Shown here: piece after piece, positions 1 through 64,000 of the stretch
Layout of the letters: the number at the start of each line of letters is the position of its first letter
Position numbering within the stretch: the stretch's first letter is position 1
Assembly (NCBI RefSeq): GCF_000763295.1
Contig: NZ_JRJE01000004.1
Span: 62,001-126,000, forward strand
Reading direction: 5' to 3'
Source: Thalassospira australica
GTDB taxonomy: Bacteria > Pseudomonadota > Alphaproteobacteria > Rhodospirillales > Thalassospiraceae
Length of the DNA stretch: 64,000 bases
Notes under the pieces: generated by a model
Database searches by the model: none
Seen by the model: the letters and a program-made list of their open reading frames with translations, nothing else
What the model was told of the DNA's origin: nothing
Position numbers and translations under genes: made by a program

Positions 1-977
1 TTATAAACGTCGCGGATGATGAACAGCTTCTTGTCATCGCAACACATCACATTGTCGGTGATGGCTGGTCATCACGCATTCTGGTTCAAGAACTTGGTAT
101 TTTCTATCAGGCTGCGCTGAACAACCCGGTTGCGGACCTTCCGGCCCTTCCGATCACCTATAAGGACTTTGCCTATTGGCAGTCCCAACAGGATTGGTCG
201 GATGCGGCTAATTACTGGCGGGAAAAACTGTCCGGTGCGCCAGATCAGATTGCACTGCCGTTCGACCACAAACAGCCTGATGTTCAATCCTACCGCGGCG
301 CGCATGTACATATGGGGATTGATGATGACGTTCTGGCCGGATTGAATTCACTTGCACGTGCGCACAATGCGACGCTTTCCTCGGTTGGCATGGCGCTGTT
401 CTCCGCGATGTTGTACCGACTGACGCGTCAGGAAGATCTTGTCATCGGCATGGGTGTTGCGAGCCGCGAGAAGACCGAAACCGAAGGCTTGATTGGCTTC
501 TTCGTTAATGTATTGCCAATCCGTGTGCAGCTCGATGCCGAGACGGAGCTTGATACCCTGATTGACCACATTCACGTCAATCTGACTGAAGCCCTGGATC
601 GCCAAGATTATCCGTTTGATGAGCTTGTCCGTGCCGTCGCCCCAAAGCGCAACACCAATAGGCAGCCGCTTGTGAATGTCGTGTTTGAATATCAACGGTT
701 TGGTGCACTTGGTGGTGAAGAAACAACGCAGCCAGGCTTGCCCATGCTAGCGCCAGATCAACCCGGTATGCTGTCAGACAAAATGGATGCGTTTGTCGAC
801 AACGCGACGGCAAAACATGATGTGATCCTTTTCCTGCAAGAAGAAGATGGAAAAGCACGCTTCACATTGGAATATGATACTGATCTGTTTGATCATGAGA
901 CGATGCAGAAATGGCTCGGATTCCTGACAAGATTTGCTGCTGCAGCAGCGCAGAGCCATACGAATAAGAATGCTTAA
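1..977 (+). CDS. NRPS condensation-domain protein, 3' part (5' end outside window)
   Basis: The open frame runs in from the left edge (codons in phase with position 3) and ends at 977. Nucleotides 45-65 encode the condensation catalytic motif HHIVGDG (HHxxxDG). Further on, VIGMGVASREKTETEGLIGFFVN (about nt 440-510) matches the late condensation-domain core. Condensation domains join the upstream aminoacyl or acyl thioester to the amino group of the downstream residue. The protein ends soon after this domain, with no adenylation or carrier domain behind it. The acceptor module is therefore the separate protein that starts 12 bp downstream, which implies a cooperating C | A-MT-T-TE split. What lies upstream cannot be seen. 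Family assignment is secure; the substrate is unknown. Confidence 0.93.
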   Translation, partial: INVADDEQLLVIATHHIVGDGWSSRILVQELGIFYQAALNNPVADLPALPITYKDFAYWQSQQDWSDAANYWREKLSGAPDQIALPFDHKQPDVQSYRGAHVHMGIDDDVLAGLNSLARAHNATLSSVGMALFSAMLYRLTRQEDLVIGMGVASREKTETEGLIGFFVNVLPIRVQLDAETELDTLIDHIHVNLTEALDRQDYPFDELVRAVAPKRNTNRQPLVNVVFEYQRFGALGGEETTQPGLPMLAPDQPGMLSDKMDAFVDNATAKHDVILFLQEEDGKARFTLEYDTDLFDHETMQKWLGFLTRFAAAAAQSHTNKNA

Positions 978-989
978 AGGGACGTATCA

Positions 990-3900
990 ATGAAAATCGC
1001 TGATTTTGATTTCGACAGTCTGGAAACGTCCCTGCCCGAAGCCGCAGAAACACCCGCAGCGCAACTCGGAAGCATCATTGATGCTGTCGCCGATGTCGTC
1101 GCCAAGCATCCCGAGCGGATCGCCATCAAGGATGAGGCTCAGGATATTTCCTATGAGGTTCTTGATCGCGAAAGCAACCGGATCGCCAATTTCATCATCG
1201 GTCTGAACCTGCCCCAAGACGCCATGATTGGCGTCATGACCGGACGTAATCATTTCTACATTTCGGCCATCCTCGGCATTCTTAAGGCCGGGCATCCGTT
1301 TGTGCCACTTGATCCGGCAACCCCCTTGATCCGTCGTATTGCCATTGCCAACAATGCGTCCATTCCGCTTGTCTTGGCTGATGCCGAACATGTGGGGGAT
1401 CTTCACCAATTGCAGTGGCGGTGTGATGGCGTTGAACACATTCTGTGCATCGACCGCGAAAATATTGATGCGATCTCGGAAACGCCGGGTTCACTGATGT
1501 CGGTTGAACTGTGGGATCACCTTGCTGGCGATGATGCAGACAACGTTTTGGCCGGTGGGTGGAAAAGCGCATTCACCGGACAACCGATTGCGCAAGAAGC
1601 CATGGACGCATTTGGCGCAAATGCACGTAACAAGATCGCCAATCTGGTATCCAAAGACGCGCATGTGCTTGAAATAGGCTGTGCTTCGGGCTTTACCATG
1701 AAGCATGTCGCACCGGTCGTCGGAAAATATGTTGCAACCGATCTGTCCCGGCGGAACGTTGAACGTACCGAAGAACTTGCCATCAAGTCAGGCATGACGC
1801 ACGTCATGGGCCGCCAGTTGGCCGCGCACGACATTGATGTTTTCGAGGAACAATCATTTGATCTGATCATTCTCAATAGCGTCGTCGAAAACTTCCCGGG
1901 CTTTGGCTATCTCCGTCAGGTTCTTAACAAGGCTGCCAAATTGCTGGCACCGGGTGGTGCGATTTATCTTGGCAATATCTGGGATGCAGACCGCAAGTCG
2001 GACTATCTTGCTGACCTTGCAAAGTTTGCCGCCGATAACGTCGGCAAGGGTTATGACACCCGTCTTGATTTCCTTGAAGACCTGTTCGTGCCCGAAGCAT
2101 TCCTGAAAGACTGGGCATATGGCCATGGCGGTTTTGCGGTTGAACGCACAGCCATTAATGCGCCGGGCTTTGACCCTGCCCCATACACCTTTGATCTGGT
2201 TCTGTCGCCAGATGCCAATATCGCACCAAATAAAACATTGCGTTATCGCCATGATCTTTCTGACCTTGTGCGGTCTGCCGACGGTGCACCTGATAAGCCG
2301 TCAGCATCGTCTGACGTTGCCTATGTCCTGTTCACCAGTGGCACGACCGGCACGCCCAAAGGGGTAATGATCGAGCACGGATCTGTGGTTAACCTTGCAA
2401 ACTCAGTATTGGAAACGCAGCTGAAATTGATCAGCGCAGACGACGCAAAGTCTTGTCTTAATCTGACATGCGTCGCACCGTTTGCCTTCGATGGATCGAT
2501 TGTTCAGATTTTCGCAAGCCTTCTAAACGGGCACAGTCTTCATATCCCGGGCACCGACACCAGAAGCGATCCCGAAACCCTGCATGACTTCATTATCGAG
2601 CATGAGATCGATCAACTCGATGCCACGCCAAGTCTGTTCTTCCTGCTGCTTAATCACTGGTATCAATCCGGCCAGCACTGCCCGGCCAAGATGGTGGTTC
2701 TGGGCGGCGAACCGGTTTCGTCGGACTTGGTCGAACGTTTCTTTGCCCTGCCCCAACACAACAGCAGCATACTTGTAAATGCCTATGGTCCGACGGAATG
2801 CTGCGTGTCAACTGCGCAATATGTCATGACGGCACAAAACCATCGTCAGATCCTGCCGCCACCGATCGGCACAGCAATTAATGGCGTGCAAATCAGAATA
2901 TCTGATGAAAACAGCCGAACGCTACCCGATGGCGTGCCGGGAGAAATCCTGATTGGTGGGGCGGGTGTTGCACGTGGCTATCTGAATAACCCGGCCCTGA
3001 CAGAGCAAAGCTTTATATCCGACAGTGATGGTAGCCGGTGGTATCGCAGCGGCGATATTGGCCGCAAACGCAATGACGGCGAGATCGTTTTTGTTCGCCG
3101 TGAAGACGGGCAGGTCAAGGTCCGCGGTAATCGCGTTGAATTGGCCGAAATTGAAACCGCCATCTGCAAACATCCTCTTGTTCGCCATGCGACTGTTATC
3201 TTGCACAAATCCGGCAATCAGGGTTCGGAAAATCTGGTTGCATATCTGACCACTGATGATGGCTTTGACGTCACAACTTGCCGGACCCAACTTGAGCAAG
3301 CCCTGCCAGCCTATATGGTGCCGGGCTATATGATCTGCCTTGATCAAATGCCACTGACGTCAAATGGGAAGGTCGACAAAGCCAAGCTTCCTGCACCATC
3401 GGGCGACCTTCTTGTAGGGTCAAACAAGCATTCACAGAAACTCGAAACCGAGCTTGAACACCAAATCGCCAAGATCATGGGTGAGGTCCTTGATTACACG
3501 ATTGATGACGCAAATGCCGATTTCTTTGAACTAGGCGGGCATAGCGTCCTTGCAGTGCAATTCCTGTCAAAATTAAATCAGGCGGTTGATATCAAAATTC
3601 CGCTCAGCGATTTGTTTAGCTGCGCAACTGTGTCCAAACTTGCTAATCGCGTTGAAATGCGCAAACGCGATGAAAAGGACAAGAACCCGGTCGTTTCAGT
3701 CAATACCGAAGGCAAAGGCATCCCAATCCTGTGCTTTCATCCTGTGGGCGGAAACATCCTATGCTATCAGGATATGTCACGTGAACTTGGTTCTGAGCAA
3801 CCGGTCTTAATGGTCGAATCCCGTGGACTTCAGGAAGGTCAGGGATTAAACGCTTCCGTTGAGGACATGGTCGCTGCCTATATGCCATTCATCCGCGAAA

Positions 3901-4493
3901 TGATCCAGAACGGTCCGGTGCGCGTTGCGGGTTGGAGCTTCGGCGGGTTGCTTGCCTATGAAGCAGGTTATCGCCTGTCACAGGCTGGGGTGGATGTGCG
4001 CAGCGTCACCCTGCTCGATGCGATTGCAGTTCCTGAATCTGTCCGTGAGATGCTGCGCAAGGACGAAGCAGAATATCTCGCAGATCTGTTTGGTGAATTG
4101 GGGATCGTCAAAGCCGAAGAATTGCGCCCTCTTACACCGGAGGAACGCATTGATTACCTGCTGACGAATGGCAAGGAATGCGATCTTCTGCCAAAGGATG
4201 CGGATCGTGGCACGATGCGCCGACTTCTTGCGGTGTTTCAGAACAACGCACTTGCGGCCGTTCACTACATGCCGCCGGAGATTGAAGACATTGATATCCT
4301 GCTTGTACGTCCGCAAACCATTGTGCGCGGAGCACCCTACATCGAAGGTGATGAATTTAGCGGCTGGCGCGCATTCACGGGTGACAATATTGAACTCGCC
4401 ATGGTTCCGGGCACCCATGGCACCATGATTTCCCAGCCACATATTCAAGAAGTGGCAAAGGCCATGCGCAAGCAGATCAAACGAACAATCTAA
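990..4493 (+). CDS. NRPS module A(MT)-T-TE with methyltransferase-interrupted adenylation domain
   Basis: This 1167-residue terminal NRPS module starts at ATG 990 behind AAAGGGA. The adenylation N-part has LKAGHPFVPLDP (core A2, about residue 98). The frame then enters a SAM-dependent methyltransferase with LEIGCASGF (motif I, about 225), ending near 410. Adenylation resumes at core A3, TSGTTGTPKG (about 448), then FAFDGS (A4), NAYGPTE (A5), YRSGD (A7) and NGKVDK (A10). A carrier domain has FFELGGHSV (Ser about 852). The C-terminal thioesterase has GWSFGG (Ser about 983) and a GTHG histidine near 1144. It should activate an amino acid, probably methylate it, accept the chain from the preceding condensation protein and release the product. 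A4 keeps the Asp that usually binds the alpha-amino group. The substrate cannot be called with confidence. Confidence 0.94.
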   Translation: MKIADFDFDSLETSLPEAAETPAAQLGSIIDAVADVVAKHPERIAIKDEAQDISYEVLDRESNRIANFIIGLNLPQDAMIGVMTGRNHFYISAILGILKAGHPFVPLDPATPLIRRIAIANNASIPLVLADAEHVGDLHQLQWRCDGVEHILCIDRENIDAISETPGSLMSVELWDHLAGDDADNVLAGGWKSAFTGQPIAQEAMDAFGANARNKIANLVSKDAHVLEIGCASGFTMKHVAPVVGKYVATDLSRRNVERTEELAIKSGMTHVMGRQLAAHDIDVFEEQSFDLIILNSVVENFPGFGYLRQVLNKAAKLLAPGGAIYLGNIWDADRKSDYLADLAKFAADNVGKGYDTRLDFLEDLFVPEAFLKDWAYGHGGFAVERTAINAPGFDPAPYTFDLVLSPDANIAPNKTLRYRHDLSDLVRSADGAPDKPSASSDVAYVLFTSGTTGTPKGVMIEHGSVVNLANSVLETQLKLISADDAKSCLNLTCVAPFAFDGSIVQIFASLLNGHSLHIPGTDTRSDPETLHDFIIEHEIDQLDATPSLFFLLLNHWYQSGQHCPAKMVVLGGEPVSSDLVERFFALPQHNSSILVNAYGPTECCVSTAQYVMTAQNHRQILPPPIGTAINGVQIRISDENSRTLPDGVPGEILIGGAGVARGYLNNPALTEQSFISDSDGSRWYRSGDIGRKRNDGEIVFVRREDGQVKVRGNRVELAEIETAICKHPLVRHATVILHKSGNQGSENLVAYLTTDDGFDVTTCRTQLEQALPAYMVPGYMICLDQMPLTSNGKVDKAKLPAPSGDLLVGSNKHSQKLETELEHQIAKIMGEVLDYTIDDANADFFELGGHSVLAVQFLSKLNQAVDIKIPLSDLFSCATVSKLANRVEMRKRDEKDKNPVVSVNTEGKGIPILCFHPVGGNILCYQDMSRELGSEQPVLMVESRGLQEGQGLNASVEDMVAAYMPFIREMIQNGPVRVAGWSFGGLLAYEAGYRLSQAGVDVRSVTLLDAIAVPESVREMLRKDEAEYLADLFGELGIVKAEELRPLTPEERIDYLLTNGKECDLLPKDADRGTMRRLLAVFQNNALAAVHYMPPEIEDIDILLVRPQTIVRGAPYIEGDEFSGWRAFTGDNIELAMVPGTHGTMISQPHIQEVAKAMRKQIKRTI

Positions 4494-4542
4494 CAGCCAG
4501 TCAGCGCAGATTACGGCAAATCGAGATCAACCAAACAGCAAG

Positions 4543-4574
4543 GACCAGATGGTTTTACGACCATTCTGGTCTTT
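4543..4574. terminator. Bidirectional terminator between NRPS and PPTase genes
   Basis: GACCAGA with TGGT pairs with ACCA and TCTGGTC around a short loop, followed by a T-rich stretch on the plus strand. It sits between convergent genes and overlaps the last codons of the phosphopantetheinyl transferase gene. Confidence 0.6.
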
Positions 4575-5328
4575 CATTTTTGAAACGGGTCCTTGCCGGC
4601 AAGGTCATTGCCAACCAACCAGAACCGCCCGACCAAACGTACGTCTGATATTGCGCGAAGTTCCGGTATCCTAGCACATAGTGATCGACCTTGTGGGTGA
4701 TCTCTGACGGTGCATAGATATCAAGCGGTGTCATCATGCCTGTCGTAAGGGTCTTTGCCAAACTTTCGCGCGCGACCCAAAGCAGGCTGGCCGTGTCGCG
4801 CTTTGACAACCCAATCGTTGCGCACATTTCGCGTGTTTCGCGATCCAATCCGTCAAGAACCGGACTAACATCATCCTCAGAAGGCAGATCAACATCAATT
4901 CCCATCGGGTGCCCACGATGAAAAATCAACGCAGCTGCGAGCCTGTCTGAATGTGAAATCGATACACCAAGGTTCGAGACACTTGCCCCCGCTACATTCG
5001 ACAGAATTGGCTGTTCGAAGATTCCGCTTTCAATGCTAATCAGGCGTGGATCAATCTCAGACCGATGTGCTTGGAGTGCAATCTTTGCCGCCAAACGACC
5101 ATGTGTGTAGCTGTCCCTGCGCTGCGCGTGTTCAAAGCTGTCACGGCGCGTCAACTCACCTTCGTTAAGCAATTGACCAATAAGTGTTTCCCTTGCCTCA
5201 GGCGCCAAGTCATCAAGTTCAATGACAACCAATGTCGCGCTCAGGACATCACTCAGATCAAAGCTTCCTGATGCGCTATCACGAACCAATTCAAACGACT
5301 GAATTTTGATGGCGTCAGACAATCTCAC
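4555..5328 (-). CDS. 4'-phosphopantetheinyl transferase (Sfp/EntD superfamily)
   Basis: It transfers the phosphopantetheine arm of CoA to the carrier-domain serine, which is needed to activate the adjacent NRPS. Visible motifs are GRLAAKIAL (about residue 76), VSISHS (about 120), GIDVD (Mg-binding, about 144) and WVARESLAK (the W-x-x-KE-x-x-x-K region with R/S substitutions, about 185). I place the start at GTG 5328, with CGGAG at 5336-5340 seven bases upstream, giving 257 residues. An in-frame ATG at 5415 would put a 14-bp-stem terminator inside the coding sequence and add an unconvincing hydrophobic tail. It is convergent with the NRPS. The domain call is secure; the start is probable. Confidence 0.9.
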   Translation of the reverse strand: MRLSDAIKIQSFELVRDSASGSFDLSDVLSATLVVIELDDLAPEARETLIGQLLNEGELTRRDSFEHAQRRDSYTHGRLAAKIALQAHRSEIDPRLISIESGIFEQPILSNVAGASVSNLGVSISHSDRLAAALIFHRGHPMGIDVDLPSEDDVSPVLDGLDRETREMCATIGLSKRDTASLLWVARESLAKTLTTGMMTPLDIYAPSEITHKVDHYVLGYRNFAQYQTYVWSGGSGWLAMTLPARTRFKNERPEWS

Positions 5329-5369
5329 ATCACGGCTCCGTCTCAGCGGAATGACATCCAAACCGACAA

Positions 5370-5408
5370 ACAAAAAAAGAATGTCCAAGCATAGCTTGGA
5401 CATTCTTG
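5370..5408 (-). terminator. Rho-independent terminator of the 5443-6003 gene
   Basis: AAGAATGTCCAAGC pairs perfectly with GCTTGGACATTCTT around a 3-base loop. On the minus strand it is followed by a T-rich run. It lies 35 bp beyond the stop of the upstream minus-strand gene and argues that the PPTase reading frame starts after it. Confidence 0.8.
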
Positions 5409-5442
5409 AAAACATACGCAGTTATTGGATTTGAAAACCCAA

Positions 5443-6003
5443 TTACGCCTTGGCAGTTGCCGCAGCACCTGCAGGTTTGGCAGTGGTTTTGCCGCCTTTG
5501 ACATATTCAGAGGCCTTACGCTTCCCTTCTTCGAACTCTTCCTGGAATTTGCCGGAAGCTTCTTCTGCGTCGAAGTTTGCAACCGTACCGCCCTTGGCGA
5601 AGTGCCATGCGAAAACGCGACCCAGCGCGTAGGTGCAAGCAGCAGCAAAGGTCGGCATTGCAACCAGACCAAAGATCGTACCAACAACGGGAACACGACG
5701 GATCAGGTTTGCCGCAGCATAGCCAACACCAGTTGCCGGAAGTACCGTAGCGACCAAGGTCGAAATGGAATTCTTGATCGCGTTCTCGGAGAACGGCACG
5801 CCATAGGTGTCGCAAAGCTGTGCGAGCATGCGCAGCTGAATGGTGCTGCTGGTTGCCATTTCAAGGAACGGGATAGGAACCAAACCACCAATGGCAGCAT
5901 ATGCAGTGTGACGGTTAATGCTGCTATGCGCCTGAGCACGAAGCTCAGCAGTTTCTGCTACAGCAACTTCTTCAGTCTCTTCAACTTTTTCTGCTTCGCT
6001 CAT
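5443..6003 (-). CDS. DUF697/YcjF-like membrane-associated protein
   Basis: A 186-residue protein with an acidic N-terminus, then a glycine/alanine-rich hydrophobic core containing IGGLVPIPFLEMATSSTIQLRML, VPVVGTIFG and FAAACTYALGRVFAWHF. This layout is known from DUF697-type proteins with short re-entrant or membrane-associated hydrophobic segments. The C-terminus is charged and Lys/Ala-rich. The start at ATG 6003 follows AGAGG; an upstream in-frame ATG (6048) lacks a site. A clear paralogue lies at 7747-8253, and an SPFH protein lies between them on the same strand. No enzymatic motif is visible and the function is unknown; a role in membrane organisation is a guess from the neighbour. Confidence 0.75.
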   Translation of the reverse strand: MSEAEKVEETEEVAVAETAELRAQAHSSINRHTAYAAIGGLVPIPFLEMATSSTIQLRMLAQLCDTYGVPFSENAIKNSISTLVATVLPATGVGYAAANLIRRVPVVGTIFGLVAMPTFAAACTYALGRVFAWHFAKGGTVANFDAEEASGKFQEEFEEGKRKASEYVKGGKTTAKPAGAAATAKA

Positions 6004-6109
6004 AATTGCCTCTTTGCAATGTTCATTTTGCCGACAGGTCGCATACACAAAATTCTAGACTGCCAACACACTACCCCAACTTCCGGTTTATCGCAACAAA
6101 CAGAAGTTG

Positions 6110-7459
6110 TTATTGTTTTGTATCTGCCTTCATTTCCGGCACAGCAGCTGGCTCTCGACCGGCAGCTGATTCGGTTCTGACTGCACTGCTATCATATAGC
6201 GGCGCGATAGATTGCATCACCTTTTGCAACGTGCTTGGCGAGCCAGGTTGTTCATCACCGGATTGCGTTGCAGGCTTTACATCAGGTGTCGGCACGGAAC
6301 CTTGTTCTGCCCCACCCGGCTGGCTTGGTGACAAGGGGTTGGAGGACGAAGACGGTGACGCACTACTACCGGGTTCACGAATACCCGGTGAAATCGCATT
6401 TTGCGGTGAGATTTCAGCTGCACGTGCGTTCAGGTCATTGGCAGATGGCAAGGTGTTGGCCTGATCGCCAGTCAGTTCCGCACCTGAGGTATCAGAGGAC
6501 GACTGCGGCGCATCAGCCGTATTCAAGATAACTGGCAAGCCGTCCTTGCCACCAATGATGATGGTCTTGCTGTTTTTCGACGTGGCGAGCGACATGGTCG
6601 CTTCGATACCGCGCAGACGCAGATACTCTTCGGTGATGGTCTTCGCAACAATATCCTGAAACTCGCGAATACCCTCAGCCTCGATCTTTTTGCGCTGCTT
6701 TTCCTTTTCTTCACGCGCAAGGCGGAAGTCATATTCAAGCATCGCCTGATACTGTTCGGCTTTACGTTCAATGGCATCGGCAACCCGCTGCGGCAATTTG
6801 ACTGAGCGGATCAGCACGTCTTCAACCGTAACCAAACGTCCCTGGAAGCTCTGGTTTACCAACGAAGATCCAAGCTGGTTGACCATACGCTCAAGGATTT
6901 CGGCCTGAATGAATGCACGCGTTTCGGTATAGAGTTGTTCCGGGGTGTAGCGCGAAATCAGTTCACGGGCATGCGATCCTATTTCCGGGTAAACAAGGAT
7001 TTCCGGATAATTTGGCCCGACAAGCTTGTGCAACATACCTGCCGCATCGCGATTGATACGATAACGAACCGCGATGTCGACTTCCATCGACAGACCGTTG
7101 GAAGAGATCGTGTCATAGACGCGGGCCTGATTTTGCAGGCGGGCGTCATAGACAAACATTTTGTCCCAAGGGAAGATCATCTGCACACCTTCGCCGTAGG
7201 TATGCTCAACAACGGTCCCACCAAAGAAGCGGTACCACATCACGCCAACATGACCGGCCGGAATGGTAATAAAGATTTGCGGAGCGAGCGCAATCATCCC
7301 GATCAGAATAAAGAAGATCGTGATCAGGATTCCTGTTTGCGAGCGTTTGACAACCCGGTGCAGCCAGTTGATGAACCGATCGCGGAAGCCTGGCCGCCGC
7401 GCGTTTTCACCCTTGCCTCGTTCCGGACCGCTTGCTGACATTGTTGTGCCATCAACCAT
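6110..7459 (-). CDS. SPFH/Band 7 (prohibitin/HflC-like) membrane protein
   Basis: A 449-residue protein with one N-terminal membrane segment (about residues 42-65), then an SPFH domain from about 65 to 250 (IPAGHVGVMWYRFFGG, EVDIAVRYRIN, VYPEIGSHARELISRYTPEQLYT). A charged coiled-coil follows (FRLAREEKEKQRKKIEAEG, about 255-275). The last 120 residues are Ser/Pro/Gly-rich and look disordered. SPFH proteins oligomerise at membranes as scaffolds for microdomains or proteases. It is co-directional with a small membrane protein and two DUF697-like proteins, which suggests a membrane complex. No protease gene is next to it, so it is not a standard HflKC pair. Confidence 0.87.
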   Translation of the reverse strand: MVDGTTMSASGPERGKGENARRPGFRDRFINWLHRVVKRSQTGILITIFFILIGMIALAPQIFITIPAGHVGVMWYRFFGGTVVEHTYGEGVQMIFPWDKMFVYDARLQNQARVYDTISSNGLSMEVDIAVRYRINRDAAGMLHKLVGPNYPEILVYPEIGSHARELISRYTPEQLYTETRAFIQAEILERMVNQLGSSLVNQSFQGRLVTVEDVLIRSVKLPQRVADAIERKAEQYQAMLEYDFRLAREEKEKQRKKIEAEGIREFQDIVAKTITEEYLRLRGIEATMSLATSKNSKTIIIGGKDGLPVILNTADAPQSSSDTSGAELTGDQANTLPSANDLNARAAEISPQNAISPGIREPGSSASPSSSSNPLSPSQPGGAEQGSVPTPDVKPATQSGDEQPGSPSTLQKVMQSIAPLYDSSAVRTESAAGREPAAVPEMKADTKQ

Positions 7460-7507
7460 TCGCTATCTCATTACTCTTATGCATTTTCATGAAACGTTGA
7501 TTGCACG

Positions 7508-7705
7508 TCAGTACTCATCCAGATCATTGATTTTTTCGCGGATTTCGCGTGATGGCCGCGCGACGATCTGAACCAGAAAATCACCAATCGGTGTGATCAC
7601 CACCGCCAGAATGAAGTGCCCGAGAAACCCGAACGATGTCCGGCGTCCCAACAAGCCGCAAACAACTGCCGCCAGAAGATAAAGAATGATAATGATCAGA
7701 TTCAT
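7508..7705 (-). CDS. Small two-helix membrane protein
   Basis: A 65-residue protein with hydrophobic stretches at about residues 2-19 (IIIILYLLAAVVCGLLG) and 25-47 (FGFLGHFILAVVITPIGDFLV), then a charged tail ending in NDLDEY. The start has AGGG upstream. It is encoded between the SPFH gene and the second DUF697-like gene in the same direction, with gaps under 50 bp, so it is probably co-transcribed. I do not recognise a named family. It may be a small subunit of the SPFH assembly. Confidence 0.65.
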   Translation of the reverse strand: MNLIIIILYLLAAVVCGLLGRRTSFGFLGHFILAVVITPIGDFLVQIVARPSREIREKINDLDEY

Positions 7706-7746
7706 TGCCCTGAGCCCGCCGACCTGAGTTAACCCTGTTAAGACGC

Positions 7747-8253
7747 CTAAGCGACTTTTGCATCCTTAACGACCTTTAACCCGTCTTGGAATTCTTCCTT
7801 GAATTTGGGCTCGGCACGTTTCGGGTCGAAATTCTCCATTGTCCCACCTGCTTCATAATGCAGCTGAAACACCCGACCCAGCGCATAGGTGAAAGCAGCA
7901 TTGAAGCCAGGCATGGTCAGCACACTTAAAGTTGTTCCAACCACCGGAAGGGCTTTTGCCAGGCCCGAAAAGATACCCGTCGCTAGAAACGATTTTCCTA
8001 ACACCCCACCAGTGATGCTGGCCATCATGGTCGCGATGACTGCTTTGCCACTGCTTTTGCGGAAATCTACTTTATAGTGACTGCTCAATTCGGCTAGCAT
8101 TTTAAGCTGTACTGCAACGATTGCGGCCGAATCGAGAACGGGAATGGGGATCAATCCAGTGCCCGCAGCCCACATCGTATTGCGCATCACAATTCCCCGG
8201 GCCAGCCGGTCTCTTCTGTTGCGTTTGAGCTGGTCCAAGCGCGGACTATCCAT
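7747..8253 (-). CDS. DUF697/YcjF-like membrane-associated protein, paralogue of 5443-6003
   Basis: A 168-residue protein whose core aligns by eye with the 5443-6003 product: GLIPIPVLDSAAIVAVQLKMLAEL, LPVVGTTLSVLTMPGFNAAFTYALGRVFQLHYEAGGTMENFDPKRAEPKFKEEFQDG. The other protein has FAKGGTVANFDAEEASGKFQEEFEEG. The shared GGT-x-x-NFD and F-x-EEF tail indicates duplication. It is the first gene of the minus-strand cassette; a GGGGGGTGA tract precedes ATG 8253. The molecular role is unknown. Confidence 0.75.
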   Translation of the reverse strand: MDSPRLDQLKRNRRDRLARGIVMRNTMWAAGTGLIPIPVLDSAAIVAVQLKMLAELSSHYKVDFRKSSGKAVIATMMASITGGVLGKSFLATGIFSGLAKALPVVGTTLSVLTMPGFNAAFTYALGRVFQLHYEAGGTMENFDPKRAEPKFKEEFQDGLKVVKDAKVA

Positions 8254-8444
8254 GTCACCCCCCGGTTTTGTATGGAGGCCAAAGCATAAACGCTAAATTT
8301 TCCCACTGCAAACCGTTTCAGGGGCGTATGCGGACTTGACCGCTTCTTTCCATCGAACGACCATGTCGCCATAAGTGTTTAAATTTAACTCCCGATCATG
8401 ATTGGGAAACGCGGCGTTTTCCGCCGTCTCGCAGGAGCAATGAA

Positions 8445-9224
8445 TTGAGTCTGGCAACCAAGATCGGTGTTGCGCTGTTTCTGATACTCGCAGCCGCGCT
8501 GAGCATGACAACAACGCTCAATTACCTGCGCGTTGAGCAAACGCTTAGGACCCTTGTCTTTCAACAGATGAGTGTTGTGAGACATGAAACAAGTCAGGAT
8601 CTCCTGGCAGGGATTGATCTTGGCTTGCGTTTGGATAATTTCGAAAACCTTGAGGGGATTCTTGCCCGTCGTTTGCAAATGACACCCGAAGTCACTGGAA
8701 TTACCGTTCAGGACTGCAAAGGATCGGAAATTGCCCGGGCTACCTCAACGCAGCAACCAGATCCCACCCGCATTGATCGCAGTTCCGAGAGCTTCGGGCC
8801 GCGCACTCAATCATCCTGGACAAGCATTTCCGAAAAAGGTGCAGTTTCCCGCAGCATTTTGCACGACAGCCTGGGACAATGTGCCGGTCAATTGATCGTC
8901 ACCACAGACAGTAGCGACTATTTCCGGAAGCTTGATTTGGCCTTTATTGAGATGTGGAAGTCAGCCGGGTTTGGGATGCTTTTGATCATTCCCATAACGG
9001 GGCTTTTGATTATTTTGATGCGCCGCCGTCATCGCATTTTCGTCGAACTTCACCAAGACATAGATCGCGCCATGGCAGGTGAAACCACCGCACGCCAGAT
9101 CCACGACGAAGACGCCCTTACGGCAAGCGAAATTGAACTGATTTCCCTCTATCGCGAAATCCGCGACAAATTGCCCAAGGACGGCGTGGCGGGCCAGTCA
9201 TCTGATGCGGAGAAGTCGAAATGA
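8445..9224 (+). CDS. Membrane-anchored periplasmic sensor-like protein, first gene of an overlapping four-gene operon
   Basis: 259 residues: membrane segment about 5-26, a periplasmic region of about 140 residues (GLRLDNFENLEGILARRL, TPEVTGITVQDCKGSEIAR), a second membrane segment about 172-193, then a short cytoplasmic tail that looks like a degenerate HAMP. The periplasmic pattern resembles the extracellular sensors of bacterial receptors and recurs in the next gene. The start is TTG 8445 with AGGAG seven bases upstream; the nearby ATG at 8440 hits a stop after one codon. There is no output domain. The stop overlaps the next ATG (ATGA). It probably partners the downstream HAMP-MFS protein; this is an inference. 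Confidence 0.7.
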   Translation: MSLATKIGVALFLILAAALSMTTTLNYLRVEQTLRTLVFQQMSVVRHETSQDLLAGIDLGLRLDNFENLEGILARRLQMTPEVTGITVQDCKGSEIARATSTQQPDPTRIDRSSESFGPRTQSSWTSISEKGAVSRSILHDSLGQCAGQLIVTTDSSDYFRKLDLAFIEMWKSAGFGMLLIIPITGLLIILMRRRHRIFVELHQDIDRAMAGETTARQIHDEDALTASEIELISLYREIRDKLPKDGVAGQSSDAEKSK

Positions 9225-11212
9225 GCAATATCTCTGCATCGAAACACAAACGTCGACTGATGCCCAAAGGCACGATTTGGATCCTGCTTTTGTTTAGCAC
9301 AATCGCACTTTGCATTGCGCTGATCGGGATATCGTGGCGCGCAGCGGATTTGGTACGCGACGACCTGCAGGTCGAAATTCAGCAAAAGGCGGAAATACAA
9401 GCCAAGGCATTGGCTGAGAAAGTTGAACATGCGTTAGAGCTTGGCATCCCGCTTGATCGCATTGTCGGGTTTGAAGATGTCGTCGTTCAGCTACAGGAAG
9501 GTGATCCAGATCTGCAATTCGCCGCGATCCTGAATGGAACAGAACCGGTTCATACCGGCGGCGTAGCGGCCAGCACAATTAAGCAGGCCCTGTTTGAGGA
9601 GAATGGCCCCAAAACGCCTTCAACCATCATCACACGGATTGAGCTTAAAAGCGTTGCTGATCCTGATCCCAAGCAATCTGACTTTGCCATTGTGATCGGC
9701 CATGACCGCGCGGCACTGATGCGCCCGGTGACAGATAACCTGTTTGATATCGCGATCATTTTCATCATCACTCTCGCACTGTCATTTGAACTTGTCCTGT
9801 TTGTTCTGACGGTGAATGTCGCTTTGCCCGTCCGGGTCGCGCGCCGCGTTCTGACCAATGTGCAGCAGCACAAATTCACCATCCTGCATGGTCAGTCGAC
9901 CCGCGACGAGATCGGCAGTTTCATGGAACATATCAATTCCGTGATCAGTAAAACCGCTGCCAAGGTCGGCATTCAGCCGCAGAAAGAACGCGAAGTAAAA
10001 CTGATCGGTGTGCGGTTATTGGCCTTCATGTTCGTCCTGGCCGAAGAACTTGCGCGCCCGATCATGCCGTCCTTCTTCGGGCAGATCACGGCAAGCTCTA
10101 TCGATGGTCAGTTGGGTGCCGGGATCGTCATGGCGGTGCATCTTCTGATGGTCGCGATTGCCATGCCGCTTTGCAGCCTGTTTCAGGAACGCATCGGATC
10201 GCTTCGCATGTATCTATTCGGCGCATTTCTGGCGACTATTGGCCTTTGTGGGACAGCATTTGCCATGGGGCTCGCCGATTTGATCCTGTGGCGTGCCCTG
10301 TCGGGCATGGGATATGCGATCACGTTTGTGGCCTGTCAGTCCTATGTGCTTGATGCAACCAATGACGGCAACAGGACGCAGGGCACTGCGATGATGGTCA
10401 GTGGAATTATGCTTGCCGATATTTGTGGCCCGGCGATTGGTGGTATTTTCGCAAGCCATTTTGGCGAAGCGGTGACCTTTATCGCCGGTGGCGTTGTTGC
10501 ATGCGTTGCTGTCGCATTGGCCTTCTTCCTGATGGACAATATGGTGCGTGGCAAAACACCACCGCCCGTGCCGACCAAACATGCCTTGAAGGCAATGCTG
10601 TCCAATCGACGGTTACAGGTCCTGATCCTGTTTGCTGCCGTGCCGGCCAAACTGATCCTAAGCGGTTTTCTGTTTTACCTGACCCCGTTAATCCTGTTGC
10701 AGTCGGGTGCAACCACCGCAGAAACCGGGCGCGTGATTATGCTCTATGGGTTGGTCGCCCTTTTGACCGGTTGGGGCATAGCACGGTGGACAGATAGCAA
10801 GCAGAATGAAATCCGCGCCGTTGGCATCGGTGGCGCACTTACTGCCATCGGTCTTCTGTTTGCAGGTTTCATGCCGCAATATGCCAGCTTTGCTGTGGCG
10901 GTTGCTCTGTTGGGTTTGGCACAGGCTACGTCGATCCCGGCACAGGTTTCAGCCAGCCTGAAAATTGCCGCTGACTTCACCGAGGAACATGGTACAGGTC
11001 CGGTTCTGGCCGTGTTGCGACTGGCCGAACGATTGGGAGGGGCATTGGGTCCCCTTCTTGCGGCAAGCTTGACGCTGTCGCTTGGCCTGGAACAAGCCGT
11101 TCTGGTGTTTGGTGCGATTGCCGCTGTTTGCGTGATTTGCTTTGAACTTCTGATCGGGCATGTGCCCACAGACCAGAAGGCACAAACCAGTAAGTCGGAG
11201 GACGGACAATGA
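9221..11212 (+). CDS. Sensor-HAMP-MFS fusion: major facilitator transporter with N-terminal receptor module
   Basis: 663 residues. Residues 17-39 form a membrane helix. Residues 40-165 form a periplasmic domain (ALELGIPLDRIVGFEDVVVQL) that resembles the product of the gene before it. Helix 170-196 is followed by a HAMP-like linker (about 196-250, LPVRVARRVLTNVQQHKF, STRDEIGSFMEHINSV). From about 258 to 650 there is a standard MFS fold of about 12 helices, with a mid-loop after LAFFLMDN and arginine-containing loops. MFS proteins move small solutes using ion gradients. A receptor and HAMP unit normally drives kinases or chemoreceptors, so this fusion suggests a ligand-gated transporter or a transceptor. 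Both junctions are 4-bp overlaps. Confidence 0.82.
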   Translation: MSNISASKHKRRLMPKGTIWILLLFSTIALCIALIGISWRAADLVRDDLQVEIQQKAEIQAKALAEKVEHALELGIPLDRIVGFEDVVVQLQEGDPDLQFAAILNGTEPVHTGGVAASTIKQALFEENGPKTPSTIITRIELKSVADPDPKQSDFAIVIGHDRAALMRPVTDNLFDIAIIFIITLALSFELVLFVLTVNVALPVRVARRVLTNVQQHKFTILHGQSTRDEIGSFMEHINSVISKTAAKVGIQPQKEREVKLIGVRLLAFMFVLAEELARPIMPSFFGQITASSIDGQLGAGIVMAVHLLMVAIAMPLCSLFQERIGSLRMYLFGAFLATIGLCGTAFAMGLADLILWRALSGMGYAITFVACQSYVLDATNDGNRTQGTAMMVSGIMLADICGPAIGGIFASHFGEAVTFIAGGVVACVAVALAFFLMDNMVRGKTPPPVPTKHALKAMLSNRRLQVLILFAAVPAKLILSGFLFYLTPLILLQSGATTAETGRVIMLYGLVALLTGWGIARWTDSKQNEIRAVGIGGALTAIGLLFAGFMPQYASFAVAVALLGLAQATSIPAQVSASLKIAADFTEEHGTGPVLAVLRLAERLGGALGPLLAASLTLSLGLEQAVLVFGAIAAVCVICFELLIGHVPTDQKAQTSKSEDGQ

Positions 11213-12222
11213 TAAGGTTGTTCAGCACCCTCTGCCTTATGATTACCCTCACCATTTGTACGATCAATGTTCCGGGGATCGCGTCGGCAAGTGCACAGGA
11301 AGCAAAATCGCTTAAGATCGCGATGATTTTGTGGCGTGGTGAAACACGTGTTGAAGATGGATTTCGCGCCTATTTCGCGGACCGCGATATCCCGGTTGAC
11401 TTGCAGATATTTGATATTGGTCGCGACCTTGAACGCATCCCCGACATCATTTCTGAAATTCGTAAAGATCCACCAGATCTGGTTTACACATGGGGAACAG
11501 GTGTGACATCGCGAGTGGCGGGCAAATATGATCAGGTTGATCCGGCGCAAAACATTACAGATCTGCCCGTTGTGTTTGTCATGGTATCCTCGCCTTGGAA
11601 AACCAGCATTGCGGCACCCGCTGGACAAACCCGCCCTAATGTTACCGGGGCTACCCATATTGCACCGCTTCCGGCCCAAATCCAGGCTATTCGCGCCTAT
11701 CGCCCCTTGACAAAGCTGGGCGTGGTTTACAACAGCCAAGAGGATAACTCGATTTCCAACGTCGAAGACCTTCAGGCGTTGGGGGCCGAAATGGGGTTTG
11801 AAGTCCTGACCGCCCCGCTTGGACAGGCGGAAGATCCATCACCGGACGACATTGGACCTGCAGTAAGCGATTTGGCCAAGCGCGGTGCTGATATCCTTTA
11901 TATCGGTCCGGATAACTTTATCGGCACCTATCGCGATGTACTAACCGAGGCAGGATTCACAAATGGATTGGCGGCCTTTAGCGCTACGGAGCTTGAAGTC
12001 CGCGACGGGCAAGCCATGTTGGGCCTTGTAAGCCGCTATGAACTGGTTGGACGCCTTGCCGCCAGCAAGGTTGAAAGCATCCTTTTGGATGGTGTTTCAC
12101 CGTCTAATATCCCGATTGAAACGCTGGAACGCTTTTCCTATCTGATCAATTTTGCCTCTGCGCGCAAACTTGAAATGTATCCGCCCCTGTCACTGCTTGA
12201 TTATGCAGAAATCATCAAATGA
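11209..12222 (+). CDS. TrpX-like ABC substrate-binding protein (ABC_sub_bind family)
   Basis: 337 residues with a signal peptide ending around SASAQE. The mature part has the two-lobe periplasmic binding fold of the TrpX/PF04392 type: LKIAMILWRGETRVEDGFRAYF, PDLVYTWGTGVTSRVAGKY, NVTGATHIAPLPAQIQAIRAY, KLGVVYNSQEDNS, LYIGPDNFIGTYRDVLTEAGF. Members often bind aromatic or other small ligands. No ABC permease or ATPase is encoded beside it; the nearest partners are the receptor-like proteins immediately upstream. It may therefore deliver ligand to their periplasmic domains. Its ATG overlaps the upstream stop by 4 bp. Confidence 0.85.
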   Translation: MIRLFSTLCLMITLTICTINVPGIASASAQEAKSLKIAMILWRGETRVEDGFRAYFADRDIPVDLQIFDIGRDLERIPDIISEIRKDPPDLVYTWGTGVTSRVAGKYDQVDPAQNITDLPVVFVMVSSPWKTSIAAPAGQTRPNVTGATHIAPLPAQIQAIRAYRPLTKLGVVYNSQEDNSISNVEDLQALGAEMGFEVLTAPLGQAEDPSPDDIGPAVSDLAKRGADILYIGPDNFIGTYRDVLTEAGFTNGLAAFSATELEVRDGQAMLGLVSRYELVGRLAASKVESILLDGVSPSNIPIETLERFSYLINFASARKLEMYPPLSLLDYAEIIK

Positions 12223-12884
12223 CCAACATCACGCGCCTTGATGAAGGCCACCTTGATGCAATCATTGAGTTGCATCACGCCGTGATTTCCGATGCCGACC
12301 CCACACTTGTCGCATCTGAAACCGATGCGTTTTTCAAAGACCACTTGGCCGATTGCGGCAAAACGTTCGGGATATTGGAAAACGGCCGTTTATTGGCCTA
12401 TTGCGTGCTTGGTCTGCCACGCCCGGGTGATCCGAATTTCGGAACGGATCACGGGCTTGCCGATGCCGACCTTCCGTTCGTGGCCCACATTGACGGCGTC
12501 GCTGTCAAAGCAGAGTGCCGTGGCCATAACTGGCAACAAATATTGACACGCCACCGGATGCAAGAAGCCATCAAAGTCGGTCGAAAACTGCTCCTGACCA
12601 CGGTCGCACCGGGCAATAGCGCAAGCCTGATCAACATTCTGGCTTGTGGTTTGGTTGTTCGGCAGCTGAAGGAAAAATATGGTGGGCAGCGTTTCTTGAT
12701 GCGCGCAGACCTAACCTCGGCCCCGATAATTTACCCGCGTGCTGATGTGATAGCATGGTGCCGGGCAACTGATTTTGAAACGTGTCACAGGCACCTGGCC
12801 GCAGGGTTGATTGGCGCAACATATCGCAAAGCGCCTGGCACAAAGACCATTGAAATCGGCTGGATTCCCGATTACCGCATATAG
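12219..12884 (+). CDS. GNAT-family N-acetyltransferase
   Basis: 221 residues. The fold is suggested by the N-terminal ITRLDEGHLDAIIELHHAVI, the strand FGILENGRLLAYCVLGLPR, the core HIDGVAVKAECRGHNWQQILTRHRMQEA (acetyl-CoA-binding position, with a degenerate glycine pattern), and LLTTVAPGNSASLINILACGLVV. GNAT enzymes transfer an acyl group from acyl-CoA to an amine. It is the last gene of the operon, overlaps the stop of the binding-protein gene by 4 bp, and overlaps the convergent TAXI gene by 13 bp at its 3' end. It may modify the compound sensed or transported by the operon; the acceptor is unknown. Confidence 0.75.
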   Translation: MTNITRLDEGHLDAIIELHHAVISDADPTLVASETDAFFKDHLADCGKTFGILENGRLLAYCVLGLPRPGDPNFGTDHGLADADLPFVAHIDGVAVKAECRGHNWQQILTRHRMQEAIKVGRKLLLTTVAPGNSASLINILACGLVVRQLKEKYGGQRFLMRADLTSAPIIYPRADVIAWCRATDFETCHRHLAAGLIGATYRKAPGTKTIEIGWIPDYRI

Positions 12885-14218
12885 GTATAGGACGGTTTTG
12901 AGCCGACGCTATCCTTTGAAGGATCTTTATAGAGTTCCTGCCAGTCACAGGCATGCATGTCGGTTTCCCAATAGCACGCCGCCCCTTTATGAAAGGGCAG
13001 GAAATTGCCTTTGCCAAACATGTCTTTGGCAACCACGCTGCTGAAAGTCGGGAACTCGGTTTTCAGCTTCTCAATATTTTCGTAGATGATACGCGCGACC
13101 CAGTAAACCACATACGGATCAGCAGCTTCATAGGCCATTAATGATGCCTTGAAGCCATATGATTCCAAAGCCTGTTCCTGCCCACTATAGGTTTTGGCCG
13201 GAAGCACCTGATCGAAGAAGTATCGATTGGCTTTGACCAGTTCCTGGGTCAACGGACCGCCCATACCGACCACCTTGGCGTCGCAATTCATGCTTTCTTC
13301 AATCAAGGTTGCCGGGTGACCGATCCAAAGACCGAATGCATCAATATAGTCTTCGCAAATGCCAAGCTGGTTATAGTCCTGTGCCACACTATAGACGGTA
13401 TCCATGTCTTCAAGCTTAAGACCATATTGCCCAAGAAGTTCCATCCACAATTCGCGCGATGCAGACCCTTCCGGCCCGATATTGATCCGCTTGCCCTTAA
13501 GGTCGGCGATGCTGTTGATGTCTGAATCCTTGCTGACAACCAAAAGACCCATTTCATCATGCAGCGACATGACCGAACGCGCCCCGACGATCGGGTTTAC
13601 ACCAGCCTGCGCCTCCCAGTTGTTGTTCGACTGAACAATCATCAACTGAACTCGGCCTTCTTTCATCAATTCTATGTTACTACCAACCCCCTGGGACCGT
13701 AGGGGTACGCAATGAACGCGATGACGGTTATAGCTTTCGCGCATCATGTCGCAGATCTTTGCCGCCACCTGAAAATACACACCACTCGTACTGCCGCTGT
13801 AGATCGCCGCGTAAAAGGACTGCTCATGCGTACCGTCTCCCATGATTTCCGTCGCGTTACTAAAGGCAACAAGACTATCCGGGTCCTTGGTTTTGCGGCG
13901 ATATTGCGAAAGCGGGATGGCATCGGGCTTATAGATCAGGCCATCAACCATATCGGGATTATTCTTGTGGGGTTGGAGCTTATCGGCATCATATTGGTCG
14001 ACATCAAAGGTCTTAGCCTGATTATCCAAGCTAACCTCCTGATCACCGGTTGGTGCAACAATTGACTGTGCGCTTTGCTCCGCCACCGGTGGGTTTGCCG
14101 ATGCATCTTGCGCATGGGCAGCAAAAGATCCCCCGCCTGCGAACCACAGTGAGACCATCAACCACCGAATTGGCTTAACGGAGCCGCCCATAAGCAATTT
14201 CAAGATCAACTCTACCAC
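12872..14218 (-). CDS. TAXI-family TRAP solute-binding protein (orphan)
   Basis: 448 residues with an N-terminal signal (WLMVSLWFAGGGSFAAHAQ). The TAXI signature is clear: YAAIYSGSTSGVYFQVAAKICDMM, VHCVPLRSQGVGSNIELMKEGRVQLMIVQSN, then LKGKRINIGPEGSASRELWMELL. TAXI proteins capture solutes, such as dicarboxylates, for fused DctQM-type permeases. No TRAP membrane gene lies nearby. An extra region of about 95 residues sits between the signal and the domain. It is convergent with the four-gene operon with a 13-bp overlap and divergent from the diaminopropionate lyase gene. An orphan capture or sensing role is possible. Confidence 0.88.
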   Translation of the reverse strand: MVELILKLLMGGSVKPIRWLMVSLWFAGGGSFAAHAQDASANPPVAEQSAQSIVAPTGDQEVSLDNQAKTFDVDQYDADKLQPHKNNPDMVDGLIYKPDAIPLSQYRRKTKDPDSLVAFSNATEIMGDGTHEQSFYAAIYSGSTSGVYFQVAAKICDMMRESYNRHRVHCVPLRSQGVGSNIELMKEGRVQLMIVQSNNNWEAQAGVNPIVGARSVMSLHDEMGLLVVSKDSDINSIADLKGKRINIGPEGSASRELWMELLGQYGLKLEDMDTVYSVAQDYNQLGICEDYIDAFGLWIGHPATLIEESMNCDAKVVGMGGPLTQELVKANRYFFDQVLPAKTYSGQEQALESYGFKASLMAYEAADPYVVYWVARIIYENIEKLKTEFPTFSSVVAKDMFGKGNFLPFHKGAACYWETDMHACDWQELYKDPSKDSVGSKPSYTYMR

Positions 14219-14346
14219 GAACAGTTTATGTCATATGTTCAGTGTAATGGATGTTGTCACTGAACGTCGAGTTCCAATCTGTTGCAATCTCGGCTCAGGA
14301 GCCAAATTTCTCAGACATTTAACCTAATTCACATCACAGATAATGT

Positions 14347-15486
14347 TTGACCGGTTGTAGCCTGCCAACCATAACCACACGTAATAATCGTTTCGCCCTT
14401 CCGGAGCCGATGGTGGCCAGTTTAAACAGCTTTGTCCCAAGTCGTGATGAAATCTATCATGCTGCAAGCCTGATTGCATCATGGCCCGACTATTGTCAAA
14501 GCCCGCTTATGCCCTGCCCGGGCCTGGCGCGGGAATTGGGCATTGGCGCAGTATGGGTAAAGGATGAAAGCAAACGGTTTGGTCTTGGCGGGGTCAAGGC
14601 GCTTGGCGCGCCCTATGGCCTGAAGCAACAGCTTTTAAAACTTGGCATTGAGCCGGGATCACCCGAATGCCGCAACTATGTGGCTGTCGCGGCAACAGAC
14701 GGCAATCATGGTCTTGCCACCGCATGGGCCGCAAAAAAGTTCAATTGTCAGGCACGGATCTATGTCGGAAGCGACGTCGACCCGGCCCGTATGCGCCGTA
14801 TCCGCGATAATGGTGCAGAACTGGTGGAAATTGATGGCACCTATGATGATGCGGTCATGGCCGCCAGCAAAGCAGCCGAAGCAGACAACATCCTTCTGAT
14901 CACGGATACCGACTATGATGGCACGCTTGATGTCACCCGCGACATCATGGCGGGTTACGCAATGTTGGGATTGGAATGCGCCCAACAGTTGCGCGAACAA
15001 AAAGGCGAAATCGACAACATCTTCCTGCAATGCGGGGTTGGCGGTATGGCCGCAGGTTGCGCCGTTGGCATGTGGCATGAAAGCGGTAACAAGCCGACCG
15101 TATTTACCGTCGAGCCAGATGCTGCCGCCTGTGTGAAAGCAAGCATTGAAACCGATGTCCTGACCAAGGTGCCTGGTAAGCTTTTAACACGGATGGTGGG
15201 ACTTTCCTGCGGATGCCCCAGCCTGACTGCATTTGAAATTCTGCGCGATGTCAGTGCTGGCAACATCGTGATTGATGACACAATCGCCAAACACGTTCAG
15301 GACCGGCTTGTTGCCGGTGTGCGAAACGATCCACCGCTTGATACCTGGGACACCGGCATTTCAGGCATTGCCGGGCTTTGGCATGTTGCGAAAACCCCAA
15401 AATTGCGCAGCCAGTTTGGTCTGACGGAACATAGCCGTGTTCTTGTGATCAATAGCGAAGGCGCGATCCCGGAAAAATATCTTTAA
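14347..15486 (+). CDS. dpaL: Diaminopropionate ammonia-lyase-like PLP enzyme
   Basis: 379 residues of fold type II PLP enzyme. WVKDESKRFGLGGVKALGAPYGL has the PLP-binding lysine (about residue 83); ATDGNHGLATAWAA and LQCGVGGMAAG (phosphate clamp) follow. The family converts 2,3-diaminopropionate to pyruvate and ammonia. The start is uncertain. TTG 14347 keeps NNRFALPEP, which aligns with the DNKFF region of E. coli DpaL. ATG 14410 is the first ATG but would drop that segment. It lies 100 bp before the peptide-exporter genes on the same strand. It may recycle a diaminopropionate building block or serve general catabolism. Confidence 0.82.
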   Translation: MTGCSLPTITTRNNRFALPEPMVASLNSFVPSRDEIYHAASLIASWPDYCQSPLMPCPGLARELGIGAVWVKDESKRFGLGGVKALGAPYGLKQQLLKLGIEPGSPECRNYVAVAATDGNHGLATAWAAKKFNCQARIYVGSDVDPARMRRIRDNGAELVEIDGTYDDAVMAASKAAEADNILLITDTDYDGTLDVTRDIMAGYAMLGLECAQQLREQKGEIDNIFLQCGVGGMAAGCAVGMWHESGNKPTVFTVEPDAAACVKASIETDVLTKVPGKLLTRMVGLSCGCPSLTAFEILRDVSAGNIVIDDTIAKHVQDRLVAGVRNDPPLDTWDTGISGIAGLWHVAKTPKLRSQFGLTEHSRVLVINSEGAIPEKYL

Positions 15487-15588
15487 ATCAAATGCCAAGA
15501 AACATGGCGCGTCTGCTGGACAGTTCGTCACGCCATGCTACAGTTGGGGCCTGTGACGACAGGTTGGTTTTTGGGGGCTGCTAAATAA

Positions 15589-17238
15589 ATGAAGTTGCTG
15601 GAATTGTTATCTTGGGGTGATAACAAGCTTGCTACCCGACTTATCCTCGCCGGTGCGCTTTCCGGCGTTGGGAGTGCAGCACTTCTTGGCCTTGTAAACA
15701 CTGCCGCCGAAGAGATCGCCGATAACGGCATTGATCGCGTCAACTGGCTTCTGGCTGGCATCTTTATCGCGCTTTCGATCATCTATTTCCTGGCCGAGGT
15801 CTATCTTAACAGCACCATTGCCAAACAGATCGAAGCGGGAATCGACAAGGTCCGTAAAAAGCTTTTGTCTCAGATCGCTGTTGCCGACTTCGCCCAACTT
15901 GAAAGCTTTGGACAAACACGCCTGTTTGAAACCATCACCCAAAGCACACAGATCATTTCCCAAAATTCACACCTGATTGGCATGTCCTTCAGAAGCATTT
16001 TGCTGCTGATTGCCGTCATGGCCTATGTCTTCTGGATATCGATGCTGGCCTTCTGCATCATCGTGGTCGTCGTCGGCAGCGGGATCGTCATTTACCTGCG
16101 CATGGGCAAGACACTTGCCATGTGGTTTGGCAAGCTGCATCAGGTTGAAAGCATCCTGTTTAGCAAGGTCGCCGACCTGTTTGCCGGCATCAAGGAAGTG
16201 CGCATGTGGTCGCGCAGAAGCGACGCCTTCAAGGTCGCCTTCATCGATGCATCGGAAAACAAGGCCGAAATCGGCACGAACGCGCAAGCGATGATTTCGC
16301 GTCAGATGATCATGGGGATAACCGCGTTCTATATTCTGCTGGCCATCATTGTGTTCATCGTCCCGGTCTATTCCGACAGCATCGACACCGACGTTGCCAA
16401 GATCAGTACAGCAGTGCTTTTCATGATCGGTCCGATCAGCGTGATCGTGCAATCCATGTCTGTCCTGGGCATGGCCGAACAATCCGCTAACCGGATGATG
16501 GAACTGTCCAAGGACCTTGAAGCGATCTGCGAACCGATTGCCGATGAAGGCATGACGTTTGAGGACAAATTTGATCAGGTCACCTTTGATGATGTGTCCT
16601 TTACCTATCCCAACCGCGATCCGCGCCACGGCTTTGCTTTGGGACCGATCAGCTTGACGGTCAAACGTGGTGAATTGCTGTTCATCACCGGGGGAAATGG
16701 GGCGGGTAAATCAACCCTGATAAAGCTGCTCACCGGACTTTATCAGCCGACCGCAGGCAAAATACGGATCAACAATATCCAGCTTGGCCCGCAAAGCCTG
16801 TCGGCCTATCGCAATCTGATCGCAACCGTGTTTTCAGATTCCCACCTGTTTGACGAATTGTTTGGCACCGATGAAATCACCGATGAGCATGCCAGATACT
16901 GGATCGAAAGGTTTGAGCTATCGCACGTGACCGGTATTCGCGATGACAAGTTCATCACCATTGCCCTGTCGGCGGGTCAACGCAAACGACTGGCGCTGAT
17001 TACGGCCATTCTTGAAAACCGTCCGATCATTGTTCTGGATGAATGGGCCGCAGATCAGGACCCCTATTTCCGTAAGAAGTTCTATCACGAGATTTTGCCA
17101 GAGCTTAAAAAGCGTGGCACGACCATCATCGCCGTGACCCATGATGATCATTATTTCGAAGTCGCTGATCGCCGCCTTCATCTTGAAACGGGCAAGCTGA
17201 CCGAACTTGCCCTTGATGACCCACGTGGGAGACTTTGA
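15589..17238 (+). CDS. Cyclic-peptide-type ABC exporter, fused membrane and ATPase domains (subunit 1)
   Basis: 549 residues. Six predicted helices occupy about 1-300. The ATPase has Walker A GGNGAGKST (about 367), signature LSAGQRKRLAL (about 460), Walker B IIVLDEWAADQDP (about 481) and an H-loop in VTHDDH (about 516). The LDEWAADQDP form and overall length are typical of the SyrD/PvdE group of NRPS-product exporters. These pump peptides or siderophore precursors from the cytoplasm across the inner membrane. It is immediately followed by a second, similar half-transporter, so a heterodimer is likely. It is the natural export route for the NRPS product encoded at the left edge. Confidence 0.9.
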   Translation: MKLLELLSWGDNKLATRLILAGALSGVGSAALLGLVNTAAEEIADNGIDRVNWLLAGIFIALSIIYFLAEVYLNSTIAKQIEAGIDKVRKKLLSQIAVADFAQLESFGQTRLFETITQSTQIISQNSHLIGMSFRSILLLIAVMAYVFWISMLAFCIIVVVVGSGIVIYLRMGKTLAMWFGKLHQVESILFSKVADLFAGIKEVRMWSRRSDAFKVAFIDASENKAEIGTNAQAMISRQMIMGITAFYILLAIIVFIVPVYSDSIDTDVAKISTAVLFMIGPISVIVQSMSVLGMAEQSANRMMELSKDLEAICEPIADEGMTFEDKFDQVTFDDVSFTYPNRDPRHGFALGPISLTVKRGELLFITGGNGAGKSTLIKLLTGLYQPTAGKIRINNIQLGPQSLSAYRNLIATVFSDSHLFDELFGTDEITDEHARYWIERFELSHVTGIRDDKFITIALSAGQRKRLALITAILENRPIIVLDEWAADQDPYFRKKFYHEILPELKKRGTTIIAVTHDDHYFEVADRRLHLETGKLTELALDDPRGRL

Positions 17239-17239
17239 A

Positions 17240-18901
17240 ATGTTGTCGCTGAACATTCTTCGCACTCAGGCAAAGATCAATCTGCGCACGGTTGTTGCTC
17301 TTCTGACCATGGCTGCGGTTTCGACCACTATGGTCCTGATCATCGTTAACATGGCGTCTGAGCAAGCTGAAAACAATGAAGTCAGTGCCCACCTTATGGC
17401 GTTGATGGCGCTATCCCTCATCGGATTCATCTGGGCACAGCACAAGGCTGATACCATTGTCTCGGTCGAGGTCGAACGCATCCTGCATGAATTCCGATTG
17501 TCTCTGTTTGACAAGGTCGGCAAGGCTTCGCCTGAAACGCTGGATACCGTCGGTGAAGGCCCGATTCAGGCCGCGATGACCCAGGAAATGCAAACTATTT
17601 CCAACACGCTGCCAATGCTGATGAACGGCATACAGCAGCTGGTCCTGATCCTATTTGTCAGTTTGTATCTGGCCTATCTGTCGCTGTTTGCCTTTGCCAT
17701 GATTGGTGTCTTGGCCGCTCTTGCGGTCACCATCCACGTTTACCGTATCAAGAAGGTCAATATCGCGATCCGCGAAGCCGCCGAAGATGAAGGCAAACTG
17801 TTTGGCGGGCTGAGTGATCTGCTGCATGGCTTCAAGGAAGTGAAGATGAACAATCTTCGCCGGGATGCCCTGCTTTTGCATTTGCATGAGCGGTCTGAAC
17901 GGACCCGTGACACAAAGGCAGAAATCAAACAGCAATGGAGCCGCGAAACAGCATCTGTCCAGCTGGCGTTTTATTGCATGATGGCGGCAATGGTCTTTAT
18001 CGTGCCGATCTTTACATCCGACTATCATGACGTTGCGGTTCAAACGACAACCGCGACCTTGTTCCTGTTTGGCCCGATTGGCTCGACCATTATGACCTTG
18101 CCAAGCTTCAACGACACCGAAGCAGCTCTGGCAAAGATCACCAGCCTTAAGGAACAACTGAGCGCGGAACTCAGCAAACAGGATGAAAAGGCCGCCACCG
18201 CTGACAGCCTAACGCAGCCTGTGGGCTCCGATACCGCCACCACCACACCACTAGCCCGCATCGATGCAATCACGATGAAGGATGTTCGGTTTACCTATCC
18301 CGGACCAACGGGTGGTTTTTCCGTTGGCCCCTTGAATGCCACCTTCAGGAAAGGTGAGATTACCTTTATCACCGGAGGCAATGGCGCGGGTAAATCGACC
18401 ATGATTTCGCTGCTAACAGGTCTTCGCGCCTTTGACAGCGGTGAGATCAGAGTGAATGGTGAAGTCCTGCGACCATCGCAGTTTCAGGATTACCGGGACC
18501 AGTTCGCGTCGGTCTTGTCGGGGTATCATTTGTTTGATGAACTATATGGCATCGATCCAATTGATACCGACCAGGTTAATGACTTCCTCAGACTGCTTGA
18601 AATTTCTGACAAGGTCACCCTTGATGGCAACAAATTCTCGACCACGTCCCTGTCACAGGGGCAGCGCAAACGCCTGGCACTTGTCAGCGCCCTTCTCGAA
18701 GACAAGTCGGTTCTTGTTCTTGATGAATGGGCCGCAGATCAGGACCCACATTTCCGGTCGGTCTTCTACGAGAAGCTTCTGCCTATGCTACGTGATCAGG
18801 GCAAAACACTGATTTGCGTGACACATGATGACCGCTGGTTTGATGTTGCAGACCGAATTTATCACGTGCGTGACGGACAGTTTGACGAAGCCAACGCCTA
18901 A
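17240..18901 (+). CDS. Cyclic-peptide-type ABC exporter, fused membrane and ATPase domains (subunit 2)
   Basis: 553 residues from ATG 17240, which follows GGGAG and lies one base after the stop of subunit 1. An upstream in-frame ATG at 17207 lies inside the previous gene and is less likely. Six helices precede an ATPase with GGNGAGKST (about 379), LSQGQRKRLALV (about 470) and VLVLDEWAADQDPHF (about 490). A linker of about 40 residues rich in Ala/Thr/Asp sits between the halves (SKQDEKAATADSLTQP), which subunit 1 lacks. Both subunits keep catalytic motifs, so both sites may hydrolyse ATP. The 3' end overlaps the convergent thioesterase gene by 4 bp. Confidence 0.9.
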   Translation: MLSLNILRTQAKINLRTVVALLTMAAVSTTMVLIIVNMASEQAENNEVSAHLMALMALSLIGFIWAQHKADTIVSVEVERILHEFRLSLFDKVGKASPETLDTVGEGPIQAAMTQEMQTISNTLPMLMNGIQQLVLILFVSLYLAYLSLFAFAMIGVLAALAVTIHVYRIKKVNIAIREAAEDEGKLFGGLSDLLHGFKEVKMNNLRRDALLLHLHERSERTRDTKAEIKQQWSRETASVQLAFYCMMAAMVFIVPIFTSDYHDVAVQTTTATLFLFGPIGSTIMTLPSFNDTEAALAKITSLKEQLSAELSKQDEKAATADSLTQPVGSDTATTTPLARIDAITMKDVRFTYPGPTGGFSVGPLNATFRKGEITFITGGNGAGKSTMISLLTGLRAFDSGEIRVNGEVLRPSQFQDYRDQFASVLSGYHLFDELYGIDPIDTDQVNDFLRLLEISDKVTLDGNKFSTTSLSQGQRKRLALVSALLEDKSVLVLDEWAADQDPHFRSVFYEKLLPMLRDQGKTLICVTHDDRWFDVADRIYHVRDGQFDEANA

Positions 18902-19647
18902 GCAACGCCTCCCAATCGATCAGACACGATTGCCGTCACCGCGTCCACGTGGTCGGTGATGAAGAAATGACCGCCGGCGTAAACGTGCTTGGAAAATGCT
19001 CCGCTTGTGGCATCAGCCCATCCATCAAGATGATCTGGTATCGGGCTTGTATCCGCATCCCCACCAAACACTGTGATCGGACAGGAAAGCTTTGGCAGAT
19101 TTTTCGAAACAGCGGTTTCTGATAGCTTGAAATCAGCCCGAAGCGGGGCCTCGAAAAGTTGCCGATATTCTTCGTTCTCAAATATCTCTTTGGGGGTTCC
19201 GCCATATTTTACGACTTCCTTCCAGAAGCTATCTGATGGCAGACCATTGAGCGACGCACGTGTCAGTTCCAGATCAGGACTGCGGCGCGCAGCCAGAAAT
19301 AAGAGGCCTGGCTCTACACCACCATTGACAAAAATCTTACACGCCAAGTGATGGGATATGATTGCCCCCATCGAATAGCCAAAGAAAGCGTAAGGCAGAT
19401 CCGTCAGGGGTGAAATAGCCTGAAAGATATGTTCGACCATCGTGTCAATCGTATCAATAACTTGCTCACCAAACCGCTGCTCACGCCCCGGAAGGCAGAC
19501 CAAAACGATCTCGACATCTTCTGGAAGCTTGTCACGCCAAGGTCGATAAAAGGTCCCACCACCGCCAGCAAACGGAAAACAAAATAGTCGCATCCGGGGG
19601 GGAAATTTCCCAGGAAGCTGCAAGAACCATCTGTTTTTATCGACCAA
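18898..19647 (-). CDS. Type II (editing) thioesterase of NRPS systems
   Basis: 249 residues of alpha/beta hydrolase in the GrsT/TEII class: RMRLFCFPFAGGGGTFYRPW near the start, nucleophile motif FFGYSMGAIISHHLA (Ser about 93), VFGGDADTSP (Asp) and YAGGHFFI (His about 229). Such enzymes remove wrong or stalled acyl groups from carrier domains. This is the second stand-alone sign, with the PPTase, that the left-edge NRPS belongs to a complete locus. It lies about 14 kb from the synthetase and points toward it. The 3' end overlaps exporter subunit 2. Confidence 0.92.
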   Translation of the reverse strand: MVDKNRWFLQLPGKFPPRMRLFCFPFAGGGGTFYRPWRDKLPEDVEIVLVCLPGREQRFGEQVIDTIDTMVEHIFQAISPLTDLPYAFFGYSMGAIISHHLACKIFVNGGVEPGLLFLAARRSPDLELTRASLNGLPSDSFWKEVVKYGGTPKEIFENEEYRQLFEAPLRADFKLSETAVSKNLPKLSCPITVFGGDADTSPIPDHLDGWADATSGAFSKHVYAGGHFFITDHVDAVTAIVSDRLGGVA

Positions 19648-19963
19648 AGGATCCCCCTTATCCAGTCTGCTTAACAGTTAGCATCCTGGGACTTTGAATA
19701 AAGAAATATTTCAGATGTATAAGACGCATTGGTTTTTTCCTGCAACCATCAGACATTGATGTTGTTCCGATCTCTGCCCTGAATACATTGATGAAATGCG
19801 ATGCATCGTAAAAGCAATCTGGGTGCTGAGCTTTTCGGTTTCGTCAAGAATCCATACGGATGAGCTGCCATGCTTTTTTGACCAAGTCTTCCTTGGCAAT
19901 CAGGTTGGTCGAATAACCGAGTTGGAGTTTATCACCTTTCACCCCCTCGTTACGGACTAAGTG

Positions 19964-20188
19964 ATGAACGTTCTCACCAAAGCATTGCTGCTGATTTGCA
20001 TACTCTTAAGTGCAATCACCATTAGCGACGGCAATGCCGACGCTCAATGGACCGGCCTTGGTCAAAAGCCCTTTACCGTCTGCGAGGAACCTATTTCGCG
20101 ATCCGAGCCTCGTGGTTTTTGCTGCCTACCCACTAAAACCACTTGCAAACGAGAGTCTATAAAGTGTTCTGATGTTTTCCCTCACTGA
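19964..20188 (+). CDS. Possible small secreted Cys-rich protein
   Basis: A 74-residue frame from ATG 19964. A hydrophobic N-terminus (ALLLICILLSAITI) and NADA look like a signal peptide with cleavage before QWTGLG. The rest has five cysteines, including a CC pair (VCEEP, FCCLP, TTCKR, IKCSD). No family is recognised. It lies in a gene-poor region with no convincing ribosome-binding site, so it could be chance. Confidence 0.3.
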   Translation: MNVLTKALLLICILLSAITISDGNADAQWTGLGQKPFTVCEEPISRSEPRGFCCLPTKTTCKRESIKCSDVFPH

Positions 20189-20913
20189 AAAACCACAAAC
20201 GACAGCGTGACACACTGAAATGCTTCGGAATTTCCTGTTCGTGGCAACTGGGTAACAAGTCGCAACGTAACCGCTGCAGATACCTGGGGCTATCGAGCAA
20301 CCTCATTTCCCACTGAGATTGCTTCGCTGGAAAAAGAACGAACCTACTCAAAATCTCAGAGATGGATTGCAAAAAAAGCCCGGCAAGGAAGAGCATTTCT
20401 GGCGAATGAACGGGCCGAAGGTTGATCGTAGCGTGTTTTGATAAAGCTACTAAACGCATTGAAGCAAAGCTTAGTGTGATTGCACCAGATCGCTCCTATA
20501 GCGTTCCAAGAAATGCCGTTGGCCTGTTGCTGTTTGCAATTTCTGTCTTGCTCTGCTTGATGCCTACGGCAATCGCCGTTTTGTGTCACGTGAAGCAGCT
20601 TATCGCTCCTGCCAGTTCTTAGGTGTGGCTGACTTTACAACCTCAGCCCATTGCTGTTTGCGTCGTCCTGATCATTTATGGGCGTAGGTTGGATGATGAT
20701 AGGCTCATGACTGAGCAGAGAAAACTGCTAACATATCACTTGGAATGCAAAGCAGCACGAGTAAAGCACATGCATAGGTTTCCAAAAAAAGATTCAGTTC
20801 CACGAAACGTCGCTATTATGATGAGAGAACGTCGAGTAACCCAAATATGACGCCCAAGGCGAATAGATCAAATTGACTGACGCCGGGCACAAGTTAGCGG
20901 TAGGAGTCCCTGC

Positions 20914-21162
20914 ATGAGCGCCCTTTTGTTTTTAACATCACAGCAAGTTTCTTACCGCTGGGCGCGAGCTGGTATTCTTGGAAGATGCAACAAGCCGATC
21001 TCACCCGCGACCCTCGCATTCTGGCGTAGCGAAGGAACAGGCCCCAGGCCGGTAAAAGCCGTGGGCGCTATTCGATACGGCATCAAGGCTTTACGGCAAT
21101 ATGAACGAGAAAACTTCGGTCAGGAATGTGACGTCCCACAAAATTCAGACACTCACGGATAG
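20914..21162 (+). CDS. Excisionase/AlpA-like small DNA-binding protein
   Basis: 82 residues: LTSQQVSYRWARAGIL, then LAFWRSEGTGPRPVKAVGAIRYGIKALRQYERENF. The WRxxGxGP-x-x-V...IRY-x-x-x-x-LxxYE layout is that of winged-helix helper proteins found in integrative elements. These bind DNA and steer an integrase toward excision. It lies just off the 3' end of tRNA-His, a common integration target. GTAGGAG lies upstream of ATG 20914. No integrase gene is present, so it is probably a remnant. Confidence 0.55.
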   Translation: MSALLFLTSQQVSYRWARAGILGRCNKPISPATLAFWRSEGTGPRPVKAVGAIRYGIKALRQYERENFGQECDVPQNSDTHG

Positions 21163-21169
21163 TGATATT

Positions 21170-21191
21170 TTTGCTACCTATTTGCTACCTA
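21170..21191. repeat. Tandem ttgctacct repeat near tRNA-His
   Basis: The nonamer TTGCTACCT occurs twice with a 2-base spacer just before the tRNA-His terminator. It may be a recombinase arm site or chance. Confidence 0.35.
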
Positions 21192-21196
21192 AACCA

Positions 21197-21231
21197 AAAA
21201 AGGCTTAGAGGAGGGAACCTCTAAGCCTTTG
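21197..21231 (-). terminator. Terminator of tRNA-His
   Basis: AGGCTTAGAGG and CCTCTAAGCCT pair around a short loop. On the minus strand the hairpin is followed by a run of T, just after the tRNA 3' end. Confidence 0.85.
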
Positions 21232-21237
21232 AATTTT

Positions 21238-21314
21238 TGGGGCGAGTGATGGGACTTGAACCCACGGCCCCCAGTGCCACAAACTGGTGCTCTAACCACC
21301 TGAGCTACACCCGC
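21238..21314 (-). tRNA. tRNA-His (GTG)
   Basis: The reverse complement begins GGCGGGTGTAGCTCAG (first G is the histidine-specific G-1, at 21315) and has anticodon loop TTTGTGG with anticodon GTG. It has T-arm GGGTTCAAGTCC and ends CACTCGCCCCA. The 7-bp acceptor stem pairs with one G-T, position 73 is C as required opposite G-1, and CCA is encoded. Confidence 0.95.
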
Positions 21315-21315
21315 C

Positions 21316-21649
21316 ATCGTGTGGCGCGGTTTATATGGCCCGAGGCCTTCGGCGTCAAGCGCATAATTTCACTTTTTTGCCCGGAAATTCTGCAAGTCTT
21401 TCAAAGCGCGGAATTTTGCGGGGTTGGGCTTTGCGAGCAGCTTTTTCACAGCCCAAACGCCCGGTGATGATCCCACCCTATCCCTCCGTGCATCTTGCAT
21501 GTGTCGCGATATGCCTTAATTAGTTCAATTCAATAACAGGCCAGTACCATCAACTGCGGCCAAATTTGCCACACCCTATATATAGGGTAGCCAATTGTTA
21601 GCCCGGATGGCCATTGCGCCACAAAAGAGAAAACAGACGGAGTATCGGA
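21316..21649. other. Intergenic region with a perfect palindrome before the oxidoreductase
   Basis: 334 bp without a convincing gene. ACCCTATATATAGGGT (21573-21588) is a perfect 16-bp palindrome 61 bp upstream of the oxidoreductase start and is a candidate operator or promoter core. The tRNA-His promoter should lie at the left end on the minus strand. Confidence 0.5.
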
Positions 21650-22651
21650 ATGAAGTGGGGCGTTTTAAGCACCGCCAAGATCGGCACGGAAAAGGTTATT
21701 CCGGCCATGCAGGAAAGCGACAAGCTGGAAATTCTGGCGATTGCCGGTCGTGATCTTGAAAAAACCCGTGAGGTCGCAGAAAACCTGCGCATTCCACGCG
21801 CCTATGGCGCCTATGAAGAACTTCTGGCCGACCCGTCGATTGAGGCGATTTACAATCCCCTGCCCAACCATTTGCACGTCGAATGGACGATCAAGGCGCT
21901 TGAAGCCGGAAAGCATGTGCTGTGTGAAAAGCCGATTGGTCTGGACACCGAAGATGCCAGCCGCCTGATCGAAGCGCGTGACAAAAGCGGCAAGCAGGTT
22001 CTTGAGGCCTTTATGATCCGCCATCATCCGCAATGGCTTGAAGCGCGCAAGATCGTTGAAAGCGGTCAGATCGGGCAACTTACCACGGTGCAAAGCATCT
22101 TTACCTATTTCAATGCCGATCCGAATAATGTGCGTAACAAAAAGGATATTGGCGGCGGCGGTTTGCTTGATATCGGCTGCTACTGCATTGTCGGCCCGCG
22201 CCTTGTCACGGGCAAGGAACCGGTGCGTGTGGTATCGCTGATGGACAAGGATCCGAAATTTGGCACCGACCGGCTTGTATCAGGCATGCTTGATTTCGGA
22301 TCGGGCCTGCAGGCAAGCTTTGTCTGTGGCACACAGTCCGCTGCGGTTCAGCGCGTGCATATTCTGGGCTCTGAAGGCCGGATTGAAATCCTGATGCCGT
22401 TCAATGCCGTGCCGGAAAACGAGGCCGTCATTCGCGTTGCTGGTCAGAAACAGCCGGGCTTTGACGAAGCACGCGAAATCAAGTTCCCCGTGTGCAACCA
22501 ATATACCCTGCAAGGCGAAGCCGCGACGGCGATCTTTAAGGGCGACAGCCCCGTCGATTACCCGATTGAAGATGCGATTGCCAATATGCAGATCCTTGAT
22601 GCCTTTAACCGTTCGGCCAAAACCGGAAGCTGGGAAATGGTGAAATCCTGA
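21650..22651 (+). CDS. Gfo/Idh/MocA-family NAD(P)-dependent oxidoreductase
   Basis: 333 residues from ATG 21650 with CGGAG upstream. The Rossmann start is MKWGVLSTAKIGTEKVIPAM; HVLCEKPIGLD carries the family EKP lysine (about residue 92); DIGGGGLLDIGCYCI is the substrate-domain signature with the conserved GC-Y region. Members oxidise or reduce sugars, sugar acids or inositols. It has a single gene layout with its own terminator, now disrupted by an insertion sequence. The nearest relatives by pattern are D-xylose/trans-dihydrodiol-type dehydrogenases. The substrate is unknown. Confidence 0.9.
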   Translation: MKWGVLSTAKIGTEKVIPAMQESDKLEILAIAGRDLEKTREVAENLRIPRAYGAYEELLADPSIEAIYNPLPNHLHVEWTIKALEAGKHVLCEKPIGLDTEDASRLIEARDKSGKQVLEAFMIRHHPQWLEARKIVESGQIGQLTTVQSIFTYFNADPNNVRNKKDIGGGGLLDIGCYCIVGPRLVTGKEPVRVVSLMDKDPKFGTDRLVSGMLDFGSGLQASFVCGTQSAAVQRVHILGSEGRIEILMPFNAVPENEAVIRVAGQKQPGFDEAREIKFPVCNQYTLQGEAATAIFKGDSPVDYPIEDAIANMQILDAFNRSAKTGSWEMVKS

Positions 22652-22678
22652 TTGATTTTCAACCCCACAACCAAATTC

Positions 22679-22700
22679 AAAAGCCGGGGAAATCCCGGCT
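22679..22700 (+). terminator. Oxidoreductase terminator, interrupted by the insertion sequence
   Basis: AAAAGCCGGG and TCCCGGCT form a stem 30 bp after the stop codon. The T-tract that should follow (TTT) now lies at 24259, on the other side of the insertion sequence. Confidence 0.75.
22693..22700. repeat. Target-site duplication, left copy (TCCCGGCT)
   Basis: This 8-bp sequence directly abuts the left inverted repeat and is repeated exactly at 24251-24258 beyond the right inverted repeat. Confidence 0.85.
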
Positions 22701-22712
22701 CAGATTGCTGAC

Positions 22713-22742
22713 AAAGTCCTCGCCAATGGCGGGGACTTTTGA
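22713..22742 (+). terminator. Terminator-like hairpin inside the left IS end
   Basis: AAAGTCCTCGCC pairs with GGCGGGGACTTT (one G-T pair) around AAT, followed by T. It would stop rightward transcription leaving the oxidoreductase before it enters the transposase gene. Confidence 0.7.
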
Positions 22743-22806
22743 TTCAATGGGGCATGCTTAAGAAAAAGACCTCCCACCAGGAAGAACTTGAGATGGTCAG
22801 GATCAT

Positions 22807-24159
22807 TTGCTGCGCAAGATCGACGCGGTGATTGACTTCAGTTTCATCCATGACCGGGTTGCGCATTTATATTGCGCCGATAACGGTCGGCCGGCGCTTG
22901 ATCCGGTGATGTTGTTCAAGATGCTGTTTATCGGCTATCTGTTTGGCATTCGCTCCGAACGGCAATTGATACGCGAGATCGCGGTCAATGTGGCTTATCG
23001 CTGGTTTTTGCATCTTCGCCTGACCGACAAGGTGCCCGATGCCAGCACGATCAGTCAGAACCGGCGGCGACGGTTCAATGACAGTGACATCTGTCAGGAA
23101 ATTTTTGACGAGATTGTTGAACAGGCGATCCGGGCAGGACTTGTTGATGGCACGGTTCTTTATAGCGACAGCACCCATCTTAAGGCCAATGCCAACAAGA
23201 ACCGGTTCGACCGCCAGGTGGTCGAGAAGTCACGTGCGGACTACCTTGCCGCCCTTGATGCCGATGTTGCACAGGATCGCGCCGATCATGGCAAGAAACC
23301 GCTCAAGGAAAAGGAGCACCATCCCGTTGCCAAAGAGACTAAGGTCAGCCGCACCGATGCCGATAGCGGCTATATGGTGCGCGATGGCAAGCCCAAGGGG
23401 TTTTTCTATCTCGATCACCGAACTGTGGACAGCGCGCATGCCCTGATCACCGATATCCATGTCACGCCGGGCAATGTGCATGACAGCATTCCCTATCTGT
23501 CGCGCCTTGACCGGCAGCGTGATCGGTTCGGCTTTGATGTGTGTGCGGTTGGTCTGGATGCAGGCTATGCCACGGCTGGCATCGCCAAGGGACTGAAAGA
23601 CAGGGAGATTGAGGGGGTGATTGGCTATCGCCGCCCGACCCATCGCCAAGGATATCTGCGCAAGAAAGATTTTGAATATCTGCCCGGGCTTGATGGCTAT
23701 CGATGTCCGCAAGGGGAAATCCTCAAATACAGCACCACCAACAGATCCGGATACCGGGAATATAAAAGCAAGCCTACGGTTTGCAGAACCTGTCCACTGC
23801 GCGATGCCTGTACCCAAAGCCACAATCACACCAAGGTCGTCACGCGCCATATCAGGCAGGAGAGCCTTGAGAAGATCAAAGCCAACCGGCTCAGCCCGTG
23901 GGGTAAGCGGATTTATGAGCGTCGCAAGGAAACCGTCGAGCGCAGTTTTGCTGACGCCAAACAACTGCATGGCCATCGCTATGCCCGCATGCGGGGCCTG
24001 CGCAAAGTACGCGAGCAGTGCCTTCTTGCGGCTGCCGCCCAGAACATCAAGAAGATCGCCCTGATCCTGACGCGCAAAGGGGCTTTTTGTGACGTTATTT
24101 TAGCGGTAATCGCAATTATTGCCATCAGACCCCGGTTCTGGCGGGTATCATTCGCATAA
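22807..24159 (+). CDS. IS1182-family DDE transposase, N-terminus probably frameshifted
   Basis: 450 residues in the open frame, beginning LLRKIDAVIDFSFI. LDPVMLFKMLFIGYLFGIRSERQLIREI is the N-terminal helical domain. DGTVLYSDSTHLKANANKN holds the first catalytic Asp; AVGLDAGYATAG holds the second; RIYERRKETVERSFADAKQLHGHRYARMRGL holds the Glu. A Cys-rich insert (CPQGE, VCRTCPLRDAC) is typical of the family. The expected beginning (M-L-K-K-K-T-S-H-Q-E-E-L-E-M-V) is present at 22754 but in another frame. Only TTG 22807 can start the long frame, so a short deletion near 22795 has probably separated start and body. Confidence 0.88.
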   Translation: MLRKIDAVIDFSFIHDRVAHLYCADNGRPALDPVMLFKMLFIGYLFGIRSERQLIREIAVNVAYRWFLHLRLTDKVPDASTISQNRRRRFNDSDICQEIFDEIVEQAIRAGLVDGTVLYSDSTHLKANANKNRFDRQVVEKSRADYLAALDADVAQDRADHGKKPLKEKEHHPVAKETKVSRTDADSGYMVRDGKPKGFFYLDHRTVDSAHALITDIHVTPGNVHDSIPYLSRLDRQRDRFGFDVCAVGLDAGYATAGIAKGLKDREIEGVIGYRRPTHRQGYLRKKDFEYLPGLDGYRCPQGEILKYSTTNRSGYREYKSKPTVCRTCPLRDACTQSHNHTKVVTRHIRQESLEKIKANRLSPWGKRIYERRKETVERSFADAKQLHGHRYARMRGLRKVREQCLLAAAAQNIKKIALILTRKGAFCDVILAVIAIIAIRPRFWRVSFA

Positions 24160-24212
24160 ATCCGGCGTTATCCTGCAGCCCCCAAAAAAGAAACATCTCG
24201 CTCCAAAAACAA

Positions 24213-24237
24213 AACCCCGCCTCTTAAAGACGGGGTT
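24213..24237 (-). terminator. Terminator-like hairpin inside the right IS end
   Basis: On the minus strand AACCCCG pairs with CGGGGTT and is followed by TTGTTTTT. It lies just beyond the LysR gene stop on that strand and can replace the split terminator. Confidence 0.7.
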
Positions 24238-24250
24238 CGTCAGCAGTCTG

Positions 24251-24258
24251 TCCCGGCT
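24251..24258. repeat. Target-site duplication, right copy (TCCCGGCT)
   Basis: Exact copy of 22693-22700, directly after the right inverted repeat. Confidence 0.85.
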
Positions 24259-24261
24259 TTT

Positions 24262-25140
24262 CTATGCGCTTTTGGCCTTTGCCCCGGCAAACTGGGCCGC
24301 ACGCCGTTTAAGCCGCGGGAACATGAAGTCATTAAACGCCCGCACACGCGGGGTCGCCTGAAGATCACGATGCATCAATATCCAAAGATCGTTATCAAGC
24401 CCGTCAATCGGATCGCCAAACACGGCAATATTGCCAAAGGCAGCGGCCAGAAAGGCGGGTAAAACGGCAAACCCGGCCCCGGCATCAACAAGACGCGCAA
24501 CATTCAGCAACGAATTGCTGCGCATTACGACATGTTGCTTGGCAAACTTGGTATCGCGCCAACGCGCGGCCTTGATATGGGCCAGTGTTTCATCGCAGGT
24601 AATCCATGGTCCATCTGTCGGACCAGCAAAGCCCCTGGGCCCGCAAATCACCGATTTGATCGGGGCGATCTGCCGCCCGACCAGATTTTCATTGGGCGCG
24701 TTGCTTGGCCGAATGGCAACATCCGCATCATGGCGGTTAAGGTCATAAAACCGGTTATCGGTCACCACCTGCACGGTAATTTCCGCATAGTGATCCGCAA
24801 AGGCGGCAAGATCATCGGCCAAGCCCCCATACAATAATGTATCCGTGGTGGTCAGGCGCAGCGTGCCAGATGGCCGGATATCGCGCCCGGCAAGCTTGCG
24901 TGCCAGAACATCCATTTCCGCCTCAAGGGTTTTGGCGGTTTCAATTGCCGCAAGTCCGGATGTGGTGGGCTGATAATCGCCCTGCTGACGTTCAAACAGC
25001 TTGGTGCCCAGGCGGGTTTCAATATCAGCCATGCGGCGAAACAGGGTCGAATGATGGATCCCCGTCTGTTTGGCCGCCTGTGTAACGCTGCGCGCCCGTG
25101 CGACCGCCAGCACCAGTTTCAGATCATCCCATTCCAGCAT
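24262..25140 (-). CDS. LysR-family transcriptional regulator
   Basis: 292 residues. The N-terminal winged helix DDLKLVLAVARARSVTQAAKQTGIHHSTLFRRMADIETRLGTKLFER (residues 5-52) is characteristic. The effector domain follows from about 90 (SGTLRLTTTDTL). It is transcribed away from the rhodanese gene at 25297 across a 156-bp gap, so that gene is its likely target. Its stop codon lies 11 bp from the insertion sequence, whose right end now supplies its terminator. The inducer is unknown. Confidence 0.93.
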   Translation of the reverse strand: MLEWDDLKLVLAVARARSVTQAAKQTGIHHSTLFRRMADIETRLGTKLFERQQGDYQPTTSGLAAIETAKTLEAEMDVLARKLAGRDIRPSGTLRLTTTDTLLYGGLADDLAAFADHYAEITVQVVTDNRFYDLNRHDADVAIRPSNAPNENLVGRQIAPIKSVICGPRGFAGPTDGPWITCDETLAHIKAARWRDTKFAKQHVVMRSNSLLNVARLVDAGAGFAVLPAFLAAAFGNIAVFGDPIDGLDNDLWILMHRDLQATPRVRAFNDFMFPRLKRRAAQFAGAKAKSA

Positions 25141-25296
25141 CTATGCCCCAAACGCACTGTAATTCACCCGAACTCTCACCCGAATTCGGCAATTCGCACT
25201 ATTGCACACATCATGTGATTATTCCCAAATTTACTTCGCGCTCATGCACATCAATAGTGATCCCATCGACCCGCGATATTCAGATGGAGATGAAAA

Positions 25297-25647
25297 ATGA
25301 CCACAACAATTTCCCGCAGTGACCTTCAGGCCGCCCTTGGTTCCGCCAATGCCCCGGTTCTGATCGAAGCCCTTCCGGCGCGTTATTATGTTGATGCCCA
25401 CCTGCCCGGTGCAATCAACATCCCCCATGACAAGATTGATGAAACCGTCAAAACCATCTTGCCGGACCTTGATGCGCCGATTGTCGTCTATTGCGCCAAC
25501 GGCCCGTGTAATAATTCCGGCATCGCCCAGGTGGCCTTGACCAAACTTGGCTATCGCAATGTGCGTGATTATCACGACGGCAAGCAGGACTGGCTTGATG
25601 CAGGCCTGCCGCTACAGGGCCAAGGCGCGCTTGAGACATCCGGCTAA
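25297..25647 (+). CDS. Single-domain rhodanese-like protein
   Basis: 116 residues with ALPARYYVDAHLPGAINIPHDKI (the rhodanese AHLPGA hallmark) and a catalytic-loop cysteine in VVYCANGPCNNSG (Cys about 66, second Cys about 71). WLDAGLPLQG ends the domain. Rhodaneses move sulfane sulfur to an acceptor. The active loop CANGPC lacks the arginine common in CRxGxR enzymes. It starts at ATG 25297 and is followed by its own strong terminator. Confidence 0.9.
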   Translation: MTTTISRSDLQAALGSANAPVLIEALPARYYVDAHLPGAINIPHDKIDETVKTILPDLDAPIVVYCANGPCNNSGIAQVALTKLGYRNVRDYHDGKQDWLDAGLPLQGQGALETSG

Positions 25648-25682
25648 CGCCCATTCCCCAACGCGCACCACAAAAACAGTAA

Positions 25683-25714
25683 AACGGGCCGACATAAAAT
25701 TGTCGGCCCGTTGT
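25683..25714 (+). terminator. Terminator of the rhodanese gene
   Basis: AACGGGCCGACA and TGTCGGCCCGTT form a perfect 12-bp stem with a 6-base loop. It has only a weak T-tract but is well placed 35 bp after the stop. Confidence 0.75.
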
Positions 25715-25731
25715 ACAACAAGGAGAAATTC

Positions 25732-26376
25732 TTAAAGATTGACTGCTCGCCGTCTTAACCAATCCCCCCAGCAGCTCAAAAACTCTCGAAAGGCCGGGAT
25801 CGAAATCCTAAGTACTTGACTCCCTCTTCGATTCTCAAAATCGCAGACAAACGCCAAATAGCTTGCCTCACCATCGTAGCTGGTCTGACCGTTCGCATCT
25901 AAGTAAGCAACATTGCCGTGAGCCAATGAATGACGAAAACACTTGATGACATCGTTGACAGTTAGCTCTGCGACAATGGCATTAGCTTCAGGCTCATTCA
26001 GCCTATCAGCGACCTCGAGAGGCAAACCCTCTGGAACCAAGACGACTTTGTCTTCTTTAGAAGAGTTTCTAAAGTAAGCCCATTCCGCCGATTTTATCCA
26101 ATCAACCTCATGGACCTTCTTCTTCATCAATCGACGGAATTCGACAAAAACAACCTTATCTGTATTAAACTCGTTAGCTCGATCATTTTTCTGCTTAAAG
26201 CGCTCAAACGGAACAATTATCATAGGCATCGCCATCGAAAGAAGAAACGTTACCGTCAGACTTCCTCTACCATCCTCAGCAGCAATATTGTTCTCGACGT
26301 TGGCATATAGCCCTTCAAGGATCGCCAGACTACGAGCTGGGATTTCGGTACCATAAAGCTTTGGAATCCCCATCAA
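25732..26376 (-). CDS. HEPN-like protein, function unknown
   Basis: 214 residues, AT-richer than both neighbours. The segment VIKCFRHSLAHGNVAYLD (about residues 143-160) has the R-x4-H spacing (RHSLAH) that marks HEPN domains, many of which are RNases in toxin or defence systems. The surrounding sequence (GSLTVTFLLSMAMPMIIVPFERFK near the start, ISIPAFREFLSCWGDWL at the end) is helical. It resembles plasmid-borne HEPN families by motif only. It stands alone between a rhodanese and an aminotransferase gene, with no antitoxin-like partner seen. It was probably acquired horizontally. Confidence 0.6.
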   Translation of the reverse strand: MMGIPKLYGTEIPARSLAILEGLYANVENNIAAEDGRGSLTVTFLLSMAMPMIIVPFERFKQKNDRANEFNTDKVVFVEFRRLMKKKVHEVDWIKSAEWAYFRNSSKEDKVVLVPEGLPLEVADRLNEPEANAIVAELTVNDVIKCFRHSLAHGNVAYLDANGQTSYDGEASYLAFVCDFENRRGSQVLRISIPAFREFLSCWGDWLRRRAVNL

Positions 26377-26387
26377 ACACTCCGAGC

Positions 26388-27560
26388 TTATTTGGAGAAC
26401 GCCTTTTTCATGCGCTCAATCGCTTCGTTCATTTTGATTTCTTCCTTACAGAAACAGAACCGCACGAAGTTGCGCACACCGCCATCTTCGCCCTGATAGA
26501 AGGCCGACACCGGAATGGCGACGACGCCTGCTTCCTTGATCATGATCTGACAGAACTCGACATCATCACAATCATACCCCAACGGACGGAAATCACAGGT
26601 TATGAAATAGGTGCCCTGGGAATCGAGCACATCAAACCCGACCTCCTTTAACCCCTTCATCAGGAAATCACGTTTGCCCTGCATCTCAGCGGTAAAGGCT
26701 TCGAAATATGCGTCTTCCTTGTTCAGACCATAGGCCACACCATGCTGCAATGCCGGGGGCACGGTAAAGACAAGGAACTGGTGGGCCTTTTTGATCGGCT
26801 CCATCAATTTGGCGCAGGCCGTGACATAACCGATTTTCCAACCGGTCAACGAAAACGTCTTGCCTGCCGATCCAATGCGCACGGTGCGTTCATGCATGCC
26901 CGGAAATGTCATCAGCGGCGTGTGCTTGCGCCCGTCAAAGACAAGGTGCTCATAAACCTCGTCACACAGCGCGACCACGTCATGCTTGATGCACAGATCG
27001 GCAATGAATTGCAGTTCATCATCGCCATAAACCTTGGAACACGGGTTTTGCGGCGAGTTGATCAGGATCAGCTTGGTTTTTTCGGAAAAGGCTGCGGCCA
27101 GTTCTTCGCGTGGCAAATCCCAGCTTGGCGGGGTTACACGCACCAGCTTGGGAATACCGCCTGCCAGCTTCACAATCGGAAGGTAGCTGTCATAAAGAGG
27201 CTCGATCAGGATCACCTCATCGCCAGGCGCCACCAGTCCAAGAATGACATTTGCCAACCCTTCGGTCGCGCCAACAGACACCAGCACTTCTTTCTTGGGG
27301 TCGACCTCGATGCCATAAAACCGTTTGTTGTGATCGGCAACGGCCTGCAAAAGTTCCGGCACCCCTGCCAGCGGCGGATACTGGTTGGACAGCTCCATCG
27401 TTGCCTTGGCGGCAGCTTCGCGGATATCGGCCGGTCCATCCTCGTCTGGTGCGCCCTGCCCCAGATTGATGGCCTGGTGTTTTTGGGCCAGTTCGTTCAT
27501 CACTTCAAAAATCGTGATACCGCCCGAAGCGAAAAGCGGGTTGCCGACAAAATCGGTCAT
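26388..27560 (-). CDS. Class I PLP aminotransferase
   Basis: 390 residues from ATG 27560, with AAGGACG upstream; an in-frame extension to 27695 has no ribosome site and no homology. INLGQGAPDEDGP, NSPQNPCSKVY (PLP-ring and phosphate region), ALCDEVYEHLVFDG (Asp and Tyr contacts), and SAGKTFSLTGWKIGY (Schiff-base Lys) are all present; FVRFCFCKEE has the C-terminal substrate arginine. The pattern is that of the methionine/kynurenine-type aminotransferases (YbdL-like). It catalyses reversible amino transfer to a 2-oxo acid. The exact substrate is uncertain. Confidence 0.93.
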   Translation of the reverse strand: MTDFVGNPLFASGGITIFEVMNELAQKHQAINLGQGAPDEDGPADIREAAAKATMELSNQYPPLAGVPELLQAVADHNKRFYGIEVDPKKEVLVSVGATEGLANVILGLVAPGDEVILIEPLYDSYLPIVKLAGGIPKLVRVTPPSWDLPREELAAAFSEKTKLILINSPQNPCSKVYGDDELQFIADLCIKHDVVALCDEVYEHLVFDGRKHTPLMTFPGMHERTVRIGSAGKTFSLTGWKIGYVTACAKLMEPIKKAHQFLVFTVPPALQHGVAYGLNKEDAYFEAFTAEMQGKRDFLMKGLKEVGFDVLDSQGTYFITCDFRPLGYDCDDVEFCQIMIKEAGVVAIPVSAFYQGEDGGVRNFVRFCFCKEEIKMNEAIERMKKAFSK

Positions 27561-27835
27561 GAGGCGTCCTTTTATATTATGGTCATTCACCGGTGGGTGG
27601 CATCCAGCGGTTCCAATTCCCCTGTCAGCGGCCTTGGTGCGCAATAATATGCAGATGCACGATCGAACAACAAATACAATTGCATAAGCGTACACGGCGG
27701 TATTCAGGCCGATCTCGAGTCACGGGTATCCTGCACAAAATTCATCGTCAAAAGAACCCCTTCTTCGCAATTCTGGTCATGCGGCAACAACAAATTACAG
27801 GGCCAACTGCGCGGAACCCCCGCCGATCTTCCGTT

Positions 27836-27852
27836 TGCACAGTGCGTTTGCA
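27836..27852 (+). promoter_or_regulatory. Possible NtrC binding site
   Basis: TGCAC-N7-TTGCA over 17 bp resembles the NtrC dyad, which has TGCAC and GTGCA ends at the same spacing. It lies about 120 bp upstream of the candidate sigma-54 promoter, the usual enhancer distance. Confidence 0.4.
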
Positions 27853-27972
27853 TATTTTTTGGGCAATTTGCTTAAAACGCAGTCACAATACGGTGTAAAA
27901 ATCGCAAAATTCTTGTGGGTTTTACTGGGTTTTCGCACCAAGAATCCCTAGAATGCCGTGGCCGGTGAAAAC

Positions 27973-27988
27973 TGGCATGGTCCATGCA
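27973..27988 (+). promoter_or_regulatory. Sigma-54 (-24/-12) promoter of glnB
   Basis: TGGCATGGTCCATGCA keeps the GG-N10-GC spacing of sigma-54 promoters and lies 71 bp before the glnB start. Nitrogen-limited expression through NtrC is expected from known PII genes. Confidence 0.7.
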
Positions 27989-27992
27989 ATAG

Positions 27993-28397
<405 letters not shown>

Positions 28398-28458
28398 TCG
28401 GTCATGCCATCAAAGAACACCATACGGTAACTAATTATGAGTTTTAAAGGGTTGCATC

Positions 28459-29868
28459 ATGTCTGACGCTGCTTCTGTACTTAATCTGATCAAAGAAAAA
28501 GGCATCCAGTTTGTCGATCTGCGCTTTACCGATTCCAAAGGTAAATGGCAGCACACCGCGCAGGATATCTGCACGATCGACGAAGACGTTTTTGTTGACG
28601 GCATCATGTTCGACGGTTCGTCGATCGCCGGTTGGAAAGACATTAACGAATCTGACATGATCCTGATGCCGGATCCGGCCACCGCTGTTGTTGATCCGTT
28701 CACCGCTCAGCCGTGCCTGATCCTGTTCTGCGACGTTATCGAACCGGCCACCGGCCAGGGTTACGAGCGTTGCCCGCGTTCGACCGCGAAACGCGCACTT
28801 GCTTACATGAAGTCGGCAGGCATCGGCGACACCGCATTCTTCGGTGCAGAGCCGGAATTCTTCCTGTTTGACGATGTTCGCTGGAGCACCTCGCAGGAAA
28901 GCATGGCTTATGCGCTTGACTCCGAAGAAGGTCCGTACAACACCGGCACCGAATTCGAAGGCGGCAACCGCGGCCACCGTCCGGGTCCGAAGGGTGGTTA
29001 CTTCCCGGTCCCGCCGGTTGACTCGGCAAACGACATCCGTGCCGAAATGGTCAACTACATCAACGAAATGGGCGTGCGTTGCGAAAAGCACCACCATGAA
29101 GTTGCACCGTCGCAGCACGAACTGGGCATTGCCTTTGGCACCCTGATCGAACATGCCGACGCCATCCAGATCTACAAATACTGCATCCAGATGGTTGCAC
29201 ACCAGTATGGCAAAACCGCAACCTTCATGCCGAAGCCGATCTTCGGCGACAATGGTTCGGGCATGCATGTTCACCAGTCAATCTGGAACGAAGGCAAGCC
29301 GCTGTTTGCTGGTAATGGCTATGCGGATCTGTCTGACACCGCCCTGTATTACATCGGCGGCATCATCAAGCATGCCAAGGCACTGAACGCCTTCACCAAC
29401 CCGTCGACCAACTCTTACAAGCGTCTGGTCCCGGGCTTCGAAGCACCGGTTCTGCTGGCATATTCTGCCCGTAACCGTTCAGCATCCTGCCGTATCCCGT
29501 ACACCGCATCGCCGAAAGGCAAGCGCGTCGAGATCCGCTTCCCGGATGCGATGGCCAACCCGTACCTTGCATTCACCGCAATGCTGATGGCCGGCCTTGA
29601 CGGGATCGAGAACAAGATCCACCCGGGCGAAGCAATGGACAAAAACCTCTATGACCTTCCGCCGGAAGAGCTCAAAGAAGTTCCGACCGTTTGCGGCTCG
29701 CTGCGTGAAGCTCTTGCAAGCCTCGATGCAGACCGCGAGTTCCTGAAAAAAGGCGACGTCATGACCGACGACCTGATCAACGCGTATATCGAGTTGAAAA
29801 CGGAAGAAGTCATTCGCTTCGAACAGGCTCCGCACCCGGTCGAATTCGACATGTACTACAGCGCATAA
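28459..29868 (+). CDS. glnA: Glutamine synthetase type I
   Basis: 469 residues, typical of GSI-beta: [16 protein letters not shown]-equivalent region [26 protein letters not shown] (ATP and glutamate site), [10 protein letters not shown], and the adenylylation loop [10 protein letters not shown] with Tyr398. It makes glutamine from glutamate, ammonia and ATP. The presence of the adenylylation tyrosine and of glnB just upstream indicates control by the PII-GlnE cascade. It ends with a strong terminator. Confidence 0.98.
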
Positions 29869-29898
29869 TCTTCCATCCGGAAGACCACACTTACGCGA

Positions 29899-29930
29899 AA
29901 CGCCCGGCCAGATTGGCCGGGCGTTTTTCA
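29899..29930 (+). terminator. Terminator of glnBA
   Basis: AACGCCCGGCCA and TGGCCGGGCGTT form a 12-bp stem with a 3-base loop followed by TTTT. Confidence 0.92.
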
Positions 29931-30028
29931 TTGGCATTTAAACTGTTTGCTTACCCCTTACAGATAAAATTTGACCTTATCTTGGGGATGGGGATTAAAT
30001 CGACCTTATGAGCAAGGCGATCACTATC

Positions 30029-31687
30029 CTACGTCTCGTTGGAGTACAGATCAGGTTCGAGCGCTGCTGAATAGAGGCAATATTGGGCTTTGCCCGCGGC
30101 CTTGGCTTCATACATCGCCTTGTCAGCTCGGCGGAGCTGTTCGTTCATATCACACCCGCCCCCCTCAAACACCGAGAACCCGATTGAGGCCGAGATACCG
30201 CAATCGTGCCCTTCCCAGATAAAAGGTTTGGTCATCTCGGCAAGAATTGCGTCGGCAATCTCGTTCATTTCCTTTTCCCGCCCCTTGTTCAAAAACAACA
30301 AGGTAAATTCGTCACCGCCCAGACGTGCGACCTCTTCGGCCCGCCGTCCAGCACGTTTAAGGCGCTTGCCGGTTTCTACCAACACCCAGTCGCCCGCAGC
30401 ATGGCCCTGTGTATCGTTCAAAACCTTGAACCCGTCCAGATCGAGTATGAAAATCGCCGCAGGCGTATCCGTCCCGCGCAGCACACTTTCACATTGTTCA
30501 AGTTTCTGCATAAAGCGCGCCCGGTTGGCCAGCCCCGTCAGTTCATCATTGTTGGCCTTGTTCTGAAGCTCGCGCGCAGCATGCTTTTGTTTTGTGATGT
30601 CACTGGTCCACCAAAGAACAGCTTCTTCGCCCTCAAACGACAACGGTTCAAGCGACGTTTTAAGCCAGCGTGCATCGGCCATTTCAGGTCGACGCAGACG
30701 AATTTCGACATCTTGAAGTTCACCAAGGGCGTCCATGTCTTCAAGCGACTTTTTGCGATAACGTTCAGACAGCAAGACTGAATCAGATGGCTTCTTGTCG
30801 TTTTCAAGCCCCAGCATCTGGGAAAATGTGCTGTTAAAGAACTTGAACTCGCCACTATCACGACAGGAAATCCCAACGCCAATCGGCGCCGTTTCAAGCA
30901 ATCCTGTCAGTCGTTCTGATGCCTCGGCGACCTCGGCCTGCGCCTGTTTCAAGCTGGTAACATCAATCAAAGACCCAATGGTGCCGGCAATCGCACCACT
31001 GGGCCCCTTAAGGGTTGCGGCAGCAAACAGGGCAGTCCGTTCCACATCATCAAGCACAAAACTGATTTCATCGCGCACCTCCCCTTCTTCCTTTTGCAAG
31101 GGGGCTTCGTGATCCCGGATCGTTTGCGCAAGGCTTTCTGGTGCAATCTCGGCCAGCTGCTTGCCTGTAACGGCCTTGGTTTCGAGCCCGAACAACGCGG
31201 CAAACGCCCCGTTACAACGGGTCACAACATTTTCACGGTTTTTGAGATAAATCGGTGCTGGCAAGACATCGATCAAATGCTGAATAAAGGTCTTGTGATC
31301 GGCCAATGCCTTGACCAATTCCTGTGCACGGCCATCATCGCGCAACACAAGTGCAATCGTATTGCCTGGCCCCGTGTCGCAGTGCCAAAGAAATAGCGTT
31401 TTGCCCATGCGAAAACCGGGAAGCTCGGTGTGTTTTCCCGATGAAATGGCTGCAAGTGCGGTTCTTACCGCCGAAACAGGATCACCGTCGGTAAATTCCC
31501 CGTTTTTGGCAAGATACGCAAGAATCTGCTTAACCTCAATGCCAGAACGCAAAACCGATTTGGCATCGCCAAGCTGCTTTTGGGCTGCTGCATTGACGTG
31601 GACAATCTTGAGATCATCCGGATCAAGAAAAATAAGACTGTCGCGTGACAACGCCGCTGTTGCCACAACATCTGCACTGACTGACAA
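30029..31687 (-). CDS. PAS-PAS-PAS-GGDEF diguanylate cyclase, cytoplasmic
   Basis: 552 residues with no membrane helix. PAS-like segments begin near 15 (SLIFLDPDDLKIVHVNAAAQ), 137 (LIDVLPAPIYLKNRENVV) and 285 (LLETAPIGVGISCRDSGEF). The GGDEF domain has DELTGLANRARFM, DLDGFKVLND and ARLGGDEFTLLF (intact catalytic site). The product-inhibition site that normally reads RxxD is RRAE, so feedback control may be weak. It makes cyclic di-GMP from GTP. It is a single-gene unit on the minus strand, convergent with glnA. Confidence 0.93.
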   Translation of the reverse strand: MSVSADVVATAALSRDSLIFLDPDDLKIVHVNAAAQKQLGDAKSVLRSGIEVKQILAYLAKNGEFTDGDPVSAVRTALAAISSGKHTELPGFRMGKTLFLWHCDTGPGNTIALVLRDDGRAQELVKALADHKTFIQHLIDVLPAPIYLKNRENVVTRCNGAFAALFGLETKAVTGKQLAEIAPESLAQTIRDHEAPLQKEEGEVRDEISFVLDDVERTALFAAATLKGPSGAIAGTIGSLIDVTSLKQAQAEVAEASERLTGLLETAPIGVGISCRDSGEFKFFNSTFSQMLGLENDKKPSDSVLLSERYRKKSLEDMDALGELQDVEIRLRRPEMADARWLKTSLEPLSFEGEEAVLWWTSDITKQKHAARELQNKANNDELTGLANRARFMQKLEQCESVLRGTDTPAAIFILDLDGFKVLNDTQGHAAGDWVLVETGKRLKRAGRRAEEVARLGGDEFTLLFLNKGREKEMNEIADAILAEMTKPFIWEGHDCGISASIGFSVFEGGGCDMNEQLRRADKAMYEAKAAGKAQYCLYSAALEPDLYSNET

Positions 31688-31871
31688 GACACCCGATGCG
31701 CTGTAAAACAGCGCGCTCCCTGTTATCGCGGTTTCGTTGATGTCCCTGTTCAGGCCTTTTCGAGCAGCCTGTTATTTTTTATATGCCAAACCCATTGCAT
31801 ATACTTGAGAATAAGTCATTAGTTTTCTTGAATATCCGCGCACCAATCAGGAAAGCTTTATCTGATCTCCG

Positions 31872-32204
31872 CTATTCTTTCGCCGGAAGGTCGATATAGC
31901 CGCGATCGATGCAGTGTTCGAGTTCCTGGGCGGCTGCGAGCATTTCCTGAAACGTTTCCCGAAGATGTTTGAGCTTGGCAAGTTCTTCGGGCGTCGGATG
32001 CTGATCACTGCGATCATCGGAGAGTTTAAAGGCAAACTTCAGGTAATCCGCACGCAGGCGCGCCACTGTGATCATAAGTGGCACAGCATTTTCGACCGAC
32101 ATATCGGGAATTGCCGGGCTGATGATCTCGTGATTGATCTCGCGAAGGACATGCTCCATGCCCATCATGAAGCGGCTTTTGCTGCGGGTCGGGTCCTGTG
32201 TCAT
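31872..32204 (-). CDS. Conserved hypothetical helical protein
   Basis: 110 residues, highly charged and predicted helical: MGMEHVLREINHEIISPAIPDMSVENAVPLMITVARLRADYLKFAF, then EELAKLKHLRETFQEMLAAAQELEHCIDRGYIDLPAKE. There are no transmembrane or catalytic motifs. Codon use is like the neighbours, which supports it as real. I do not recognise the family. It is transcribed divergently from the OsmC gene. Confidence 0.65.
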   Translation of the reverse strand: MTQDPTRSKSRFMMGMEHVLREINHEIISPAIPDMSVENAVPLMITVARLRADYLKFAFKLSDDRSDQHPTPEELAKLKHLRETFQEMLAAAQELEHCIDRGYIDLPAKE

Positions 32205-32401
32205 GGCTGTAACTCCTACACCATAAGGATCTGAACGATCTGCACAGTATCACGCGCGAAAGTAAAAACTCCCATAACAATACACCACGCACGGTAGGGG
32301 CAGGCCCCATACATTTCACACACCCGCCCCCATCTCAACCTTGCAGCCATCCGTCAAGCAGGTTAGACCCAAGGATCGACACTGCATAAAATGGGAATGC
32401 A

Positions 32402-32809
32402 ATGATGGAAGCACACGTTAAGTGGCTTGAGAACCTTACATTTACCGGCACATCGGGCACCGGCCACGGCGTTGTCATGGATGGCGACAAGGATAACGGT
32501 TTCGGCCCCAGCCCGATGGAGATGCTTCTGCTGGGTCTTGGCGGATGTTCGTCCGTTGATGTCGTTCACATCCTTAAAAAGGGACGCGAAAACGTTCTGG
32601 ATGTCGAAACCGACGTAAAAGCCGAACGGGCGAAAACCGACCCGAAAGTTTTCACCAAGATCCACCTGCACTTCAAGGTCAAGGGCGAGAACCTTAATGA
32701 AACCAAGGTCGGCCGTGCGGTTGAACTGTCGGCTGAGAAATATTGTTCTGCCTCGATCATGCTGTCAAAAGCAGCAGAGGTCACCCATAGCTGGGAACTC
32801 GTCGCGTAA
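32402..32809 (+). CDS. OsmC/Ohr-superfamily peroxiredoxin-like protein
   Basis: 135 residues. FGPSPMEMLLLGLGGCSSVDVVHIL carries the first cysteine (about 48) and ELSAEKYCSASIMLSKAAEV the second (about 115), the redox pair of OsmC/YhfA proteins. These reduce organic hydroperoxides, usually as dimers with the active site at the interface. It sits alone with its own terminator. Of the subgroups, the pattern is closest to YhfA rather than Ohr. Confidence 0.92.
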   Translation: MMEAHVKWLENLTFTGTSGTGHGVVMDGDKDNGFGPSPMEMLLLGLGGCSSVDVVHILKKGRENVLDVETDVKAERAKTDPKVFTKIHLHFKVKGENLNETKVGRAVELSAEKYCSASIMLSKAAEVTHSWELVA

Positions 32810-32839
32810 TCACGCAACACCTGATTTACGACCACCTTT

Positions 32840-32869
32840 AAAAGCGATCTGATTTCAGGTCGCTTTTTT
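32840..32869 (+). terminator. Terminator of the OsmC gene
   Basis: AAAGCGA-T-CTGA and TCAGGTCGCTTT pair, followed by TTT; 30 bp after the stop. Confidence 0.85.
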
Positions 32870-32959
32870 GTTGCTCGCACGCAAGCGATTCTCGCGCTAC
32901 GATCCGAACAAACCGGGGCATCGCCCGGAAACAACACAAGAACCGAACGGAGAACGCCA

Positions 32960-34264
32960 ATGGGCACGTCGCAAACGATACAGGCAGGTCTGGCGACCAT
33001 TGCCCTTGCTGCTGCTTTGGCAATCGGTGCCTGTTCAAAACAGGACCCGATCGAGAGCCCGTCGGGCCGCGCCATTGGTCCACCTTCCATGGAGGTTTCG
33101 TTTGACGACTATGTGCAGTCGACACGTGCTCAACTCCGTGATGTTCTTTCTTCAAAACGGTTCTCACGCGAAAACAAGCCATTTGGCGATTATGATATCG
33201 ATCAGGTCGTTGAAATGCGGGCACCTTATGCCCTTGAACCAGAAACCCTATCCTGTGATGTAACCGGCAGCGACCCGACCAAGGGAAATCGCGTTGGTTT
33301 TCTGATGGTGCATGGCCTGACCGACAGTCCATATTGGCTTAGCGATGTTCGCGACGATCTGCGTAAACGGTTTCCATGTGCATCTTTTCACGGCGTATTA
33401 CTTCCGGGTCACGGCACTGTTCCGGGTGATTTGATGGATGTGCGCTTTGATGACTGGCTTCAAACCGTACGGTTTGGTGTAAACAGCTTTGACGATGAAA
33501 TCGATCATATCATTCCAGTGGGCTTTTCCACAGGCGCCGCCCTTATTGGGCGTGTTTTTGCCGAACAAACACATGATGACCGGATCAAAGGCCTGATCAT
33601 GCTTTCTCCGGGCCTTGCTGCCAAAAGTGATCAGGCGTGGCTGACACCCTATGTCCGTTATGTCAGACACTGGGTCGGTCAAGGGCAGAACAATGATCCG
33701 GGGAAGTATGGCTCCATGGCGATGAATGCCGCAGCAGAATTTCATCTTTTGACCGAACCGTATCGGGAAGGAACATTACCGTCGTTAAACGTTCCGGTCT
33801 TTGCGGTTGTCAGTTCAGACGACCAGACGATCAATGCCGGGCGTGTGGTTGATTTTTTCTGTGACAAGGTGGCCCACCCAACCCGCAATCTGATTTGGTA
33901 TCAGGGTGAAACCGCCCTGCCACGAACGGCGTCATCCTGTGAGGGCATTGATATTGTGCCTTCTGAAAATCCGGAGTTGCGCACGCTTAACCATGCCCAT
34001 ATCGCCATCACCTTGCGCCCCAACAATCCGGTTTACGGGATTGATGGCCCTGTTGTTGATTGTGGGCACTATGATGAAGACATGGCGCATGCCGCCTGTT
34101 TGAATGGACCAGATACAGTCTATGGCGAACGCAACCTGCTTGATAGCGTCACACCGGGCACATTACGACGCGGGACCTTCAACCCCGATTTCACCGGCAT
34201 GATGGGCAAGATGTCAGGTTTTGTCATCGCCACTTTGACTGGCGAAAACATCACCGGCAATTAG
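32960..34264 (+). CDS. Lipoprotein alpha/beta hydrolase
   Basis: 434 residues. The N-terminus is a lipoprotein signal with lipobox AIGAC (Cys25), so the enzyme is probably anchored in the periplasm. VGFLMVHGLTDSPYWLSDV is the oxyanion region; PVGFSTGAALIGRV holds the nucleophile Ser (about 189); an Asp in AVVSSDDQTINA and a His in LNHAHIAI are candidate triad partners. The cap is long, and two CxxD/C segments near the end may make disulfides. It is followed 15 bp downstream by a second hydrolase gene, likely co-transcribed. The substrate is unknown; lipid or ester hydrolysis is usual. Confidence 0.88.
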   Translation: MGTSQTIQAGLATIALAAALAIGACSKQDPIESPSGRAIGPPSMEVSFDDYVQSTRAQLRDVLSSKRFSRENKPFGDYDIDQVVEMRAPYALEPETLSCDVTGSDPTKGNRVGFLMVHGLTDSPYWLSDVRDDLRKRFPCASFHGVLLPGHGTVPGDLMDVRFDDWLQTVRFGVNSFDDEIDHIIPVGFSTGAALIGRVFAEQTHDDRIKGLIMLSPGLAAKSDQAWLTPYVRYVRHWVGQGQNNDPGKYGSMAMNAAAEFHLLTEPYREGTLPSLNVPVFAVVSSDDQTINAGRVVDFFCDKVAHPTRNLIWYQGETALPRTASSCEGIDIVPSENPELRTLNHAHIAITLRPNNPVYGIDGPVVDCGHYDEDMAHAACLNGPDTVYGERNLLDSVTPGTLRRGTFNPDFTGMMGKMSGFVIATLTGENITGN

Positions 34265-34278
34265 GATCTGATGAGCCA

Positions 34279-35205
34279 ATGACGTTTGTGATTGATCAGT
34301 TCACCAGCCCTGACAACATCACACTCAGATACGCGCTGAGCAGCCCGCCAAACGCGCAACATTACGTATTGGTGCTGCAAGGGCGCGGCGAATATGTCGA
34401 ACGCTATCAGGAAACCACTGAGGACCTTGCCGAGCGGGGGTTGGGCTGCGTGACATTTGATTTTCGCGGTCATGGCGGGTCAACACGCGCAACAAACGAC
34501 CGCACCATGGGCTATGTCGCAGACGTTGCCCAATATGCAACAGACGTTCGCCGCGTTATGGACCACGTTAAACACACCCATGGCGTTGAATGCGAACTGG
34601 TTCTGACGCATTCGACCGGTGGGCTAGTTGCCATGGGCATGATGCTTGATCAGCCTGACCTTTGGCAAAGTGCCGTAATGATCGCCCCGTTTTTCGGGCT
34701 TGGCGGACCGGACTGGATATCTCTTGCGGCACAGTTCATTTCAGCCAGCCTGTGCCGCTATGGCTTTGACAAGCAATATCTGCCCGGACAAAGCAAACTC
34801 AGCCCGCTTTCGGCATTTGATCCGCAAAATATCCTGACATCCGACCCTGTACGCTACGCGCGCAACGTCGCCATACTGGAAAACACCCCCGATCTTGTTG
34901 TTGGCGGCGTTTCTGCCGGATGGCTTGATGCCTGTTTCAAGGCACAGGCATCCCTATCTGATCGGGTTGAACAGATGAAATCCGGGGCCCTGAGCCTGCC
35001 CCCAATTACCATGACCCTGGCTGGCAATGATCAGGTTGTCTCCAATTCGGTAACCGAAGAGATGTTTGGCAGCCTGCCCAACATCACAATTCGTGAAATC
35101 CCCGAAGCACGACACGAAATACTGCAGGAACGCGACCTTTATCGCGACCAGTTCTGGAAGATATTCGACGACCATATCGAACGTTGCGCTTTGCGCTCGC
35201 AATAG
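34279..35205 (+). CDS. Alpha/beta hydrolase, lysophospholipase/monoacylglycerol-lipase type
   Basis: 308 residues without a signal peptide. LVLQGRGEYVERYQETTEDLAERGLGCVTFDFRGHGGSTR matches the lysophospholipase-L2 group. LVLTHSTGGLVAMGMML carries the Ser nucleophile (about 116), AGNDQVVSNS the Asp, and PEARHEILQE the His. It is 15 bp after the lipoprotein hydrolase gene. The pair could act on the same lipid class in two compartments. Confidence 0.9.
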   Translation: MTFVIDQFTSPDNITLRYALSSPPNAQHYVLVLQGRGEYVERYQETTEDLAERGLGCVTFDFRGHGGSTRATNDRTMGYVADVAQYATDVRRVMDHVKHTHGVECELVLTHSTGGLVAMGMMLDQPDLWQSAVMIAPFFGLGGPDWISLAAQFISASLCRYGFDKQYLPGQSKLSPLSAFDPQNILTSDPVRYARNVAILENTPDLVVGGVSAGWLDACFKAQASLSDRVEQMKSGALSLPPITMTLAGNDQVVSNSVTEEMFGSLPNITIREIPEARHEILQERDLYRDQFWKIFDDHIERCALRSQ

Positions 35206-35228
35206 ACCCTTTTGTGCAAATGACGGGT

Positions 35229-36203
35229 CTAGAGCTTGGCCAGAAGACTTGCCTTGGTGTCCTCATCGACAAAGGCAGCTTCAAGGGCGGTACGGGTAAT
35301 GCCGAGAAGCTCATCCTCGCTAAAGCCAAACTCATCCTTTGCGCGCTGATATTCCGCTTCGAGCGAGGTAAAGAAGAAGGGCGGATCATCTGATCCCAAT
35401 GTCACCTTTACACCCAAATCATAGAGTTTGCGCAACGGGTGGGATGCATAATCCGGGAACACCGAAAGCGCAATGTTCGACCCGGGGCAGACCTCAAGCA
35501 CGATACCGCGCCTGGTAAGCGTTTCGACAAGCTTGGGATCTTCGATGGAACGCACCCCGTGACCGATCCGGGTGACCGGCAGCTTATCAATCGCGTCCCA
35601 AACGCTTTGGGGGCCCTGAACTTCGCCTGCATGGGTCGTGCATCCCAAACCACCATCCCTGGCGATTTTAAAAGCTGGATAGAAATCTTCCTGCGTGAAC
35701 AGGCTTTCGTTCCCGCCCATGCCAAATCCGACAATGTATGGATGACCGCACGCAACCGTTTCACGCGATACCTTAACCGCGATATCCGGTCCGACATGGC
35801 GCACACAGGTCATGATAATCCGGCCAATGATCCCGGTTTGCTTCTCGGCACGGTCAATACCCTCAACCACCGCTTCAAGATGATCGTCAAAGGACAAACC
35901 ACAATCAGCCGCATGGGTTGGTGAACAGAAAATCTCGACATAAAGCGTACCGACTTTTGCCTGCTCGACCAGATACGCACAGGTCAGATCTGCGTAATCG
36001 TGCTTGGTACGGATGGCTGCACTTGCCTTGTCAAAGCTATTGAGGAACTCGGGAAAATCGTTCCAGATATAGCGATCCTGATCATCGTAAATGTTATCAG
36101 GCAGGGTCAGGCCATTACGCCTGGCAAAGCTGCGCACAAGTGCGGGCGTCATCGCCCCTTCGAGATGCAAATGCAGTTCTGCCTTGGGAATGGTCTGGAT
36201 CAT
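35229..36203 (-). CDS. add: Adenosine/adenine deaminase
   Basis: 324 residues. KAELHLHLEGAMTP provides zinc-binding histidines (10-17), GCTTHAGEVQGPQSV the third His and catalytic Glu (about 190-200), RIGHGVRS the catalytic His, and VTLGSDDPPFF the zinc Asp (about 273). The family removes ammonia from adenosine or adenine to give inosine or hypoxanthine. SDDPP and the length fit both the Add and adenine deaminase branches, so the base preference is not settled. It is convergent with the hydrolase pair, leaving only 23 bp between stops. Confidence 0.93.
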   Translation of the reverse strand: MIQTIPKAELHLHLEGAMTPALVRSFARRNGLTLPDNIYDDQDRYIWNDFPEFLNSFDKASAAIRTKHDYADLTCAYLVEQAKVGTLYVEIFCSPTHAADCGLSFDDHLEAVVEGIDRAEKQTGIIGRIIMTCVRHVGPDIAVKVSRETVACGHPYIVGFGMGGNESLFTQEDFYPAFKIARDGGLGCTTHAGEVQGPQSVWDAIDKLPVTRIGHGVRSIEDPKLVETLTRRGIVLEVCPGSNIALSVFPDYASHPLRKLYDLGVKVTLGSDDPPFFFTSLEAEYQRAKDEFGFSEDELLGITRTALEAAFVDEDTKASLLAKL

Positions 36204-36271
36204 CGCCTTGCTCCGGATTTCTCGGTATCAAATTCAAACTGATACCTTCTAACCCAAAGCATCCCGCAAGG

Positions 36272-38035
36272 TCACGCAGCAACCGCACGCCGCGATGATT
36301 TGACAGCTGCGCGCCACTGACGAATTTCCGGATCATCGACCAGTGACGCCAACGGCCCGATAAACGGCTCGAACCGTTGCCATTTCTCCACCGAATCCTG
36401 GTTGATTGGCCGACGCACCTGAATCATGCTGGCGGTCGCCGCAGCTTTGTCGGAGCGATAAAATTCAAGACATTGCGGATGCCATTCCAACCCGCAATGC
36501 GCCAGATAATCCCGTGCGACGGTCTCTGGTTCTGACACCAGATCCTCGTATGACAAGTCATAGAGTTGCCCATTGAGATCAGTCTTGAAGTAAGTGGTCA
36601 TCAATTCAACATAGCCACGATAATATTCGGCAAGCTCACCAAGGTCGTCGGAATAGCGCATCGGAATGGAAAACGGCGTCGTGTATATCGAAAGACAGGT
36701 CGCCAATGGATGGCGATGGGTGTGAATGATCGGTGCATCCGGGAAGACGCGCCTGATCATTTCAATCCGAAGGAAATTGGCAGGCGTTTTGTTCGTAACA
36801 AACCGCTTGTCAGGCGCATAGGCTTTCAGCGCATCAAGATACTGCTTGCGAATTTTGGCTGCGGCCGTGGCATCAATACGCGCCAACTGTTCTGAAATCT
36901 TCCCTCGCCCGACGACATCAATCACCGCCTTTGCAAAGTCACCGATTTCACCGGCGGCATGTACGTCAGGATGCGCACCAAGAATACGCTCGGTCAGGGT
37001 CGTGCCGGATCGCGGCATCCCGACGACGAAGATCGGGCGCGGGCCGCTTTCTTCTTCGTCGGCCCCGGCATTCTCCAAAACCGGTGCTTCACCGACCATC
37101 TCACGCAAATGCGCCAGCTCCTGAAGCTCGAACGCTATATCAAAGGGGCGCTCTGCGCGGTTTGCCGCATGTCCCAGCTTATAGAAACCAAAGGCTTCTT
37201 TCGCGTTGTCCTTTGCTTCCTCAATCTTTGCCCGCGCAAAGGCCGCCTTGTAGCTTTCCCCTTTTGCAATATCTTGCTTGTCGAGCATCGCGTCAAGATA
37301 ACCGGCGGCTTCATCTGGCATGGATTGCAGGCGCATGAAGGAGATGATCAGATAAGGCTGGGCACTATAGAATGGATTGGCCGAAATAATGGCGAGACAT
37401 GTGGACACAGCCTTGTCCGCCTCATTTGCTGCCGCATACGACGCAGCCAACATCATCCGCACAGCCATGTTATCGGGATAGCGTGCGACAAACCTTTCGA
37501 GCACGCCAAATGCCTTAGCGTGCTGTTCCTGATGCAAATAAATGCGCGCAAGAAGGATTTGCGCATCATCATACTTTGGCGATTGCACAGGAACCAAGTG
37601 AAGCAAATCGACCGCTTCTGTCAGTCGCGGCACAATACACAGTCCGGGGCTTTTGTTGACCTCGTCCTGAAAAATGACCTCTGCCAGCATATGGAGCAGA
37701 ATATCGTTCTTGGGTTCAGTGCCCAGCCGTTTTTTGATCGCTGCTTCCAATGCGCCGAGTTCATTTGATTGGAAAGCATATTGGCGAAAGTTCTGCGCAA
37801 CCGGTGCGAAGAACCGGTCCGTCACAGGAAGCGCATTAAACAGCCTTTTCAATCGCCGCCCTGCTTTTGCAGCCGAACCTGCCTGCAACTCACTGACAGC
37901 GGTCATGATCTCGATATCGGTTCTCTTGGGGTGCAGGCGCAAAATACGGGCACCAAGCTTTGCCGCCTGATCAAACTGACCGGCTGACATTGCCTGCTTC
38001 ATCTCAAACGCAATGTCGGATTTCGTCTGTGCCAT
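36272..38035 (-). CDS. TPR-sulfotransferase fusion protein (copy 1)
   Basis: 587 residues. The first 300 are helical repeats of TPR type (FDQAAKLGARILRLHPKRTDIEIM, AKAFGVLERFVARYPDNMAVRMMLA). A sulfotransferase domain follows: PIFVVGMPRSGTTLTERILGAHPDVHAAGEIGDF binds the 5'-phosphosulfate of PAPS (about 330-360), and IIHTHRHPLATCLSIY is the 3'-phosphate region. The family usually moves a sulfo group from PAPS to a hydroxyl or amine. TPRs probably recruit the target. It is the downstream member of a tandem pair, 21 bp from the next gene. The target is unknown. Confidence 0.9.
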   Translation of the reverse strand: MAQTKSDIAFEMKQAMSAGQFDQAAKLGARILRLHPKRTDIEIMTAVSELQAGSAAKAGRRLKRLFNALPVTDRFFAPVAQNFRQYAFQSNELGALEAAIKKRLGTEPKNDILLHMLAEVIFQDEVNKSPGLCIVPRLTEAVDLLHLVPVQSPKYDDAQILLARIYLHQEQHAKAFGVLERFVARYPDNMAVRMMLAASYAAANEADKAVSTCLAIISANPFYSAQPYLIISFMRLQSMPDEAAGYLDAMLDKQDIAKGESYKAAFARAKIEEAKDNAKEAFGFYKLGHAANRAERPFDIAFELQELAHLREMVGEAPVLENAGADEEESGPRPIFVVGMPRSGTTLTERILGAHPDVHAAGEIGDFAKAVIDVVGRGKISEQLARIDATAAAKIRKQYLDALKAYAPDKRFVTNKTPANFLRIEMIRRVFPDAPIIHTHRHPLATCLSIYTTPFSIPMRYSDDLGELAEYYRGYVELMTTYFKTDLNGQLYDLSYEDLVSEPETVARDYLAHCGLEWHPQCLEFYRSDKAAATASMIQVRRPINQDSVEKWQRFEPFIGPLASLVDDPEIRQWRAAVKSSRRAVAA

Positions 38036-38056
38036 GTGACCTCGTTTTAACGCCCC

Positions 38057-39799
38057 TTAGGACGCTTTCCTTTTAGAGGTTTCTTCCTCGGCATCATCGA
38101 GAATCAAAAGCGGGCTGATATAGGGTTCAAACCGTCGCCACTTGTCAACAGAATCGCTGTTCACCGGCCTTCTGACCTGCAACATACTTGCTGTGCGCGC
38201 GACTTTCTCTGAACGATAAAATTCAAGGCAACTCGGGTCCCACTCGACACCACAATGGGTGAAGAAAGCGCGTCCAACAGTTTCCGGATCAGCAACCAAC
38301 GCCTCGTAATCGAGCTCAAACACGGTATTGAGCTTATCGGTGGCGACAAAATCGCTCATCAATGCTTCGGCTTCTTGGTAATAAGCTGCGAGATCATTGA
38401 GATCATCGGCGTAGCGCATTGAAGTAACAAACGGCGTTGTATAGATCGATACACAGGTCGCAATCGGATTACGGCGCATGTAGATGATCGGAGAATTCGG
38501 GAAAACAAGCCGGATTATCCCGACTCTCTTCAGGTTGCCCAAATTCTTGTCGATTACAAAGCGGGCATCCGGCGCATATCCGCGCAAAGCGGCAAGATAC
38601 CGTCGTCGTATTTCATGGATTTGGGCCTTGCCCAACTTCTCCATCTGCTCGGCAATTTCAGTAACTCCTGTGACGTCCGCCACGATATGGGCAAAGTCAC
38701 CAATTTCACCAGCGCCGTATACATCCGAATGCGTGCCAAGAATGCTCTCGGCAAGTGTCGACGCGGAACGCGGCATGCCGACGATAAAGACCGGCGTCAA
38801 ATCATCAGCTGAGGGCTGTGAGATAGAGCGCGGCTGATCATCAAGGTCGTCATTTTTCAAAAGCGTGCGAATACGCTCAAAAGACTTTTTCTCGGCGGCA
38901 ATGTCATAGGGCGCAATTGCCGCACTAATCTCATGGCCCGTCTGATACCATGAGAATGCGGCTTTCATATCGTTGCGGCTTTCCGCCATCGCCCCCAAGG
39001 CAAAGGCCGCCTGAAACCGATCAATGACCGGGTTGGCCTTATTACCCAGATAAGTCTCGAGGACCTGTTCGCTGTTTTCCGGCAAAGCCAATGGCGAAAG
39101 ATAGCAAAGCACGAGATACGGGCGTGGGCCGATATCGGCATAATCATCAATCAGCGAAAGTGCACAGTTTGTCGCGGCTGCCACTTCGCCCGATATTGCA
39201 AGTGCCGAAAGCTGAAACAAACGCAACGCCCGGTCATCAGGTTTCTCTGCAACCAACTCGGATAACAAGGCAAAGGCCTTGTCGGTCGCTTCGCAATGGA
39301 CATATAGACGCGCCAGAACTTCCTTGGCTTCGCGTGCCCTGAAGTAGTCATGGGGCAATTTCTCAAGCAGGCGAATTGCGTGGTAGATATCTTTTGAATA
39401 GAGCCTTGCCATGCCCTGCCGGTTAAGACGCTCCATGACAAGATTGGCAATTGCCTCTGCATATATCGGGTGTGCGTTCTGCTTTTGGCGCTTGCTTTCA
39501 AGTACCTGAACAACAGAGGAAAAATCACCCGTGATGCGGGCATATTCGTGAAGGTTTTGCAGGATCGGCGAAAAATACTGATTTTCCGGCCCCACCTCGG
39601 CGATCAACCGTTTAAGACGCGCACCAGCCCGAGAGAACCGTTTTGCGTGAATTTCTGCAACTGACGTAATGACATTTAGGAAAACATCGCGGGAATGGGT
39701 CTTGAGAAGATGGGCACCGGTATCGGCTGCAGTGACGAAATCGCCTGCTGCCATGGCTTTTTTAACTTGTTCCGAGACGTCAACACGTGGGTTCGCCAT
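38057..39799 (-). CDS. TPR-sulfotransferase fusion protein (copy 2)
   Basis: 580 residues with the same architecture: TPR-like N-terminal 300 residues (DFVTAADTGAHLLKTHSRDV, AFALLSELVAEKPDDRALRLF) and a sulfotransferase with PVFIVGMPRSASTLAESILGTHSDVYGAGEIGDF and IIYMRRNPIATCVSIYTTPF. The PAPS loop reads RSAST where copy 1 has RSGTT, so substrate or efficiency may differ. C-terminal motifs (EFYRSEKVARTASMLQVRRPVN, DKWRRFEPYI) match copy 1 closely, indicating duplication followed by divergence. It is probably the first gene of a two-gene operon. Confidence 0.9.
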   Translation of the reverse strand: MANPRVDVSEQVKKAMAAGDFVTAADTGAHLLKTHSRDVFLNVITSVAEIHAKRFSRAGARLKRLIAEVGPENQYFSPILQNLHEYARITGDFSSVVQVLESKRQKQNAHPIYAEAIANLVMERLNRQGMARLYSKDIYHAIRLLEKLPHDYFRAREAKEVLARLYVHCEATDKAFALLSELVAEKPDDRALRLFQLSALAISGEVAAATNCALSLIDDYADIGPRPYLVLCYLSPLALPENSEQVLETYLGNKANPVIDRFQAAFALGAMAESRNDMKAAFSWYQTGHEISAAIAPYDIAAEKKSFERIRTLLKNDDLDDQPRSISQPSADDLTPVFIVGMPRSASTLAESILGTHSDVYGAGEIGDFAHIVADVTGVTEIAEQMEKLGKAQIHEIRRRYLAALRGYAPDARFVIDKNLGNLKRVGIIRLVFPNSPIIYMRRNPIATCVSIYTTPFVTSMRYADDLNDLAAYYQEAEALMSDFVATDKLNTVFELDYEALVADPETVGRAFFTHCGVEWDPSCLEFYRSEKVARTASMLQVRRPVNSDSVDKWRRFEPYISPLLILDDAEEETSKRKAS

Positions 39800-40308
39800 C
39801 GGGCCCCCTAATCAAAATTCACCTTAAACGACCAATGATCACCAACGAATGCGTGTCTTCAAGTCGTCAATATTGCAGTGCACAGCGCAAATACTGCGCT
39901 GATTGCGGTCAGATTCCAGAAAACTGTTTGATTGTTTTTGCTGATTTACTCGGCGACGACATTCGTAATGAAAGATCGTCAGACCCGTGCGCAGCAAGCA
40001 TGGCTGCGCGATCAAAATAGGCCGATGACATTAAACGCCTTTTTTCAAGCGCCGTGTCGTACCTTGAATGTATCATTCATCTGTCCCTGGATGCGTAACA
40101 TGTTATCTACGCCCCCTCCCCAAGCACCAGACGACTATAGGTCAGTTATTTCATGTCGCATAGCAAAAACATATACTTCCTGACCGCTATTCACGTAAAT
40201 GTGACTGAATTGCCACACCGGTATGTTCACCCGATATGTCAGATGATGCAGACCTGATTTTTCTGTTTCGGGGATGCTGTATTTCTTCGGGCCGGTAGGG
40301 TTTTGCCG
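39800..40308. other. Intergenic region with no recognisable gene
   Basis: About 500 bp between the sulfotransferase promoter side and the AraC gene. Only short frames without protein pattern are present. GCGCAGC and GCTGCGC (39990-40012) can form a small hairpin. No clear RNA gene is seen. Confidence 0.5.
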
Positions 40309-41112
40309 CTATCGCTTCAGCGATACCGGCGCACGGCCGAATCTGCGCGAAAACGCACGCGAAAATGCGCTTTGGTCCGTGAATCCGACAACTCCAGACA
40401 GTTCAGATATTGATAAATCGAAATCCGGATCACGCAAAAGCGCCATCGCCATCTGCAACCTCTGTTCCGTCAGCCAGCGGATCGGGCTCGTCCCCAAATG
40501 ACGCTGGAATGCGGCAAACAAGCTGCTTTCAGATTGTGACGCGACCCCCGCCAAATCGGTGATTGTGATGTCCTCGCCCAACCGGGCCTCGGCCCATGCC
40601 ATCACACGGCTCAGCCGGACGGGCAGATTTTGGGCCGAAACGTCCCGAAAAAGATCAGCCTTGCGACTGGTTGCAAGAATCTGCCTGACAGCCGCCACCA
40701 GCCATTCTTCATCGCAATCATCTTGCTGGCTCACCTCGCCTGCACTCGCTGGCAATCGGCCCCTTGCCCTGGTCGACAGACCACCGAGTAGCCCCATCAA
40801 ACCAGCCTGTTGGTCATGGCGAACATCAAGATAGGTCGCCGCCTGCCCATGTTCCGCCCACAGAGCTTCAATTCCTGTTTGACTGGCAAGATCAGCATCA
40901 ACATCAAGCACAAAAAACCGGTTAAGGCCCTCTGCGCGGTAAGCATGGGTTTTTCCGGCTTCAACAAATGCCATCCGCCGACCACAGACCTCCCCACCAC
41001 ACCCTTCAACTTCAAGCTCAAGCGTGCCAAGGTCGGAAATGATGATCTGATGAAAATCGCTGTGACTGTGGCTTTGCGCCTCGTCGCGATATTGCCGCAA
41101 GCTGTAGTGCAT
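40309..41112 (-). CDS. AraC-family transcriptional regulator
   Basis: 267 residues from ATG 41112, preceded by AGAGG; an in-frame start at 41154 lacks a site. The N-terminal cupin-like sensor (HSHSDFHQIIISDLGTLELEVEG) is followed by two helix-turn-helix units (ITDLAGVASQSESSLFAAFQRHLGTSPIRWL and ISELSGVVGFTDQSAFSRAFSRRFGRAP). It is divergent from the EAL gene 250 bp away. The inducer and target are unknown. Confidence 0.92.
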   Translation of the reverse strand: MHYSLRQYRDEAQSHSHSDFHQIIISDLGTLELEVEGCGGEVCGRRMAFVEAGKTHAYRAEGLNRFFVLDVDADLASQTGIEALWAEHGQAATYLDVRHDQQAGLMGLLGGLSTRARGRLPASAGEVSQQDDCDEEWLVAAVRQILATSRKADLFRDVSAQNLPVRLSRVMAWAEARLGEDITITDLAGVASQSESSLFAAFQRHLGTSPIRWLTEQRLQMAMALLRDPDFDLSISELSGVVGFTDQSAFSRAFSRRFGRAPVSLKR

Positions 41113-41364
41113 TTGGTCCTCTGACGGGCAGTAACACATCAACAATATCAGCACGGCGCATATTCGCCAGACTATTTGACGGACACAGGATCAAAGCCCG
41201 AGTGATATCAAGCCCGGTCAAATATTTTCTAACACGTTGATTAATATATCTTACCCTACTGGTTTCTTGTTTGTTGCAGGCCATATACACTGAAGAAAGC
41301 ATGCGCAAATTTGCCAACAGGGCGCAACAAGACGCACCATGCAGGACGAACGGAGAAGACCAAA

Positions 41365-42435
41365 GTGACCTACTGCGAGAAATGTGATGTGATTCCGGAA
41401 ATCGCCCCCACCAATGGAACACTTTATCTCTGGCCACCTGTCGCGCATACAACAGGTAAAATTCTGGCCGGGGCAAAAGCCATTGATATCAATTTCAAAA
41501 AAACGCCATCCGTCGCAACCCTGTCCTGCCCTTACAGCCGACCGGGGCTCCGCGCCCTGATCGACGCCATCTCAATTGATCTGCTGCCAGAAGAACTCGC
41601 AGACACCAAGGCCCTGATCATGCCAGGTACTGACACCCCGGAGATCGATGATATTTCACGGATCACGAGCCTTGGCGCCATCCGGGCGGCAATCGGTGGG
41701 GAATGGCTGGGGGAACTGTTGCGTGAAAGTCGCCTGAACTCCGTCTTTCAGCCGATTTTTTCGTGCAAAAACCTTAATATGCCCTACGCCCACGAATGCC
41801 TTATTCGCGGTGCAGCCCCCGATGGTTCTGTGATCAATCCGGCGCAGCTTTTTGAAGCGGCCCAGTCCGCCACACTACTTTTCCAGCTGGATCGGGCCGC
41901 GCGGGCTGCAAATGTCCGCAACGCAATAAAGGCCGGGGTTCAGGGGAACCTGTTTATCAATTTCACGCCCAGCTCAATCTATGATCCGGATTCGTGCCTG
42001 AGATCGACCATTGAAGTGGTCGAAGAGTGCAATGTGGATCGCAAGAATGTGGTCTTTGAAGTGATTGAAACCGAAAAGGTGCGCAGCACTGCCCATTTGA
42101 GCGCGATCCTTGAATCCTATCGTGCATCGGGGTTCCGTGTTGCGCTTGACGATGTCGGATCGGGCTATTCAACCCTGAACCTGTTGCCCGAACTTCGCCC
42201 GGACATCATAAAAATCGACCGGGAACTGATTGATCACGTCGATCAGGACAAGTTCAAAGAGGCGATTGTCAGCAAACTGATCGCACTGGCAAAGCAGCTT
42301 GATATTGAAGTTGTTGCCGAGGGCATCGAACGCCAGGAAGAACTTGATTTCCTGATGGCACACGACGTTGATTACGTTCAGGGATTTTTGCTTGGCCGCC
42401 CGACACCAGCCCCGTTCAAGGGCCCGGCGGCTTAA
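41365..42435 (+). CDS. EAL-domain cyclic di-GMP phosphodiesterase with N-terminal CxxC
   Basis: I take GTG 41365 as the start (CGGAGAAG upstream), giving 356 residues beginning MTYCEKCDVIPEIAP. The region before about residue 120 has a CxxC pair and no named domain. The EAL domain keeps its catalytic set: HECLIRG (ECL instead of EAL, Glu kept), FINFTPSSI (Asn), FEVIETE (Glu), LDDVGSGYS (Asp-Asp), IKIDREL (Lys), VVAEGIE (Glu) and QGFLLGRP (Gln). It should hydrolyse cyclic di-GMP to pGpG. The CxxC could bind metal or be redox-active. Confidence 0.92.
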   Translation: MTYCEKCDVIPEIAPTNGTLYLWPPVAHTTGKILAGAKAIDINFKKTPSVATLSCPYSRPGLRALIDAISIDLLPEELADTKALIMPGTDTPEIDDISRITSLGAIRAAIGGEWLGELLRESRLNSVFQPIFSCKNLNMPYAHECLIRGAAPDGSVINPAQLFEAAQSATLLFQLDRAARAANVRNAIKAGVQGNLFINFTPSSIYDPDSCLRSTIEVVEECNVDRKNVVFEVIETEKVRSTAHLSAILESYRASGFRVALDDVGSGYSTLNLLPELRPDIIKIDRELIDHVDQDKFKEAIVSKLIALAKQLDIEVVAEGIERQEELDFLMAHDVDYVQGFLLGRPTPAPFKGPAA

Positions 42436-42464
42436 CGGTTTCATCGCCCAGGTTAAATAGCCCC

Positions 42465-43136
42465 CTAGACACGTACCATGTCGCTGAGTTCACGTCGCAC
42501 CATCCGCTTGTAGCTTGATACGATTTCACGTCCCTCGGCCTTGGGAACGGCGATGGCCAAACGCATGGTGGCTTCGCCGGAATACATAATCAGCAAGCAG
42601 CGGGCGGCAAATGTTTTGAAATCACCATCATTGCGACGCACACGCAAAACAGCCTTGGTCAGCTGATCTGCATTGGCCCGGCTGACGTCCATTTCCATAT
42701 CGCGCAGTGTCTTGTCCGCCTGCGTGCCCGTCCAGATATCGCAAATCACCGGTTCGGCCAGAAACAGCTCGTAATAGGTATCAATAAGCTGATCAAAGGC
42801 CTTCACCAGTTCATCCGCCGTTGAGACACTGGCAAGAGCATCTTCGATGCAATGCAGGGATTCGGCATTGTAGCGTTCGGCAAGCGCATGAATCACCGAT
42901 GCCTTGTCGGGGAAGTACTGATACAGCGACCCGATAGAGACTCCCGCCTTTTCCGCGAGTTCCCCCATCTTTATTGCGTCACTGCCATGGGTAGAAATCA
43001 ACTCACAGGCGACTTTCAGGATGGTGTCGACCCGTTCGCGGCTTCTTTTTTGCGTTGGCGCACGGCGCATCTTTTTTACGTTATCCGACAAACACTTGCC
43101 CCCTTCTTCGCCCATAGATTTTAGCTGATCTGACAT
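42465..43136 (-). CDS. TetR-family repressor
   Basis: 223 residues from ATG 43136, or from a nearby in-frame ATG. The helix-turn-helix is KRSRERVDTILKVACELISTHGSDAIKMGELAEKAGVSIGSLYQYFPDKASVIHALA. The C-terminal ligand domain is typical but gives no ligand clue. It is divergent from the NmrA-like gene; the gap carries a repeated palindrome (43182-43226), so it very probably represses that gene and itself. Confidence 0.92.
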   Translation of the reverse strand: MSDQLKSMGEEGGKCLSDNVKKMRRAPTQKRSRERVDTILKVACELISTHGSDAIKMGELAEKAGVSIGSLYQYFPDKASVIHALAERYNAESLHCIEDALASVSTADELVKAFDQLIDTYYELFLAEPVICDIWTGTQADKTLRDMEMDVSRANADQLTKAVLRVRRNDGDFKTFAARCLLIMYSGEATMRLAIAVPKAEGREIVSSYKRMVRRELSDMVRV

Positions 43137-43181
43137 GTTTTCACAGGTTTGTGACAAACACAAACTCTTGACGATCAAAAT

Positions 43182-43226
43182 ATGAGGATTTATCACATTT
43201 GGCAAATGTGAGGATTGCTCACATTT
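43182..43226. promoter_or_regulatory. Repeated palindromic operator between TetR and NmrA-like genes
   Basis: Perfect palindrome TCACATTTGGCAAATGTGA (43193-43211) overlaps a second perfect inverted repeat, AAATGTGAG-N5-CTCACATTT (43204-43226). An imperfect copy, ATGAGGATTTATCACAT, starts at 43183. Three or four related half-sites on one DNA stretch suggest cooperative binding of repressor dimers. Confidence 0.8.
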
Positions 43227-43252
43227 TGAAATTCATGTCAGGAGCCCTTGTT

Positions 43253-44092
43253 ATGTCAACCAATCCACGCTTTCTTGTTCTTGGCGCGACGGCCAAAACC
43301 GGCCGTCGCGTTGCTGAAAAACTCACCACACTTGGTCACGATGTCCGTGCTGTATCCCGCAGCACGACCCCGGCGTTTGACTGGACCGATCCGTACACCT
43401 GGGATGATGCCCTGCGTGACCGCGATGCGGTTTACGTCACTTTTCAGCCCGATCTTGCCGTTCCCGGATCAGCCGACATCATTAGCAATTTTGCCAAACG
43501 TGCGCTGGCACATGGCGCGAAACGCATTGTCATGCTTTCAGGCCGCGGCGAAGAGGCAGCCCATCGGGCCGAAGACGCCTTGCGTCATTCCGGGGCGGAT
43601 GCAACCGTGTTGCGCGCCAACTGGTTCTTCCAGAATTTCAACGAGGACCTTTTCCTGCCCTACATTCAGCAAGGCACCCTTGCCCTGCCCGCTGGCGACA
43701 CACCCGAACCGTTTATTGATGCAAACGATATCGCCGAATGCGCGGTTGCCTGCCTGCTTGATCCATCCCATATCGGCAAAACCTATGAGCTGTCGGGCGC
43801 AACGGCGCTGACCTTTGCCGAAGTTACCCAAATGATTTCCGCCGCAACCAATCACCCGGTTGATTTCGTTACGGTTACGCTTGATCAACTTGATGCTGGT
43901 CTTGAGGTCGATGGCGTCCCCGAAGATTTCCGCGGTTTGATCCGTTATTTGTTTTCCGAAGTCCTTGATGGTCGCAACAGTCAACCAACCAACGACGTTC
44001 AGAAGATTTTGGGACGCCAGCCCAACAGTTTGCGTAATTTTGTCGAAGATGTTGCCAAAACCGGCATATGGGACGTTGCAAAACGCGCCTGA
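43253..44092 (+). CDS. NmrA-like NAD(P)-binding protein
   Basis: 279 residues from ATG 43253, with AGGAG eight bases upstream; two earlier in-frame ATGs overlap the operator. RFLVLGATAKTGRRVAEKLTTLGHDVRAVSR is an atypical short-chain dehydrogenase Rossmann start. VMLSGRGEEAAHRAEDALRHSGADATVLRANWFFQNF matches the NmrA/ergot-alkaloid EasG-like group. No catalytic YxxxK is seen, so it may be a reductase acting on quinones or azo compounds, or a redox sensor. Control by the adjacent TetR is expected. Confidence 0.9.
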   Translation: MSTNPRFLVLGATAKTGRRVAEKLTTLGHDVRAVSRSTTPAFDWTDPYTWDDALRDRDAVYVTFQPDLAVPGSADIISNFAKRALAHGAKRIVMLSGRGEEAAHRAEDALRHSGADATVLRANWFFQNFNEDLFLPYIQQGTLALPAGDTPEPFIDANDIAECAVACLLDPSHIGKTYELSGATALTFAEVTQMISAATNHPVDFVTVTLDQLDAGLEVDGVPEDFRGLIRYLFSEVLDGRNSQPTNDVQKILGRQPNSLRNFVEDVAKTGIWDVAKRA

Positions 44093-44100
44093 CCCAACAC

Positions 44101-44139
44101 AAAAGGCGCGCAGCAAAATATCTGCTGCGCGCCTTTTGG
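44101..44139 (+). terminator. Strong terminator of the NmrA-like gene
   Basis: AAAAGGCGCGCAGCA and TGCTGCGCGCCTTTT form a perfect 15-bp stem with a 7-base loop. It lies between convergent genes and can serve both. Confidence 0.9.
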
Positions 44140-44191
44140 CGGTTTGAAGTCGGCCGCATGGATCCGTCAACACGGCCGGATCAGGGCCGGA

Positions 44192-44914
44192 TTATGAAAA
44201 CAATTCCCTGTTCTCATCGATAATTTGTGGCAACCGTTCCATGGTCCCCGACAAATGCTTTCGCATTTCCATACTTGCCGCATTGCCATCACCGGACTGA
44301 ATGGCAGCGATGATTGCCTTGTGACCTTCAAGAACCGAAACCATCTTACCACCGCGTGGCAAATCAAGCGTCCGCACCCGCGCAAGATGCCCGCTTCGTG
44401 CGGTAATCTGCAGATGCAGATTGGACTGGTTCACACCATTGAAAAGTGCTGCGTGGAAAGTTTCATCAAGCTGCTTGAAAAGATCGATCTGCTCAATATC
44501 GCCAACCAGCGCCTCTTGCATTTTCACAATGCCCTTGGCCTTGACCACCGCAGCTGAATCCTTGGCTTCTGCCAATTGCCGGACCACTTCACATTCCGCG
44601 GCAACACGCAAAAAATGTTCTTCGCGAATGCGCGCAACATCGATCTTGGTCACCACAGTACGCGATTGCGGATAGGACACCACAAGACCATCCTGCTCAA
44701 GACGCATGATCGCTTCGCGCACGGGTGACTGGCTGACATTGAAGCTATCTGCCAGTTCTGCACGCACAAGCGTCGTTTCAGGCGGCAGTGTCAGCGAGAT
44801 GATCCGGTTCCTGACTTCTTCATAAACCAGCGCCGAGGCCGGAACATGGGCGTTGGTTTTTACCCCGCCTTCATGCATGGCAAGCAGCCCGCCCGTAGAT
44901 GTATTCATTTTCAT
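44192..44914 (-). CDS. GntR-family (FCD) regulator, last gene of the TRAP operon
   Basis: 240 residues from ATG 44914, with GAGGAGA upstream. The winged helix is ALVYEEVRNRIISLTLPPETTLVRAELADSFNVSQSPVREAIMRLEQDGLV. The C-terminal FCD domain (FLRVAAECEVVRQLAEA, LDETFHAALF, HKAIIAAIQSGD) usually binds a carboxylate and metal. It lies 50 bp after the TRAP large-subunit gene on the same strand and probably controls transporter expression in response to the transported acid. Confidence 0.93.
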   Translation of the reverse strand: MKMNTSTGGLLAMHEGGVKTNAHVPASALVYEEVRNRIISLTLPPETTLVRAELADSFNVSQSPVREAIMRLEQDGLVVSYPQSRTVVTKIDVARIREEHFLRVAAECEVVRQLAEAKDSAAVVKAKGIVKMQEALVGDIEQIDLFKQLDETFHAALFNGVNQSNLHLQITARSGHLARVRTLDLPRGGKMVSVLEGHKAIIAAIQSGDGNAASMEMRKHLSGTMERLPQIIDENRELFS

Positions 44915-44963
44915 CTGTCTCCTCGGCAAATTTGCAAATGCCTTAATCCGTCTCGAACTTTCA

Positions 44964-46244
44964 TTACATCAATGTATCGGGCAACAACAATGTCAAACCT
45001 GGCACTGCTGCCATCAGTACAAAGAACAGCACCATGGCAATAAAGAATGGAATGGACGCCCGCGCATAGGCCCCTGTTTTGACATCCAAAATCCCGCATA
45101 CCGTAAACATGATCACGCCGACCGGCGGCGTCAAACCACCAAAGTTGATCAATGTGACAATCAGGATGCCCATGTGAACCGGGTCATATCCGGCACTGAC
45201 AAGAACCGGCATGACAATCGGTGTCACCAACAGGATATTGGCCGCCCCCTCAAGGAACATGCCGCTGACCACCAGCACCATGACAACAAGGATCAGAATG
45301 GCGGTTGGGTTTTCGGTAAGCGTGGTGACAAATTCCGTGATTTGCTGTGGGGCGCGTTCGATGGTCATCGCATAGCCAAGAACCGCTGCCATGATGATCA
45401 GCAACATCACCATGCCAAGATCCGAGATCGATCCGGAAACTGCCTCGTAGAACTTTTTGAAATCAAGTTCGCGATAAACAAACATCCCGACACACAGCGC
45501 ATAGAACACAAGGAACGCGCCGGCTTCGGTTGCTGTAAAGATGCCAAACCGGAAACCGACAATCAGGATCACCGGAAATGCCAGCGCCCAAACGCTTTCG
45601 GAAAAACTTGTCCAGAGTTCCTTGCCATTTGGCACTTTTGGCAGATCGGGTTTGTAGCCATTCTTCCTCGCCACCATCCAGGTCGTGATCATCAAAACGA
45701 TGGTCAAAAAGATGCCCGGCAATACACCAGCCAAGAACAGACGCCCGATGGAGACTTCATTGACAAACCCAAACAGGATCAGGCCGATGCTTGGTGGAAT
45801 GGTGGCCGTTATCACCGAACCAAATGCCAGAACTGCTGCTGTGTGTGCCTTGGAATACCCTTGTTTGATCATGCTTGGGCCCAGCAGGCGCGATTCCATC
45901 GAGGCATCGGCCACGGCCGATCCGGAAATACCGCCCATCATGAAGCTCAGCACAATGGAAACCTGTGCCAGACCACCAGCCATCCAGCCGGTTAACAGCC
46001 GGGCGAATTTCACAAGGCGATAGGTAATGCCCGTCACATTCATCAGGTTACCGGCAAGAATAAAGAACGGTACTGCCAGTAGCGGGAAGCTTTGGGTTGC
46101 CGTGACCATTTTCTGAATAACAACGGTTGGCGGCATCGCACCGGTCATGACAAAGACCGGAATGGAAGCAAGGCCAAGAGCAAAGGCAACCGGCATGCCG
46201 ATCACCAAAAAGACCGTAAACAGGCCCGCGATCAGGATAAGCAT
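44964..46244 (-). CDS. dctM: TRAP transporter large permease (DctM)
   Basis: 426 residues, the standard length, with about 12-13 helices. FALGLASIPVFVMTGAMPP, LLAVPFFILAGNLMN, MMGGISGSAVADASMESRLL and GLTPPVGVIMFTVC are DctM landmarks. It is the ion-coupled translocating subunit. Its ATG touches the stop of the small subunit gene (shared position 46244). It belongs to the operon dctP-dctQ-dctM-gntR. Confidence 0.96.
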   Translation of the reverse strand: MLILIAGLFTVFLVIGMPVAFALGLASIPVFVMTGAMPPTVVIQKMVTATQSFPLLAVPFFILAGNLMNVTGITYRLVKFARLLTGWMAGGLAQVSIVLSFMMGGISGSAVADASMESRLLGPSMIKQGYSKAHTAAVLAFGSVITATIPPSIGLILFGFVNEVSIGRLFLAGVLPGIFLTIVLMITTWMVARKNGYKPDLPKVPNGKELWTSFSESVWALAFPVILIVGFRFGIFTATEAGAFLVFYALCVGMFVYRELDFKKFYEAVSGSISDLGMVMLLIIMAAVLGYAMTIERAPQQITEFVTTLTENPTAILILVVMVLVVSGMFLEGAANILLVTPIVMPVLVSAGYDPVHMGILIVTLINFGGLTPPVGVIMFTVCGILDVKTGAYARASIPFFIAMVLFFVLMAAVPGLTLLLPDTLM

Positions 46245-46696
46245 CAGTTTGCCCCCCTATGACGCAGTCGGCGAACAAGCTGTGCGATCATGGTGCGCAT
46301 CATTAAAAGGATACCCACCACCATTGACGCATGAATGTAGGACGCATTGATCTGTGCAGCCCCCACCAGACGCGGATGCATCAAAATCATATTTCCCCAA
46401 GCGTAGTAAAGCAGAAAGGCAAGGAAGCCGATGATGACAAGGATGTTGAAAATCTCGACCAGATACGCCGCACCTGGCGACAGCACTTCCTTGATGATCT
46501 GAAGCCCGAAATGGCGGTCATCCTGCATCGCAATGTCGGCTGCAAGCATGCACAACCAGGCAAAGATCAGTTGGGCCATCTCGACCGACCAGATGATCGG
46601 CGATCCCATTGCACGGGCGATGGATGCTACCGCAACAAGCAACACAACCGCGACAAGCAGCGCTCCGCCAAAGGCAAACTCAATTCGCTTGAGCAT
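46244..46696 (-). CDS. dctQ: TRAP transporter small permease (DctQ)
   Basis: 150 residues from ATG 46696, or 169 if translation begins at 46753, which lacks support. Four helices are present: LLVAVVLLVAVASIARAMG, LIFAWLCMLAADIAM, FNILVIIGFLAFLLYYAW and SMVVGILLMMRTM. The IWSVEMAQLIFAWL segment is characteristic. It bridges DctM and the binding protein. Confidence 0.94.
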   Translation of the reverse strand: MLKRIEFAFGGALLVAVVLLVAVASIARAMGSPIIWSVEMAQLIFAWLCMLAADIAMQDDRHFGLQIIKEVLSPGAAYLVEIFNILVIIGFLAFLLYYAWGNMILMHPRLVGAAQINASYIHASMVVGILLMMRTMIAQLVRRLRHRGAN

Positions 46697-46784
46697 GTAT
46701 TCAATTCCGTTCTGAAGGTTGAGGTGCGTTGCCTTTTGATTGCAGCAACGCACCTGCTTTAGGCAGTCTTGGAGATATGGAAAT

Positions 46785-47765
46785 TTAGCGACCGAGAACC
46801 TTGTTCACGATCTTTGCTTCTGCTTCGAGATCAAGCATCTGGTAAACTGGCGCGACAGCTTCCTTGAACGGAGCCAGATCGACTTCACTGACGTCAACGC
46901 CGCTGGCGGCAACGTCTGCAAGCGCCTTGTCACCAAGTTCGATGGTCAGACCAGATGCATAACGACCATTTTCAACGGCCAGATCCCGCACGATCTTCTG
47001 GTTTTCAGGGGAAATTTCATCCCAGGCACCGGCACCAACGACAAGGGCGGTGACAAGCTGAATGTGACCAGTCTTGGTAACGTTTTTGATCACTTCGTAA
47101 AGTTTGGCATTCCAGATGGCGGTCGGCTGTGCTTCGGCCGCGTCGATCGTGCCAAGCTGAAGCGCGCTATAGACTTCGCCCCAGGCAATCGGGGTCGGCT
47201 CTGCACCCATTGCGCGGATGGTTTCAATCCAGACCGGTGCACCGATGGTCCGCATACGCACACCCGAAAGATCCGCCGGGCCGGAAATCGGCTTTTGCGT
47301 CAGCGCATGGCGCGCGCCCTGATACCAGTTCGATGCGATCATCACGAGGCCGGATTTCTCGCGCAGTTCTTCACCCCAACCAAGATATTCTTCAGACAGG
47401 GCAAATTTGTCAGCCTGATCATAGGTATCAAACAGGAACGGTGCAGACATGATCGCAAGCGACGGTACAAAACTGGAAAGACGTGCCACATCGGTCACGG
47501 TACCCACAGCAGCACCGGCACGTGCCTGATCAATCATTTCCGTGGTGTCGCCAAGCTGCGAGTTGTGGAAAACCTCGATCACAACGTCACCATTGGTGGC
47601 TTTTTCGACTTCGGCTTTGAACTTTTCAAGTCCCTGCCCCATCGGATCATTCGGTGACAAAACCGTCCCGATGCGCAGCGTTGTTTCCGCCATTACAGGC
47701 GTGGTCGCAGCCAATGCCCCTGCGACAACTGCGCACAGCCCAAGTGTTTTCATGTTGAGTTTCAT
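46785..47765 (-). CDS. dctP: TRAP transporter solute-binding protein (DctP)
   Basis: 326 residues with a signal peptide (LGLCAVVAGALAATTPVMAE). TLRIGTVLSPNDPMGQGLEKFKAEVEKATNG and the motif GVRMRTIGAPVWIETIRAMGAEPTPIAWGEVYSALQLGTIDAAE are typical DctP; the arginine in GVRMRTIG contacts the carboxylate of the ligand. The ligand class is an organic acid (a sugar acid or dicarboxylate); the exact one is unknown. GGGAGGA precedes ATG 47765. It is the first gene of the operon. Confidence 0.95.
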   Translation of the reverse strand: MKLNMKTLGLCAVVAGALAATTPVMAETTLRIGTVLSPNDPMGQGLEKFKAEVEKATNGDVVIEVFHNSQLGDTTEMIDQARAGAAVGTVTDVARLSSFVPSLAIMSAPFLFDTYDQADKFALSEEYLGWGEELREKSGLVMIASNWYQGARHALTQKPISGPADLSGVRMRTIGAPVWIETIRAMGAEPTPIAWGEVYSALQLGTIDAAEAQPTAIWNAKLYEVIKNVTKTGHIQLVTALVVGAGAWDEISPENQKIVRDLAVENGRYASGLTIELGDKALADVAASGVDVSEVDLAPFKEAVAPVYQMLDLEAEAKIVNKVLGR

Positions 47766-48137
47766 TTTGGATTTCCTCCCGTTGGATTGGTTCTTGTTAA
47801 ATTGATATTTCAGTTGATTTGAAATTCTAGATATCTCGCCTTAATATTGTCAACGGATTTCTCAACCCAATAAAATCATTTAATATTATATAGTTACTTT
47901 AATTTTTTGCCGGCCGCCCTGTGCTTGACGCGCAACCTTCGCGCCATAACAGGTCGAAAAACCATTTTCATAGTCGCGGCAAAACACAAGCGATCACACG
48001 GTGACGACACAGTTGTGCGTCATCACAAAGGATGTGTTTGTGTGTGTGGGGGGGGGGAAAGATTTGATGATTTTCCGACCCGGAAATGGGAACGCGACCG
48101 TCTTCCAGAGGCAAATGCCACCTAGAGAAAGATTGCG
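47766..48137. other. Intergenic region between dctP and the AraC gene
   Basis: 372 bp without a gene. ATTTCA-N7-TGAAAT (47807-47825), inside a wider GATAT...ATATC, is a possible GntR operator in front of dctP. A G10 run at 48048-48057 follows a TGTG stretch. Confidence 0.5.
48048..48057. repeat. Poly-G tract, ten bases
   Basis: A run of ten G directly after TGTGTGTG, 81 bp downstream of the AraC gene stop. Such tracts change length by slippage; here it lies outside coding sequence. Confidence 0.7.
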
Positions 48138-49049
48138 TTAGCGCGCGATATCGCGATATTTCGCCGGGGTCAGGCCGGTAAAGCGGTTAAAGCGGGTGGT
48201 GAGATGGGCCTGACTGGAGAAACCGGTCGCAAAGGCAATCTCGGCAACGGAACTGCTCCCGTCACGCAGCATTTGCATGGCCCTTTCTATGCGCCGCCGC
48301 AGAACGCATTGATGCGGTGTTTCGCCCACGGTTTTGCGAAACATCCGGGCAAAGTGATAGGCCGACAGATCAGCGACATCTGCCAATTCTTCGATCGTAA
48401 GTGGCAGATCAAGGTTGGCGTCAATGAAATCAAACACCCGACGCTTGATTGCCGGAGACAACCCGCCGCGCACCTTGATCCCCAAATCGCGCCGCGATGA
48501 ATAGCTGCGCAGCATATGGCCCATCAAAAGCTGCCCGGCGTTGGACATCGCCATGCGATCTGCCGGAGCATTCCAGTCAAGCGGCAACATGGCGCAACGC
48601 ACGGTTTTCTCAATCAGCGGATCAAGGAAAAAGGTCTTTTCAGGCACTTCGACCGCATTGGGTTCGACATCGAAGACCTCGACCACTGACCGTTCCCAGG
48701 CCGCATGGGGGATATACAGATGAAAGAGTTCCACCTCGCCCTGGACGACCCAATCCGATGTCAGGTGGGCCGGCATCAAACAACAGCGTCCGGGGCCCCC
48801 GCCGCTCATCGGGTCTGCGCCGATTTTCCGCTGGATACCGGTGCCGCCATTTACGTAAAGACTGATGGTGTGATGGTTCGGGTCGGTATAGCGCGTCATC
48901 ACGTCGGCCTTGCGCCGCCAGTGGGCCGCCGAAATGCTGTCACCAAAGTCCCCGGCGCGCAGCAGATTTGCATCCCCAATCAATTGATTGAAGACTTCAA
49001 ACTTCTGATACCGCCCGTTGGGCTGAAAGAATGATCCGAACTGTGACAT
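48138..49049 (-). CDS. AraC-family transcriptional regulator
   Basis: 303 residues. The C-terminal double helix-turn-helix (LPLTIEELADVADLSAYHFARMFRKTVGETPHQCVLRRRIERAMQML and SVAEIAFATGFSSQAHLTTRFNRFTGLTPAKYRD) is clear. The N-terminal 180 residues hold an effector or oligomerisation domain of unknown ligand. It stands upstream of the TRAP operon in the same direction, so it could act on that system, but the large gap makes this uncertain. Confidence 0.92.
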   Translation of the reverse strand: MSQFGSFFQPNGRYQKFEVFNQLIGDANLLRAGDFGDSISAAHWRRKADVMTRYTDPNHHTISLYVNGGTGIQRKIGADPMSGGGPGRCCLMPAHLTSDWVVQGEVELFHLYIPHAAWERSVVEVFDVEPNAVEVPEKTFFLDPLIEKTVRCAMLPLDWNAPADRMAMSNAGQLLMGHMLRSYSSRRDLGIKVRGGLSPAIKRRVFDFIDANLDLPLTIEELADVADLSAYHFARMFRKTVGETPHQCVLRRRIERAMQMLRDGSSSVAEIAFATGFSSQAHLTTRFNRFTGLTPAKYRDIAR

Positions 49050-49281
49050 GACCTGTTACCGACATTAACCAGCCTGATCATCGCACCGCACACCAAATTT
49101 GCAAAGCGATCCAAATGCAATGCAGCCCCGATTTGCGCAAGAATGTGAAAAGACCAAGCCCCCGCCGCGCTGCCAGACAATATTCCGATCATTGATCTGA
49201 AATCAGAAACCGAATGACCAAATACAATATTGGCAAGAACGACGGGGAATGGCTTTGAAAAAGCGTGATAGTGTCCGCCCA

Positions 49282-49608
49282 TCAAGATGGCTTGCCCGGC
49301 GGTGACGGCCAATTAAGAACCAACCCCGAAAGCACATCTCCGGTTTGGGCAAATTCACCGGCATGATCACGGCGGCAATCATGAAGTTCCGCCACCGTTA
49401 GGTTTGAAATATCTCGCATCGTCTGCGCATTGGACGCCGATCCTGCGTCATGCGCCTTCATCGCGTGACGTTCTTCGTGCCATGCTTCCATGGCAGCACG
49501 CAAATGCCCGACGAGGCCAAGCGGTGCAGATGAAAGTTCCGCGCCCCGGTCGGAACCATGGAGCAGAACGGTGCGTGGGTCGTGCTCATAAGATATGACT
49601 GACTTCAT
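49282..49608 (-). CDS. Small hypothetical protein divergent from a LysR gene
   Basis: 108 residues from ATG 49608, with GGAGA eight bases before. Sequence begins MKSVISYEHDPRTVLLHGSDRG; it is rich in His, Asp and Arg and contains AMEAWHEERHAMKAHDAG and VAELHDCRRDHAGEFAQ, an amphipathic or metal-binding-like pattern. No family is recognised. It faces away from the LysR gene at 49772 across a gap with repeats, so regulation by that protein is likely. Confidence 0.6.
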   Translation of the reverse strand: MKSVISYEHDPRTVLLHGSDRGAELSSAPLGLVGHLRAAMEAWHEERHAMKAHDAGSASNAQTMRDISNLTVAELHDCRRDHAGEFAQTGDVLSGLVLNWPSPPGKPS

Positions 49609-49650
49609 AATGAGATTCTCCAATCGTTGATTTCAACAGATTGAGCTTTC

Positions 49651-49692
49651 CTCATTGATTAATCAAACGAGAAGATTTAATCTCATTGATTA
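49651..49692. promoter_or_regulatory. Repeated sites in the LysR/hypothetical intergenic region
   Basis: CTCATTGATTA occurs at 49651-49661 and 49682-49692, 31 bp apart (three helical turns). The palindromes TTGATTAATCAA (49655-49666) and AGATTTAATCT (49673-49683) lie in the same stretch. This suits LysR tetramer binding. Confidence 0.6.
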
Positions 49693-49771
49693 GAAAAACT
49701 CATAGAATGGATTTTTTGCCTTTTCACCGGTTCGGGTCAAAAGGTGATCTCCTGATCAAAGAGGCCCGTCG

Positions 49772-50671
49772 ATGAATTCCACTGCCCCTGTCATACATAA
49801 TCTTGACCTTGATCTTGCCCGGACTTTTGTTGCGATCTGCGAAACCGGCAATTTTTCGCGGGCGGCAGAAAAGGTCCATCGAAGTGCGTCTGCCATCAGC
49901 CTGCAGGTCAAAAAACTTGAAGGTACGGTCGGGCGCGAACTGTTCAAACGCGAAACGCGCAAGGTGACGATGACCGAGGATGGCGAGGTGCTTTTGGGCT
50001 ATGCCCGTCGGTTGCTGAAACTGAACGACGAAGCAATGTCGCATTTTCATGCCCCGGCTTTTTCGGGCACAGTGCGGCTGGGCGCGCCCAATGACACCGG
50101 CATTATCGCAACACCTGAAATTCTGCGGCGCTTTGCTGATAGCCACCCCCACGTCAATGTCGAAGTCCGCCTTGGCCCGACACGCGATTTGCGACAGCGA
50201 ATCGCCAGGGGTGAACTTGATATTGCGATTTTCAGTTATGACCCGGAACTTGATAGCTCCCCTCCTATTCATTCCGAACCTCTGGTCTGGCTGGGGGCAC
50301 GCAATGGTACGGCATATGAAAAAACGCCCCTGCCCGTTTCCATGGCCGAACACGGATGTTATTGGCGGACCATTGCGCTTCGGGGGCTTGATGATGCCGG
50401 TGTGAACTATCGCATCGCCTATACCAGCGAATTTTGCCAGGCCCAGATTGCCGCAGTGCGCGCAGACCTTGCGGTTGCCCCTGTCCCGATCAGCGTTATT
50501 TCCGATGAGCTGGTCCACCTTGGCCCGCGTCATGGCCTGCCCGAACTTGGTGAATACAGCATGACACTGGCCAAACGTGACGGGCATGGTGCAATTGAAG
50601 ATGCGCTGGCCGAACATGTTGTCGCCAGTTTCCACAAAATATCTGAACGCGGCATGCGGCTGTTTGCATAA
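49772..50671 (+). CDS. LysR-family transcriptional regulator
   Basis: 299 residues. LDLDLARTFVAICETGNFSRAAEKVHRSASAISLQVKKLEGTVGRELFKRETRKVTMTEDGEVLL is a standard LysR winged helix. The effector domain begins near 90 (FSGTVRLGAPNDTGII). It is divergent from the 108-residue hypothetical gene; the repeats between them are its likely site. It ends 136 bp before livK. Confidence 0.93.
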   Translation: MNSTAPVIHNLDLDLARTFVAICETGNFSRAAEKVHRSASAISLQVKKLEGTVGRELFKRETRKVTMTEDGEVLLGYARRLLKLNDEAMSHFHAPAFSGTVRLGAPNDTGIIATPEILRRFADSHPHVNVEVRLGPTRDLRQRIARGELDIAIFSYDPELDSSPPIHSEPLVWLGARNGTAYEKTPLPVSMAEHGCYWRTIALRGLDDAGVNYRIAYTSEFCQAQIAAVRADLAVAPVPISVISDELVHLGPRHGLPELGEYSMTLAKRDGHGAIEDALAEHVVASFHKISERGMRLFA

Positions 50672-50806
50672 ACACCGGGATTCTGCAGACAAACGGCGAC
50701 ACCAAGGCTGTTTGACAACTGTCGGTTAAGAAGGTGGAAACGTGTTTTCTTTTCTGTATACTGCCCTTCGAATATAAAAGGCCAATAACACAGGGAAGGT
50801 CATACT

Positions 50807-52003
50807 ATGGGAAAACTATCTACCATTCTCCTTTCGGCAGCATTGTCGACGGCTGTCGTCGCTGGCGCAGCCGCTCAGGACCCGGTCAAAATCGGAATGC
50901 TGCAAGGCTTCACCGGCCCGACCGAATCGCTTGTTAAGCCGATGGCTTTGGGCGGTGAGTTGGCCATTCAGGAAGTATCCGACAGCGGTCTTCTGCTTGG
51001 TGGCCGTGAAGTCGTTTCGGTACGCGGTGACAGCACCTGCATCGATGCGGCTGCCGCATCCGCAGCAGCTGATCGTCTGGTGACCTCTGATGGCGTTCAC
51101 GGCATCAACGGGGCAACCTGCTCTGGTGCGACCACAGCCATCCTCAACAACGTTGTCCGTGCAAACGGCGTCGTCATGATCTCGCCGTCGGCAACCTCGC
51201 CGGCACTGACCGAAATCGAAGATGACGGCTACTTCTTCCGCACCGCGCCTTCGGATGCACGTCAGGGCCAGATCCTTGCAGAGATCCTTGATCGTCGCGG
51301 CATCAAATCGGCAGCACTGACCTATACCAACAACGATTATGGTAAAGGCCTTGCAGACGCCATTCAGGCAGCCTACGAAGCAAAAGGTGGCGAAATTACT
51401 GCCGTTGCAGCACATGAAGACGGCAAAGCCGACTACTCTGCTGAGATCGGCACGCTGGCATCTGCCGGTGGTGAAGTTCTGATCGTTGCTGGTTATCTTG
51501 ATCAGGGCGGCAAAGGCATCATCCAGGCATCGCTTGATACCGGTGCGTTCGAAACCTTCATCCTTCCCGATGGCATGGTTGGCGAAGCACTGACCGATAA
51601 CTTCGGCGATGCACTGGACGGTTCCATTGGCACCAACCCGGGCACCGACAGCCCCGGCGCTTCGATGCTGGCTGAATTGGCCAAGGACAAAGGATTTAAG
51701 GGTGATGACCCCTATGTCCCGGAAGCCTATGACGCATCTGCACTGCTGCTGCTTGCCATGCAGTCCGCAGGTTCGACCGACAGCGCGGTTTACAAAGACC
51801 ACGTCCTTAAAGTCGCCAACGCACCGGGCGAAAAAATCTATCCGGGCGAACTGGCCAAGGCGCTTCAGATCCTCGCTGATGGTGGTGAAATCGACTATGT
51901 CGGTGGTACCGCACTTGAGCTGATCGAGCCGGGCGAGTCCGCTGGTAGCTTCCGCGAAACGCAAATCGTCGACGGCGCGTGGAAGACGGAAATGTACCAC
52001 TAA
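50807..52003 (+). CDS. livK: HAAT-family branched-chain amino acid-type binding protein
   Basis: 398 residues with a signal peptide ending AGAAAQ. VKIGMLQGFTGPTESLVKPMALGGELAIQEV and INGATCSGATTAILNNVVRANGVVMISPSATSPALTE are the type I binding-protein fold of Liv proteins; TYTNNDYGKGLADA is conserved. The ligand is likely an amino acid or related amide, not certain to be leucine. The first gene of the transporter; a TATACT element sits at 50757-50762. It is separated from livG by 152 bp with a hairpin. Confidence 0.93.
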   Translation: MGKLSTILLSAALSTAVVAGAAAQDPVKIGMLQGFTGPTESLVKPMALGGELAIQEVSDSGLLLGGREVVSVRGDSTCIDAAAASAAADRLVTSDGVHGINGATCSGATTAILNNVVRANGVVMISPSATSPALTEIEDDGYFFRTAPSDARQGQILAEILDRRGIKSAALTYTNNDYGKGLADAIQAAYEAKGGEITAVAAHEDGKADYSAEIGTLASAGGEVLIVAGYLDQGGKGIIQASLDTGAFETFILPDGMVGEALTDNFGDALDGSIGTNPGTDSPGASMLAELAKDKGFKGDDPYVPEAYDASALLLLAMQSAGSTDSAVYKDHVLKVANAPGEKIYPGELAKALQILADGGEIDYVGGTALELIEPGESAGSFRETQIVDGAWKTEMYH

Positions 52004-52033
52004 GCCAATCATTTAATGATGGCTAATAACGCT

Positions 52034-52067
52034 GGAACTGTCAGAGACTTCGGTCTCTGGCAGTTCC
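52034..52067 (+). terminator. Long UUCG-capped hairpin between livK and livG
   Basis: GGAACTGTCAGAGAC and GTCTCTGGCAGTTCC form a 15-bp stem (one G-T pair) with a TTCG loop closed by C-G. No T-run follows, so it is more likely to stabilise the livK message or attenuate than to end transcription fully. Confidence 0.8.
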
Positions 52068-52155
52068 TCTATTACCGGGCCTTCATTGAGGAAACCCGGT
52101 GAGGTACACGGGACTGACCACGTAATCAGTCCATGACAAAGGTCGAAAATTTCGA

Positions 52156-52938
52156 ATGATAAGGGTCGAAAACATCGCCAAGAATTTTGGCGGTATTCAG
52201 GCGGTCGATGGCGTATCGCTATCGATCGAAAAAGGCTCCATAACCGGTCTGATCGGGCCGAACGGTGCTGGAAAAACAACGCTGTTCAATATTATTGCAG
52301 GCGTTTTTCCGCCGTCGTCCGGGCAGATATTCCTTGATGGCGAAGATGTCACCCGGCTGGAACCGCACGAGCTTTTCCACAAGGGGTTGTTGCGCACCTT
52401 CCAGATCGCGCACGAATTCTCGACGTTGAGTGTTCTTGACAACCTGATGGTTGTCCCCGGGGAACAACCGGGCGAACAGCTGCGCCATAGCTGGTTCAAT
52501 TTCTCCCGCGTGAAGGAAATCGAAGCAAAAAACTACGAGCGTGCGCTCGAAGTGATCGATTTTCTTGAGATTGATCACATCAAGGATGAACTGGCTGGCA
52601 ACCTTTCGGGGGGGCAAAAAAAGCTTCTGGAGCTGGGCCGCACCATGATGGTGGAGCCCAAGATCGTCTTTCTTGACGAGGTTGGCGCGGGCGTGAACCG
52701 TACGCTTCTCAATACCATTGGCACTTCAATCAAGCGCCTTAACGAGGAACGCGGCTATACGTTTTGCCTGATCGAGCATGACATGGATTTCATCGCACGC
52801 CTGTGTGATCCCGTCATCGTCATGGCAGAAGGCAAGCTTCTGACCCAGGGCACGATTGAAGAGGTCAAGAACAACGAGGAGGTCATCGAGGCCTATCTCG
52901 GTACGGGTCGCAAGCATGAACGGAAGGCGCCAGCATGA
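52156..52938 (+). CDS. livG: HAAT transporter ATPase LivG
   Basis: 260 residues with Walker A GPNGAGKTTLFN, Q-loop in LLRTFQIAHEF, signature LSGGQKKLLELG and Walker B VFLDEVGAGVN. The last reads DEVGAGVN where LivG normally has DEPAAGLN; Asp and Glu are kept. The C-terminal tail EVKNNEEVIEAYLG is typical of LivG. It provides ATP hydrolysis for uptake. A tiny upstream frame, MTKVENFE, ends in ATGA over its start. The stop overlaps livF by 4 bp. Confidence 0.95.
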   Translation: MIRVENIAKNFGGIQAVDGVSLSIEKGSITGLIGPNGAGKTTLFNIIAGVFPPSSGQIFLDGEDVTRLEPHELFHKGLLRTFQIAHEFSTLSVLDNLMVVPGEQPGEQLRHSWFNFSRVKEIEAKNYERALEVIDFLEIDHIKDELAGNLSGGQKKLLELGRTMMVEPKIVFLDEVGAGVNRTLLNTIGTSIKRLNEERGYTFCLIEHDMDFIARLCDPVIVMAEGKLLTQGTIEEVKNNEEVIEAYLGTGRKHERKAPA

Positions 52939-53642
52939 GTTTCTTAAGCGCAACCGGTATGACCGGCGGCTATGGCGGTACTGACATCATTCATGATTGT
53001 ACGATCACCGTCGAAAAAGGCGAGATCGCGGTCGTCGTCGGCCCCAACGGAGCCGGAAAATCAACGGCCATGAAGGCGGTCTTTGGCATGCTGAACCTGC
53101 GTAAAGGGTCAGTAACGCTGGATGGCAAGGACATCACCAACCTTGCCCCGCAGGATCGTGTTCCACAGGGCATGGGATTTGTTCCGCAGAACCGCAACGT
53201 TTTCGTTTCGCTGACGGTTGAAGAAAACCTTGAAATGGGGGCCTTCATCCGGACCGATGACAAAATCGAAGACACCAAGGAACAGATTTTCAGCCTGTTC
53301 CCGATTTTGGCGGAAAAACGCAATCAGCCCGCAGGCGAGCTTTCCGGGGGGCAGCGCCAACAGGTTGCCGTGGGCCGTGCGCTCATGACGCAGCCGAAAC
53401 TGCTGATGCTTGACGAGCCAACCGCTGGCGTCTCGCCGATCGTGATGGATGAATTGTTCGACAAGATTGTGGAAGTCGCCAAAACTGGCGTCGCCATCCT
53501 TATGGTCGAACAAAATGCCCGTCAGGCACTAGAGATCGCCGATCACGGGTTCGTCCTGGTGCAGGGACGGAACCGGTTCACCGATACGGGCGAAGCCCTT
53601 CTCGCCAACGAAGAAGTCCGCCGGTCCTTCCTGGGCGGGTAA
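52935..53642 (+). CDS. livF: HAAT transporter ATPase LivF
   Basis: 235 residues with Walker A GPNGAGKSTAMK, signature LSGGQRQQVAVGRALM, Walker B LLMLDEPTAGVSP and an H-loop. IIHDCTITVEKGEIAVVVGPNG and SLFPILAEKRNQPAG fit the LivF branch. It pairs with LivG; ATGA overlap couples their translation. Followed by livH after 12 bp. Confidence 0.95.
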   Translation: MSFLSATGMTGGYGGTDIIHDCTITVEKGEIAVVVGPNGAGKSTAMKAVFGMLNLRKGSVTLDGKDITNLAPQDRVPQGMGFVPQNRNVFVSLTVEENLEMGAFIRTDDKIEDTKEQIFSLFPILAEKRNQPAGELSGGQRQQVAVGRALMTQPKLLMLDEPTAGVSPIVMDELFDKIVEVAKTGVAILMVEQNARQALEIADHGFVLVQGRNRFTDTGEALLANEEVRRSFLGG

Positions 53643-53654
53643 ATGGGGTATTGA

Positions 53655-54665
53655 ATGGAAATTCTTAACGCACTTGCGCTGTTCACCAATTTCGTGGTCG
53701 TTCCGGCGACTGCCTATGGTGCGCAGCTCGCCCTCGGGGCGCTGGGCGTCACACTTATTTTTGGCATCCTGCGCTTTGCCAACTTCGCGCATGGCGAGTT
53801 GATGTCATTTGGCACCATGATCACAATTCTGGTCACCTGGTTCCTGCAAAATATGGGTGTGAGCATCGCCCCCTTCCCGACCGCGCTTTTGGCATTACCC
53901 ATCGGCGTTTTGGCTGCCGTCAGCATGGCGCTTTTGATGGATCGGTCGGTTTTCCGGTTCTATCGCAAACAACGCTCCAATCCGATTGTGTTTGCCATTG
54001 TTTCGGTCGGCGTTATGTTCCTGCTTGCCGGGATCATCCGCATCGTCATCGGCCCGGCCGATCAAAGCTTCGCCGATGGTGAACGCTTTATCATCGGTGC
54101 GTTTGATTCGCGCAGGGCACTGGGTCTGGATGAAGGCATCGCCATCAAACAAAGCCAGGTCATCACCGTCGTCGTCACCGCCATCGTTGTGGCCTGGCTG
54201 TTCTGGTTCCTGCAGAAAACCCGTTCGGGCAAGGCAATGCGCGCCTATTCCGATGACGAGGATCTGGCCCTGCTTTCGGGCATCAACCCGGAACGCGTGG
54301 TGATGATCTGCTGGATCATCGCGGCGGCATTGGCAACGATTGCAGGCACGCTTTACGGCCTTGACAAGACCTATAAGCCCTTCATCTTCCTGCAGATTCT
54401 GCTTCCGATCTTTGCGGCCACCATCCTTGGTGGCATCGGGCAACCGATTGGCGCGATTCTGGGGGCCTTCATTGTCGCCTTCTCGGAGGTGGTTGTGACA
54501 TATGCCTTCAAGAAGTTCCTTGCCTATCTCGGCCCGACGGACTGGGCGCCAGACGGGCTCGTGCAACTGCTGTCGACTGACTACAAGTTCGCGGTCTCCT
54601 TCATCATCCTGGTTGCGGTTCTTCTGATCCGACCAACAGGCATCATTCGTGGGAAAGTAATATGA
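53655..54665 (+). CDS. livH: HAAT transporter permease LivH
   Basis: 336 residues with about eight helices. GALGVTLIFGILRFANFAHGELMSFGTM is the conserved LivH start, and MRAYSDDEDLALLSGINPERVVMICWIIAAALATIAGTLYG holds the EAA-like loop that contacts the ATPase. Stop overlaps livM by 4 bp. Confidence 0.95.
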   Translation: MEILNALALFTNFVVVPATAYGAQLALGALGVTLIFGILRFANFAHGELMSFGTMITILVTWFLQNMGVSIAPFPTALLALPIGVLAAVSMALLMDRSVFRFYRKQRSNPIVFAIVSVGVMFLLAGIIRIVIGPADQSFADGERFIIGAFDSRRALGLDEGIAIKQSQVITVVVTAIVVAWLFWFLQKTRSGKAMRAYSDDEDLALLSGINPERVVMICWIIAAALATIAGTLYGLDKTYKPFIFLQILLPIFAATILGGIGQPIGAILGAFIVAFSEVVVTYAFKKFLAYLGPTDWAPDGLVQLLSTDYKFAVSFIILVAVLLIRPTGIIRGKVI

Positions 54666-55990
54666 CGAAGAGGGTTGCGCTCCTATATGGCCTTATGTGC
54701 CTGGTGTTGATCGTGATCGGCTTTCTTCAAAGCTGGAACGTCGCCTTTGGCATTTTCAATCTTTGTTTGATCTCTGCGGTGATGGCGCTGGGCGTCAACA
54801 TGCAGTGGGGATATGCCGGCCTGTTCAACGTCGGTGTCATGGGCTTTACCGCCCTTGGTGGCCTGACAGCCGTTCTGGTATCAATGCCACCGGTGGGACA
54901 GGCCTGGTCGGTTGCAGGCGGGGATATCGCACTGTCGGTGCTTAGCCTTGCTGGCACGATTGTCGCGGTGATTTACGCCCGCAAGGTCGTGCCGCCGGTC
55001 CTGAAATTGCCGGTAACGCTGGTGCTTATGCTGGCCGGCTATTTCGTGATTGGCATTTTCTTTGGTCCGGCGACCGATGCAATTGAAAGCATCGATCCGG
55101 CACTGAGCGGTTATCTGGGTGGTGCTGGTCTGCCGGTTGTTCTGGCCTGGCCGCTTGCCGGGCTGGTGGCTGCGGGTGCGGGCTGGCTTATCGGGCGTAT
55201 CGCGCTGGGGCTTCGGGCTGATTATCTGGCCATTGCCACGCTTGGTATTTCCGAAATCATCATTGCGGTCATCAAGTATGAAGAGTGGCTGTCGCGTGGG
55301 GTTAAAAACGTCACCGGCATCCCTCGCCCCGTGCCCTACGAGGTTAACCTGATCGAAAGCGAATGGTTCATCAATCTGGCGAACTTCTTTGGTGCTGCTG
55401 AACTCTCGGATGCGGCCAGCCTGTTTGTGAAGCTTTGCTATGCGGTGCTGTTTGTCATTGTGCTGGCGATCATCATGTGGTTTGCCGAACGGGCATTGAA
55501 ATCCCCGTGGGGCCGCATGATGCGTGCCATCCGTGACAACCGTGACGCGGCAGCAGCCATGGGCAAGGACGTCAAACGTCGCCATCTGCAGACCTTTGTT
55601 CTGGGCTGTGCTGTTTGCGGCATTGCCGGTGCGATGCTGACCACGCTTGACGGTCAGTTGACCCCGACCAGTTACATCCCGCTGCGCTACACCTTCCTGA
55701 TCTGGGTGATGGTGATCCTTGGCGGTTCGGGCAACAACTGGGGTGCGATACTGGGTGGTTTCATCATCTGGTTCCTGTGGGTCGAAGCAGAGCCGTTTGG
55801 CAACTGGTTCATGGCCACCGTAACCGCACCGCTGGGTGAGGATTCCGGCCTTGCCGATCACCTGGTCTCAGGGGCGGCCTATATGCGTTATCTGATGATG
55901 GGGGCAATCTTGCTTGTCGTCATGCGGTTCGCGCCAAAGGGCCTGATACCGGAACAAACAGGTGGATCAGCGGCGTCACGTTCGTCCTGA
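54662..55990 (+). CDS. livM: HAAT transporter permease LivM
   Basis: 442 residues, longer than the usual 320-360 because about 80 extra residues lie between the first helices and the core (ALSVLSLAGTIVAVIYARKV and the following hydrophobic stretch). NMQWGYAGLFNVGVMGFTALGGL and GLRADYLAIATLGISEIIIAVIKYEEWLSRGVKNVTGI are LivM signatures. GRMMRAIRDNRDAAAAMGKDVKRRH is the ATPase-coupling loop. It completes the transporter and is followed by a terminator. Confidence 0.93.
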   Translation: MTKRVALLYGLMCLVLIVIGFLQSWNVAFGIFNLCLISAVMALGVNMQWGYAGLFNVGVMGFTALGGLTAVLVSMPPVGQAWSVAGGDIALSVLSLAGTIVAVIYARKVVPPVLKLPVTLVLMLAGYFVIGIFFGPATDAIESIDPALSGYLGGAGLPVVLAWPLAGLVAAGAGWLIGRIALGLRADYLAIATLGISEIIIAVIKYEEWLSRGVKNVTGIPRPVPYEVNLIESEWFINLANFFGAAELSDAASLFVKLCYAVLFVIVLAIIMWFAERALKSPWGRMMRAIRDNRDAAAAMGKDVKRRHLQTFVLGCAVCGIAGAMLTTLDGQLTPTSYIPLRYTFLIWVMVILGGSGNNWGAILGGFIIWFLWVEAEPFGNWFMATVTAPLGEDSGLADHLVSGAAYMRYLMMGAILLVVMRFAPKGLIPEQTGGSAASRSS

Positions 55991-56349
55991 TCACAGATTT
56001 CTGCTTGGGGCGGGCACGATCAACCGATTGTGCCCGCCCCGGCTTTTTTGACCGCCGTACCAAGCTCCTGAGTAGCGCATCGCGTAACGGCCCTGCAATG
56101 CAGCTCCATCAATGCCTGCCGGGCGCCAACGCACTCCCCAAAAGAACATCTTCATTCGCGCAGGCCGATTAACTCGGCCTTGCCCGCAAAAATGTGCAAA
56201 ACAGCGCAAGATTGTGAAAGCCTGCATTGGCGTTTTGTGGCTTATTGGTCCGCAACAGATGCAATGGAGATGCCCCACATGTCCATTGTGCCAATTCCTG
56301 ATCTCCTTCGTGCCACCACACGCACGTGCTGTTTTGAAAGCCCCAAAGA
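55991..56349. other. Intergenic region after livM
   Basis: About 360 bp with the livM terminator at its left end and no gene seen in the remainder; the promoter of the EamA gene should lie near 56280-56340. Confidence 0.6.
56007..56049 (+). terminator. Terminator of livGFHM
   Basis: GGGGCGGGCAC and GTGCCCGCCCC form an 11-bp stem with a 12-base loop, then GGCTTTTTT. Confidence 0.9.
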
Positions 56350-57258
56350 ATGACAGCCCTGCTTTTTGTTATTGTCACCGCCTGCTGGGGATTTACCTGG
56401 TATGCGATCAAGCTTCAGATCGGGCCGATCCCGGTTGAAATTTCGATCTTTTATCGCTTTGCCCTGGCCGCGGCCGTTTTGTGCGGTTTCCTTTTAATGA
56501 TCCGCAAATGGCGTCCTGTGCCCTGGCGTGCGCATCCGTGGATCGTACTTCTGGGCTGCGGACTTTTCGGGATCAATTTTATCCTGATGTATTCGGCGAC
56601 TGGCTATATCGCCAGTGGCATTGTCGCGGTGATTTTCACCACCTCGACCATTTTCAATGCGCTGGGCAACTGGGCGTTTTATGGCAATAGGCCCGGTTTG
56701 CGCTTTGTCTTTGGTGCCGCCTTCGGGCTGGCGGGGATTGCCTGTTTGTTTGCCAATCAGATCTACGCCCTGTCGAACAATGCCAACGCTGTCACCGGCA
56801 TGATCCTGGCCCTGTGTGGCACGGCGGTGTTTAGCATGGGCAACATGGTTTCGGTCAAACTCAATAAAATGGGCATCCCGAACCGGGACGCGGTTGCACG
56901 CGGCATGATTTATGGCACCGTTTTGTTGTTTATCTTTGCCACCTTGCGCGGTCAGACGCCGGTCATGCCAACCGAACCGCTTTATATCGGCGGCCTGATC
57001 TATCTGGCGATTCCGGGATCGGTGGTGGCGTTTATCGCCTATCTGGCGCTGGTCAACCGGGTTGGCGCGGGGCGCGCGGCCTATGTCACGGTGCTGTTTC
57101 CGGTCGTCGCACTTACGGTTTCGACATTCCTTGAAGGTTATGTCTGGACGCCGATTGGCGCGACCGGGCTTGCGATGGTGTTGCTGGGCAACATCACGAT
57201 TTTTGCCAAGCTTCCGAAATTCATTGCGGTACGAACCAAGACCGCCATCGCAAAATAA
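56350..57258 (+). CDS. EamA/DMT-family exporter
   Basis: 302 residues with ten predicted helices in two EamA repeats (FVIVTACWGFTWYAIKLQIGPIPVEISIFYRFALAA; then VTGMILALCGTAVFSMGNMVSVKLNKMG). TGYIASGIVAVIFTTSTIFNALGNWAFYG is the typical end of the first repeat. Members export amino acids, purines or other metabolites. No substrate clue is visible. It has its own terminator and stands apart from the next EamA gene, which differs clearly in sequence. Confidence 0.92.
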   Translation: MTALLFVIVTACWGFTWYAIKLQIGPIPVEISIFYRFALAAAVLCGFLLMIRKWRPVPWRAHPWIVLLGCGLFGINFILMYSATGYIASGIVAVIFTTSTIFNALGNWAFYGNRPGLRFVFGAAFGLAGIACLFANQIYALSNNANAVTGMILALCGTAVFSMGNMVSVKLNKMGIPNRDAVARGMIYGTVLLFIFATLRGQTPVMPTEPLYIGGLIYLAIPGSVVAFIAYLALVNRVGAGRAAYVTVLFPVVALTVSTFLEGYVWTPIGATGLAMVLLGNITIFAKLPKFIAVRTKTAIAK

Positions 57259-57280
57259 CACATCGGACAATTTGACGATC

Positions 57281-57307
57281 AAACGGGGCCGCATGTGCCC
57301 CGTTTTT
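57281..57307 (+). terminator. Terminator of the first EamA gene
   Basis: AAACGGGGC and GCCCCGTTT form a 9-bp stem with a 7-base loop, followed by TT. Confidence 0.85.
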
Positions 57308-57396
57308 ATGTGTTACCTTCATGTCCGAAACTGGCGAGCGTGTAACACCCGATACGCATAGTCTTTGCCGTCATCACCAAACCGACGGAGCCACAA

Positions 57397-58416
57397 ATGC
57401 AGCCCACCAAAGACACCACACACCCGTTACCAGTTGAAAACCAAACCCCGTCGCGCCCATCCAGCGCGGCCCCGCCAATGGATGGCACAAGCTGGTTAAT
57501 GCTGATTGTGCTTTCGATTCTTTGGGGCGGATCGTTTTTCTTTACCGAAATTGCGCTTGTTGATTTGCCGCCGCTTACACTTGTGCTGTGCCGGGTGATG
57601 ATTGCCGCGATTGTTTTGTGGTGGGTGGTCTTGCTGCGCAATATTGCAATCCCGCGAGATCCGAAATTCTGGGGCGCAATCCTGATCATGGGGGCACTGA
57701 ACAATCTTGTGCCCTTCTCGCTTATTGTCTGGAGCCAAACCCACATCACCAGTGGCCTTGCCGCCATCCTGAATGCCACAACGCCGCTTTTCACCCTTAT
57801 CATTGCCCATCTTGCGACCGATACGGAAAAGCTTAATCTGCGCAAGGCATCGGGTGTTCTGATCGGCTTTGCCGGTGTGGTGGTGATCATCGGTGTGCCT
57901 GATGTGCCAACCCCACAGCCCGGCACCGATGCAACCCTGGCCTTGCCAACAGCCTCATGGCTTGCAGCACTTGCGCCACTCGCCCCGCTTGCGGTTCTTT
58001 TGGCGGCATTCAGCTATGGCTGTGCCGGGGTGTTTGGCAAACGTTTCGGGGATACAAACCCGATCCTGACCGCTGCGGCGATGACCAGCGCATCAAGCCT
58101 GCTTCTGATCCCGCTTGCCGCCATCATTGACACGCCCTGGCGTTTGGCACCGCCATCCCCGGACGCCATCATGGCTGTCTTTGGCATTGCGGTCCTAAGC
58201 ACTGCGCTTGCCTATATCCTTTATTTCGCGATCCTCAAGCGGGCGGGTGCAAGCAATTTGCTGCTTGTGACCTTTTTGATCCCGGTCAGCGCGATCTTTC
58301 TTGGCGTCGGGCTTCTGGGGGAAAAGCTTTCGCTGCAACAGCTTGCCGGGATGGGCGTGATCGGGGTGGGATTGGCGGTAATTGATGGACGGTTGATCAG
58401 AAAACGGGTGCGGTAA
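57397..58416 (+). CDS. EamA/DMT-family exporter
   Basis: 339 residues with a polar N-terminal stretch of about 28 residues, then ten helices. MLIVLSILWGGSFFFTEIALVDLPPLTLVLCRVMIAA opens repeat one; SQTHITSGLAAILNATTPLFTLIIAHL ends it; repeat two begins near 195. A Pro/Ala/Thr-rich loop joins the repeats (GVPDVPTPQPGTDATLALPTA). The sequence is of the YdcZ/RhaT-like DMT exporters, with unknown substrate. Confidence 0.92.
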   Translation: MQPTKDTTHPLPVENQTPSRPSSAAPPMDGTSWLMLIVLSILWGGSFFFTEIALVDLPPLTLVLCRVMIAAIVLWWVVLLRNIAIPRDPKFWGAILIMGALNNLVPFSLIVWSQTHITSGLAAILNATTPLFTLIIAHLATDTEKLNLRKASGVLIGFAGVVVIIGVPDVPTPQPGTDATLALPTASWLAALAPLAPLAVLLAAFSYGCAGVFGKRFGDTNPILTAAAMTSASSLLLIPLAAIIDTPWRLAPPSPDAIMAVFGIAVLSTALAYILYFAILKRAGASNLLLVTFLIPVSAIFLGVGLLGEKLSLQQLAGMGVIGVGLAVIDGRLIRKRVR

Positions 58417-58444
58417 AAAACAGCGTTGTGGCGGTTTTCATCGC

Positions 58445-58900
58445 TTAATCATCGAGTGGGCGTTCATAAACCACCCAGTCCGATGCATTGCCAAGCCGGT
58501 CATAAAGCCCGCGTGCCGTGGTGTTATCCGCTGCTGTGATCCAGGAGAGTTTGAACCATCCACGGGCGCGGGCGATTTTATCAAGTCGCGCAAGCAGGGC
58601 CAGGGCCACGCCCGCGCGCCGGGATCCCTGTACGACATAAAGATCATCAAGTTGACCAAACCAATTTCCGGTCAGGGTTTCGGGCACGGCGCGATATTGC
58701 GCAAAACCAACAACCCGACCGTTTTTCACTGCGAGCAGGCATTCCATCGGCCCATCAGGATCAACGATCCAGCGCCATGTCGTCTCAAGCGCTGCGTCAG
58801 ACGAAACACAGCCGTAAAACGCCATATAGTCACCAAACAGCGTGGCCCAAGCGCCCCGGTCGGCTTCGACTGCGGGGCGGATTTCGATTGTGCCTGCCAT
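58445..58900 (-). CDS. GNAT-family acetyltransferase
   Basis: 151 residues. IEIRPAVEADRGAWATLFGDY is the usual GNAT beginning; GQLDDLYVVQGSRRAGVALALLARLDKIARARG is the acetyl-CoA-binding core (R-R-A-G-V-A), and WITAADNTTARGLYDRLG completes the fold. The start ATG 58900 overlaps the cyclase stop as TAATG, so it is translated together with that gene. An earlier frame extension to 58930 lies inside the cyclase gene. The acceptor substrate is unknown. Confidence 0.87.
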   Translation of the reverse strand: MAGTIEIRPAVEADRGAWATLFGDYMAFYGCVSSDAALETTWRWIVDPDGPMECLLAVKNGRVVGFAQYRAVPETLTGNWFGQLDDLYVVQGSRRAGVALALLARLDKIARARGWFKLSWITAADNTTARGLYDRLGNASDWVVYERPLDD

Positions 58901-60225
58901 TACTCGGCAACCTCCGAACCACCAATGCAATAAAGGTTCGTCCCCTTGGCCTTGGCTGCATACATTGCCTTGTCGGCCGCGTGGATCAGGGTATCAAGCG
59001 TGCGGGCATGTTCGGGATAGATCGCAATGCCAAGACTTGCCCCCACCCGATAGGTCCTTTCGCGTGTTTCCAGCGGCGCGGATACAGCCCCCAGGATCTT
59101 GTCGGCGATGGCGTGAACCTCTGCCCCTGTTTCCAGTTCTTCGAGAATGACCATAAATTCATCCCCGCCGATGCGGGCGACGGTATCGGCGGCCCTGACC
59201 GCATTTGTCAAACGTTGTCCGGTATTGATCAGGATGCGGTCCCCGGCAGCGTGACCGAGTTCGTCGTTGATCGACTTGAAACCGTCCAGATCGATAAAGA
59301 CCACGGCGATCCGCGTCTGGTGGCGCTTGGCGCGTTCAATGGCCTTTGAAAGCCGATCTTCGAAAATGATCCTGTTGGGCAACCGGGTTAATGGGTCGTT
59401 GAAGGCAAGTTCGCGGATTTGGTCGGCTTCTTCGCGTTCCTCGGTAATGTCGCGGACAACCCCCATCATTTTAAGCGTTTCGCCATTTTCATCCTTGATG
59501 ACATTCCCGGTTTCGCGCAGCCACCGAATGGTCCCATCGGGCCAGACAACGCGATATTCCTCGTCGTGTTTCTCGCCAGTTTCGATACAGCGAATTTCAC
59601 CCTGCCGGACGCGTTTCTTGTCATCGGGGTGGACCGCGTCACAGAACAGGGAATAGCTTGGCGTCACCTCGCCCGGTTTATAGCCAAACATGGCATAGAT
59701 GGCGTCCGACCAATAAAGCTCGTCGGTGTCAACGCGCCAGTCCCAGGTGCCGATACGCGCAAAATGCTGGCTTTGCTTGAAGCGTTGGACGTCTTCGCTG
59801 ACCTCCGGCCGGGCGTTTGCAACATCCCGCACGATCAGCATTTTGGTGCTACGCCGCCGCCCGGTCTGCCCCAATTGCAAGACCTCGACCGGAAACCTCG
59901 CGCCGTTTGAGCGGACCGCGTCGGTTCGATGCATGGTTTTGTGCTGTTCGTTGCCACCAGCAACCGGCATGTCGGGCAACAGCATGGCAAGGTCGATGCC
60001 CGAAACATCCCCCACAGGTTGACCAAACATCTCTACTGCTGCGGCATTGACGCTTCCAACCGATCCGTCAGGGCCGAGTGTTACGACACCATCAGACATA
60101 TTCGCGATCATGGCATCAAAGACATCCAGCCGTGCGCGATCCTGCCGACGCAACCAGACGACATAGGCCAATGCAACAACCGAAATGATGGCAAAGAAAA
60201 GGGAAAAATGAACGGTATAGGGCAT
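58900..60225 (-). CDS. Membrane-anchored PAS-PAS-GGDEF diguanylate cyclase
   Basis: 441 residues. One N-terminal helix (FSLFFAIISVVALAYVVWL), PAS near 35-150 (FDAMIANMSDGVVTLGPDGSVGSVNAAA), PAS near 155-275 (ARIGTWDWRVDTDELYWSDAIYAMFGYKPGE, with a PAC end DITEERE), then GGDEF with DPLTRLPNRIIFEDRL and VARIGGDEFMVILEEL. The inhibitory site RAAD is intact, so product feedback is expected. It should make cyclic di-GMP in response to a PAS-sensed signal. Translationally coupled to the downstream GNAT gene. Confidence 0.94.
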   Translation of the reverse strand: MPYTVHFSLFFAIISVVALAYVVWLRRQDRARLDVFDAMIANMSDGVVTLGPDGSVGSVNAAAVEMFGQPVGDVSGIDLAMLLPDMPVAGGNEQHKTMHRTDAVRSNGARFPVEVLQLGQTGRRRSTKMLIVRDVANARPEVSEDVQRFKQSQHFARIGTWDWRVDTDELYWSDAIYAMFGYKPGEVTPSYSLFCDAVHPDDKKRVRQGEIRCIETGEKHDEEYRVVWPDGTIRWLRETGNVIKDENGETLKMMGVVRDITEEREEADQIRELAFNDPLTRLPNRIIFEDRLSKAIERAKRHQTRIAVVFIDLDGFKSINDELGHAAGDRILINTGQRLTNAVRAADTVARIGGDEFMVILEELETGAEVHAIADKILGAVSAPLETRERTYRVGASLGIAIYPEHARTLDTLIHAADKAMYAAKAKGTNLYCIGGSEVAE

Positions 60226-60365
60226 CGGTGGGCGTGTTTTTCCCTAAAACGGTGTGTCATGCAAAGTATAGCTATACATCAGTAATATGAAAAGTCTGCA
60301 GAACAAAACAACGGTGAAGATATCTGGTCCAGATGCTCGATCGAACCACTCCAAAAGCCCGGCCA

Positions 60366-60412
60366 ATACTTAGCCATTGACATAACTTTTATACCCGCAT
60401 ATACTTAGCCGC
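60366..60412 (+). promoter_or_regulatory. Consensus-like promoter, probably leaderless, with repeated ATACTTAGCC
   Basis: TTGACA at 60377-60382 and TATACT at 60400-60405 have the ideal 17-bp spacing. The expected transcription start (about 60411-60413) falls on the ATG of the ArsR gene, and no ribosome site precedes that ATG. ATACTTAGCC occurs at 60366-60375 and 60401-60410, flanking the promoter elements, and may be the repressor site. Confidence 0.75.
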
Positions 60413-60757
60413 ATGGATAAGTATCAAGAACCACTCGACAGCCTCTTTCATGCACTGGCCGACCCGACCCGCCGGGCGGTCGTTCAGCGTTTGGTGGAAG
60501 GCCCGGCACCGGTAAAGGAACTGGCAGCGCCACACGACATGGCCCTGCCGTCTTTCATGAAACACATCAGTGTTCTGGAAGACGCCGGACTGATTACCTC
60601 TCAAAAGCAGGGCCGTGTTCGGACCTGCAGGTTTAATCCCGAGAAACTGGCGGCAGCAGAAAAATGGTTCGAGCAACAGCGCGCCATCTGGGCAAGCCGC
60701 TTTGACAATCTCGACAATCTACTGACAACCCTTCAGGGAGAAACCGATGAAACCTGA
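60413..60757 (+). CDS. ArsR-family regulator
   Basis: 114 residues. DKYQEPLDSLFHALADPTRRAVVQRLVEGPAPVKELAAPHDMALPSFMKHISVLEDAGLITSQKQGRVRTCRF is a complete ArsR winged helix. No metal-binding cysteines are present, as in the group encoded beside SRPBCC proteins. Its gene overlaps the SRPBCC gene by 11 bp. It probably represses both genes from the promoter directly in front. Confidence 0.93.
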   Translation: MDKYQEPLDSLFHALADPTRRAVVQRLVEGPAPVKELAAPHDMALPSFMKHISVLEDAGLITSQKQGRVRTCRFNPEKLAAAEKWFEQQRAIWASRFDNLDNLLTTLQGETDET

Positions 60758-61250
60758 TCTGCGTTTTAACTTCATCGCCGACATGCAAAAAGGCACCCTG
60801 ACCGTCCGGCGCGAGTTTGCCGCCAAACGGCAACTGGTGTGGGATTGCTATACCAAGCGTGAGCTTCTCGACCAATGGTACGCGCCCAAGCCCCTGACGA
60901 CGAAAACCAAGTCTTTTGATTTCCGCGAAGGCGGGCATTGGCACTTTGCCATGATTGATCCGAACGGCACCCATTACTGGAGCCGCACGGATTACGAAAC
61001 CATCACCCCGATTGACGGTTATACCGGTTATGACAGCTTTACTGATGAGACCGGCACCCCGAACCCCAATATGCCCCGTTCGCATATCGAGATGACCTTC
61101 ACCGATCAGGGCGCGCATACGATGACCGAGACAGTGGTTGCCTACACCTCCGCCGAAGACCTGCAAACGGTCATTGATATGGGCATGGAAGAAGGCCTGG
61201 CCTCGACCCTTGAGCGGCTTGATGAATTGCTTGTTAAATTGGTGGCTTAA
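60747..61250 (+). CDS. SRPBCC (AHSA1/START-like) protein
   Basis: 167 residues. LTVRREFAAKRQLVWDCYTKRELLDQWYAPKPLTTKTKSFDFREGGHWHFAMIDPNG is the AHSA1 signature; TFTDQGAHTMTETVVAYTSAEDLQTVIDMGMEEGLASTLERLDELL is the C-terminal helix. The fold makes a hydrophobic cavity for small ligands. Function is unknown beyond pairing with an ArsR regulator, a common bacterial arrangement. It ends with a terminator. Confidence 0.92.
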   Translation: MKPDLRFNFIADMQKGTLTVRREFAAKRQLVWDCYTKRELLDQWYAPKPLTTKTKSFDFREGGHWHFAMIDPNGTHYWSRTDYETITPIDGYTGYDSFTDETGTPNPNMPRSHIEMTFTDQGAHTMTETVVAYTSAEDLQTVIDMGMEEGLASTLERLDELLVKLVA

Positions 61251-61269
61251 GCTGACACCGAAAATGCAA

Positions 61270-61298
61270 AAGGGACCGGAACGAACCGGTCCTTTTTC
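61270..61298 (+). terminator. Terminator of the ArsR-SRPBCC pair
   Basis: AGGACCGG-type stem: GGACCGG and CCGGTCC pair around AACGAA, followed by TTTTT. Confidence 0.88.
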
Positions 61299-61380
61299 TG
61301 TTCTATGCCGCAAAATATCGCGGTGATTTTCATATCCTCGAACGACCCGATTTCACATACCTCGTTGTCTCAGAGTTACA

Positions 61381-61411
61381 GGTGGGGGTTCAAGTCCCTC
61401 CTCGGCTACCA
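61381..61411 (+). pseudogene. tRNA 3'-end fragment (T-arm and acceptor strand)
   Basis: GGGGGTTCAAGTCCCTC is a full T-arm, followed by acceptor strand CTCGGCT and ACCA. The upstream 45 bases have no matching 5' half or anticodon arm. It looks like the 3' end left by integration into a tRNA gene; the type (perhaps elongator tRNA-Met) is not certain. Confidence 0.65.
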
Positions 61412-61493
61412 ATCACTTCAGATAATCTCACACATTGACAATCGAACAAATTTGTTCGAAAACGCATTCATCAGCACACTGGGCAGAGGCTGA

Positions 61494-61706
61494 ATGAACG
61501 GCAATGAACTGATGCGCAAGCTCAGGAAATACGCCAAGGCGCGTGGGCTGGACCTTGGGTTAGTGGCTCATCGCGGCAAAGGGTCACACGGTACGCTGTA
61601 TTTGGGTAGCCGTCGCACCACCCTGAAAGACCGCAAAAAGGAAATCAGCCCCGGCCTGCTCAACAGCATGCTGAAGGATCTCGGCATTGATCCGAAGGAT
61701 ATCTGA
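61494..61706 (+). CDS. hicA: HicA-family mRNA interferase toxin
   Basis: 70 residues: NGNELMRKLRKYAKARGLDLGLVAHRGKGSHGTLYLGSRRTTLKDRKKEISPGLLNSMLKDLGI. The dsRBD-like fold and the catalytic His in KGSHGT (about 33) are clear. It cleaves mRNA when its antitoxin is lost. The antitoxin gene begins 37 bp downstream. It lies next to a tRNA fragment, which fits an acquired module. Confidence 0.9.
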   Translation: MNGNELMRKLRKYAKARGLDLGLVAHRGKGSHGTLYLGSRRTTLKDRKKEISPGLLNSMLKDLGIDPKDI

Positions 61707-61743
61707 TATCCGGTGATTCATATCCAAAGAATGGAAGAAAGAA

Positions 61744-62169
61744 ATGCGTTTTAGTTACCCGGTTGATCTCAGCGACGATGGCGCAGGCGGTGTTTTGGCG
61801 GTTGTCCCCGATATCACCGGCTGCGCAACCGATGGCACGACAGAACAGGAAGCACTCAGCAACAGTGCCGATGCGCTTGAGGAAGCCATAGCCGCCGCAA
61901 TGATGGCAAAGGAAGTTATTCCGATGCCATCCCCCAACAATGGACGCCCGACCGTCACCCTTGGCACATTGATGGCCGCCAAGGCCGCCCTTTACATCAC
62001 CATGCGCGAAACCGGTACAAACAACACCGCCCTTGCGGCAAAGATGGGCCTCGCCGAAACCGAAATTCGCCGCATGCTTGATCCGCGTCATGCGACGAAG
62101 ATCGGGCGGCTGGAAGATGCGTTGGCTTTGTTGGGGCGGCGGATTTCTGTGGTGGTGGAGGCGGCTTAG
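61744..62169 (+). CDS. hicB: HicB-family antitoxin
   Basis: 141 residues. FSYPVDLSDDGAGGVLAVVPDITGCATDGTTEQEALSNSADALEEAIAAAM is the partial RNase H-like HicB fold. The C-terminal NTALAAKMGLAETEIRRMLDPRHATKIGRLEDALALLGRRISVVV is a helix-turn-helix, so it both neutralises HicA and represses the operon. Confidence 0.92.
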   Translation: MRFSYPVDLSDDGAGGVLAVVPDITGCATDGTTEQEALSNSADALEEAIAAAMMAKEVIPMPSPNNGRPTVTLGTLMAAKAALYITMRETGTNNTALAAKMGLAETEIRRMLDPRHATKIGRLEDALALLGRRISVVVEAA

Positions 62170-62192
62170 GTGGGGTGATACTCTGGGAAATA

Positions 62193-62234
62193 AATCTGTC
62201 CCCTTTTTTCCCAATCTGTCCCCTTTTTTTTCCC
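62193..62234. repeat. Tandem repeat AATCTGTCCCCTTTTTT-CCC
   Basis: Two copies (62193-62212 and 62213-62234) differ only in T-run length, 6 against 8. It lies between hicB and the AT-rich gene pair. Confidence 0.7.
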
Positions 62235-62272
62235 AAAGAAGGGAGGGCGCACGTCTCCCAGTCGAATTTCTC

Positions 62273-62485
62273 TCATCGAGTAACCGGAAGGTCTTTGGTA
62301 GCCATTGCGACAGTTGCTGTTACGCTGGCGAAAAAGCTCAAGGCGAAGTCTCTAACAAGTTTTATCATCATATTGGCCTCCCAATTCATCGACTTTTGGT
62401 CGAAAAGTGACACTGTCAAAATGGCGAAAAGGCTTATGATTATAATCCAAGGTAGGGCTACTGAAGCAATGGCGCCCCAGCACAA
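62273..62485 (-). CDS. Possible small membrane protein, partner of 62537-63565
   Basis: 70 residues with two hydrophobic stretches (VALPWIIIISLFAILTVSLF and LSFFASVTATVAMA). It lies 51 bp downstream of the larger minus-strand gene, AT-rich like it, so it may be its operon partner. The only in-frame start is TTG 62485; no ribosome-binding site is well placed. Evidence is weak. Confidence 0.35.
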   Translation of the reverse strand: MCWGAIASVALPWIIIISLFAILTVSLFDQKSMNWEANMMIKLVRDFALSFFASVTATVAMATKDLPVTR

Positions 62486-62536
62486 TGGCTGCCAAAAACA
62501 TCCCTTCTAATCAAATTTTGATAAGTGAATACTATA

Positions 62537-63565
62537 TCAATAATCAAACTTCTCGTCTTCTTCATCTAAAATACTTTCAAAAACAAGATGCTTTACAATA
62601 TTCTGAGAGTCCCTCACGTAATAGAACACCATCACAATCTCTTCTTTTTTCATTGCCTCGATCAGGTCTACTGTTTCGCCAGATTTTTTCCCCCCACGGA
62701 CAACAAACGACATAGGCCTTTCAAATTCTTCTGAACGAAATTTTCCCCAACCGGTTTCTTTATCGAAGCGCACTATCTCTCCAGCAAGAGAACTGGGAAC
62801 CATGTCCATTTCGCGCCCAGATAGCCTCTCAATAGTTCTCCCATCCATAAAGGAGAAGGGACGAATTATCTTTCCGCTAGAAAGGTACAATTTCTCTGCC
62901 GAGCGAGACAATGGCTTACCAATTTCAACAAACTGCCCGCTAACCTTATCAACGAGCTTCCTCTGCGCATCTTCATCAATCTTTTGCAACTCTCGCTGAT
63001 ATGGCTCTATCGCTTCTTCTCTAATTTGTGCTGCCTCGATAGCATCTTTTCGATTTTCCAAATCCTGTCGGGTAGCGTCACCAATACCTGCAGTCTCAAG
63101 CGCGGACTTAACGATAGACAATGCTTGTTCCGTAGTTAAAGCCATCAAACGCATCCGCTCAGTTTCCTGTTCAGATTGCTTTGTCCGTTCTTGTTCTTGC
63201 AGTGTAGCTTGCTCAGCTAATTGCACACTGTCAGCCAACAAATTCTTTTTAGGAAGAACAGCGTCAAAAGCCCATGCGACCATAACATCTATGGGCACTT
63301 TTAAAAAAGCGTCAGCGAGATGTGGCAGTACGGGCCCAATAATTTCCAGCCCCCAACTTCCTGCTACAGGTGCAGGAATTCGATAATCAGCATTGATTCG
63401 CGAAGTAATTTTCTTAGGAACACGACCATTACGGCGAAATGTCTCCAAAGTGGAGATTAATCGCGAGGCTCCATACATAAACCGAGAGGCTTCATAAAAG
63501 TTGAGCTGATGATTTGCTGCAGAAGCCCCATCAAAGTTAAAGCTCAGAACTACTTCGTCTGTCAC
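62537..63565 (-). CDS. Unrecognised island protein with central coiled coil
   Basis: 342 residues if the start is GTG 63565 (GGTGGGG five bases upstream); an in-frame ATG at 63628 adds a hydrophobic stretch that I judge spurious. Order: beta-rich N-terminus with LNFYEASRFMYGASRLISTLETFRR (1-50), a glycine/proline hydrophobic region (PAPVAGSWGLEIIGPVLPHLADAFLKVPIDVMVAWAFDAVL), a long charged helix (LAEQATLQEQERTKQSEQETERMRLM), then a C-terminal beta-rich domain (GEIVRFDKETGWGKFRSEEFERPMSFVVRGG, like a small barrel). Codon use is AT-rich against the neighbours. I do not recognise the function; mobile-element or defence cargo is possible. Confidence 0.6.
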   Translation of the reverse strand: MTDEVVLSFNFDGASAANHQLNFYEASRFMYGASRLISTLETFRRNGRVPKKITSRINADYRIPAPVAGSWGLEIIGPVLPHLADAFLKVPIDVMVAWAFDAVLPKKNLLADSVQLAEQATLQEQERTKQSEQETERMRLMALTTEQALSIVKSALETAGIGDATRQDLENRKDAIEAAQIREEAIEPYQRELQKIDEDAQRKLVDKVSGQFVEIGKPLSRSAEKLYLSSGKIIRPFSFMDGRTIERLSGREMDMVPSSLAGEIVRFDKETGWGKFRSEEFERPMSFVVRGGKKSGETVDLIEAMKKEEIVMVFYYVRDSQNIVKHLVFESILDEEDEKFDY

Positions 63566-63628
63566 AAAGACCCCACCATCTGTGTATACAACCAACAGAA
63601 CGATGGCGAACAAATCACTCAAATACAA

Positions 63629-63949
63629 CTAAAAAAAGAATAACCTCGAACCTATAATGCAAACTATTCTTCACCCTTGAACAGTTATGCGCCTCGTTTG
63701 TAGCAAGCAAATGTTTATATGTCAGGGGAAGAGCCCCCCGTAAGGTTCATAATTGCCTCCCTCAAGTAGCGCTTTCAACCAATGCAAATGAGGGATTTGT
63801 AAAAATCAGCCTTTGGGCTGTTTTTTATCCTTGGGCTTTGCCCTGCGGACCATCGCCCGATGGGCGACGTCTCTCGAAAGCTGCGTGCCTCGCTTTCTCG
63901 CGAACCAGTGTTTTTTTTTTGGGGGGGGCAAGCCCTCGCTGAGGTTGCC
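63629..63949. other. Right-edge intergenic region with homopolymer tract
   Basis: No gene is seen. A T10-G8 tract occurs at 63911-63928. CGCCC and GGGCG near 63855 can form a short hairpin. The terminator next to the partial tRNA lies to the right. Confidence 0.5.
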
Positions 63950-63992
63950 AATTAAAAACCCCGCCAGGCTTTGCCTGACGGGGTTTTTAATT
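63950..63992 (-). terminator. Strong terminator just downstream of a minus-strand tRNA end
   Basis: AATTAAAAACCCCG and CGGGGTTTTTAATT form a perfect 14-bp stem, with an inner CAGGC/GCCTG extension. It directly follows the CCA at 63992-63994 on the minus strand. Confidence 0.85.
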
Positions 63993-64000
63993 GGTAGCCG
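63992..64000 (-). tRNA. Partial tRNA 3' end cut by the right edge
   Basis: On the minus strand the last nine bases read CGGCTACCA, identical to the end of the fragment at 61381-61411, and run into the adjoining terminator. The body should lie beyond the window. Only nine bases are visible, so the call is tentative. Confidence 0.45.

Follow-up and report, generated by a model that had tools for sequence, protein, structure and literature searches.

The operon at positions 8445–12884 of the window (the whole 64,000-nucleotide stretch of Thalassospira australica DNA analyzed here) belongs to a widespread, as yet unnamed surface-sensing kit, A-B-C(-D), the core of which is a triad of a Cache-fold sensor (A), a protein that combines a sensor, a HAMP-like segment, and an MFS domain (B), and an orphan PF04392 protein (C). 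The four genes of the operon are as follows.

8445..9224, + strand: gene A (TTG start, 259 aa), a membrane sensor in which two TM segments flank a periplasmic Cache/PAS-fold domain, with a short cytoplasmic tail and without an output domain.
9221..11212, + strand: gene B (663 aa), an A-homologous N-terminal sensor followed by a HAMP-like segment (~195–250) and a 12-TM DHA1-type MFS domain (~255–650).
11209..12222, + strand: gene C (337 aa), a periplasmic binding protein of PF04392 (Pfam E 2.9e-19), in an operon without an ABC permease or ATPase partner.
12219..12884, + strand: gene D (221 aa), a divergent GNAT-like protein.

As proposed in the initial annotation, the genes are coupled by 4-bp ATGA overlaps at all three junctions, an arrangement that may, as also suggested there, yield the four proteins in a fixed ratio. 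Among the 14 other Thalassospira loci, the A/B gap is −4 in 13 (−11 in the remaining one), the B/C gap is −4 in all 14, and the C/D gap is −4 in 13 (−1 in the remaining one); because gaps of −4 recur across these loci, the overlaps are beyond chance. The genes also retain the order A-B-C-D in 14/14 of these loci, and the 17 of 29 Thalassospira genomes that encode B are precisely those that encode C; the initial annotation had named a failure of the genes to stay together as refuting, and this outcome was not observed. Pfam identifies MFS_1 in B, ABC_sub_bind (PF04392) in C, and a weak Acetyltransf_1 in D, and detects in A–D neither a kinase nor a cyclase nor an ABC permease domain, consistent with their previously noted absence. 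Scans for promoters and terminators gave results at chance level.

In terms of sensing, A carries a Cache/PAS fold between its two TM segments, as is characteristic of an extracytoplasmic sensor, and returned no match in Pfam. The earlier description of two similar sensors was borne out by the homology of A to the sensor region of B (hhalign 98.9). The HAMP-like segment of B is assigned solely by profile-profile comparison with the HAMP domain that SpoIIE proteins carry in relatives (hhalign probability of 96); Pfam did not report HAMP (PF00672) in B, and the match of A to the HAMP profile is weak (17). The MFS half of B fits DHA1-like MFS proteins in both its 12-TM fold and its sequence, and fold comparison places it nearest to amine/drug antiporters and close to VMAT2, SotB, and NorA; two structure models were of middling confidence (pLDDT 68). 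The initial annotation had viewed this half as a channel that the sensors could gate. No output domain was found in A or B among the known domains of Pfam and NCBIfam.

C had been described as TrpX-like. It is a member of the PF04392 family, and its profile matches PDB entries 6hni, 3lkv, and 3lft, but its likeness to TrpX itself is distant (NCBIfam TrpX 82.4 bits versus a cut-off of 390), and a TrpXYZ importer was rejected for this reason. An ABC importer is not encoded here: permease and ATPase are absent from the four genes, and the ABC genes at 15589–18901 are exporter-type, so that none of the window neighbors of C is an ABC permease, as had been stated. Since the Cache domains alone could bind ligand, the role of C may be indirect.

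D scores 20.8 bits for Acetyltransf_1, at the Pfam threshold (20.7), and its profile matches the GNAT structures 3dr6 and 2bl1. Scored against what we take to be the acetyl-CoA (cofactor) motif, R101-G102 is invariant in 9/9, and residue 104, the next motif position, is variable. Since the cofactor motif is degenerate, D may be non-catalytic, judging from its sequence.

Beyond the genus, matches to the B profile were found in 75/317 genomes of the order, 24/385 of the class, and 9/398 of the phylum (up to 3 candidates scored in each genome), and in 19/299 genomes of a second family (4 candidates scored). The triad was followed at 66 loci of other kinds, a hand-picked spread of ~1–2 per genus that takes in some but not every B-profile match and leaves out two loci, L044 and L045, below a 200-bit cut. 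At these loci, A lies upstream in 55/66 and C is found in 57/66, its match missing in the other 9. A and B form one fused protein in some relatives: with at least four TM segments ahead of the MFS as the criterion, fusion is observed at 7 of the 11 loci without a separate A, at L044, and at 9 of 14 second-family loci. In a tree that is arbitrarily rooted and has several long branches, the window clade comprises 17 loci (support 100) and is joined with L128, L147, and L145 (support 99); L128 and L147 are A-B-C-D-SpoIIE loci in which SpoIIE is confirmed by Pfam.

The view of an isolated four-gene system did not hold. A SpoIIE phosphatase lies within 7 kb at 37/66 other loci, 26 of which also carry HATPase or STAS, and the signaling component missing in the window therefore exists in relatives. 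At the remaining 29 loci SpoIIE was not found within 7 kb, partly owing to contig ends. SpoIIE is otherwise rare, at 1–2 copies per genome among the 29 Thalassospira genomes. One locus, L117, has the order HATPase-STAS-A-B-C-A′-B′-SpoIIE, and four loci of the f71 family (L234, L237, L238, and L240) have fused A-B, C, D, alanine racemase, A′, B′, and SpoIIE. Secretion genes are found at other loci. The f71-family loci L235 and L241 adjoin SctR/T/U, and a type VI flag was assigned to 7/66 loci, six of them (L115, L116, L118, L119, L145, and L169) by Hcp, VipA, VasE, or VgrG-type genes and L157 by an AAA/Clp-type protein only. The type III label of L153 comes from Pfam matches to the SseC family and an ECF sigma factor, with no NCBIfam match to its SseC-like protein, and L171 carries this label in the tree only by likeness to L153.

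In Thalassospira, SpoIIE was found within 7 kb of 0/14 sister loci, and STAS and HATPase_c_2 partner genes at 0/14, the window being judged for these partner genes through the near-identical locus L175. The window genome encodes one SpoIIE, of the HATPase-receiver-SpoIIE type, on contig C29 (the window is on C4). This protein was rejected as a dedicated off-site partner, being of that type, on another contig, and present in 29/29 genomes of the genus; because the sole SpoIIE lies elsewhere and is of this genus-wide type, no output is assignable in the window genome. Type VI secretion was rejected as a local output, as TssB is found in 0 copies in this genome and in 4/29 genomes of the genus. 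The genes that surround the operon are as follows.

990..4493, + strand: NRPS-like protein (Pfam adenylation with inserted methyltransferase, carrier, and thioesterase domains).
5443–6048, − strand: DUF697 protein (Pfam), divergent from A.
6110–7459, − strand: Band7/SPFH-like protein, which we take to be Band7, divergent from A.
7747–8253, − strand: DUF697 protein (Pfam), divergent from A.
12872..14218, − strand: TAXI-type solute-binding protein (NCBIfam TRAP_TAXI 172 bits), convergent with D, whose 3′ end it overlaps.
14347..15486, + strand: diaminopropionate ammonia-lyase-like PLP enzyme (NF006058 284.8 bits, cut-off 276).
15589–17238 and 17207–18901, + strand: two cyclic-peptide-type ABC exporters (TIGR01194 323 and 309 bits, cut-off 286).

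The TAXI-type protein, the lyase, and the exporter pair are each present at 14/14 other Thalassospira loci, as is Band7 with at least one DUF697. The exporters start 2.7 kb past D and are not part of the operon; at one locus (L037) the pair is on the opposite strand. The NRPS-like gene is frequent and not constant, occurring in 12/15 Thalassospira genomes with the locus and in 1 genome without it.

We consider it about an even chance that A–D form an envelope front end that senses, and possibly transports, a small amine- or amino-acid-like ligand, and that is usually wired to a partner switch for gene expression or protein secretion and here recruited to a peptide-export locus. C would bind a small periplasmic molecule, most likely amino-acid- or amine-like. 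Together, and perhaps in physical contact, A and B would detect through their Cache domains either this ligand or C in its loaded state. Coupled to sensing, the MFS half of B would either carry the molecule through the membrane or act as an additional receptor of transporter-like form, and D would modify the molecule or its precursor within the cytoplasm. A neighboring SpoIIE probably reads the state of A-B-C in many relatives, some of them at type III/VI secretion loci, and acts on the STAS/HATPase switch. The phosphatase is absent from the Thalassospira lineage to which the window belongs, perhaps by loss rather than by never having been gained, and the front end is tied there to the cluster of Band7, DUF697, TAXI, diaminopropionate lyase, and paired ABC exporters, often with the NRPS-like gene.

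A plain transport operon, in which B is an MFS transporter, for export or import, whose sensor domains serve only to regulate it, C scavenges, D detoxifies or modifies the substrate, and there is no signaling output, strikes us as rather unlikely. It accords with the typical DHA1-like MFS half and its antiporter neighbors, with the lack of a known output domain in A and B, with the absence of SpoIIE near the window operon, and with a neighborhood of exporters and a catabolic-type lyase; it leaves unexplained both the SpoIIE genes at more than half of the other loci and the loci inside secretion gene clusters.

The enzymes that adjoin the triad bear on a further alternative, a self-made signal loop, in which D, or the formyltransferase or PanB-like protein of relatives, would make or cap a diffusible molecule, B would export it, C and the Cache domains would sense its return, and the readout would control export or secretion genes. 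Among the 66 other loci, the enzyme beside the triad is a GNAT (D) in 16, a formyltransferase in 13, a PanB-like protein in 5, and a second GNAT in 4, and these are mutually exclusive, never two together on the strand. Such interchange of one-carbon and acyl transferases beside the same triad is consistent with the loop, as are the retention in 14/15 formyltransferases of an Asn-x-His motif, presumably that of the family, the alanine racemase or ATP-grasp genes that adjoin D in some loci, and the likeness of the B MFS to exporters. However, at 27/66 loci the enzymes searched for are all missing from the strand, and D may lack catalysis; we regard the loop as distinctly improbable. Chance co-location of drifting sensor, transporter, and enzyme genes, although every part comes from a large superfamily, was rejected as extremely improbable given an order and overlaps preserved over deep divergence, the A-B fusions, and the exact co-occurrence of B and C.

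Returning to the sensing front end, a stronger form of it can be proposed tentatively, and we hold it rather unlikely: A-B-C may represent a novel kind of MFS transceptor dependent on a binding protein, in which C delivers its ligand to a pair of Cache sensors, one of which lies in the MFS carrier, and transport and signaling are coupled in one complex with exchangeable transferases and outputs (a SpoIIE switch, type III/VI secretion, or, here, peptide export). If C does serve B, this would be a binding-protein-dependent MFS system, of which we know of no example. For SpoIIE partner switches at secretion loci, few inputs are established, and the non-pathogenic Thalassospira version allows the front end to be examined without a secretion system.

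Among described loci, the nearest is btr of Bordetella, for which Table 3 of a review (PMC7498569) lists BtrV (STAS), BtrW (kinase), alr, BtrO (MFS), BtrU (SpoIIE), BtrN (“ABC transporter”), BtrM, BtrA, and BtrS, the functions of BtrO and BtrN being given there as “unknown”. The initial statement that no named system has this composition is thus to be qualified, as btr overlaps in its listed MFS, “ABC transporter”, SpoIIE, kinase, STAS, and alanine racemase genes (PMC7498569). In gene content, the level at which the two were compared, btr shares with relatives of the module the MFS and ABC-type genes by a SpoIIE switch and the alanine racemase, whereas the window has no SpoIIE, STAS, HATPase partner, or nearby secretion system. 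Passages of a second article (PMC12088040) make no mention of an MFS. BtrO/BtrN-type genes gain from our analysis a recurring context of sensor, sensor-MFS, binding protein, and interchangeable enzymes.

The operon's relatives resemble RsbU/RsbV/RsbW in their SpoIIE, STAS, and HATPase_c_2 genes; the window operon differs in lacking these and in leaving sensing to a binding protein and distinct membrane proteins. As in UhpC-type MFS transceptors, the MFS protein could be a receptor and not a carrier. UhpC works with a histidine kinase, whereas Pfam finds no kinase domain in A–D and B itself carries a Cache-like sensor. ABC importers of the TrpXYZ type employ a binding protein of the same PF04392 family as C, which falls far under the TrpX cut-off in an operon free of ABC permease and ATPase. 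In TRAP and TTT systems, a binding protein is encoded with a secondary transporter (DctQM and TctAB, respectively); the window operon shares this pairing, with the transporter here being a sensor-bearing MFS protein.

The operon under study comprises four genes:

8445–9224, + strand, gene A, membrane sensor of the Cache fold; no Pfam match
9221–11212, + strand, gene B, sensor with HAMP-like and MFS parts; Pfam MFS_1
11209–12222, + strand, gene C, binding protein; Pfam ABC_sub_bind (PF04392)
12219–12884, + strand, gene D, divergent GNAT-like protein; Pfam Acetyltransf_1, borderline

An ATGA overlap joins each successive ORF pair (A/B, B/C and C/D), and this, together with a gene order kept in the other Thalassospira loci of this type, confirms that the four-gene ATGA-coupled operon of the initial annotation is real. 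The neighbourhood search proposed there as a check on whether the genes stay together found A-B-C-D order and strand constant in all 14 other loci of the window's type, with −4 overlaps at A/B in 13, B/C in 14 and C/D in 13. Among named relatives, Thalassospira sp. HF15 is closest by its B (99% identity). A profile search found B in 17 of 29 Thalassospira genomes and C in exactly the same 17; 15 of these, the window's own included, have the window-type locus and two (G006 and G007) a different one.

Band7, at least one DUF697 gene, a TAXI binding protein, diaminopropionate lyase and both ABC exporters accompany the operon in 14/14 other window-type loci, and an NRPS-like gene is less tightly linked (12 of 15 locus-bearing genomes, plus one genome without the operon). 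The NRPS-like protein (990–4493) is a single module: a methyltransferase is inserted in its adenylation domain, carrier and thioesterase domains are present, and Pfam sees no condensation domain; nearby, 4555–5415 gives a weak phosphopantetheinyl transferase match. No TRAP membrane subunit adjoins the TAXI-type gene (12872–14218). Another TAXI gene directly follows C in locus L164, with a secretin/LysM protein and a pentapeptide-repeat protein 3′ of A-B-C-TAXI (L164:1998–4990). Downstream of the cluster, 22807–24159 looks by eye like a transposase ORF. The window-type neighbourhood also occurs in a second family (loci L038 and L152); only its Band7 and NRPS-type genes were seen in L151 of that family, and in L146 a fused and divergent form accompanies Band7, DUF697, ABC exporter and formyltransferase genes.

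The wider family is widespread. B-profile matches were found in at least 75/317 genomes at order level, 24/385 at class level and 9/398 at phylum level (E up to 1e-60), and in at least 19/299 genomes of family f71 (E up to 1e-40), all lower bounds because three or four candidates were scored per genome. The regions, hand-picked for spread, include 66 loci of other types: 55 have A upstream of B, 57 have C and 17 have D within 5 kb, with −4 overlaps at 32/55 (A/B) and 33/50 (B/C) scorable junctions. A separate A is missing from 11 of them; in seven of these, and in L044 as well, a single protein holds two sensor-like units followed by the MFS.

Close to the A-B-C triad and on its strand, these 66 loci carry D (16), a formyltransferase (13), a PanB-like enzyme (5) or a second GNAT type (4), no two of them together in any locus; an ATP-grasp gene stands alone beside the triad in one, and 27 have none of the searched enzymes close by on that strand. 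Pfam was run on examples of them. Since the exchanged enzymes are all acyl- or one-carbon-transferases, the pattern suggests that the module meets molecules modified at such groups. The formyltransferase-like proteins of L133, L129, L135, L141 and L173 have a Cys-rich C-terminal tail with three adjacent cysteines.

SpoIIE lies within 7 kb in 37 of the 66 loci, HATPase occurs in 26 and STAS in 25, and one or other accompanies SpoIIE in 26 of the 37; none of the three was found near the operon in the 14 other window-type loci. L117 reads HATPase-STAS-A-B-C-A′-B′-SpoIIE. This related second pair, A′-B′, lies immediately 5′ of SpoIIE in L117, L153, L158, L162, L163, L174 and L234–L243; the B′ proteins of L117 and L153, the two scanned, have no Pfam match and therefore no recognised MFS. 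The alternative Thalassospira locus (L042 and L043, in G006 and G007) reads D-C-A-B-SpoIIE and adjoins HATPase_c_2 and type III export genes, SctU reaching 417 and 413 bits (cut-off 358) and FlhB falling under its own cut-off. In L153, C is followed by genes for an ECF sigma factor and an SseC-family protein. Type VI genes surround L115, L116, L118, L119, L145 and L169, with L157 a weaker case; TssB was not found in the window's genome. The 14 loci fetched from f71 have C (14/14), SpoIIE (10/14), alanine racemase (4/14) and adjoining SctR/T/U (2/14).

The B tree, built from 73 proteins, sets the window's clade of 17 loci apart by a branch of support 100 and groups it with L128, L147 and L145 at support 99. 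Both L128 and L147 have the arrangement A-B-C-D-SpoIIE, with the SpoIIE gene verified by Pfam, so a SpoIIE-bearing ancestor, with SpoIIE lost later in the window's lineage, is plausible. L147 also has a diaminopropionate-lyase-like gene, running on into other sequence. SpoIIE occurs in 29/29 Thalassospira genomes; the window genome's only copy is a HATPase-receiver-SpoIIE protein on another contig, and the genus at large is alike. The operon is a variant, lacking SpoIIE, of a sensing module that is widespread and uncharacterised; the mechanism proposed for it, drawn from anatomy and neighbours, is a candidate one.

The Bordetella btr locus, as given in a review, lists BtrV, BtrW, alr, BtrO, BtrU, BtrN, BtrM, BtrA and BtrS, with BtrU as SpoIIE and BtrO (MFS) and BtrN (“ABC transporter”) both “unknown” (PMC7498569); type III secretion needs BtrU, BtrV and BtrW (PMC7498569, PMC8256260). 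A search of open-licence papers for BtrO and BtrN found that review alone. Judged by gene content, the A-B-C family resembles the front end of btr-like loci; by the tests made here, the window's operon is at most such a front end and not itself a partner-switch locus. The initial remark that no named system of this composition is known is modified: given a widespread module and the btr gene content, the operon is less unprecedented than the initial annotation supposed, though more interesting than an isolated oddity.
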